This document shows positions 1 to 32,188 of a stretch of DNA of 32,188 nt, one piece after another; within the stretch, counting starts at the first letter, position 1, and each line of letters starts with the position of its first letter. A model generated the notes under the pieces. It did no database searches. It saw nothing but the letters and a program-made list of their open reading frames with translations, and was not told the DNA's origin. Location: positions 1 through 32,188 of IMG/VR virus record IMGVR_UViG_3300030328_000198. One strand, 5' to 3'. Origin of the DNA: a virus. The position numbers were made by a program, and so were the translations under genes.

Positions 1-87
1 TTTATTACCATAGTGTAATTACTCGCTATTTTCTGTGATATTATAAGTAGATAAATAACAATAAATTAACTAAAATTAAATTAAATT

Positions 88-378
88 ATGGCAAAAAGAA
101 AAACACCTAAGGTTAAAGACCTTAAAGTAACACCTGAAACTATTACGGCTGACGAATTAACAGAGCTTCAAACAGTCATTAGAAAGACAGACAATGGAAG
201 TGTACAATTAGGTAGATTAGAAATTCAAAAACACCAAATACTACACGTTATAGCTGGTCTTCAAGATGAGTTAAAACTTTTAAGAGTTAAGTTGGAGAAG
301 AAATATGGTGAAAACGTAGATATTAACTTGTCTGATGGCACATTAACACAACAAACTAATGGAGAAGTTAATTCGTAA
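88..378 (+). CDS. Small hypothetical phage protein with coiled-coil core
   Basis: A 96-residue protein of unknown function. The N-terminus (about residues 1-13) is lysine-rich. The middle (about 22-75) is predicted helical, with a heptad-like pattern of Leu/Ile and charged residues (for example LEIQKHQILHVI and LLRVKLEKKYG), so it may form a coiled coil and oligomerise. The C-terminus is short, polar and acidic. The start follows an A/T-only leader with no Shine-Dalgarno sequence. Its last 20 bases overlap the next gene, suggesting translational coupling. It heads the packaging operon, and I recall similar small proteins at this place in uncultured marine phages. A role near packaging or head assembly is only a guess from position. 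Confidence 0.75.
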   Translation: MAKRKTPKVKDLKVTPETITADELTELQTVIRKTDNGSVQLGRLEIQKHQILHVIAGLQDELKLLRVKLEKKYGENVDINLSDGTLTQQTNGEVNS

Positions 379-583
379 AATATCCGTAGGAAAAGATTAT
401 AAAAATGACGCTATGCACTATGCTGTTGAACAGCAAGTGTATGGTGGTCATACAATCTGCGATATAGTAGAAGAGGAGGACAAGTATTGTATATATATAA
501 AAAAAGCAAACGAAGTTATTCCTTGGAAAGATTTTAACAAAAATATGGCTATATCAGTAGAATATAATTTAGAATATAATTAA
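359..583 (+). CDS. Small hypothetical phage protein
   Basis: A 74-residue protein of unknown function. It starts inside the end of the preceding gene (20-base overlap) and its stop codon overlaps the next start in a TAATG arrangement, so it is coupled on both sides. It has mixed alpha/beta character, with beta-like stretches HTICDIVEEED and YCIYIKKANEVIPW. The C-terminal motif WKDFNKNMAISVEYNL looks conserved to me from marine Bacteroidota-type phages, but I cannot name a family. There is no signal peptide, membrane segment or clear metal-binding pattern. Coding status rests on the tight packing, the intact frame and that resemblance. Confidence 0.7.
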   Translation: MEKLIRKISVGKDYKNDAMHYAVEQQVYGGHTICDIVEEEDKYCIYIKKANEVIPWKDFNKNMAISVEYNLEYN

Positions 584-1170
584 TGAGAGGCATTTACAGT
601 TTTACCGTAAAGCCAAAAGGAGAAAGATATAATAATAGTAAAAAAGTTGGTGATAAAGAATTAATATTAAATACAGAGATTTTTCACCATCAATTTGTAA
701 ATAGAGAAGCTATTGTAAAATCAGTTCCTATTGCTATCGAGACAGATATAAAAGTTGGTGATACTGTTATAGTTCATCATAATGTATTTAGAAGATGGCA
801 CAACCAGCACGGTCTTGAAAAAAATAGTAATAATTATTTTGATGAAGATACGTACATAGTAACCGAAGACCAAATATTTGCTTGTAACAATGGTAACGGA
901 TGGAGACCACTTAAAGGTTTTTGTTTTATACAACCATTAAAAGAAACAAACAAACTATATACTAACAAAGAGAAGTTAATGGGAATAGTTGTTTATTCTG
1001 ATGGAACAGTTGAAGAAGGTAGTTTAGTTCAATTTAAAGCTATAGGTAAATATGAGTTTGTAGTCGATGGCAAAAGACTTTATCGAGTCAAATCTAATTT
1101 AATAACAATTCAATATGAGTATCAAGGAAACGAAAAGGAATATAATCCAAGCTGGGCGGAAAGCAGTTGA
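583..1170 (+). CDS. Possible phage GroES-like co-chaperonin
   Basis: A 195-residue, beta-rich protein. Two segments suggest the GroES (Hsp10) beta-barrel: the turn VGDTVIVHHNVFRRW (from about residue 58), like the GroES 'GDKVLF' strand, and the C-terminal FVVDGKRLYRVKSNLI (about 159-174), like GroES 'DGEEYLIMRESDIL'. GFCFIQPL (112-119) and the glycine-containing KLMGIVVYSDG could be the other barrel strands. At 195 residues it is about twice bacterial GroES, so insertions or a mobile-loop variant such as that of T4 gp31 are expected. In phages with their own co-chaperonin, the protein works with host GroEL to fold the capsid protein, which would fit the position just before the head genes. 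The fold assignment is an inference from motifs. The gene overlaps the next one by 56 bases. Confidence 0.45.
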   Translation: MRGIYSFTVKPKGERYNNSKKVGDKELILNTEIFHHQFVNREAIVKSVPIAIETDIKVGDTVIVHHNVFRRWHNQHGLEKNSNNYFDEDTYIVTEDQIFACNNGNGWRPLKGFCFIQPLKETNKLYTNKEKLMGIVVYSDGTVEEGSLVQFKAIGKYEFVVDGKRLYRVKSNLITIQYEYQGNEKEYNPSWAESS

Positions 1171-1390
1171 AGAGCTGATTAAAGTTGCTAAAGAACCTAT
1201 TGTAGATTCTGATGATGATATATCAGCTGATAGATTAAAAAATGCCGCAGCTACTAAAAAACTAGCTATATTTGACGCATTTGAAATACTTACTAGAATC
1301 CAAGAAGAAGAAAACATGCTTGAGGGAAAAGCACCTGAAGAGAGAAAGGAAAAAGTCTTTAAAGGATTCGCTGAAAGCAGATCTAAGTAA
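1115..1390 (+). CDS. Candidate terminase small subunit
   Basis: A 91-residue, mostly helical, highly charged protein directly before the large terminase gene, joined to it by a TAATG overlap. The N-terminal half (SIKETKRNIIQAGRKAVEEL) is basic and amphipathic and could contact DNA. An acidic stretch (DSDDDIS, about residues 31-37) follows, then KNAAATKKLAIFDAFEIL. Small terminase subunits are short helical proteins, poorly conserved in sequence, that recognise phage DNA and usually sit at this place. The start lies 56 bases inside the upstream gene in another frame. No better start exists without losing the N-terminal helix, which looks conserved from memory. Function is assigned mainly by position. 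Confidence 0.55.
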   Translation: MSIKETKRNIIQAGRKAVEELIKVAKEPIVDSDDDISADRLKNAAATKKLAIFDAFEILTRIQEEENMLEGKAPEERKEKVFKGFAESRSK

Positions 1391-3519
1391 TGTACGAGCA
1401 AAGTTTAGTTAAAACCATAGAACCTGTTAAAAACACTACGATAACAAGAATGAATCGTGGTAAAAAATGGAAATATGGATATAATAAAGAACATGATATT
1501 ATAGTCATATCTAAAACTGGTCAAATAGGTGAAATTATAGAGATACAAAATTTAAAAGTTGCTTTACCAAAAAAACCTAAAGAAGTTTACGCAAACAAAG
1601 AGAATAAGTGGATAAAACAAGAGTATCCAAAAGATTTAACTAGATTAAAGAATATTTTTGATTGGAGAAATTATCCAGATGAAAACAAAGAACAGTGGTT
1701 TGATTATATAGACGAGGAGTTTAAAAGAAGAGACGAAGGTTTTTGGTTTATGAATAATGATAAACCAACTTATATAGTAGGAACTCATTATATGTATTTA
1801 CAATGGAGTAAAATTGACGTAGGTGCTCCAGACTTTAGAGAAGCAAATAGAATATTTTTTATATTCTGGGAAGCGTGTAAAGCTGATAAAAGATGTTATG
1901 GCATGTGCTATCTTAAAAATAGACGTTCTGGATTTTCTTTTATGTCTTCTGCAGAAACAGTTAATCTAGCTACTATGAAAAGTGATAGTAGATATGGTAT
2001 ACTATCTAAAACAGGTGCTGATGCTAAAAAAATGTTTACCGATAAAGTAGTACCAATTAGTATAAACTACCCATTCTTTTTTAAACCGATACAAGATGGT
2101 ATGGATCGACCTAAAACAGAGTTAGCATATAGAGTACCAGCTAGTAAGTTTACTAGAAAAAAAATAACATCTAATGAGAAGTTAGAAGAATTAGAAGGAT
2201 TAGACACAACTATAGACTGGAAGAATACTGGTGACAATAGTTATGATGGTGAAAAACTAGCGTTATTAGTACATGATGAAAGTGGTAAGTGGGAAAGACC
2301 CGATAATGCATTAGATAAAGGTGGAGACAATTTTAAAAAACTATACAACGCATCCGATGTCACTCAAAGAAATAGAAATGGTCAAACAAAGTCTGGTTTA
2401 TACTCTTTGTTTATCCCAATGGAATGGAACTACGAAGGATTTATTGATGAGTACGGACTTCCTGTATTTGATACGCCTGACGTCGATGTATTCGACCCAC
2501 ACGGGGAATTAATTGATGTAGGAGTAGTAGATCACTGGCAAAATGAAGCAGAGGGTTTAAAAAGTGATCAAGATGCTCTAAATGAATTTTATCGTCAATT
2601 TCCAAGAACTACAGAGCATGCGTTTAGAGATGAAACAAAAAATAGTATATTTAATCTAGTAAGATTATATGAGCAAATAGATTATAATGAAGATTTAGGA
2701 TCAACACTAGGAATAACAACTGGTAATTTTCAATGGGTAAATGGAATTAAGGATTCTCAAGTTATATTTTACCCAGATCTAAAAGGTAGGTTCAAAGTTA
2801 GTTGGGTACCGCCTCAACATTTGCAAAACAATATCATAATAAAAAATGGTATTAAATATCCTGGTAACGAACATATGGGAGCTTTTGGTTGTGACTCATA
2901 TGATATATCAGGAACTGTAGATGGTAAAGGATCGAAAGGAGCATTACATGGATTAACCAAGTTCAGCATGGAAGACGCTCCACCAAGTCAATTCTTTTTA
3001 GAATATATAGCTAGACCACAGACGGCTGATATGTTTTTTGAAGATATTTTAATGGCATTAATATTTTATGGTATGCCAATGCTTGCAGAGAATAATAAAC
3101 CACGATTATTATATTATTTAAGAAGACGTGGATATAGAGGTTTTAGTATGAATAGACCAGATAAACTTTGGAACAAACTATCTGTAACTGAAAAAGAAAT
3201 TGGAGGAATACCTAATACCTCAGAAGATATAAAACAAGCACACGCCGCTGCTATTGAGATGTATATTCAAGAAAAAGTAGGCGAGGTAGCAGAAGGGCAG
3301 TATGGTAATATGTATTTTAATAGAACATTAAACGATTGGACTAAATTTGATATAAATAAAAGAACTAAATATGATGCAACAATTAGTTCTGGTTTGGCTA
3401 TAATGGCTTGTAATAGACATTTGTATAAACCAAACCCTAAATTAGAAAAAACACCAATTGATATACGTATTGCTAGATATAATAATAAAGCATCACATTC
3501 AAAAATAATTAAACGATAA
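1390..3519 (+). CDS. terL: Terminase large subunit (ATPase/nuclease packaging motor)
   Basis: A 709-residue motor protein that pumps DNA into the prohead through the portal and cuts concatemers. The ATPase half has a Walker A-like loop, KNRRSGFS (residues 176-183), lacking the classical GKT/S, and a clear Walker B, LALLVHDE (290-297), with the catalytic Glu last. The segment YIVGTHYMYLQWSKID before it is typical, as I recall, of terminases of crAss-like and flavobacterial podoviruses. The RNase H-like nuclease half shows FGCDSYDI (D502, D505), ENNKPR (E567) and KYDAT (D662); D502/E567/D662 is a plausible metal-binding triad. The start overlaps the preceding stop by one base, and the portal gene follows after one base. 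Length and order (small terminase, large terminase, portal) fit the family well. Confidence 0.93.
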   Translation: MYEQSLVKTIEPVKNTTITRMNRGKKWKYGYNKEHDIIVISKTGQIGEIIEIQNLKVALPKKPKEVYANKENKWIKQEYPKDLTRLKNIFDWRNYPDENKEQWFDYIDEEFKRRDEGFWFMNNDKPTYIVGTHYMYLQWSKIDVGAPDFREANRIFFIFWEACKADKRCYGMCYLKNRRSGFSFMSSAETVNLATMKSDSRYGILSKTGADAKKMFTDKVVPISINYPFFFKPIQDGMDRPKTELAYRVPASKFTRKKITSNEKLEELEGLDTTIDWKNTGDNSYDGEKLALLVHDESGKWERPDNALDKGGDNFKKLYNASDVTQRNRNGQTKSGLYSLFIPMEWNYEGFIDEYGLPVFDTPDVDVFDPHGELIDVGVVDHWQNEAEGLKSDQDALNEFYRQFPRTTEHAFRDETKNSIFNLVRLYEQIDYNEDLGSTLGITTGNFQWVNGIKDSQVIFYPDLKGRFKVSWVPPQHLQNNIIIKNGIKYPGNEHMGAFGCDSYDISGTVDGKGSKGALHGLTKFSMEDAPPSQFFLEYIARPQTADMFFEDILMALIFYGMPMLAENNKPRLLYYLRRRGYRGFSMNRPDKLWNKLSVTEKEIGGIPNTSEDIKQAHAAAIEMYIQEKVGEVAEGQYGNMYFNRTLNDWTKFDINKRTKYDATISSGLAIMACNRHLYKPNPKLEKTPIDIRIARYNNKASHSKIIKR

Positions 3520-3520
3520 T

Positions 3521-5929
3521 ATGGCAGAGTCTGTACATAAACAATTTCCTTCTCAAGTTGTTAGTGATTTAGAAAAAATGACTAGCAAGTATGGTTTAGA
3601 AGTGGGTAAAGCTATCGAATCAGAATGGTTTGAAGAGGCTGGTTCTCATAGATATTCTCATACAAATAGGAAGTTTCATAATTTAAGATTGTACGCTAGA
3701 GGTGAGCAATCAATACAAAAATATAAGGATGAGTTATCAATAAATGGTGATTTATCCTATCTTAATTTAGATTGGACACCAGTTCCTATTATACCAAAAT
3801 TTGTAGATATAGTTGTTAATGGTATGGCTAATAGAGGTTACGATATAAAATCGTACTCACAAGATCAATATGGTGTTGCTAAGAGAACAGCATATATGGA
3901 CAGTATGATTGCTGATATGGAGACTAAAGAGTTTAATAACTCAGCAAAACAACAACTTAACATCGATATGTATGAAAATGATCCTGCTGAGTTGCCAGAC
4001 ACAAAAGCTGAATTAGAGTTGCACATGCAACTTAATTATAAACAAGCTGTTGAGGTTGCAAATGAAGAAGCTATAAACACACTGTTAGATGGCAGTAAGT
4101 ATGATTTAACACGAAGAAGATGTTTAGAAGATTTAACTGTATTAGGTATTGCAGCTACAAAAACAAGTTTTAATTGGTCTGAAGGCGCGAAGGTAGAATA
4201 TGTTGACCCAGCTAATATGGTTTATTCATATACAGATTCGCCTTATTTTGATGATATATATTATGTTGGTGAAGTTAAACAAATACCTATAAATGAATTA
4301 GCTAAAGAATTTCCTAGATTAACAGAGCAAGATTTAGAAAAAATAGCAAAACTGTATTCTATAGATAGTCATAAAAAATTCAAACAAAAAGGTACATCAG
4401 ACAAAAATATAATTACTTTATTATATTTTAACTATAAAACATATATGAACGATGTTTATAAAGTTAAAAAGTTAAGTTCTGGAGCTGAAAAATCTATAAA
4501 AAGAGATGATACTTTTCAACCACCAGCTGATGCAGCTGATTATTCTAGATTACAGAGATCTGTTGAATGTTTATTTGAAGGCGTTAAGATTGTAGGAACT
4601 GACATGATGTTAAAGTGGAGTAAAGCTGATAATATGATGAGAGCTAAAAGTGATTTTAATAAAGTAAAAATGAATTACTCTATTGTTGCTCCTAAAATGT
4701 ATAATGGTAAAATAGAATCTATTGTTAGTAGAATTACTAGTTTTGCTGATATGATTCAACTAACACATCTTAAATTACAACAGGTATTATCAAGAATGGT
4801 TCCTGATGGTGTTTATTTAGATATAGATGGTTTAGCTGAAGTTGATCTAGGTAACGGGACAAATTATAATGCTCAAGAAGCTTTAAACATGTTCTTCCAA
4901 ACCGGTTCTGTTGTTGGTAGATCATTTACTCAAGATGGTGATCAAAACCCAGGAAAAATACCTATTCAAGAAATTTCAAATGGAGCTGGCGCGGGTAATA
5001 AATTACAAGCACTTATAGGTAACTATAACTATTATCTACAAATGATTAGAGATGTGACTGGTTTAAATGAAGCTAGAGATGCTTCAACACCAGATTCTAG
5101 ATCGTTAGTTGGTATACAAAAGTTAGCGGCTGCAAATTCTAATGTAGCAACAAGACACATATTAGACGCATCATTGTTCTTAACAGTAGAAACTGCAGAA
5201 AAACTATCTTTAAGAATATCTGATATTATAGAGTATTCTCCAACTAGAGATGCTTTTATTCAAATGATTGGAGCTCATAACGTGGCTACATTAGGTGAAA
5301 TGAAAGAATTACATCTTTATGATTTTGGTATATTTATAGAATTAATGCCAGATGAGGAAGAAAAGCAAATACTTGAAAATAATATTCAAATGGCTATACA
5401 GAAAGGAGCTCTTGACGTAGACGATGCTATTGATATTAGAGGTGTTAGAAATCTTAAAATGGCTAATCAGCTTTTGAAATATAAGAAAAAGAAGAAATTA
5501 GAAAGAGACCAACAGATGCAACAGCAAAATATTGAAGCACAAGGCAAGTCTCAACAAGAAGCTGCTCAAGCTGCTGCTCAAGCTGAAATGCAAAAGAATG
5601 AGCAAAAAGCTCAAATGGATATGCAACTAGAAGAAAAGAAAAGCAATTTGAAAGTAGAGTATATGAAACAAGAAGCTGAAATGAAAATGAAGCTAATGGA
5701 AAAAGAGTTTGAAATAAACATGAAGCTTAGAGACATGGACAATCAAGCTGCAATGAGTAAAGATACTCAAAAAGAAGATCGTAAAGACGAAAGAACAAAG
5801 ATACAAGCAAGTCAACAAAGCCAATTAATAGATCAGAAAAAAAATGAAAAATCACCTAAAAACTTTGAGTCTGCAGGTAATGATTCATTAAACACTGGTA
5901 TGGGTGTTGCTGGCTTAGGCAATTTTTAA
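3521..5929 (+). CDS. Portal protein with long coiled-coil tail
   Basis: An 802-residue portal protein, the dodecameric ring at the capsid vertex through which DNA enters and leaves. The assignment rests on its place after the large terminase, its size, and portal-like segments: a central helical region with ITSFADMIQLTHLKLQQVLS, and then YLQMIRDVTGLNEARDAST and SLVGIQKLAAANSNVATRHI, which resemble portal stem/wing helices. From about residue 650 the protein becomes a long, highly charged Gln/Glu/Lys/Met-rich coiled coil (KKKKLERDQQMQQQNIEA, then alanine-rich QEAAQAAAQAE), ending in a low-complexity glycine/serine tail. Such an extension of roughly 150 residues could form a barrel inside the head or bind scaffold. 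Only one base separates it from the terminase stop. Confidence 0.88.
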   Translation: MAESVHKQFPSQVVSDLEKMTSKYGLEVGKAIESEWFEEAGSHRYSHTNRKFHNLRLYARGEQSIQKYKDELSINGDLSYLNLDWTPVPIIPKFVDIVVNGMANRGYDIKSYSQDQYGVAKRTAYMDSMIADMETKEFNNSAKQQLNIDMYENDPAELPDTKAELELHMQLNYKQAVEVANEEAINTLLDGSKYDLTRRRCLEDLTVLGIAATKTSFNWSEGAKVEYVDPANMVYSYTDSPYFDDIYYVGEVKQIPINELAKEFPRLTEQDLEKIAKLYSIDSHKKFKQKGTSDKNIITLLYFNYKTYMNDVYKVKKLSSGAEKSIKRDDTFQPPADAADYSRLQRSVECLFEGVKIVGTDMMLKWSKADNMMRAKSDFNKVKMNYSIVAPKMYNGKIESIVSRITSFADMIQLTHLKLQQVLSRMVPDGVYLDIDGLAEVDLGNGTNYNAQEALNMFFQTGSVVGRSFTQDGDQNPGKIPIQEISNGAGAGNKLQALIGNYNYYLQMIRDVTGLNEARDASTPDSRSLVGIQKLAAANSNVATRHILDASLFLTVETAEKLSLRISDIIEYSPTRDAFIQMIGAHNVATLGEMKELHLYDFGIFIELMPDEEEKQILENNIQMAIQKGALDVDDAIDIRGVRNLKMANQLLKYKKKKKLERDQQMQQQNIEAQGKSQQEAAQAAAQAEMQKNEQKAQMDMQLEEKKSNLKVEYMKQEAEMKMKLMEKEFEINMKLRDMDNQAAMSKDTQKEDRKDERTKIQASQQSQLIDQKKNEKSPKNFESAGNDSLNTGMGVAGLGNF

Positions 5930-5953
5930 CTAATTATTTAATATTATTATATC

Positions 5954-7093
5954 ATGGAAGAAAACAAAGAAGTAGTTGAAGAAACTACACAACAACCCGT
6001 GGAGGAAACCACTGAGAAAAAACAAGAAGAATCACCAGTATCAATAAATGAAGATGGTGATTATAAAATAGATTTAACAAAAATACCAAAAACCGAAGAA
6101 AATGAAACCAAGGAAGAAACTAAAGAAGATAACGCTGACGACAGCGGAGTGGTTGCAGAGTCTAAAGATGCCGAGCCCGCACAAGAACAAGAAGAAGTAC
6201 AACCGGAGGAACAAACACAAGAACAATCCCCTGTAGAAGAAACACAAGAGGAAGAAGAAATTGTAGAAGTTCCAGAAAATATTCAAAAACTAATGGAGTT
6301 TATGAATGAAACCGGAGGAGATATAAATGATTATGTAAAACTAAACACGAACATCGATGAAATGGATGATTCAGAAATATTACATGATTATTACAAAAAG
6401 ACAAAACCTCATCTTAATGATGAAGAAATAAATTTCGTATTAGAAGATCAATTCTCTTATGATGAAGAAGATTCTAATGAAAAAGAAATTAAAAGAAAAA
6501 AATTGGCCTTAAAAGAGCAAGTTGCTGAGGCTAAAGCCTACTTAGACGGGCAGAAGTCTAAATACTATGAAGAAATTAAATCGGGTTCAAAGCTCACTGG
6601 TGAGCAACAGAAAGCGGTTGAATTTTTCAATAGATACAATCAGGAAGAAGAGCAAAATAAGAAGATTGTAAAAAACCAACAAGATACATTTTTAAATAAA
6701 ACTGAAAAAGTATTTAATAAAGATTTTGATGGTTTTGAATTTAATGTTGGTGATAAAAAGATTAAATACAATATTCAAGATGTAGATTCTTTAAAGAACA
6801 AGCAAGTCGATATAAATAATTTCGTTGGAAAGTTTCTAAACGATCAATCTGTTATGGAAGACGCTGCTGGTTATCACAAAGGTTTATTCACCGCTATGAA
6901 TCCTGATGCAATAGCTAAACATTTCTATGAACAAGGTAAATCGGATGCTATTAAGCAAACGGTTTCCGACGCTAAAAACATTAACACATCTAGAGAGTCT
7001 CATAAAGTTTATGAAGGTGAAGGAGGTATTAAATTTAAAGTTTTAGGTGATGATTCTAATGATATGAAGCTTAGAATTAAAAAACGAAACTAA
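5954..7093 (+). CDS. Candidate capsid scaffolding protein, acidic N-terminus
   Basis: A 379-residue, very hydrophilic protein between portal and major capsid genes, the usual place of the scaffold. About the first 110 residues are low-complexity and extremely acidic (runs such as EETTEKKQEES, QEEEEIVEV), with a Gln/Glu/Pro-rich pattern. The rest is mostly helical and charged. The C-terminus ends in a short basic helix, MKLRIKKRN, resembling the positively charged tail by which scaffolds of other phages bind the capsid protein. It has no enzyme motif and no membrane segment; no protease gene is apparent nearby. The start follows an A/T-rich leader ending ATTATATC, which recurs almost exactly before the gene at 8679. 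Function is inferred from position and composition. Confidence 0.65.
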   Translation: MEENKEVVEETTQQPVEETTEKKQEESPVSINEDGDYKIDLTKIPKTEENETKEETKEDNADDSGVVAESKDAEPAQEQEEVQPEEQTQEQSPVEETQEEEEIVEVPENIQKLMEFMNETGGDINDYVKLNTNIDEMDDSEILHDYYKKTKPHLNDEEINFVLEDQFSYDEEDSNEKEIKRKKLALKEQVAEAKAYLDGQKSKYYEEIKSGSKLTGEQQKAVEFFNRYNQEEEQNKKIVKNQQDTFLNKTEKVFNKDFDGFEFNVGDKKIKYNIQDVDSLKNKQVDINNFVGKFLNDQSVMEDAAGYHKGLFTAMNPDAIAKHFYEQGKSDAIKQTVSDAKNINTSRESHKVYEGEGGIKFKVLGDDSNDMKLRIKKRN

Positions 7094-7118
7094 ATATTAA
7101 TTTAAACAATTTAAAATT

Positions 7119-8591
7119 ATGGCTGTAACAGGTGTACCGGCTGCTGGATATACTCCGGCTGCTGCGAAACAAACGCTTGCAACTAACTATGTTGATTTTG
7201 CTAATGCAGGATCAAGTGATGGTTGGGCGCAACAATACTTACCAGACCTAATGGAGAAAGAAGCTGAAGTTTTTGGAAACAGAACTATTTCAGGTTTCTT
7301 AGCTCAAGTAGGTGCTGAAGAATCTATGGCTTCTGACCAAGTAGTTTGGTCTGAGCAAGGTAGATTACATTTATCTTATAAATTAGCAACTGGAGCTGAT
7401 AACTCAGGTGCTTTAAGATTAACTATGACTAATGCTACTGATGTAGATGGTACTGCAGTTGGTAGTTCAGGTCTTGATCACGGGATTCGTCCAGGTGATA
7501 TGTTATTAGTATCTGACACTAACACTACTATTAGAGTTCACGTTGAAACTGTAGCTACTTCAGGTACTGCAACTATCGACTGTGAAAGATATGATGGTGA
7601 TGCTACTGGTAATACTAATTTATCAGGCAACTTATCTATATTAGTTTATGGTTCTGAATATGCTAAAGGATCAACTGGAAGAACTGGTGCTAACGCTCCT
7701 CAGTTTAAATCTAGAACTAACAAGCCAATTATCTTAAAAGACAAGTATGAAGTATCAGGATCTGACGCTTCTGCAATTGGTTGGGTTGAAGTTTCTGGTG
7801 AAGAAGGACAAAATGGTTACTTATGGTACTTAAAAGCTTCTGGTGATACTAAAGCTCGTTTCTCTGATTACTTAGAGATGGCGATGATGGAATCAGTAAA
7901 AGCTGCTAGTGCGGGTGCTACTACTTTAACAAGTGTTGGTAATGTAACTAACAAACCAATGGCTGGTACTGAAGGTTTATGGGAAGCTTTAGAAAATAGA
8001 GGTAATATATCTACTGGTTTAGATGGTGCTTCTTCTTCTGCTGCTTTACTTGAGTTCGATGACATTATAGCAGAACTTGATTCTAATGGTGCTATCGAAG
8101 AAAACATGTTATTCTTAGACAGAAAAACTTCTCTATCTATAGATGATATGCTTGCTGGTTTATCTGATGGTGCTGCTGGTGGTACTTCTTACGGAGTATT
8201 TAACAACTCTGCAGATATGGCATTAAACTTAGGTTTCTCTGGATTCCGTAGAGGTTCTTATGATTTCTACAAATCAGATATGAAATACCTAAACGATGCT
8301 GCAACTAGAGGTTTAATAAACGCTAAAGATGCGACTAACGCAATCCACGGTTGTTTAATTCCTGCTGGTGTATCTTCAGTTTACGATCAAGCATTAGGAA
8401 GAAATCTTAAGAGACCTTTCTTACATGTAAGATACAGAGCTTCTCAAATGGAAAGTAGAAAGTACAAAACTTGGACTACTGGTTCGGTTGGTGCTACTAC
8501 TTCTGATTTAGATGCGATGGAAATGCACTTCTTATCTGAAAGATGTTTAGTAGTGCAAGGTGCTAATAACTTTGTATTATTAAAAGGATAA
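7119..8591 (+). CDS. Major capsid protein
   Basis: A 490-residue protein at the canonical place (portal, scaffold, capsid). It is followed by a strong terminator, as expected for the most abundant late transcript. It is rich in Ala, Gly, Ser and Thr with few cysteines. The N-terminal arm (MAVTGVPAAGYTPAAAK) is followed by a segment with QQYLPDLMEKEAEVFGNRT, similar in style to the N-terminal region of HK97-fold capsid proteins. A Gly/Thr-rich beta insertion covers roughly residues 95-190, and a C-terminal beta part holds HVRYRASQMESRKYKTW. Codon use leans to GCT, GGT, TCT and ACT more than in its neighbours, consistent with high expression. The HK97 fold is presumed from context. There is no visible protease cleavage domain. 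Confidence 0.85.
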   Translation: MAVTGVPAAGYTPAAAKQTLATNYVDFANAGSSDGWAQQYLPDLMEKEAEVFGNRTISGFLAQVGAEESMASDQVVWSEQGRLHLSYKLATGADNSGALRLTMTNATDVDGTAVGSSGLDHGIRPGDMLLVSDTNTTIRVHVETVATSGTATIDCERYDGDATGNTNLSGNLSILVYGSEYAKGSTGRTGANAPQFKSRTNKPIILKDKYEVSGSDASAIGWVEVSGEEGQNGYLWYLKASGDTKARFSDYLEMAMMESVKAASAGATTLTSVGNVTNKPMAGTEGLWEALENRGNISTGLDGASSSAALLEFDDIIAELDSNGAIEENMLFLDRKTSLSIDDMLAGLSDGAAGGTSYGVFNNSADMALNLGFSGFRRGSYDFYKSDMKYLNDAATRGLINAKDATNAIHGCLIPAGVSSVYDQALGRNLKRPFLHVRYRASQMESRKYKTWTTGSVGATTSDLDAMEMHFLSERCLVVQGANNFVLLKG

Positions 8592-8601
8592 GCATTAACT
8601 T

Positions 8602-8648
8602 AAAAGAGAGGGCGGCATGCATGTAAACGCTCTCTGCCCTCTCTTTTT
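8602..8648 (+). terminator. Strong intrinsic terminator after the capsid gene
   Basis: A perfect 12-base-pair stem (8602-8613 with 8636-8647) ends directly in a T-rich tract that runs on to about 8655 with one A interruption. The loop is unusually long (22 bases, 8614-8635) and contains the palindrome GCATGC. It begins 10 bases after the capsid stop codon. The stem starts with AAAA opposite TTTT, so it may also act, less efficiently, on the opposite strand. It probably sets capsid mRNA above downstream transcripts by partial termination. Confidence 0.85.
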
Positions 8649-8678
8649 ATTTTTTATTAATTTATATTATATTATATC

Positions 8679-9530
8679 ATGGCAAAAAAACAAGAAACAA
8701 AAACAGAAGTGGAACCAACTCCACAAGTTGTAGAACAACCAAAAGTTGAAACACCGGTTATGGAAACTCCACAACCAAAAAGAGTTGAACCAACCAACAA
8801 GGTAGTCGATGGTTGGGAAATAAAAGATAGACGTTATGTGTTATCAAATGGACAATCTCCTCTATCTTACTCAATGAAAACAAGAGGTTTATTTTATTTT
8901 GATGAAGAAAAAGGGTATGAAAGAGAAATACAATATACCGAAAATCAAAACACACCTTTTGTAGATGAATTTAAAGGTCAAGTTAGACCTGGTAGAATAG
9001 TTTTTAGAAACGGCGTTATGTCAGTTCCAAAAAACAAAGTAATGTTGCAAAAATTTCTATCTATATACCACCCAAGTGCTGGTAAAACTTGGTATGAAGT
9101 TAAACCTGTACAAAAAGCTAAAACTCAACTTGAAACTTTAAATATAGAGGTTGACGCAATGATAGCTGCAAGATCATTAGATATTGATATGGTTGAAGCT
9201 ATTATGCGTGTAGAAGTTGGTTCTAAGGTATCAGAGATGACTTCTAAAGAGCTTAAAAGAGATGTTATGGTGTTTGCTAAGAATAACCCTAAATTATTCT
9301 TATCACTAGTTGTTGATGACAATATACATCTTAGAAATATAGGTATAAAAGCAACTGAAAACGGAATATTATCATTGTCTGATGACCAAAGAACGTTCTT
9401 TTGGGGATCAACAAAAAGAAAGATAATGAATGTACCTTTTAACGAACATCCTTATTCAGCTTTAGCTATGTGGTTTAAAACTGACGAAGGTATGGAAGTT
9501 TTAAAGTCTGTTGAAAAACAGTTAAACTAA
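8679..9530 (+). CDS. Conserved hypothetical virion-region protein
   Basis: A 283-residue protein of unknown function following the capsid terminator. Residues 1-45 are a low-complexity Lys/Glu/Pro/Thr/Val-rich arm (KKQETKTEVEPTPQVV). The core begins near WEIKDRRYVLSNGQSPLSY and contains GLFYFDEEKGYEREIQY, FVDEFKGQVRPGRIVFRNG and KVMLQKFLSIYHP, which I recall as common in marine and Bacteroidota-type phage genomes at this position. The C-terminal third is helical and ends in a WFKTDEG segment. A head-associated or head-completion role is plausible because it sits between the capsid and connector genes, but no motif shows it. The start has the same ATTATATC leader as the scaffold candidate at 5954. 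Confidence 0.75.
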   Translation: MAKKQETKTEVEPTPQVVEQPKVETPVMETPQPKRVEPTNKVVDGWEIKDRRYVLSNGQSPLSYSMKTRGLFYFDEEKGYEREIQYTENQNTPFVDEFKGQVRPGRIVFRNGVMSVPKNKVMLQKFLSIYHPSAGKTWYEVKPVQKAKTQLETLNIEVDAMIAARSLDIDMVEAIMRVEVGSKVSEMTSKELKRDVMVFAKNNPKLFLSLVVDDNIHLRNIGIKATENGILSLSDDQRTFFWGSTKRKIMNVPFNEHPYSALAMWFKTDEGMEVLKSVEKQLN

Positions 9531-9540
9531 AAAGTAATAT

Positions 9541-9564
9541 GCGATCACCCTTCGGGGTGATTGC
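9541..9564 (+). terminator. UUCG-loop hairpin, terminator or mRNA-processing structure
   Basis: GCGATCACCC pairs with GGGTGATTGC (10 pairs, one G-T) around a TTCG loop closed by C-G, one of the most stable RNA tetraloops. It starts 10 bases after the stop of the preceding gene. No T-tract follows (TATACTTAAATA), so classic intrinsic termination is doubtful. It may instead protect the 3' end of the upstream message from exonucleases or attenuate transcription weakly. Confidence 0.6.
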
Positions 9565-9582
9565 TATACTTAAATATAAAAT

Positions 9583-9732
9583 ATGAAATCTAAAGGATTA
9601 GGAGATACAATATTAAAAATAACTAGATTCTTAGGAATAAAATACCTTGTTGATTTATTATATAAAGAGAATGATTGTGGTTGTGAAACAAGAAAAGATA
9701 TTTTAAATAGATGGTTTCCTTATAAAAATTAA
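9583..9732 (+). CDS. 49-residue conserved mini-protein with CxC motif
   Basis: A small open frame between the hairpin and the next gene, encoding 49 residues: a basic amphipathic N-terminal half (GLGDTILKITRFLGIKYLV), then DCGCETRK with two cysteines one residue apart, then LNRWFPYK at the C-terminus. I recall very similar short proteins (GLGDT..., DCGC, FPY) in many tailed phages, often near structural genes; this is the main support for coding. The CxC pair could bind metal in an oligomer or form a disulfide. The start ATG follows an A/T-rich leader (TAAATATAAAAT) typical of this genome. The next gene starts 9 bases after its stop. Function is unknown. Confidence 0.7.
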   Translation: MKSKGLGDTILKITRFLGIKYLVDLLYKENDCGCETRKDILNRWFPYKN

Positions 9733-9741
9733 AAAAAATAT

Positions 9742-10569
9742 ATGGCAATAGTAGCAGCTGGTCAAACGACCATAAGTATAGACACAGTTTATCAAAGAGT
9801 ATTAGCACTTGCTAACAAAGAACAAAGAGGCTATATTACGCCACAAGAATTTAACTTACATGCTAATCAGGCTCAATTGGATATATTTGAGCAATATTTT
9901 TATGATTTAGCTGCGATGACAGCTTTGAATGTAAGAAATGAACAAGCGCAATCACCTGGTGTAAACGTTGAGATGGCTCCTGATTTTGGTGATACGGTTA
10001 ACATTCTTAGAGAAAAAATATCTATATACAAGGGCACGGATGTTGCTTTAACAGTTGATAGCACAAACAAGTGTTACAAACTACCAGCATTAAGTAGCTC
10101 AATCTACAGAACTGGACGACTGTACTATTCTGGTACAAATGGATCGTCTATCCCAATAAAACGTATTGATAAAAGTGATTTAGAACAAATCGCCGAGCAT
10201 TATGCTGCTAAAAGTAATAGCAGATGGCATACAAATGATACCGCTGAAATTCTTTATACAGAAAATACAGATGGTAGTTATAGTTTGTATTCAGAAGGAG
10301 ATGGAACATTTGCGCCTATAGTATCAGCTGGTAAATTAAAAGTTGAGGTTATAGCGGCAGTTCCAAGAGAGGTTAAATGGGCTTATGTAGTTGTAAACGA
10401 AAAAGCATTATACGATGCTAATAATTCTATAGACTTTAATTTACATAGATCAGAGGAAACAAACATAGTAATAAAAATATTAGAATTAGCTGGTATAACA
10501 ATTAATAAACCAGGTTTAGTACAAGTAGCTGGACAAGAAGAACAGCAAAATGACGCACAAAAACAATAA
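9742..10569 (+). CDS. Candidate head-tail connector/adaptor protein 1
   Basis: A 275-residue protein. The N-terminal region, SIDTVYQRVLALANKEQRGY followed by TPQEFNLHANQAQLDIFEQY, is a helical signature I recall from many marine and flavobacterial podovirus structural regions. It is followed by a beta-rich middle (about residues 80-215) and a C-terminal helical motif, SEETNIVIKILELAGI. Helix-rich ends around a beta domain would suit an adaptor ring below the portal (P22 gp4/T7 gp11-like role), and the neighbouring genes are consistent with this. The last ten or so residues are Gln-rich. No catalytic motif is visible. The exact role cannot be fixed from sequence alone. Confidence 0.6.
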   Translation: MAIVAAGQTTISIDTVYQRVLALANKEQRGYITPQEFNLHANQAQLDIFEQYFYDLAAMTALNVRNEQAQSPGVNVEMAPDFGDTVNILREKISIYKGTDVALTVDSTNKCYKLPALSSSIYRTGRLYYSGTNGSSIPIKRIDKSDLEQIAEHYAAKSNSRWHTNDTAEILYTENTDGSYSLYSEGDGTFAPIVSAGKLKVEVIAAVPREVKWAYVVVNEKALYDANNSIDFNLHRSEETNIVIKILELAGITINKPGLVQVAGQEEQQNDAQKQ

Positions 10570-10575
10570 TAAAAC

Positions 10576-11550
10576 ATGGCAAATAACTTAATAACATTAA
10601 CACATCAACAATACTATCAAGGTCCTGACGGTACTCAACTTAGCGCTGATGATTCACAATATGGTAATTATCAATTTACAAAAGTTGATGATGTTATAAA
10701 TGATATTATAGCAACGTACTGTGGTGCTGATAAAATGTTAGAAGGAACCAGAAAGTCAGATGTTAGGTATCACGCGTATAGATCTTTACAAGAATTGTCA
10801 TTTGACACGTTTAGATCTACTAGATCAATGGAAATAGAAATACCACCATCTTTAGTAATGGCTCTACCACATGACTTTGTAGGGTATACAAAATTAACTT
10901 GGAAAGACGAATATGGCGTTGAGCACGTTATGTATCCTACTAGATTAACTAGTAATCCCACGGCTTACAATCAAGATAGTGATTATTACTTAATGTTTGA
11001 TGGTGATGGGGAAACTACAAATCCAAATGATTCTAACACTTGGGCTGATTTTAATGGTAGTTTGCCAAACTCAACTGTTACTGGTAATAATATAAAATAT
11101 GATGACACTGATATATACGATGATGTTTTAGGTAAAAAATATGGTGGATCACCAGAGCAAACTAATGTAAATGGAACATTTTTTATAGATTATAGAAGAG
11201 GAAAAATACATTTTAGCTCTAATGTTTCTGGAAAAACAATAATATTAAAATACATAAGCGATGGAGTTGCTACTCTACAAGCTGGAGTTCATTCATCAAC
11301 TTCTCCTTATACTACAGAAACAAATGTTGAACAAGATTTTATTGTTCATAAATTTGCTCAAGAAGCAATGATTAAGCATGTGTTATACGGATGTATGCAA
11401 GGAAGAAAACAAGTTGACTATAACATGCTGCAAATGTTGAAAAAAGAAAAGTTTGCTGAAACTAGAAAAGCAAAAATAAGATTGTCAAATATCAAATTAG
11501 AAGAAATTACTCAAGTATTGAGAGGTAAATCTAAATGGATTAAACACTAA
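10576..11550 (+). CDS. Candidate head-tail connector/adaptor protein 2
   Basis: A 324-residue protein starting 6 bases after the previous stop. An N-terminal helical domain carries KVDDVINDIIATYCGADKML and SDVRYHAYRSLQELSFDTF. It is followed by a beta domain with IEIPPSLVMALPHDFVGYTK and LTWKDEYGVEH, a loop-rich insertion (about residues 130-200), and the strand-turn FFIDYRRGKIHFSSN. The C-terminal helices are very basic (KKEKFAETRKAKIRLS, then KSKWIKH). Similar proteins recur in short-tailed marine phages beside the giant nozzle gene, so I infer a tail-adaptor or tail-tube ring role. It cannot be decided from sequence which of this pair contacts the portal. Confidence 0.6.
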   Translation: MANNLITLTHQQYYQGPDGTQLSADDSQYGNYQFTKVDDVINDIIATYCGADKMLEGTRKSDVRYHAYRSLQELSFDTFRSTRSMEIEIPPSLVMALPHDFVGYTKLTWKDEYGVEHVMYPTRLTSNPTAYNQDSDYYLMFDGDGETTNPNDSNTWADFNGSLPNSTVTGNNIKYDDTDIYDDVLGKKYGGSPEQTNVNGTFFIDYRRGKIHFSSNVSGKTIILKYISDGVATLQAGVHSSTSPYTTETNVEQDFIVHKFAQEAMIKHVLYGCMQGRKQVDYNMLQMLKKEKFAETRKAKIRLSNIKLEEITQVLRGKSKWIKH

Positions 11551-11559
11551 AATTAACGA

Positions 11560-14500
11560 ATGGCTGAATTAAAGAGAGATTTTTCGGGTGCGAAAATGAA
11601 CAAGGATATGGACGAGAGAGTCTTACCTCCTGGTCAATATCGAGATGCTAACAATATACAAATAGCAACATCAGATGGTTCTGACGTGGGTGCCTTACAG
11701 ACACTTATGGGTAACACTGAGCGAACTGCAAGTATAGTGCCAGATGATTATTGCACGTGTGTAGGTGTTTTACCTTTACCTGAAAAAGATTTAATATATT
11801 ACTTTGTTGCTGGTGGCGGTATAAAAGGGTACCAACCTCTAATTAAAAGAGATTATATCTTAGAATATGATACTATAACAAGAACAACTAAATATGTTTT
11901 TGTAGATATATACAGTATTCATGAGACACAAAGTGGGGCAAATTCTACAAACAAATATTTTACCATATTAGACAACGGAGACGCAACAAATACTACTGGT
12001 GTTAGAATTGGAATGCATATCACTGGTACGTTTACAAATAATACTGGTGGTAATATAACTGTTAGAGGTGCTACTATATCAAATGGATCTACATATTCAA
12101 TAAATGTAGAAGACAACGTTGTTGTTATGAATGTTGTAAAAGTTACTAATGGCTGGAAGGTTTATCATGATTATTTATGGGACAACGGTTCTAGCGGAGC
12201 GGTACTACCAATTGCTGATGGAGAAAGTGTTTATTTCCAAAGTCCATTTGGAGAAAGAATATTACAATTTGAACCTTTACAAAAAATACATTCTATAAAT
12301 CATTTAGACGGAATGATATTTTGGACTGACGGAGTAAATGAACCTAAAAAAATACATATAGAAAGAAGTAAACTTGGTACTGGTTATACTTATCCAGTAG
12401 TTGGTTGGGATGATGACGAGTTAAGTACTCATGCTAACAACACTGGTAATACTACCGCAAAAAATATACCAGCTGACCATGCTGATAATTTTAATTTTCA
12501 CACTAGATTAGTTATTAGTGATAAAGATTTATTTGGTTATGAAATAGCTCTTAATAGAAATGAGACTCAACCTTGGTGGGTTAAATTAGAGCATGTCACT
12601 GTTATAAAACAAAATCCTAAATTTCCTTTAGAAGTAGAAATGTTGCAGACTTCTCTAGACAGAACCCCAGATCCTACGTCATCAAACGCTTTTCCAACAC
12701 CAAATCTTACATACGGTATATATTGTGACGCTAATGATGGTGTTCCTGATGATATATCTTTTTATGATCATACTGATCCAGCTGATCCAGTGCTTTTCCC
12801 AACAGATCATTCAATGACAGTTTATTTTGATCAACCAGTAGATTTTAGAATTGGCGATGTATTGCTATGGAATGACGAAATGGCTGTTCTAGGAAATGAT
12901 TGGAATAAAGATGATGCTTCTGTTAGAACTGTTGTAACATCAGCGCCTAGTGGAATGCCTAACAATGGTGGTAGTGTTGGTGATTATGGTATTAAGATTT
13001 TGTCTAACAGTTCTTCAAGTAGTGTTGCAAGACCATTTCACTGTAGATTGGAAGATAAAAAACCAATGTTTGAATTTAAATTTCCTAGATTTTCATATAG
13101 ATGGAAGTATCAAGATGGAGAATATTCAACATTTGCACCTTGGACACGTGTAGCATTTTTACCTGGAGATTTTGATTATCTACCTAAAAAAGGTTATAAT
13201 CTAGGTATGACAAATAGACTAAGAAGTTTAAGGCTTAAAAATTACTTTCATGAATTTGAGTTGGTGCCAAGCGATGTTGTGCAAGTAGACTTGTTATATA
13301 AAGAAGAAGGTAATAATACTATATACACTGTTAAAGAGATAAAACGTAAAGATGGAGATCCAGAGTGGCCAGATAGAGCTACCAGCGCTTTCAATAGAGG
13401 TAAGTACAATTTAACGTCAGAAATGATCCACGCTGTTGTTCCTTCTAATCAACTATTAAGACCTTGGGATAATGTCCCAAGATCAGCTTTAACACAAGAG
13501 ATGTCTTCTAATAGATTGATTTATGGTAATTACAAACAAAATTATAACGTAGATAAAAAACTAATGTTAGACCTAAGATGGTCTAATAACTATAAAAAGA
13601 AAAGCGAAAGTCTAGCAGAAATACCTGAAAGATCATGTAAAACATTGAGAACTTACCAAGTTGGTGTTGTATTTATGGATGATTATGGTAGAGAATCACC
13701 AGTATTAGTTCCAAAAGAAGGTAGTAGTATAAGTTTAGATAAAAAATGGTCTACTTATACTAATAGGTTGGTAGCAAGATTAAATTGGCAATCAAAAGTA
13801 CCTACTTGGGCAGAGTATTTTAAATATTATATAAAAGAAACTTCTAACGAGTTTTATAATCTAGCAATGGATCGTTGGTATGATGCTGAGGACGGTAACG
13901 TTTGGATTAGTTTCCCATCTGCAGAAAGAAATAAAGTTGATGAAGATACTTATTTAATACTTAAAAATGAACATGATAGCAACAAGGCTGTTTTAGAAGC
14001 GGGAAGATATAAGATTATTGCTATAGAAAATGACGCCCCAACTTTTGTTAAAACAACTAAAAAATCACATGGAAGTGTACTTACAAATGTTACGTCTGGA
14101 GCAACGTTGGCTGCGTTGACAAACATATTAGTTGATAAAACAGATACAGACGGTACTAGTTGGGATGAGAATATTGGAAGTGATTGGATAGCTGATGTGT
14201 ATTCAAAAATAGCACAAGGAAATCTTTACGCTAGAATAACGGCAACTGACGGGAATACCGTTGTCGGTTCTGATTGGATTGGTGTAACCTCTTTGAGAAC
14301 AGTTGGAGACGATATTGCTGTTAAGTTAGATCAAGCTATAGGTGATACAGCTAATCAAGACGATAATTTAACAAGTCCAACTTATAGAATAGAGTTTAGA
14401 GAACATATGGTTCAGCATAAACCAGAATTTGATGGTAGGTTCTTTGTTAAACTTCACAAAGATATGTTGTTACAGCAAGCTGTTATGAAGGAACTTGATA

Positions 14501-17500
14501 TTGATCAATCAATGACAATACAAGCCTCTTTTAATATGAGATTTATAATGGGTCAAGGAGATGTTGGAGACAACAAACATCCAACACCTACAACGCTAGG
14601 AACATACGTTAACTCCAGCGGAACGCAAGCAACACATCAGTATAATTATTCTACTTCAAGTAGTGATTTTCCTACTAGTTGGGGTTTTGACTCTAGTAAT
14701 AGAATGGGTTATTGTGGTGGTAGACAAGAGTCAAAAGATTTTTGGGAACAAAGAGATAATTTTTGGTTTATAGACGGCGCTGGACATAAAAACACAACAC
14801 TTAATAGTGGTGGTAGTGGTTGGCATAATGCAGAGAATGGTGTTCATAGTTCACATTTAGGCGGTAAAGGACCTGGTACTGGTGGTATACGTCATTTTGC
14901 TAATTACTCAAGAATATTTTTTGGTATAAGAAGATGGTATGATTATTTAAGTACAACCCAAAGGAATTTTTATGATATAATGAGTACGCCGGGCACTATA
15001 TTTAAATTTAGAGATGATCCTACTAACGAAGGAATTGGAACGGCTTATCAAGTTATTAGAAGACGAGGATGGAGGCAAACTTATAATTATCATAGAGGTA
15101 CTGGTTGTAAAACTTGTAAAGATAGTTGGCCTAGCTGTAGGAGATTAATGTTTGCTGTCGATTTTGAAAGATTAGACCAAAGTGATGGAAATGGTGGTGC
15201 AATGGATGCTGGGGCGTGGGATCCGCTAAGTGCATATAAACACGATGGTAGTGAAAATGGTTCTGAAATAGATATTTATACTATTGATTTAGGAATGAGA
15301 GATGGGGGTAGCTCTATGTCTAGTGAAAATCCAGCTATATTTGAAACAGAACCAAAAGAAGATGTAGGTTTAGATATATATTACGAAGCATCAGGAGCGA
15401 TACCTTTAGATGTTAGAGCAAGAAATAACGAGTTATTAATACCGTATTTTTCAACATGTCAAATAATTAATTCTAGTGGTGCTTATCATAGAGATGCTAA
15501 TGGTGATATACAAACGTATCAGATATATGGTGTTAATCAACCTTCAAATAAAGATTTAACACAAATATCTATAACACCAGCATTATTAGATGATTTAGCC
15601 CACGATCAATGGATACCTATTGAGAGATATGATGGATCAAGGTTTGCTGTGTATGCGTCAAAATCATCAGGTAATTATTCCGCTGGAGATGCAACTCTTT
15701 ATGTTGTTACTGGTAAAGCACCAACTAACGAGCAAACAAATCAATACCAACCTTGGAGAGCGCCTCATCATCAACCGTTTTATTTAGGATTTCACAACTG
15801 TTGGCAATATGGTAATGGTGTAGAAACTGATAGGATTAGAGATGATTATAATGCTCCACAGCTTTCTAACGGTGTTAAAGCTTCTGCACCACTAGCAGTA
15901 CCTTACGCAGAAGAACATAGAAGTAGTGGTTTAATATGGTCGGGTATATTTAACTCAACAAGTGGTATTAATAATCTAAATCAATTTATACAAGCAGAAC
16001 CAATAACTAAAGATTTAAGTCCTCGTCACGGAACAATTCAAAAACTAGTTGGTAGAGATACTGATACTTTAGCTTTTTGTGAGGATAAAGTATTAAGATT
16101 ACTTACCGATAAAGACGCTTTATTTAATGCTGATGGAAATACTAATGTAACAGCTAGTAACGCTGTTATAGGTCAAGCAACTCCTATAAGCGGTGATTAT
16201 GGTATATCAACAAATCCAGAATCATTAGCCGTGACACCACATGGTATGTATTGGTGTGACCAAATGAGAGGGCAAGTATTAGCTTTAGAAGGTGGTATGT
16301 CTATAAAAAGTATATCTGATATTGGAATGAAAGATTACTTCAATGATAATCTACAAGATGTTTCAGAAGTTGTTGGTACTTATGATGACAAAAAGAACGA
16401 ATATAATATAACATATGGAAAGAAAAACTGGCCTCAGCAGTTTAGATCAACAAAAACTACTTTAAGTTATAGTGAACTAACTCAAGGATGGGTAAGTTTT
16501 AAATCGTTTGGACCAGAACATGGTATTAGTATGAATAATGAATATTATACTTGGGATAAAGGTAGTATGTGGCAACATCATTCAAACGCTTTAGCGAACA
16601 ACTTTTACGGATCACAATACTATTCTGATGTTACGTTAATGTTTAATGATAATCCTGCTGCTGTAAAAAGTTTTAATACTATAAACTACGAAGGTAGTCA
16701 GTCTAGAATAACACAATTTACTACAACTGATGGTTATACAGATAAAGAATATTATAATCTAGATGCTAAAGCTGGTTGGTATGTTGATACATTATCAACG
16801 AATTTACAAGAAGCTGAAAACTTAGAATTCAAAAGCAAAGAAGGAAAATGGTTTAGTACGGTAAAAGGTACTGCAACAACACTATCTAATCTTGATGAAA
16901 AAGAATTTTCTGTCCAAGGACTTGGAAGTATAGCATCGACAACCAATACCGGAACTCCAGCAAAGTTATATAATATAGAGGTACACGCACATCCTTCAAA
17001 TGCAGCTGGAACTACAAATTGGGATTCAAGTGCAGATGCTGATTTTAAAATTGGCAGTTACCAAAGTATTACTGGTGCGGCTGGAGCAACAATAGCAGCT
17101 GGTAGTTCTATTAGTTATATTGATAATTTAACCTTAACAAACGGTCTTTATACTTACTCAGGTTTAGATTTAGATGCGGCTGATTTTAGCGTTCCTGGTG
17201 GTACAGCAACAACATCTGGTGAAGGAAACGAAACGGTTTATATTTACACTGCCGCTGCTGGTTGGAGTGCAGATACTACGTTTAGTAGTGGAAGTACTGT
17301 AGCTACTACTGGTGGTGGTATTTGGAAGGTTGAATTCACAAATCAAGGAATAGCTGGTGATCCAGGTAATGTTGTTGAGGCAAAAGCATATTACAAAACA
17401 TTTACAATGCCTAGTTCACAATATAATTTACATTTTGATGTGGACAATAGCACAACTACTACTTTTGGTGGTAATGTATATAGAGAAATGTGCCTTAGAA

Positions 17501-18954
17501 CTTCTTACAATATAGATGCTGGATCAACTAATACTAGAGCTACAGTAACAGCTAATGCTATTAGTGGTATAACAAAAGCTGATAATGTCTCTTTCTTAGG
17601 TACTGGTTGGAGAACAGAACAATGGTCCGCTCAAGTTTTACAAGGTCAATCAACATTAGTTGCTGATTACACTGTTACAGCGGATAGTAATTATCATTTA
17701 GATCCTATGGGTAATGGTAAAGGTGTTGATCCTAGTTGGGTAAATAGATTAGTAAATACACCTTGGGCGCCTTACTACACTTGGACTGTTACGGACACAT
17801 ATTATACATCTACTGGTAATACAGGACTAATACAATCTTCAAGAGTAAAAATTTATTACACTCCACCTGTTGGTATTAGTGGTTTAGATCCAGATCCTAT
17901 TTCCCCTGAAGGTACTTTCTGTGCTTTTTTACACGATATAAGATTGGGTTATAATTCTTTGGCAGCTGTAACTAGAAATAGCATAGGTGATAGAATTGGA
18001 TCTTTATCTGTTAGTACGTCTAGAATTTCTCCGGGTAGTATACTACAAGTATATGCCAATGCCAATGCAGCTGGTACAGCTAGATTATATGTTGCAAAAC
18101 AAGGTACAGGGACACCTGGTGTAGCAACGCATTATTATGATTTTAACAATGATGTTTTTGACGCTGTTTCAGATGGTGTTCAATATAAGCAGTTAACTTT
18201 TGTGGCTAATACTAGTTTATCACAAGCTATTGTATTCCCAACAACAGACGAAACAGCAACATATTCTGTTTGGCTAGGTGATGATACTGGTGTAGGAACA
18301 AGTTTAGCTAGAGCTAGTAGTGTTCCAGATGCTATTAATGAATTAAACGTAGATATAGCTAGGAATGTCACAGCAACATTTACACCTGGGGCATTAACTA
18401 ACGTTACACCAGCTGGATCATTAACAATAAAAGCTGGTAAAGAAATGTCAGCGGCAAATACTGATTATGCTTTCTCATTCACTTACACTAGAACAGGATC
18501 AAGAACATTGTCAATATCAGATACAGTAATACAACCAGAAGATATTGTTGGTGCTTATGCTGAATATCCTCTTACTGCTAATGAAAATTCAGGTGTAACA
18601 ACTTTACATATAAACCCTACACAAGGAGCTAAAGTAGGTATGTATATACAAGATGGTAATCATGTTAATAATGGTGAACCAGCTACAGCAAGAATTACTA
18701 AAGGTTCTACAATTACAAGTGTTGCCACAAATGATTCTGTTGCATTTGCTGCGGCTACCAGCGCTAGTATGTCATCTGGCGAACCATTAATTATATCTAG
18801 TGATTGGGAATATGAATTAATATCATCTACAGTTAGTATAAACGGAACTAATACAATCGTAACCATAGCAGGAACAATTAGAATTAAAAAATATGGTAAA
18901 ACCACTCCAGATGGAAATATCATATTAGAACCTAGCTTTATAACAACAACATAA
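11560..18954 (+). CDS. Giant tail protein (nozzle/stabilisation type) with C-terminal beta-rich extension
   Basis: A 2464-residue protein. The N-terminus (KRDFSGAKMNKDMDERVLPP, then GQYRDANNIQIATSDGSDVG) is the signature, as I recall it, of podovirus tail-nozzle or tail-stabilisation proteins. Further blocks of this type are FPRFSYRWKYQDGEYSTFAP, the region around 1488-1600 with DYGISTNPESLAVTPHGMYW, and GWVSFKSFGPEHGISMN, which suggest a beta-propeller or beta-sheet nozzle. A cysteine cluster (C1183, C1186, C1193) lies in a basic stretch. From about residue 1720 to the end the protein is low-complexity Thr/Ser/Gly/Ala-rich and beta-like, with no recognised enzyme motif, possibly several stacked domains for receptor contact. 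At this length it is larger than T7 gp12-type nozzles, so it may combine nozzle and spike or fibre functions. It starts 10 bases after the previous gene. Confidence 0.8.
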   Translation: MAELKRDFSGAKMNKDMDERVLPPGQYRDANNIQIATSDGSDVGALQTLMGNTERTASIVPDDYCTCVGVLPLPEKDLIYYFVAGGGIKGYQPLIKRDYILEYDTITRTTKYVFVDIYSIHETQSGANSTNKYFTILDNGDATNTTGVRIGMHITGTFTNNTGGNITVRGATISNGSTYSINVEDNVVVMNVVKVTNGWKVYHDYLWDNGSSGAVLPIADGESVYFQSPFGERILQFEPLQKIHSINHLDGMIFWTDGVNEPKKIHIERSKLGTGYTYPVVGWDDDELSTHANNTGNTTAKNIPADHADNFNFHTRLVISDKDLFGYEIALNRNETQPWWVKLEHVTVIKQNPKFPLEVEMLQTSLDRTPDPTSSNAFPTPNLTYGIYCDANDGVPDDISFYDHTDPADPVLFPTDHSMTVYFDQPVDFRIGDVLLWNDEMAVLGNDWNKDDASVRTVVTSAPSGMPNNGGSVGDYGIKILSNSSSSSVARPFHCRLEDKKPMFEFKFPRFSYRWKYQDGEYSTFAPWTRVAFLPGDFDYLPKKGYNLGMTNRLRSLRLKNYFHEFELVPSDVVQVDLLYKEEGNNTIYTVKEIKRKDGDPEWPDRATSAFNRGKYNLTSEMIHAVVPSNQLLRPWDNVPRSALTQEMSSNRLIYGNYKQNYNVDKKLMLDLRWSNNYKKKSESLAEIPERSCKTLRTYQVGVVFMDDYGRESPVLVPKEGSSISLDKKWSTYTNRLVARLNWQSKVPTWAEYFKYYIKETSNEFYNLAMDRWYDAEDGNVWISFPSAERNKVDEDTYLILKNEHDSNKAVLEAGRYKIIAIENDAPTFVKTTKKSHGSVLTNVTSGATLAALTNILVDKTDTDGTSWDENIGSDWIADVYSKIAQGNLYARITATDGNTVVGSDWIGVTSLRTVGDDIAVKLDQAIGDTANQDDNLTSPTYRIEFREHMVQHKPEFDGRFFVKLHKDMLLQQAVMKELDIDQSMTIQASFNMRFIMGQGDVGDNKHPTPTTLGTYVNSSGTQATHQYNYSTSSSDFPTSWGFDSSNRMGYCGGRQESKDFWEQRDNFWFIDGAGHKNTTLNSGGSGWHNAENGVHSSHLGGKGPGTGGIRHFANYSRIFFGIRRWYDYLSTTQRNFYDIMSTPGTIFKFRDDPTNEGIGTAYQVIRRRGWRQTYNYHRGTGCKTCKDSWPSCRRLMFAVDFERLDQSDGNGGAMDAGAWDPLSAYKHDGSENGSEIDIYTIDLGMRDGGSSMSSENPAIFETEPKEDVGLDIYYEASGAIPLDVRARNNELLIPYFSTCQIINSSGAYHRDANGDIQTYQIYGVNQPSNKDLTQISITPALLDDLAHDQWIPIERYDGSRFAVYASKSSGNYSAGDATLYVVTGKAPTNEQTNQYQPWRAPHHQPFYLGFHNCWQYGNGVETDRIRDDYNAPQLSNGVKASAPLAVPYAEEHRSSGLIWSGIFNSTSGINNLNQFIQAEPITKDLSPRHGTIQKLVGRDTDTLAFCEDKVLRLLTDKDALFNADGNTNVTASNAVIGQATPISGDYGISTNPESLAVTPHGMYWCDQMRGQVLALEGGMSIKSISDIGMKDYFNDNLQDVSEVVGTYDDKKNEYNITYGKKNWPQQFRSTKTTLSYSELTQGWVSFKSFGPEHGISMNNEYYTWDKGSMWQHHSNALANNFYGSQYYSDVTLMFNDNPAAVKSFNTINYEGSQSRITQFTTTDGYTDKEYYNLDAKAGWYVDTLSTNLQEAENLEFKSKEGKWFSTVKGTATTLSNLDEKEFSVQGLGSIASTTNTGTPAKLYNIEVHAHPSNAAGTTNWDSSADADFKIGSYQSITGAAGATIAAGSSISYIDNLTLTNGLYTYSGLDLDAADFSVPGGTATTSGEGNETVYIYTAAAGWSADTTFSSGSTVATTGGGIWKVEFTNQGIAGDPGNVVEAKAYYKTFTMPSSQYNLHFDVDNSTTTTFGGNVYREMCLRTSYNIDAGSTNTRATVTANAISGITKADNVSFLGTGWRTEQWSAQVLQGQSTLVADYTVTADSNYHLDPMGNGKGVDPSWVNRLVNTPWAPYYTWTVTDTYYTSTGNTGLIQSSRVKIYYTPPVGISGLDPDPISPEGTFCAFLHDIRLGYNSLAAVTRNSIGDRIGSLSVSTSRISPGSILQVYANANAAGTARLYVAKQGTGTPGVATHYYDFNNDVFDAVSDGVQYKQLTFVANTSLSQAIVFPTTDETATYSVWLGDDTGVGTSLARASSVPDAINELNVDIARNVTATFTPGALTNVTPAGSLTIKAGKEMSAANTDYAFSFTYTRTGSRTLSISDTVIQPEDIVGAYAEYPLTANENSGVTTLHINPTQGAKVGMYIQDGNHVNNGEPATARITKGSTITSVATNDSVAFAAATSASMSSGEPLIISSDWEYELISSTVSINGTNTIVTIAGTIRIKKYGKTTPDGNIILEPSFITTT

Positions 18955-18955
18955 T

Positions 18956-19321
18956 ATGCCAGCAACAGTAACATTAACATTTAACAATCCATTAAACGCA
19001 TCTTGTCAAGTTGGTGATACGGCATATTATCTATCATCAACAGCAAGCTCTGGTGGTTTTACAACAGGAGCACATTCTAATATAGTTGAAATTGGAGTTA
19101 TAACTTCTATAACAGGAACTACAGCTGCTCCAACTTTAAACTTTACCAACTCTATGGTTTCATCTGTACCAGGTGGATCATATATATTGTTTTCTAAAGA
19201 CAATAAGGCTAATATGAGTAGTGCTTTAGGTTATTATTGTGAAATTAAATTAAAAAATACATCTACGGTAACATCAGAACTATTTAGTGTAGGTGTAGAC
19301 GCGTTTGAAAGTAGTAAATAA
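18956..19321 (+). CDS. Small tail-associated structural protein candidate
   Basis: A 121-residue beta-type protein starting one base after the giant tail gene stop (TAATATG). It begins with a strand, ATVTLTFNNPLN, followed by CQVGDTAYYL and a Thr/Ser/Gly-rich middle. The C-terminal block SYILFSKDNKANMSSALGYY and SELFSVGVDAFESSK resembles, from memory, a short protein regularly found next to the nozzle gene in uncultured marine phages. The composition matches the end of the giant tail protein, so a shared structure or a partner role is plausible. There is no signal peptide or catalytic motif. Function remains unknown. Confidence 0.7.
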   Translation: MPATVTLTFNNPLNASCQVGDTAYYLSSTASSGGFTTGAHSNIVEIGVITSITGTTAAPTLNFTNSMVSSVPGGSYILFSKDNKANMSSALGYYCEIKLKNTSTVTSELFSVGVDAFESSK

Positions 19322-19337
19322 TTGATAAAAAGTGTGA

Positions 19338-19360
19338 TTATTTAATTATAAATTAAATAA
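19338..19360. promoter_or_regulatory. AT-only perfect inverted repeat before the cupin gene
   Basis: TTATTTAATT and AATTAAATAA are perfect inverted copies (10 bases each) around an ATA centre, lying 3 bases before the start codon at 19364. It could form a weak hairpin over the start region or be a protein-binding site. Because leaders here are almost pure A/T, chance symmetry is a serious alternative. Confidence 0.3.
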
Positions 19361-19363
19361 AAT

Positions 19364-19816
19364 ATGAATAAAGAGATAAAATTATCTAATCGAGAGAAAA
19401 TATTAGATTTTCAATCGATGTTAGTAGATAATGCGGATGAGGTAAATATAGTTACTCATCAAGATTCTAAACTATTCCCATTAAAACACACTTTTGCAGA
19501 CGGAATATATGTTAGACAAATGTCTATGAATACTGGAACAGTGGTGGTTGGTGCTATACACAAACACTTACATGTTTGGTTTTTACTTACCGGACATATA
19601 TCTGTAGCGACTGAAGAAAATATTGAGGATTATGTGGCACCTTGTTATGTCGTTGCAACTCCAGGAACAAAAAGAGTTATATATGCAAATGAAGAAAGTA
19701 TATTTGTTAATATACACAAAAACCCTACAAACTCACAAGATATAGAATGGTTAGAAAAAGAGATTGTAGCAAAAGATTTTAAAGAATATGAAGAATACAT
19801 TAATAAAAATAAATAA
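19364..19816 (+). CDS. Cupin-fold protein
   Basis: A 150-residue protein with a single-domain cupin pattern: GAIHKHLHVWFLLTGHISV (H66, H68 and H70) fits cupin motif 1, and VVATPGTKRVIYANEESIFV followed by NIHKNP (H118) fits motif 2. Together these can bind a metal ion within a small beta-barrel. The PGTKR...ANEESIFVNIH part closely resembles a cupin found, as I recall, beside structural genes in many marine tailed phages. Its substrate is unknown, and a structural beta-barrel role in the virion is as possible as an enzymatic one. It is preceded by the inverted repeat at 19338-19360 and ends 3 bases before the next gene. There is no signal peptide. Confidence 0.75.
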   Translation: MNKEIKLSNREKILDFQSMLVDNADEVNIVTHQDSKLFPLKHTFADGIYVRQMSMNTGTVVVGAIHKHLHVWFLLTGHISVATEENIEDYVAPCYVVATPGTKRVIYANEESIFVNIHKNPTNSQDIEWLEKEIVAKDFKEYEEYINKNK

Positions 19817-19819
19817 GAT

Positions 19820-20500
19820 ATGAGTTTTTTAATAGCAGGAGCAGTTGTTGGTGTTGGAGCTGGTGTAGCTAAAGCTATATCTGCTGGTAAACAAAAAAAA
19901 GCTGCTAGAGCTGAGGAAGAAGCGGCAAAAGCAGAGATGCAAAGACAAAAAGATTCCTTTGCGAGCCTAGATACTAGTAATCCTTATGCAAATCTAGAAA
20001 ATAAAATGGAAGATCTTACTGTTAACCAACAGGAAGCTGAATTCATGCAACAACAACAGCAACAAAGTCAAGCAAATATAATGCAGGAAATGAGGGGTGC
20101 CGCTGGTGGATCTGGTATCGCCGCTTTAGCACAAACGCTGGCCAATCAAGGATCTTTAGATGCTCAAAAAGCTGCTATATCAATAGGTAAACAAGAACAG
20201 TCTAACCAAATGATGGAACGTCAAGCTGCTTCTCAAATACAAGATCAAGAAAGACAAGGTGAGATTATGTCTAGAGACATGGAAAGAAACAAAGTATCAA
20301 CACTACTGGGTATGGCACAGTCTGAAAAAGCTGCGGCTAGTGAAAAAGTTGCGGCTGCGGACGAAAAAATGTGGTCTGGTATTACTGGTGCTGCTGGGGC
20401 TTTGGCTGGTGGTTTTCAAGGTATACAAAAAGCAGGCGGTATAGCTGGCTTGAAAGACAATGATTATCAGAAGTGGTTATCTGAACAAGAAAACAGTTAA
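19820..20500 (+). CDS. Internal virion protein, gp14-like
   Basis: A 226-residue protein with a glycine/alanine-rich hydrophobic N-terminus (FLIAGAVVGVGAGVAKAI, about residues 4-21), followed by an alanine/glutamate/lysine coiled coil and a glutamine-rich stretch (MQQQQQQSQ). The motif AAGGSGIAALAQTLANQ (about 93-109) and the late GAAGALAGG segment are typical of T7 gp14-type ejection proteins. Those proteins travel inside the capsid and insert into the outer membrane to start the DNA channel. The order (gp14-like, a helical protein, then a giant protein) parallels T7 gp14-gp15-gp16. The assignment rests on composition, motif style and order rather than strong sequence identity. Confidence 0.7.
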   Translation: MSFLIAGAVVGVGAGVAKAISAGKQKKAARAEEEAAKAEMQRQKDSFASLDTSNPYANLENKMEDLTVNQQEAEFMQQQQQQSQANIMQEMRGAAGGSGIAALAQTLANQGSLDAQKAAISIGKQEQSNQMMERQAASQIQDQERQGEIMSRDMERNKVSTLLGMAQSEKAAASEKVAAADEKMWSGITGAAGALAGGFQGIQKAGGIAGLKDNDYQKWLSEQENS

Positions 20501-20515
20501 AATAAAAATATAATT

Positions 20516-21604
20516 ATGAGTAAAACACCATTAAAACAAGCAGATCAAACTTTAGTAAGTGGCGCGTATAGAGCGGCATCAGCCGGAACTCGTCGAGATG
20601 GCTTTTCACAAGGCATGGATGAGTTGATGAATATAGGTAAAGACATGGTTAAGGGAGCTGTTGATAGAGCCCAAGAAGCACAGCAAAAAGGAAATGAATT
20701 AGCTGAGGGTATATTAGATATAGGGGGTGGTTTAGGTACTAGCTGGCTTAAAATGGTTGAAGGAGAAGTATCTGGGTTACACGGCGATTATAAAAAAGCA
20801 GCTAAATGGGGTAAGAAAGGTAAAAAAGCTGAAGGAATGCAAAATCTAAACACTCTATCAGCTGAAGTTGCTAGTGTTAAAGATCTTAATACACAAATAG
20901 CTAAATGGCAAACCGAAGGGGATTGGAATGGTTCTTTAAGTGAAAAAGAACAAGGCGTGTTTAATGCTTTTATGAATAATAATTCTAACAAAAGAATAAC
21001 AAAAGGTCCTGATGGTGAGAGAGTTTTTGAAGTAGAAACTCCACAAGGTTGGATGAGTACTAAAGAAATAGAAAAAATGGCTGAAGAACATAAAAAAGAT
21101 TATGTTACCGCAACAAACTTAAGAAAAGATCTTTTAAAAGAAATAAACAAAGGTACTACTGATGCTTTTAGAAACGCTCAATATGGATATATAGCTCCAG
21201 ACGAAAAAGAAAGAATCTCTGCTCAAATAAATAAAACTTTAAGTAAAGGAAATTTAAAAAGTTTAATGTTTGATGATATTTTAGATACTGGCGGTTCTTT
21301 TGTTGTTGATCTTGCTAACTCTCCAATGTTAAAAGAATTAAAGTATGAAGACTTAGGTTTAGTTCCTCCTAAAAATGATGATGATGGGTTAATTAACGAA
21401 ACATTAACTGAAGATGATAGAATGAAAATAACACAAGCGTTATCGGATGATAAAAATAAAGAATTAGGATTAAAAATGATGAATGAATATGTTATGAGAT
21501 TTTATGACAAAAACTATCAAGCACAATATAAAGCAAACGGAGGTACCACGTTAGACCCAAACATGTCTAATGATGATATAATTAAACTAGCTCTTAAAGA
21601 ATAA
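20516..21604 (+). CDS. Candidate internal virion/ejection protein
   Basis: A 362-residue, mainly helical, lysine-rich protein of unknown family. An alanine/glycine-rich N-terminal region (YRAASAGTRRDGFSQGMDEL) is followed by a basic patch AAKWGKKGKKAEG (about residues 94-106). Long charged helices follow, and the C-terminal part ends in LDPNMSNDDIIKLALKE. It lies between the gp14-like gene (15 bases upstream) and the giant gene (11 bases downstream), where T7 has gp15, so an ejection-complex role is inferred. There is no signal peptide, no membrane helix and no enzyme motif. Partners could be the giant protein and the gp14-like protein. Confidence 0.6.
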   Translation: MSKTPLKQADQTLVSGAYRAASAGTRRDGFSQGMDELMNIGKDMVKGAVDRAQEAQQKGNELAEGILDIGGGLGTSWLKMVEGEVSGLHGDYKKAAKWGKKGKKAEGMQNLNTLSAEVASVKDLNTQIAKWQTEGDWNGSLSEKEQGVFNAFMNNNSNKRITKGPDGERVFEVETPQGWMSTKEIEKMAEEHKKDYVTATNLRKDLLKEINKGTTDAFRNAQYGYIAPDEKERISAQINKTLSKGNLKSLMFDDILDTGGSFVVDLANSPMLKELKYEDLGLVPPKNDDDGLINETLTEDDRMKITQALSDDKNKELGLKMMNEYVMRFYDKNYQAQYKANGGTTLDPNMSNDDIIKLALKE

Positions 21605-21615
21605 AATAAAATAAT

Positions 21616-24600
21616 ATGCAAGAAAATCAACCTTTGATACAAGACCCAAACGTTGTACAAGATCCAAACGCTGTGCAAGAGCCTGATGTTGTGCAAGAGC
21701 CTGATGTTGTGCAACAACCGGAAAGTGAATTAGAAAAAATAGTTGGATACATGAGAAAACAAAATTTCTCTATGGATCGTATTAAGAAGGTTGTAAGAGA
21801 TTATAAAAAGAAAGAAGAGTTAGAGAAAGTTGAAGCCGCAAGAATAGCTAAGCTAACTAAATCAAACGATGCTAGTGCTATTTACAAGCAACAAAAGTTA
21901 CAAAAGAAAGCTATGAACGAATGGGCTTCTTCTTTGCAACCTGGCGCAGAGTTTACAAACGATCAAGGAGTAAACTACTCTTTAAACGAAAATAACGAAT
22001 GGACATCTAATGGTGAAGTTGTCGATCAAGACGATTTCAAAACCAATCAACTCCCACAATATTATAAGCAGTTAACTACTGCAGGTGAAGTTCCAGATTT
22101 TTCTGTAATGTCGCCTGAGCTAGAGAATCTTATTAATGCTACTAAAATAACTGATGAACAATCAAATACTATAAACAAAAAAGCTAATAGTAGATTTGAT
22201 ATTTTCAACAAATTTCAAGCTACTGGTGGTCCTGATGTTAGAGATCGTCAAGCTAGAGGAGGAGTGGTAGAAGAAGAAAACCCGTTATTTGAATGGGATC
22301 AAGTTGATAATCTTGCGGATTATAAAAGTGGAGATGTGCACTATGTTTCTCCTTACGCAGAAGATCCTTCAAAAGGTATTTCTATAGAAGATGAAAGGCG
22401 ATTATACAATAGAGACAAACAAATTATTGACGCTGTAAAAACTAGAGAAGCTATTAAAAGAATTGCGAAAGAAAAAGGAATATCACCAAGCGAAGTAGAT
22501 GTAAACTCTAAAGAAGTTAAAAAATTAGCAGAATCTATTACTAATGATGATATTAGAGAAGATGCCATTAAAGCCCTTTCAGAACAAGAGAGACTTGATC
22601 AAATAGATCGTAATGTAGAGAATTTTATAGATCAAGAAGAGGGTGAAGAAGGTTTTGATACTAAATGGTGGCAAACTTTTGGTGTGCTTAAAGGTAAAGA
22701 CCAAAAAGAAGTTTCAAAAGAAATTGATAAAATATTTAGTGAGGAGGAAAAATATATTAACAAGACCACTGCTAAACAAGAGGTAATTGCTAATGAAATA
22801 GAAGATATTGACGGGGCTTTAGAGGGTTATACTACAGATTCTAAAAACATTATAGCTCAAATAGAAAAAATTCAAGGTCGTGAGTTTACTACGCAAGAAG
22901 AGGTTGATGAGGCTAATGCTGAAATACGAGGTTTACAAGATCAACTTAGAGGTATAGATTCAAATTACAATGCTATTTTAGAACGTAGAAACGATTTAGT
23001 AAAAACATCAGGAAAAATATTTGAAAACTTTCAAAATGCTTTTCCTGACGATAATCCAAATTGGGAACATTATAAAGATCTTTTAAGTAGAAATTATAGT
23101 GGTTTAGCGTATACTGGTAATGCTATGGTTGGCTGGGTTTCTAACACGGCTCAAAGTCTTGATGAGTGGATTTATAGATTTAATCCATTAAGATTGGTAA
23201 AAGATGAAAATGGAGAAATGCCTGACTGGCTTAAACCTATGAGTGGTGTTTTAGCAGTTGCAGCGCCAAGCATGGGAGGATTAATGGCTCAAGCCGCGGA
23301 AACTGAGGAAGAAAGAAAAGAAAGACATGATAACTGGAATGCTTGGCAAGAGCAGTGGTCAAGTAGGGTTCAAAAACCAAAAGCTTGGGACGAGGTTGAT
23401 GGTTGGTATGATTTTGGAGAGTGGTCTGCTGGTGTAGCTGGTAATCAAATACCTCAATTAGCTTTTATGTGGGCCACTATGGGTGCCGGTAGTGCATTAG
23501 GTTTAACTGGAACAGCGCTTAAGGTTTGGAGTGGTGCTAGTATGGCAATTCCCGCGGCTGGTGGAAAGTTTAGGGAAATGCAAGAAGAAATGGACATGTA
23601 TCCAACAACAGATGGTGATCCATTATATAGTAATCTTCAGTTGTACTCAATAGCTATGGGTACAGGTATGGTAGAAGCTTTGTCTGAACAAGTTACTTTT
23701 GGACAGTTAGACAACGCTTTAAATATCAGCGGTGCAGCAAGTGATATTTTTACTTTAGGTTTTAAACAAGCTGTTCAAAAAGGCGTGGGAAGTCAGTTAG
23801 CTAGAGTTGGTATTGATATACTTGAAGAAGGTACTTCTGAAGCTTTAGCTACTATGGGTGAAAACCTGTTAGGATGGGCAAGAGGTGGAGAACATAGAAA
23901 CAAAAGTATATGGGATGGTGTTGATGAAGCATTTGTTTCTGGTGCATTAATATCAGTAGGTATAAAAGGAATGGGTGTTGCCAAAGCTCCTACAGCTGCA
24001 TTTACCTCAAAAGATACGAATCAAAAAAGAGGAGAAATTGGTCAAAGACTTCAAAAAATAAATGATATATTAAGAAAACCAGATCTTGATAGTAATTTAA
24101 GAGATAAGTATATTGGTGAAAGAAATAAACTAATAGCACAAAGCAACAAGCTTCTTCAAAGTGATATTAAAAAAGTTGATTTATTATCTAACATGGAGAA
24201 AAAAGCTCTTATAGATATAGAAACGGATATTTTGCAACTTAGATTACAAGCTGAAAATGTAGCTAATGATAATTCTTTAACTCCAGAACAAAAAATTGAA
24301 GAAGCAAAAAAATTACAAGATCAAGTAAACGAACTTCAAAACGATAAAGAACTTATACTTGCTGAATATACAGCACAAGAAGCTGAAGAAAACTATCAAA
24401 TAGAAAAACAAAAAATTCAACAAAAAGTAGATGCTTTTAACAAAAGACAACAACAAGAAGGTGGAGAAGGTAGAACAGCTGAATTAATTGAAACTGATAC
24501 CGATTCTATAAATGAAAGCATATTAGCAGATCTTGCTGAAATAGATGCTGAAATTGCAGAGAACCAAAGAGTATTAGAAAACGTTGATCCAGATAGTGAC

Positions 24601-27600
24601 GCTGCTAGAACTGCTAGAAGTAACATTATTGAATTTAACAAAAGAAAAGCTGGTCTTGAAGGTATGAGTTCTCAGTTTGGTTATATATCTACTGATAAAG
24701 ATGGTAATTCTAAACTATATGTAAATAAAGACACTAACTTAGCAAATAATAACATTACAACACCAATGCATGAATTTTTACATCATGCTCTTTGGGCTAC
24801 TGTAAAAAGAAATCCTGCAACACAAAAAGCAATGGGTGGCGCTTTAATAGATGTTATAAATAACAACGCTAGTGAAGTTGGACAAAACTTTATAAATAAA
24901 GTTGCTGCTTATGAAGGTTCTCAACAATACGGAGAAGAGGTAATAACATCTTTATCAGAAGCGATTAAAACTGGTGATGTTAAATTTAGTGAAAATTTAT
25001 TTACAAAAATTGGAGACAAATTACGTAGATATTTTCAAAACAATTACCCTAATTCTGCTTTAGGTAAAATTAAATTTAATAAAGGTAGAGATGTATATAA
25101 CTTTATTAAAGACTTTAATGACAGTATAGAAAAAGGATATGAAAGCGCTGCTATAAATCAAGTGATAGACAAAGGAGCTATTGGTAGATTAGTTGATGGT
25201 AAAAAAGTTGATCCAGTTAAAGATCAAGGTGAAGTTTACGAATCTAAAATATATCAAGAAACAGACTTGATGTATAAAGAAAATAAAACTAGATGGGGTA
25301 ATGATAGAATAAGAAAAGGCTTGGCTGCTCAAATGGCATATGGTTTAGAAAACGATGTCATGTATAGGTTGAAAAACTTTGAAGGTATAACAGCTGAAAG
25401 ACAAGATATAGCTTTAGATTTTATTGCTGATGACAAAAGCGGGTTAACTGGTTTGATAGATGGTTTTGATCCTGTAAGAATGATAAACAAAGAAACAGGT
25501 AAACCTTATGAAAGCGTAATGGCTTATTTATTACATCGATTACCAAACGGTATGAGATTAATTGATGCTAGGTTATTAGGTTTTGTTCAAAAAAATCCTA
25601 AGTATGGAAATATTATCCAGTCAATGGAACAAGAGGGTGTTCAAGATAAAATGGAAAAACAAAACTTGACTGACACCACTACACCAGATCCTAGCGAAAA
25701 CATTATAGAGAGAGAAAGTAAAAGAATGTTTGTTAACTCTATGGTTATACCAGATGGTAAAATTGTTGAGCTTAGAGAAAATAATCAAGACACTTATAAC
25801 GAAGCATTACAAGAGGTTCAAGCTGAGTTAGATCAAGATATAAAAAATGGATTAGTTCCAAAGGGCACAGAAGTAAACTTAAATGTAGTTAATCAAAGAT
25901 TTGTGGGTAAAGTTATAGCTAACGAAGTTGCTAATGCTAAAGTTGATATAAACGGTTTAAACTATAAAAGTTTTCAAAAGCTATTAAAACAAGGTCCTTT
26001 AAAACCAGTATTGCAAATATTCGCTGATTTATATGGAGTTCCTATTGATAAACTTATAGGAGATAAAGATCTTAACCAAGTTCAAAGAGGCGCTGCTCAA
26101 AACATGTTCTTATTAAATGCTGATTCAAACCTACAAGGCTTACCAGATGGTCATACAGCGAGCGGAACAGCAACTGGAGTGCCAAGAGTATTACTAAATA
26201 TGGTTAATCCTGAGACAGGAAATACAGATTTATTGTATAAAAAAACAGCCGCAGCCAAAGCAGCGAAAACAGGAAGTACAGCTGGTTTACCTCTTCAAGT
26301 AAAACAAAAAGGTATAAACAAGTCACACGTACAAGAAAACTTAGGTATATATAGAGGGAAACCAAATAATGCTGCTAGAGGTGTAGACGGTATGCTTAGA
26401 GCTTTTGTTATACAAAATGCTATGCTAGCTTCAAATCAAGCTGTTAGACAAGATGCTTTAGTAAATTCAGAAAATCCATTTTCAGTTATAAAAGCTATTG
26501 GTGATGGTAAGTCTGATTTGTATTTTTCTAAAGTGCCTAAAATAGAAGGTGGTAATATTCAGATAAATCCTAACATTGATCAACAAAGATTGTTAGATGT
26601 GTATAATTATGTTGAAAGAAATCCAATATTTAAGACAAGTGTAGATCTTGCTGTTGAAAATACAGCTTTAGAGTTAGGAATTCCTTTGTCTGAGTTTGGC
26701 AATATAGCAGAGGTATTAAATGCTGAAATATCTAAATATAATAAACACGGAATACAAGTTGCTGATTTAGCAAAAGCTGTTAAAAAAGTAATACCAGCAT
26801 TAAGTAATTATAAAAACTGGAATGATTTTACTAATAAAAACTCAGAACTAGCGCAATATGGTCCTTATGACTTTAGTAATAAAAATCCAAATAAAGCAGA
26901 TAACATAGTTCAATATAAAGCTGATGTTTCTAATTTCTTTAAATCGTTGCCAGCGACAATGCTGACAAATAATATGTTCTTAAAAACATTTCAAAACTCA
27001 GTCCCAGGTGATGTATTTACAAAAGCAGAGCTTCAACAAATAGCAAAAGATGTTATAGCAAATAGATCTACAGATATCTCTACTGATATTGATTTTAGTA
27101 AGGTTGGTATACCTTCTCAATTAGCAGATGCTGTTGAGAAAATTGCAAATGAAAATGCAGACAATCCTCAGCGAGCAGCCCAACTAATCAACAAAAGAAT
27201 ATCAGAAGAAGGGTTTGATCAAAATGAAAACGTAAAAGCATTAAAGTCATTTTTAAAAAGCATGAATGATTTTATAAACGAACCAGGAATATCTGAGCAA
27301 GTAAAAATTAATAGGGGTAAAATGGTTTCGACTATAATGTCTCAAAATACAAACTTTAAAGGTGGTATTCTTAGAGGCGCAGCGCCACTTGTAGGAGCCT
27401 CTTTAGCAGGATCAACAACAGCTAAAACACCTGTTTCTAAAATTTCTAAAGTAGATATAGCTAGAGCTTATGGTGTTACTGGTGCTGATGCTAAAATGTT
27501 TGGTGCTATCATGACTGGCGCTAATGTTATTGGTAAAAAAGCAGATATAGCTAGAGTTCAAAAAATGGTAGACACGGCTCTTCAAAATGAAATAGATGCT

Positions 27601-30600
27601 TCTGGAGTAGATATAACTCTAGATCAATACAAAGATCAAATAAAAGAGTCTATGATGCTACCTATGCTTAAGGTTGATAAAAAAACAGGTATTACAAAAC
27701 CTGTGGATATGGTTGAGTTTCAAAGAATAAAAGAAAGACATGATGAACACATGACATCTTTATTGGCTTTCAATACTTCCAACTTTAAAAACATGATGGA
27801 CGGAACATTTGATACTAAGATAGATCAAGAAGTAAAAGATTATAACAGAACGTTATTAAACACTACTGAACAGTTAGAGATGGACGGTATAACTCTTAAC
27901 GGAGTTTCGTTAAAAACAGGTAATGTTGTTGGTCCTGACGGTCAAAGACTTAGTCCGCTTGCTAGAATACTTCAAGTACCAGGAGCTGCGAAAAACATGC
28001 TATTATTTGAGTATGCTGATACAGCTGATAAAGTTATAGCTTCTGAAATAGCTTTTGAAAAAATGAAAAGAGGAGAATTAACAGCTCCTATTGTTAATAA
28101 TGTTGAAACCGCGCTAGGAAAAAACACAGAATATTTTTCTAAAAATACAGACATAGTGTTTGATAATATTGACGCAAGAGAAGCTTTTGGTAATTTAATA
28201 TCTAAAAACACAGATCCAGTTCAATCAAAGATAGCAGCGGTTGAGTTGGTGAAAACCATGGAAAATATAAACGATATTAATGATGTTAAAAACAATTTAA
28301 TAAACGCATATCCTTTATTAAATAACGACATGACTTTGGATCAACAGTTGCAAGCTGTAGCTACAATAGATAATGCTATAATGTTTTCTAAAAAACCTAA
28401 CAACCCAACAAAAGGAATTACTATATTAGATTTTGATGATACGTTGGCTACTAGTAAATCTAAAGTTAAATTTACAAAACCAGATGGAACCAAAGGAACT
28501 TTAACCCCAGCTCAATATGCTAAACAATATCAAGACTTATTAGCAGAAGGTTATTCATTTGATTTTTCTGAGTTTAATAAAGTTATAGATGGTAAAATAG
28601 CGCCTTTATTTAACAAAGCTATGAAGCTTCAAGGTAAATTTGGTCCTAAAAACATGTTTGTATTAACAGCTAGACCTATGGAATCTGCTCCAGCGATACA
28701 TGCTTTCTTGAAAGCTAATGGCTTAAATATACCTATAGATAATATTACTGGTTTAGCTAATTCAACTGCTGAAGCAAAAGCAATGTGGATAGCTGATAAG
28801 GTTGGTGAAGGTTATAACGATATATATTTTGCTGATGACGCTTTACAGAACGTGCAGGTTGTTAAAAATGTTTTAGATCAAATGGATGTTAAGTCTAAAG
28901 TACAACAAGCTAAAACAATTTATTACAGTAAGATGTCGGATAACTTTAACGAAATACTAGAGGACGTTAAAGGTATAAGAAAAGAAACTGTATTTTCAGA
29001 TGCTAAAGCTAGAAAACGTGGTCAAAAAGCAGGAAAATGGGATTGGTTTATACCGGCTTCAGCTGAAGACTTTAAAGGTTTGTTATATAAGTTTATAGGT
29101 AAAGGTAAAAAAGGAGAAGCTCAATTACAATTTTTTAAAGATGCTTTAATGGATCCTTTTGCTAAAGCTATTAGAACATTAGATACTATAAAGCAAAGAG
29201 TAGCCACTGATCTATCAGCATTAAATAAACAGTTTAAGGGTATAAATAAGAAATTAAAACAAGAAATACCTACAGGTGATTTTACTTATGACACAGCTGT
29301 AAGAGTTTATAATTGGAACAAACTTGGTTATGATATTCCAGGTATATCTAAAACTGATTTAGCTAATTTAGTAAAAGCTGTAGAAGCTGATCCAGAACTT
29401 GCTGCTTATGCCAATGGTTTAAACAAGGTTGCTGGAGGAATCTACCCTGAACCAGGCCAATATTGGACAACAGAAACTATAGCTTCTGATCTACATAACA
29501 TGACAGAGGGTTTAAATAGAAAGGAAGCATTAGCTGAATTTATTGAAAATAGAAAACAAATATTTGGAGAGTGGGAAAATGGAAACCTTGTTGGACCAAA
29601 TATGAATAAGATAGAAGCTATATATGGTATTAAAGTTAGAGAAGCCTTAACAGATATGTTGTGGCGTATGGAAAACGGTACTAATAGAAACTTTGGTGGT
29701 AATAGATTAACAAATAGATTCGCTAATTGGGTAAACAATTCTGTTGGTGCTATCATGTTCCTTAATATGAGATCAGCTGTTTTACAGACTTTATCTACTG
29801 TTAACTTTATGAATTGGGGCTTTAACAATCCTTTAAGAGCTGCAAAAGCATTTGCTAATCAACCTCAATTTTGGAAAGATTTTGCAATGATATTTAATTC
29901 AGACATGTTAAAGTCTAGACGAGGTGGTTTAAAAACATCTGTTAGTCACGCTGAATTAGCAGAAGCCGCTTCTGGATCTAAAGGTTCACCTAAGGCTATA
30001 TTTGCTAAGTTAATAAAATTAGGTTTTACACCAACGCAAATCGCGGATAGTTTTGCTATAGCAATGGGTGGAGCTAGTTTTTATAGAAACAGATTTAATG
30101 ATTTAATAAAACAAGGTGTTTCTGAAGCAGATGCTAAAGCTCAAGCTTGGAATGAATTCCAACAAATAACTGAAGAAACTCAACAGTCTGCTAGACCTGA
30201 TATGATCTCCTCGCAACAAGCATCTCCACTTGGCAGATTGCTGCTTGCTTTCCAAAACACACCAATGCAGTACACTAGAATAATGAAAAAAGCTGCGTTG
30301 GATATTGCTAACGGTAGAGGTGATTTGAAGACTAATATATCTAAAATAATTTACTACGGAGCTGTACAAAACTTTATATTCTCCGCTTTACAAAAAGGAT
30401 TGTTTGCAATAGCATTTAGCGGTGAAGACGAAGAAGAGGAAAAACGTGATAAGAAAGCAATAAACTTAGCTAATTCAATGTTAGATTCTGTACTTAGAGG
30501 TACGGGTGTAAGTGGAGCTGTTGTTTCTACTATAAAAAACATGATAATGAAAGCTATGGAAGAAAGTGATAAGGGTTGGAATTCTGACGAAGGAAAAGTT

Positions 30601-31110
30601 ATTTTACAATTCTTAAATTTATCACCACCAGTTGGGTCAAAAGCTAGAAAACTAAATAGTGGTTTAAAAACTCTTAAGTTTAAAGGAGAGGAAATTAAAG
30701 AAATGTCAACGTTTGATATAAACAATCCTATTTGGAATAGTATTGGTCATTTTGTTTCTTTTTCAACAAACATTCCTTTAGATAGAGCTATTCAAAAAGT
30801 ACAAAATATTTCAGAAGCAAATAACCAAGATCATGAGGTTTGGCAACGAATAGCATTAATGATGGGTTGGAACACTTGGGATATTGGTATTAAAAACACA
30901 GCTGTTGAAGAAGCGTCTAAAAGAGTTGATGCTAAGAAAGAAGCAAAAAAAGAAGCTGAAAAAGAAGCTAAGAAAAAACAAAAAGAAAAAGAAAGAAAAG
31001 AAAGAGAAGCTAGAGAAGTACAATGTTCAGCTCGTACCAGAAAAGGTAAAGGACCTAGATGTAAGAATAGAACTGAAAATAAATCTGGTAGATGCTATGC
31101 TCATCAGTAA
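21616..31110 (+). CDS. Giant multi-domain internal virion (ejection) protein with zincin, HAD and Cys3-His motifs
   Basis: A 3164-residue protein, probably packed in the capsid and injected with the DNA (T7 gp16-like position; multi-domain like the 'polyvalent' phage proteins). In order: a short proline repeat at residues 9-32 or so; coiled coils (about 370-480); a tryptophan/glycine-rich, partly hydrophobic region (about 600-800) with EEGTSEAL; more coiled coil (about 800-1000); a zincin motif HEFLH (1052-1056) followed by GEEVITSLSE (E1107/E1108 as possible third ligand); a HAD phosphatase domain with DFDDT (2272-2276), VLTARP (T2351), K2388 or K2395, and ADD (D2407/D2408); then IPASAEDFKGLLYKFIGKGK and a C-terminal virion module with QSARPDMISSQQASPLGRLL (from 2857), a hydrophobic helix (about 2911-2934), and a final C3137-C3149-C3160-H3163 zinc motif. 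Which activities are real is untested. Residues 2450-3090 look widely conserved from memory. Confidence 0.8.
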   Translation: MQENQPLIQDPNVVQDPNAVQEPDVVQEPDVVQQPESELEKIVGYMRKQNFSMDRIKKVVRDYKKKEELEKVEAARIAKLTKSNDASAIYKQQKLQKKAMNEWASSLQPGAEFTNDQGVNYSLNENNEWTSNGEVVDQDDFKTNQLPQYYKQLTTAGEVPDFSVMSPELENLINATKITDEQSNTINKKANSRFDIFNKFQATGGPDVRDRQARGGVVEEENPLFEWDQVDNLADYKSGDVHYVSPYAEDPSKGISIEDERRLYNRDKQIIDAVKTREAIKRIAKEKGISPSEVDVNSKEVKKLAESITNDDIREDAIKALSEQERLDQIDRNVENFIDQEEGEEGFDTKWWQTFGVLKGKDQKEVSKEIDKIFSEEEKYINKTTAKQEVIANEIEDIDGALEGYTTDSKNIIAQIEKIQGREFTTQEEVDEANAEIRGLQDQLRGIDSNYNAILERRNDLVKTSGKIFENFQNAFPDDNPNWEHYKDLLSRNYSGLAYTGNAMVGWVSNTAQSLDEWIYRFNPLRLVKDENGEMPDWLKPMSGVLAVAAPSMGGLMAQAAETEEERKERHDNWNAWQEQWSSRVQKPKAWDEVDGWYDFGEWSAGVAGNQIPQLAFMWATMGAGSALGLTGTALKVWSGASMAIPAAGGKFREMQEEMDMYPTTDGDPLYSNLQLYSIAMGTGMVEALSEQVTFGQLDNALNISGAASDIFTLGFKQAVQKGVGSQLARVGIDILEEGTSEALATMGENLLGWARGGEHRNKSIWDGVDEAFVSGALISVGIKGMGVAKAPTAAFTSKDTNQKRGEIGQRLQKINDILRKPDLDSNLRDKYIGERNKLIAQSNKLLQSDIKKVDLLSNMEKKALIDIETDILQLRLQAENVANDNSLTPEQKIEEAKKLQDQVNELQNDKELILAEYTAQEAEENYQIEKQKIQQKVDAFNKRQQQEGGEGRTAELIETDTDSINESILADLAEIDAEIAENQRVLENVDPDSDAARTARSNIIEFNKRKAGLEGMSSQFGYISTDKDGNSKLYVNKDTNLANNNITTPMHEFLHHALWATVKRNPATQKAMGGALIDVINNNASEVGQNFINKVAAYEGSQQYGEEVITSLSEAIKTGDVKFSENLFTKIGDKLRRYFQNNYPNSALGKIKFNKGRDVYNFIKDFNDSIEKGYESAAINQVIDKGAIGRLVDGKKVDPVKDQGEVYESKIYQETDLMYKENKTRWGNDRIRKGLAAQMAYGLENDVMYRLKNFEGITAERQDIALDFIADDKSGLTGLIDGFDPVRMINKETGKPYESVMAYLLHRLPNGMRLIDARLLGFVQKNPKYGNIIQSMEQEGVQDKMEKQNLTDTTTPDPSENIIERESKRMFVNSMVIPDGKIVELRENNQDTYNEALQEVQAELDQDIKNGLVPKGTEVNLNVVNQRFVGKVIANEVANAKVDINGLNYKSFQKLLKQGPLKPVLQIFADLYGVPIDKLIGDKDLNQVQRGAAQNMFLLNADSNLQGLPDGHTASGTATGVPRVLLNMVNPETGNTDLLYKKTAAAKAAKTGSTAGLPLQVKQKGINKSHVQENLGIYRGKPNNAARGVDGMLRAFVIQNAMLASNQAVRQDALVNSENPFSVIKAIGDGKSDLYFSKVPKIEGGNIQINPNIDQQRLLDVYNYVERNPIFKTSVDLAVENTALELGIPLSEFGNIAEVLNAEISKYNKHGIQVADLAKAVKKVIPALSNYKNWNDFTNKNSELAQYGPYDFSNKNPNKADNIVQYKADVSNFFKSLPATMLTNNMFLKTFQNSVPGDVFTKAELQQIAKDVIANRSTDISTDIDFSKVGIPSQLADAVEKIANENADNPQRAAQLINKRISEEGFDQNENVKALKSFLKSMNDFINEPGISEQVKINRGKMVSTIMSQNTNFKGGILRGAAPLVGASLAGSTTAKTPVSKISKVDIARAYGVTGADAKMFGAIMTGANVIGKKADIARVQKMVDTALQNEIDASGVDITLDQYKDQIKESMMLPMLKVDKKTGITKPVDMVEFQRIKERHDEHMTSLLAFNTSNFKNMMDGTFDTKIDQEVKDYNRTLLNTTEQLEMDGITLNGVSLKTGNVVGPDGQRLSPLARILQVPGAAKNMLLFEYADTADKVIASEIAFEKMKRGELTAPIVNNVETALGKNTEYFSKNTDIVFDNIDAREAFGNLISKNTDPVQSKIAAVELVKTMENINDINDVKNNLINAYPLLNNDMTLDQQLQAVATIDNAIMFSKKPNNPTKGITILDFDDTLATSKSKVKFTKPDGTKGTLTPAQYAKQYQDLLAEGYSFDFSEFNKVIDGKIAPLFNKAMKLQGKFGPKNMFVLTARPMESAPAIHAFLKANGLNIPIDNITGLANSTAEAKAMWIADKVGEGYNDIYFADDALQNVQVVKNVLDQMDVKSKVQQAKTIYYSKMSDNFNEILEDVKGIRKETVFSDAKARKRGQKAGKWDWFIPASAEDFKGLLYKFIGKGKKGEAQLQFFKDALMDPFAKAIRTLDTIKQRVATDLSALNKQFKGINKKLKQEIPTGDFTYDTAVRVYNWNKLGYDIPGISKTDLANLVKAVEADPELAAYANGLNKVAGGIYPEPGQYWTTETIASDLHNMTEGLNRKEALAEFIENRKQIFGEWENGNLVGPNMNKIEAIYGIKVREALTDMLWRMENGTNRNFGGNRLTNRFANWVNNSVGAIMFLNMRSAVLQTLSTVNFMNWGFNNPLRAAKAFANQPQFWKDFAMIFNSDMLKSRRGGLKTSVSHAELAEAASGSKGSPKAIFAKLIKLGFTPTQIADSFAIAMGGASFYRNRFNDLIKQGVSEADAKAQAWNEFQQITEETQQSARPDMISSQQASPLGRLLLAFQNTPMQYTRIMKKAALDIANGRGDLKTNISKIIYYGAVQNFIFSALQKGLFAIAFSGEDEEEEKRDKKAINLANSMLDSVLRGTGVSGAVVSTIKNMIMKAMEESDKGWNSDEGKVILQFLNLSPPVGSKARKLNSGLKTLKFKGEEIKEMSTFDINNPIWNSIGHFVSFSTNIPLDRAIQKVQNISEANNQDHEVWQRIALMMGWNTWDIGIKNTAVEEASKRVDAKKEAKKEAEKEAKKKQKEKERKEREAREVQCSARTRKGKGPRCKNRTENKSGRCYAHQ
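21640..21711 (+). repeat. 18-base in-frame tandem repeat at the start of the giant gene
   Basis: Four consecutive 18-base units, the last two (21676-21693 and 21694-21711) identical and the first two diverged, followed by half a unit. They encode a six-residue repeat, QDPNVV/QDPNAV/QEPDVV/QEPDVV. Unit number could change by slippage without breaking the frame. Confidence 0.9.
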
Positions 31111-31140
31111 AATTATAAAATTACAAGTGATTCTAAAGAT

Positions 31141-32188
31141 ATGAAAAAACTACTAACAATATTATTAATAACACTAGTTTCCTGCGCAACTCCAAAAGAT
31201 TGCTGTGCACAGGTTAATTTGAAAAAATATTTTAAATTTTCAACTTTTTACGCAGCTGCAAGTGGAGGTACGTCTATATCAGATGTTGAAACTTTTTCTG
31301 TTAATAATGGTTTGGAAACTAATACTATAAAAACACCCTTTGATTATAATTTAGCTTTAGGAATACGTAAAATAGCTAGATTTGGTTATGAAAATAGAGC
31401 TCAAACATTTTATGATGGTACGGAAGAGTCTTGGTCAGATGGTGCAAACGTGGGTAAATCACGTGGGTTAGAGTTTTTATTTGAAATAGATTATAAAAGA
31501 CAACAAGGTAATGAATATTTAGATCAGCATCACTTTATAAGATTTGTTGATGATAAGTATATATTAAAAGGTGAATATTTAGAAGATGGTTTTGCAGACA
31601 TTAAATACTTTGAAACATCAGAAAGATATAGATATAAAGTTAATGACAAATTGTCCTTTAATGCTGGGCTTGCTCAAAGGTTATCTGAGCCATATGGTTA
31701 CGATCCTTTAGCGGAATGGATGCTAAGCAATGGCAATATACATTACACTTACCTAGCACTACAAGAGGGTTACAACGTCGATGTAGCTGCTAGTGAGTAT
31801 TTTTCTCCTAATGGAGAACTCGTTGCTACAAGCAAGGAGGTTTGGGAAGAGGTTGTTATACCAGTTGTTTTAGCTGATTACACTGAAAGAAAGCGTAATG
31901 AGTTAGACTTAATGATACAGCATTCGGTTGTATTAGGTTTTGATTATTATCACTATACAAAAACTTTTTGGACACACTCTTGGGCTAATTTAATGCCTTA
32001 TCATTTAGACCAAGGAGGTGAGTTTTCTTATCATAAATTTAACAACGGACAATGGTTAGATTATAGTGGTGGTATTATATTTGGTTATAAGTATAGTAAA
32101 AGATTAGGTACTTTTATCGAGGGAAAATATAATAAATACTGGAATAGAGAATGGTATGATTTTAAATTTGGAATTAACTACATAATAC
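31141..32188 (+). CDS. Exported outer-membrane-type protein, cut by the window edge
   Basis: The frame is open from 31141 through the window edge; 349 codons are visible and the 3' end is missing. The N-terminus has a lysine start, a hydrophobic core and a lipobox LVSC (C15), so lipoprotein sorting is likely; CCAQ (21-24) is an alternative signal-peptidase site of the kind common in Bacteroidota. The mature part is rich in Tyr, Phe, Trp and Gly with alternating strands (KFSTFYAAASGGTS, SHRY-like segments such as ERYRYKV, and SGGIIFGYKYSKRLGTFIEG). It nearly ends in DFKFGINYII, like the terminal strand of outer-membrane beta-barrels. I recall homologues in uncultured marine flavobacterial phages, always downstream of the giant ejection gene. 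It could shield the host surface against superinfecting phages, alter receptors, or sit on the virion; the role is unknown. It starts 30 bases after the giant gene. Confidence 0.75.
   Translation, partial: MKKLLTILLITLVSCATPKDCCAQVNLKKYFKFSTFYAAASGGTSISDVETFSVNNGLETNTIKTPFDYNLALGIRKIARFGYENRAQTFYDGTEESWSDGANVGKSRGLEFLFEIDYKRQQGNEYLDQHHFIRFVDDKYILKGEYLEDGFADIKYFETSERYRYKVNDKLSFNAGLAQRLSEPYGYDPLAEWMLSNGNIHYTYLALQEGYNVDVAASEYFSPNGELVATSKEVWEEVVIPVVLADYTERKRNELDLMIQHSVVLGFDYYHYTKTFWTHSWANLMPYHLDQGGEFSYHKFNNGQWLDYSGGIIFGYKYSKRLGTFIEGKYNKYWNREWYDFKFGINYII

Follow-up and report, generated by a model that had tools for sequence, protein, structure and literature searches.

The window, i.e. the whole stretch of DNA analysed, is a complete virus record of 32,188 bases and probably represents a genome fragment. 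Its + strand carries a head/tail block of the podophage type, where the following genes are located: TerL (1390-3519; PHROG E-value 1e-152), portal (3521-5929), a candidate scaffold (5954-7093), a capsid-type virion protein (7119-8591), with two more head proteins after it, and a virion protein of 2464 aa (11560-18954). A tail-fibre-like protein of 150 aa is encoded, on the same strand, between the latter and an ORF of 226 aa (19820..20500), a candidate small ejection protein. An ORF of 362 aa (20516..21604), a candidate middle ejection protein, comes next, and the block is ended by a giant ORF of 3164 aa (21616..31110), a candidate ejected, internal virion protein of the polyvalent type; both lie on the + strand. 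Counterparts of the 2464-aa protein measure 1493 aa in elemo, 1551 aa in Manatee Spring and 1324 aa in phi38:1, so that it is larger by roughly 900 aa or more.

TerL of the window is 59% identical to that of the Manatee Spring podovirus and 43-44% identical to those of the Flavobacterium elemo phages, and because of these identities the phage was placed near the podoviruses of Bacteroidota. Matches in MAGs assigned to Maricaulis, Aliivibrio and Woesearchaeota, probably viral contigs in bins, were left out of the host assignment. Downstream of the giant, an ORF of 349 aa (31141-32187, + strand, running past the window end) has a signal of the lipoprotein type (LVSCATPK), and its end, EGKYNKYWNREWYDFKFGINYII, is conserved. 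It is found immediately 3' of the giant in many relatives; a Pfam search of it gave no match, and it is possibly a phage-encoded outer-membrane lipoprotein. A secreted ORF of 105-120 aa is found in other loci (close behind L002 14077, L005 17362, L006 18650, L011 14084, L012 14078, and others); it carries the conserved HFNAEWN and DGEEVARFQADLSFKM, and looks thioredoxin-like by eye.

The giant ORF had been described, from the sequence, as an uninterrupted frame coding for an ejection protein with a HEFLH zincin motif, a complete set of HAD motifs, hydrophobic segments and a Cys3-His knuckle. The frame is indeed open throughout, from an ATG start at 21616 to 31110, and HEFLH (residues 1052-1056), the HAD motifs (D2272-F-D2274-D-T2276; T2351, within LTAR; K2388; D2407-D2408) and the Cys3-His cluster (residues 3137-3163) are all present. 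The segments described as hydrophobic are only weakly so: over 19 residues, Kyte-Doolittle means peak at just 1.20-1.31 (residues 542-560, 771-789 and 2916-2934), and the protein therefore has no clear transmembrane helix. Of the three or more candidate metal/catalytic modules proposed, two candidate enzymes stand, the zincin and the HAD; the Cys3-His cluster, which occurs in 33 of 94 relatives, is not counted, its putative role being that of a structural zinc site.

Comparison of the whole protein and of seven pieces of it with Pfam produced nothing convincing; matches to UvrD_C, DNA_pol3_beta_3 and Cys_Met_Meta_PP were taken as due to chance. The LPD and MPTase models catalogued there were not matched, and a C-terminus of the LPD38 kind found no support, as Pfam gave no match to it. 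An RNA polymerase was looked for in the middle region; neither Pfam nor PHROGs gave a match for the window protein, and Pfam gave none for this region of 54 family members. No peptidoglycan hydrolase was recognised in the window protein. Sequence searches of PDB with profiles of the HAD, zincin, middle and C-terminal regions and of the 226-aa protein gave no match, and a single-protein scan with residues 1-1009 found no relatives.

Relatives of the C-terminal part, HAD included, are encoded by at least 480 stretches in an IMG/VR scan. Of these, 80 were kept, and further loci were added by other scans. Profiles delimit n4 (residues 560-900), zincin (1000-1210), m2 (1440-1660), HAD (2250-2440) and C-terminal (2440-3110), next to the stretches 1210-1440 and 1660-2245.

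The zincin-like metallopeptidase domain (residues 1015-1196; 24658..25203, + strand) has HMM matches in 80 loci. The residues H1052, E1053 and H1056 of HEFLH (24769..24783) are identical in 78 of the 80 aligned members; the two exceptions reflect gaps in the alignment, since HEFLH is present in L004, and HELLH in the neighbouring frame of L061. A glutamate corresponding to E1108 (24937..24939), the predicted third zinc ligand, is present in 80/80, while the domains as a whole are only 21-45% identical to that of the window. From composition alone, 0.008 HExxH motifs would be expected for the window protein, and a mean of 0.011 per protein among 90 long relatives; exactly one, about 1000 residues ahead of the HAD, is found in 89 of these 90, so that the motif is not a product of chance. 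In an AlphaFold model of residues 990-2185, based on 42 sequences, the zincin region shows block pLDDT values of 64-90 and the order helix, beta-hairpin, HExxH helix, Glu helix, with HEFLH on helix 60-73 and E1108 on helix 116-130 of the model. The predicted arrangement, an HExxH within a helix and a Glu on a later helix as putative third metal ligand, is that of a gluzincin. No usable match was obtained by searching PDB folds with residues 990-2185. One viral structural match was found, to the uncultured-virus protein A0A218MLT5 (E-value 1.8e-9), which looks like a family member named 'UDP-N-acetylglucosamine kinase' after another part of the protein.

The HAD-superfamily phosphatase-like domain (residues 2262-2440; 28399..28935, + strand) was found by HMM in 97 loci, a presence due to selection, as most loci were collected with a HAD-C-terminal query, whereas the presence of HExxH is not. 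Motif I (28429..28443) is conserved in 88-89 of 98 sequences, the remainder being nearly all alignment gaps; motif II, T2351 (28666..28668), in 94/98; motif III, K2388 (28777..28779), also in 94/98, with the nearby K2395 conserved too; and motif IV, D2407-D2408 (28834..28839), in 95/98. All eight positions are identical in 84 of the 98 sequences, and the exceptions are mostly alignment gaps. A second AlphaFold model, covering residues 2245-3164 (60 sequences, mean pLDDT 77), shows the strand-helix order of HADs, with the motifs at the ends of strands. By Foldseek against PDB, probabilities were 0.99 for e(P4) acid phosphatase, 0.96 for Legionella Ceg4 and 0.93 for BT-2542, with E-values above 0.1, which are not significant, for a mixed query of 920 aa; for this reason, the assignment is carried jointly by these probabilities and by the invariance of the motifs. 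In the predicted structures, neither enzyme motif lies in an unrelated helical fold: the HAD is predicted to be Rossmann-type, and the HExxH helix to follow a beta-hairpin.

Within the family, HAD domains are 43-75% identical to that of the window, and beyond it they are barely recognisable. PHROG 415, 'polynucleotide kinase', matches the HAD of 32 of 38 members across the whole domain, with a best E-value of 4.1e-7; the match of the window's own HAD is weak (1.9e-6). No Walker A-like or P-loop kinase match was found in the window protein, and motif matches in the relatives were unconvincing and chance-like. By sequence, the domain thus resembles the HADs of phage 'polynucleotide kinases', with no recognised kinase part. 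A tblastn search of 50,697 phage records with the HAD and with the C-terminal 920 aa gave no significant match, and no cultured phage with a HAD of the window type was found among them.

The n4 module (residues ~560-900; 23293..24315, + strand), a Gly/Ala-rich N-terminal virion-protein module, was identified by an iterated HMM in 24 loci. The region of about residues 1120-2250 had been thought to hold no recognised domain. It includes the C-terminal half of the zincin, to ~1200, and the m2 module, which is conserved and well predicted; for residues 1660-2245 (26593..28350, + strand), no relative was detected among about 100 loci and model confidence is mostly low. A variable stretch (residues ~1210-1440; 25243..25935, + strand) has L030 as its only detectable relative. 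The exchangeable m2 module (residues ~1440-1660; 25933..26595, + strand) is present in 36 loci, mostly 330-550 aa downstream of the zincin start. Its pLDDT is mostly above 85 over residues ~1430-1630 of the 990-2185 model, which outside zincin and m2 stays mostly below 50 to 70. The confident model, and a set of nearly invariant positions (P, G, T, L, Y, R, N and Q), mark m2 as a real domain; it has the motifs LPxGxxxxGxATG and NQxxR, and no fold match to it was found in PDB.

The region following the HAD (residues 2440-3110; 28933..30945, + strand), detected in 96 loci, is predicted by AlphaFold to be an all-helical 'chassis'; about 165 residues of it match Gundel_1 gp074, in part, with an E-value of 6.5e-10. 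After a Lys/Glu-rich linker, the protein ends with the Cys3-His cluster (31024..31104, + strand), which is DUF5763-like: the DUF5763 model (PF19067) matched one of six scanned C-terminal relatives (E-value 1.7e-4), and gave no match in the whole-record search.

The modules are regularly spaced along the family: HExxH precedes the HAD by 997 +/- 115 aa, and the HAD lies 900 +/- 68 aa from the end, with 946 +/- 344 aa for the N-terminus. Compared with its closest relatives, the window protein is 51-62% identical in the C-terminal third, and matches upstream of this part are patchy, at 26-34%. The zincin profile of the window type is unmatched in 14 of 88 complete giants, 13 of which have a different HExxH near the same place (e.g. 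SHEISHFIDD, HELLHIQN, HETGHDLF); the remaining one, L030, has no HExxH, and HHDAFH instead. On a tree of the C-terminal module, built with FastTree, the minimum number of changes is 12 for zincin type, 20 for m2, 18 for n4 and 9 for the Cys cluster; these counts are to be taken as upper-end values for exchange, since a module was scored as 'absent' when its profile had no match, and swaps may be overcounted. The nearest tree neighbours of the window mix zincin types, L005 having the window type and L003, L011 and L012 another. At the sequence level, different HExxH domains at a near-constant distance are direct evidence of zincin exchange. It may be argued that, since the slot is variable and the chemistry is nevertheless kept, protease activity matters.

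Loss of catalytic residues was also observed, HAD residues being lost in L098 and L099. Frame breaks inside the zincin of L061 (near 7187-7274) and inside the HAD of L080 (near 10120, two frames) are probably sequence errors or broken copies, and neither was tallied as a loss. The N-terminal regions of relatives contain other recognisable domains: a transglycosylase domain (SLT) in L089, above the Pfam cut-off (31.4 vs 21.3 bits), and GH108 matches in two relatives, the best with an E-value of 8e-8. LPD14 is matched in one relative.

The gene comes last in the head/tail block, preceded by a small and a medium-sized ORF, and this place recurs in the corresponding block of the Manatee Spring, elemo, Gundel_1 and Cellulophaga phages, with giants of 3859 aa in Manatee Spring, 3694 aa in elemo and 2482 aa in Gundel_1. 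With the iterated n4 profile (residues 560-900), matches were obtained to elemo gp18 (9.5e-69), Gundel gp074 (2.1e-65), phi38:1 gp101 (1.3e-30) and phi18:3 gp123 (2.5e-35; Z = 1000). In the phi18:3 record, gp120, gp121 and gp123 carry the remark 'annotation based on experimental MS/MS proteomics analysis'. Homology over ~300 residues to the MS/MS-verified gp123 thus suggests, indirectly, that the giant protein is packaged in virions. The 226-aa protein is homologous to phi18:3 gp120, also detected by MS/MS (E-value 2.9e-7), and to Gundel gp072 (2.9e-21), and its family matches the PHROGs 'virion structural protein' (1.2e-16) and 'DNA ejection protein' (4.8e-10). The profile of the 362-aa protein is present in 32 loci; no homology to phi18:3 gp121 was detected, and the two agree in position only. 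The 226-, 362- and 3164-aa proteins form a three-member cassette, with the middle one included by position. As regards the ejection protein that had been proposed, a large, multidomain virion protein of the ejection type is well supported by the gene's place, the homology to gp123, the ejection-like neighbour, the transglycosylase of L089 and the conservation of catalytic residues.

As a separate observation, a gene of the Pseudoalteromonas phage vB_Pun_Y3 annotated as ADP-ribosyltransferase (OR779980 34918-37428, H67) codes for a protein that shares 26% identity with phi19:3 gp129, the Cellulophaga giant, over residues 969-1825 of the latter.

Several known systems resemble the one described here. 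Phage polyvalent proteins (PMC5512222) are likewise very large and multidomain, with a zincin hub and exchangeable modules, and of the phage type; with a candidate zincin and a candidate HAD, predicted from conserved motifs and models, the giant would combine several unrelated catalytic domains, as they do. The main text of Iyer et al. 2017 (PMC5512222) does not contain 'phosphatase' or 'haloacid', whereas the window giant has a HAD. No catalogued LPD or MPTase could be recognised in it, because its zincin, m2 and C-terminal modules match no Pfam model. The virion RNA polymerase (vRNAP) of N4, gp50 (Schitoviridae; PMC12633501), of ~3500 aa, is packaged and ejected, contains, besides a lipid-binding N-terminal domain and a domain with HExxH, a large helical one at the C-terminus, and belongs to a three-gene cassette, gp50-51-52, with two smaller ejection proteins; its N-terminal envelope-associated part may be likened to the layout of the giant. 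Unlike gp50, the giant contains a HAD and no recognised RNA polymerase, and no PDB chain was matched by sequence.

The small-medium-giant order is also that of T7 gp14-gp15-gp16 (PMC8954989), where domains are mosaic and gp16 includes a peptidoglycan hydrolase, such as is found at the N-terminus of some relatives here, able to move between ejection proteins; there is, however, no detectable sequence homology with T7, and the two candidate enzymes are not known in gp16. In crAss001, cargo proteins reach 277 kDa, and partial unfolding during ejection has been proposed (PMC10172136). The related giants of Pachyviridae and their relatives (phi18:3 gp123, Gundel_1 gp074, elemo gp18) share gene position and residues 560-900, but lack the HAD; those of phi18:3 and phi38:1 lack HExxH as well. 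Finally, PHROG 415 'polynucleotide kinases' and class C acid phosphatase-type HADs share fold and motifs with the window HAD, which, compared with the former, has no recognised P-loop kinase and is fused within a giant virion-type protein.

Taken together, we consider it probable that the giant is a packaged, ejected mosaic polyvalent protein, the largest of its three-protein cassette, in a podophage of Bacteroidota-type hosts. Such a protein would leave the virion with the genome and enter the cell envelope or the cytoplasm. The variable N-terminus, transglycosylase-bearing in L089, would serve virion location and passage through the envelope, and the exchangeable middle would carry further modules between zincin and HAD. 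The zincin would act after delivery, either on its own chain, as proposed for the zincins of polyvalent proteins by Iyer et al. 2017 (PMC5512222), or on a host protein; self-processing is not assured, because N4 vRNAP, once purified, gave no indication of being degraded (PMC12633501). The HAD, fixed to the helical chassis, would act on phosphorylated nucleic-acid ends or nucleotides, its most likely substrates, in the entered cell. Ejection, arrival in the cytoplasm, any effect on host targets or ahead of phage gene expression, catalysis by both modules and their substrates are inferred.

A more specific form of this explanation is that the injected modules are counter-defence effectors, their exchange tracking host defences: the zincin would destroy a defence protein, and the HAD would repair or dephosphorylate nucleic-acid ends or signalling nucleotides. 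That zincin and middle modules have been replaced repeatedly while the chassis was conserved has the look of an arms race, the HAD is related to a phage polynucleotide kinase family, and polyvalent proteins have been proposed to act against restriction or CRISPR systems (PMC5512222). No module, however, matches a described anti-defence family, and neutral recombination could give the same pattern; this form is conceivable, although on balance unlikely. We regard it as improbable that the giant is mainly structural or morphogenetic, such as a portal/neck plug or a tape-measure-like organiser, its zincin and HAD being relics, or folds of a structural kind that play no part in infection. The basic virion role does need neither HExxH nor HAD, as phi18:3 gp123 and phi38:1 gp101 lack both, and losses occur in L098/L099 and L030; but catalytic residues are nearly invariant in zincins of such low identity, and the slot receives other HExxH domains, rather than being emptied. 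That the zincin is a maturation protease, acting during assembly on the giant or on further virion proteins, with the giant cleaved by the end of packaging and its modules not travelling as one chain, would agree with a gene in the head/tail block, with one protease per giant and with the processing proposed in PMC5512222, but is very improbable, given that the HExxH-containing N4 vRNAP was purified with no signs of degradation (PMC12633501) and that the phi18:3 and phi38:1 giants have no HExxH.

The reading of the giant as an ejected polyvalent protein may be extended to the whole lineage. In this extension, which is speculative and, as a whole, rather doubtful, a widespread uncultured lineage would inject a standard kit with each particle, made of an exchangeable protease and a fixed phosphatase of polynucleotide ends or nucleotides on a helical chassis. 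The protease slot would be reloaded by recombination as hosts change, and both nucleic-acid repair and the removal of a host protein would start ahead of phage gene expression.

The new features are a HAD that is fixed within the kit, a zincin slot that stays constant but is repeatedly refilled, and how large the uncultured family is; the HAD is not a described domain of polyvalent proteins, and the giant is not recognised by Pfam. Since the stretches from IMG/VR are so numerous, and the HAD and C-terminal 920 aa of the window have no significant match in the 50,697 phage records, they point to a large group of uncultured phages with an unstudied, virion-type enzyme kit. A constant zincin slot with changing occupants offers a handle on why many ejected phage proteins carry a protease, a question shared with N4, and the HAD module, if packaged, would be a phosphatase delivered with the genome.

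Follow-up and report, generated by a model that had tools for sequence, protein, structure and literature searches.

Why would a phage encode, directly behind its virion genes, a protein with a lipoprotein signal and the character of an outer-membrane barrel? The question is raised by the last gene of the window, the whole stretch of DNA analysed here, which is an IMG/VR virus record that is marked linear and has 32,188 bases. Its gene series starts with a terminase (PHROG 6681, E 1e-152), continues through virion proteins to an ORF of 3164 aa, and reaches, after a gap of 30 bases, the barrel ORF, whose translation starts MKKLLTILLITLVSC (Table 1). The terminase and a virion structural protein have their nearest named relatives in the Flavobacterium elemo phages, the Cellulophaga phages phi38:1 and Calle (Pervagoviridae), Maribacter phage Panino, and the uncultured podovirus MW202828, and by virtue of these relatives a flavobacterium is the likely host.

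Table 1. Features of the barrel gene and its left neighbour (window positions).
Feature	Position	Strand	Basis or remark
Giant gene, 3164 aa, closing the virion gene series	21616..31110	+	Usual left neighbour, outside the module
Barrel protein ORF, 349 aa, open at the window end	31141..32187	+	Last residue and stop outside
Signal sequence, residues 1-14	31141..31182	+	Translation, leader alignment
Lipobox LVSC, residues 12-15, putative lipidated Cys15	31174..31185	+	Leader-class conservation
CC leader motif CATPKDCCAQ, residues 15-24	31183..31212	+	Leader exchanged at about Q24
Predicted beta-barrel, residues 35-347, 12 to 14 strands	31243..32181	+	Models, conservation
Strongly conserved inter-strand stretch, residues 78-108	31372..31464	+	Alignment, model
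Inter-strand insert of 75 residues (183-257), conserved and partly helical	31687..31911	+	Alignment, model
C-terminal strand end KFGINYII, residues 342-349	32164..32187	+	Translation, relatives

Two close relatives (L002 and L003, 95% and 93% identity) are one residue longer than the window ORF and then reach a stop codon; the window ORF therefore lacks only its last residue and the stop. The frame was preserved in 98 aligned rows with 62-95% identity to the window, indicating that this is a real gene. Its position downstream of a giant gene, pointed out in the preliminary description, recurs elsewhere: the order giant gene, barrel gene was found again in loci of the window's own clade (n = 86) and in 57 of 81 loci of a sister clade. 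The tail of the giant gene product, CSARTRKGKGPRCKNRTENKSGRCYAH (window 31023-31107), is rich in Cys and His and looks like a small metal-binding motif.

The lipobox and the three early cysteines (C15, C21, and C22) that had been read from the letters alone were borne out by the translation. A hydrophobic leader with either a lipobox or an A/S/G/C-Q junction, as expected of a Sec signal peptide, was present in all 98 rows; a larger set had the junction in every row (143 of 143). Two kinds of leader were distinguished. In 58 of the 98 rows the lipobox is followed by the pattern C-x-x-[P/T]-K-x-C-C-[S/G/A]-Q, termed here the CC leader, and the other 40 rows have a plain signal peptide ending in A/S/G/C-Q. 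Within the CC-leader class, position -1 of the lipobox is A, S, or G and position -3 is L or I in 57 of 58 rows each; judged by this conservation, the CC leader is not a product of chance. When 143 mature domains were placed on a tree, 24 changes of leader type were counted, against a mean of 48 and a minimum of 41 in 200 label shuffles, so the leader is partly inherited and often exchanged. The mature parts of L217, with a plain leader, and L227, with a CC leader, are 98% identical. From such comparisons the two leaders are interchangeable, being swapped where the mature domain begins, and the lipobox is dispensable in the family. The lipobox is thus genuine in the window protein but is not kept across the family, 40 of the 98 rows being without it, and the swaps between near-identical mature parts lowered the idea that it is the key to function. 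In the sister clade, 80 of 81 loci have the plain leader.

Two AlphaFold models, based on 98 and 94 sequences, gave 12 to 14 long strands at moderate confidence (pLDDT 73.7 and 77.1), and not the globular fold without a barrel that the preliminary description had named as contrary evidence. Across the 13 predicted strands, conservation alternates by face to a degree that 0 of 20,000 permutations reached; polarity alternates too (reached by 182 of 20,000), and the conserved face is the polar face in 10 of the 13; the alternation suspected earlier is therefore real and beyond permutation chance. Most invariant residues, including charged ones, sit on one strand face, which in the models is taken as the inward face. 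The strongly conserved stretch of residues 78-108 would be periplasmic if the C terminus is periplasmic. The FGINYII segment noticed near the window edge forms residues 343-349, and the strand end to which it belongs resembles a BAM beta-signal.

The top structural matches of the models were outer-membrane barrels, among them Tsx (Z 11.5, rmsd 3.9, 195 aligned), OmpG (Z 11.9, rmsd 5.0, 184 aligned), NanC, KdgM, CymA, Omp33, autotransporter barrels, and OMPLA. Many matches were tied and identify the fold only, and 73 of 999 chains reached a Z of at least 8; FadL and a chain of a type IX complex also appeared only among generic barrels. No PorP/SprF or any other Pfam match was obtained for the barrel at E up to 1, and Pfam gave no type IX C-terminal sorting domain on it. 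Leaders, strand alternation, and models together support well the exported outer-membrane barrel character proposed at the outset, and we consider it very likely, as far as modelling can tell, that the protein is an exported outer-membrane beta-barrel.

In the relatives this gene belongs to a trio. Its partners are a protein of about 92 aa that has a single transmembrane helix at its N terminus and is otherwise coiled-coil-like (the TM protein) and a secreted protein of about 107 aa with a thioredoxin fold lacking CxxC (the Trx-like protein). Both were present in all 65 window-clade loci that extend 1.8 kb or further past the barrel gene, and all genes examined lay on one strand in 86 of 86 loci. 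The commonest order in this clade is giant gene, barrel, TM protein, Trx-like protein, and then a large exported repeat protein, the cargo. A different arrangement, seen in 7 of 86 loci, has the barrel gene behind the cargo and not ahead of the TM gene. The Trx-like protein matches PF00085 above the cut-off and has a leader in 74 of 75 sequences, and as many (74 of 75) show the Pro-Thr that belongs to the cis-proline loop. Its only CxxC (1 of 75) lies within the leader, and outside the leader the count is 0 of 75 (e.g., L002:9699-10022), implying a redox-dead protein. The TM protein scored weakly against holin families (E 0.048 and E 0.3).

A cargo match was found in 65 of the 86 window-clade loci. 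A type IX sorting domain was detected by both Pfam and NCBIfam in 14 of 49 cargos examined, after 9 virion-protein or non-cargo rows of 58, and also 9 truncated rows, had been left out; several cargo rows begin at a late Met, with their C termini unaffected. Most other cargos end in a shorter sequence that looks like the last half of this domain. Large proteins combining an N-terminal signal peptide with a C-terminal type IX domain that passes the Pfam and NCBIfam cut-offs were seen in L010:10215-12356, L011:11117-13405, L057:9812-12142, and L062:9737-13135, all from uncultured marine phages. At some loci there is also a lipoprotein (L010) or an exported protein resembling Omp28 (L011). Small lipoproteins at L010:9670-10215, L012:9725-10285, L025:9751-10311, and L081:10888-11439 carry AKEQDD, AKETDD, or SKDVDD after the Cys, which resembles the Bacteroidetes surface-export signal. 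Repeats like GCxDPxAxNYxPxAxxDDGSC, as in exported cargo, occur upstream of the module in L046:745-1908. On the opposite strand, L383:739-1152 and L392:7084-7494 encode a second, small exported outer-membrane-like protein (about 137 aa) adjoining a 74-75-aa protein with two helices.

One scan gave 457 stretches encoding barrel relatives, of which 80 were kept, and later scans with more distant queries gave 399, 94, and 150 stretches, partly from the same contigs. The barrel matched no family profile in PHROGs or Pfam (E up to 1) and no PDB sequence (E up to 10). Among the named phages of INPHARED, neither the window barrel protein nor the cargo found a match, a typed consensus of the barrel family reached only E 1 or more, and the Trx-like protein had three weak matches to gut phages. 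A genome_contigs scan for the barrel returned six loci. Profile A1 matched 2 of 395 genomes of one order (G002 and G370) and profile A2 matched 1 of 395 genomes of the class (G002), draws that may overlap; the portions read look like phage DNA by gene content, and a bacterial origin of the barrel was set aside. No description of the trio appeared among the papers listed by literature searches. A second, divergent barrel gene copy, followed by an SNase-like gene, was seen in one contig (L065:13732-14805), and an SNase-like gene lies near the trio in 20 of 86 loci.

The sister clade was sampled as 80 loci of 150 stretches, plus L520. The trio was present in all 63 loci with 1.5 kb on both sides, and cargo was found in 0 of 81. 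An M15 endolysin gene lies within 3 kb in 70 of 81 loci, the order being giant gene, barrel, TM, Trx, and M15 in 57, and the gap from Trx to M15 had a median of 205 bases (n = 65). In the window clade the M15 gene lies a median of 4.8 kb beyond Trx, past the cargo, and was found in 16 of 31 long loci, a figure that rises to 20 of 31 with a second endolysin-like motif. The ORFs of L252 for endolysin, barrel, TM, and Trx each overlap the next at their ends, and behind the barrel of L253 come a lipoprotein, an endolysin, and a holin (PHROG 3427, E 6.5e-18). Two tandem TM coiled-coil genes stand between barrel and Trx in two of five sister-clade records (G810 and G812; L521-L528). The preliminary description had offered receptor blocking, surface change ahead of release, and a virion component as open guesses; the neighbourhood in relatives points most to a lysis region, and the exported type IX cargo of the window's clade keeps surface remodelling in play. 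Because the sister clade keeps the trio without the cargo and beside M15, the trio is the core and a member of the lysis region, and the barrel very probably belongs to a conserved three-gene envelope module located there.

A module in this position invites comparison with spanins. In 17 window-clade records we found one barrel each, Trx in 17, and a holin motif and TM in 16 each; the missing TM was masked by ORF choice and was recovered by tblastn. The holin (3TM holin) and DUF5675 counts rest on motifs that we devised. By a simple regex scan, none of the 17 records had another lipoprotein or a u-spanin (two of them lack the last 1.6-1.7 kb), and none had, close to the endolysin, a protein that begins with a helix and ends in a beta tail. 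Proteins of 150-270 aa with an N-terminal transmembrane helix do occur in these records and resemble a virion protein also present in relatives, an unrelated exported protein, or small proteins of the outer membrane. Of 79 loci, 1 had an embedded ORF with a lipobox near the TM gene. In contrast, five of six named relatives without the module, scanned over parts of their genomes, encode a protein of about 200 aa with an N-terminal helix and a beta-rich end, located directly before the M15 gene in MW202828 and directly after the amidase in phi38:1; the same partial scan found none in phi18:3. Proteins of about 200 aa with an N-terminal helix and a tail that reads like four outer-membrane strands were seen near endolysin or terminase genes at L082:18189-18734, L083:15458-16081, L169:12189-12791, L170:4185-4784, and L439:24687-25286, and they are possibly trimeric barrels tethered to the inner membrane.

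The barrel itself was not filed as a spanin because its size, fold, and lipobox conservation fail the definition. An o-spanin of the Rz1 type was rejected, the protein being a predicted barrel of 349 aa and not a small lipoprotein whose periplasmic domain is short and often proline-rich, as was a u-spanin of the T1 gp11 type, since the C terminus is modelled as a beta-strand with no transmembrane helix. To our knowledge, no known spanin is a barrel of 12 to 14 strands; the protein may work like one nonetheless. In the sister clade a small lipoprotein directly follows the endolysin in 22 of 64 loci, and 21 of these 22 are proline-rich at the C end; such a lipoprotein was found in 4 of 5 whole sister-clade records and in 0 of 20 window-clade loci. 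By sequence this proline-rich protein is a more ordinary o-spanin candidate. The barrel is therefore not simply a replacement o-spanin there, and its role as a direct o-spanin substitute was lowered.

The CC leader provides a further connection to spanins. Of 171 loci, some of which share contigs, 108 contained the pattern once each. Six of the 108 (L057, L068, L084, L085, L087, and L088) had it at the start of the cargo and not of the barrel. In a scan of the collection for this pattern, 80 loci of 119 stretches were examined and comprised 69 barrels, 1 cargo, 7 spanin-like proteins, 1 cut leader (L290), and 2 apparent chance matches. At least seven of these carriers are proteins of about 130 aa with a C-terminal hydrophobic helix, on contigs with a T4-like terminase as read by eye. 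The spanin-like genes lie upstream of that terminase (L293:3929-4321, L281:2896-3288, L324:4575-4970, and four more). One lipoprotein leader is common to the barrel and to spanin-like proteins of unrelated marine phage lineages. A protein of this build would need lipidation to function as a spanin, so the CC leader probably is a genuine lipoprotein signal. A search of 296 genomes for the leader pattern had 0 matches. With a profile of the spanin-like proteins (A3), 23 of 30 window-clade records had one match each, mostly to the leader only; the few that reached model position 44-59 of 131 all lay inside barrel- or cargo-sized frames. The same profile, which covers only A3-type spanins, found nothing in 18 sister-clade records.

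We tentatively propose that the trio is an envelope module acting at lysis, a reading that we regard as possible but not yet probable. The trio would span the inner membrane (TM protein), the periplasm (Trx-like protein), and the outer membrane (barrel), and would be made late, together with holin and endolysin. After the endolysin had cut the peptidoglycan, the three proteins would jointly weaken or open the outer membrane, and the virions would leave. The type IX cargo of the window's clade would then be an addition to the core and not its purpose. This proposal is favoured by the constancy of the trio, the closeness of M15 in the sister clade, the CC leader on spanin-like proteins, and the finding of no other spanin in 17 of 17 records, as opposed to the helix-beta protein of five of six relatives without the module. 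It is weakened by the lipoproteins of the sister clade, the distant M15 in the window clade, the weak holin scores of the TM protein, and the moderate confidence of the models; moreover, the absence of spanins rests on a regex, and a lysis-region position suits exclusion genes too. The main rival, which we consider somewhat less likely, is that the trio alters the surface of the infected cell late in infection and thereby blocks other phages or changes adhesion, with type IX cargo and surface lipoproteins as further parts of a surface programme. The large exported cargo beside the trio (65 of 86 window-clade loci; 14 of 49 cargos have the type IX domain) and the lipoprotein (L010) and Omp28-like protein (L011) added at some loci would fit such a programme, and exclusion or inter-strain competition was proposed earlier for Cryophage cargo (PMC7468147). 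However, the sister clade keeps the trio without cargo (0 of 81), the barrel including its insert is highly conserved and not variable as a receptor mimic might be, and late timing, as judged from gene position only, would suit exclusion poorly.

A narrower role, in which the barrel helps the type IX cargo to be exported, anchored, or matured, appears improbable. PorP/SprF-type barrels may help some adhesins in this way, and the close linkage, the barrel behind the cargo in 7 of 86 loci, and the CC leader at the cargo start in six loci (some from the same contigs) are consistent with it; yet cargo is found in 0 of 81 sister loci, all 63 long ones of which have the trio, and we lowered this reading accordingly; nor did Pfam (E up to 1) assign the barrel to PorP/SprF or to any other family. 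That the barrel is an outer-membrane channel or enzyme (porin, phospholipase- or protease-like) serving host metabolism during infection is very unlikely: the invariant charged residues on conserved faces and the presence of OMPLA and porins among the structural matches would agree with it, but those matches are generic to barrels (Z of at least 8 for 73 of 999 chains), no Pfam, PHROGs, or PDB-sequence family was found, and the constant partners would be left unexplained. The least probable reading places the barrel in or on the particle, for instance in an entry apparatus. Its gene does directly follow the virion gene series, but the export signal would take the protein out of the cytoplasm, where virions assemble, and phi38:1, Calle, Panino, and elemoF make virions without a barrel gene in the stretches read.

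Like the spanins Rz/Rz1 and T1 gp11, the module consists of envelope proteins encoded next to the endolysin gene, with an inner-membrane helix and coiled coil plus an outer-membrane protein, and the CC leader is common to the barrel and spanin-like proteins. It differs in that the outer-membrane member is a 349-aa barrel, in its third, secreted thioredoxin-like protein, and in that part of the sister clade has a separate o-spanin-like lipoprotein besides the barrel. Pervagoviridae and their kin (phi38:1, Calle, the elemo phages, Panino, and MW202828) have the same order of terminase, portal, capsid, and giant gene, but in the stretches read they have no barrel, TM, or Trx gene and instead carry the protein of about 200 aa with a helix and beta tail. 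The best viral match in BFVD, A0A516LKJ4 (22% identity, TM 0.63), is a phage-encoded barrel and probably a remote relative; other phage barrels there (OmpA, porin, DUF481) were generic matches, with a TM-score to the query of at most 0.36 in ranks 2-12. Earlier work on Cryophage described type IX secretion cargo encoded by a phage, the products of genes with type IX sorting domains being presumably exported by the host system; they are variable genes of one phage, whereas the cargo here lies beside a conserved marine-phage module (PMC7468147). The barrel differs from such cargo in having no type IX sorting domain itself.

How phages without recognisable spanins open the outer membrane was posed as an explicit open question in one survey, which lists 91 of 677 phages with none found (PMC6139136), and Bacteroidetes phages are credited only with unimolecular spanins in another paper (PMC12596118). 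Speculatively, and with a rather low probability, the trio might be a further route of outer-membrane disruption at lysis in an abundant marine lineage, whose relatives would achieve this with one inner-membrane-anchored protein ending in four outer-membrane strands that could form a 12-stranded barrel as a trimer. The module occurs in hundreds of marine contigs, and the barrel was absent from INPHARED searches. A role of its three small genes in lysis or surface change would be open to direct test, and their arrangement suggests a barrel-based opening or altering of the host envelope late in infection.
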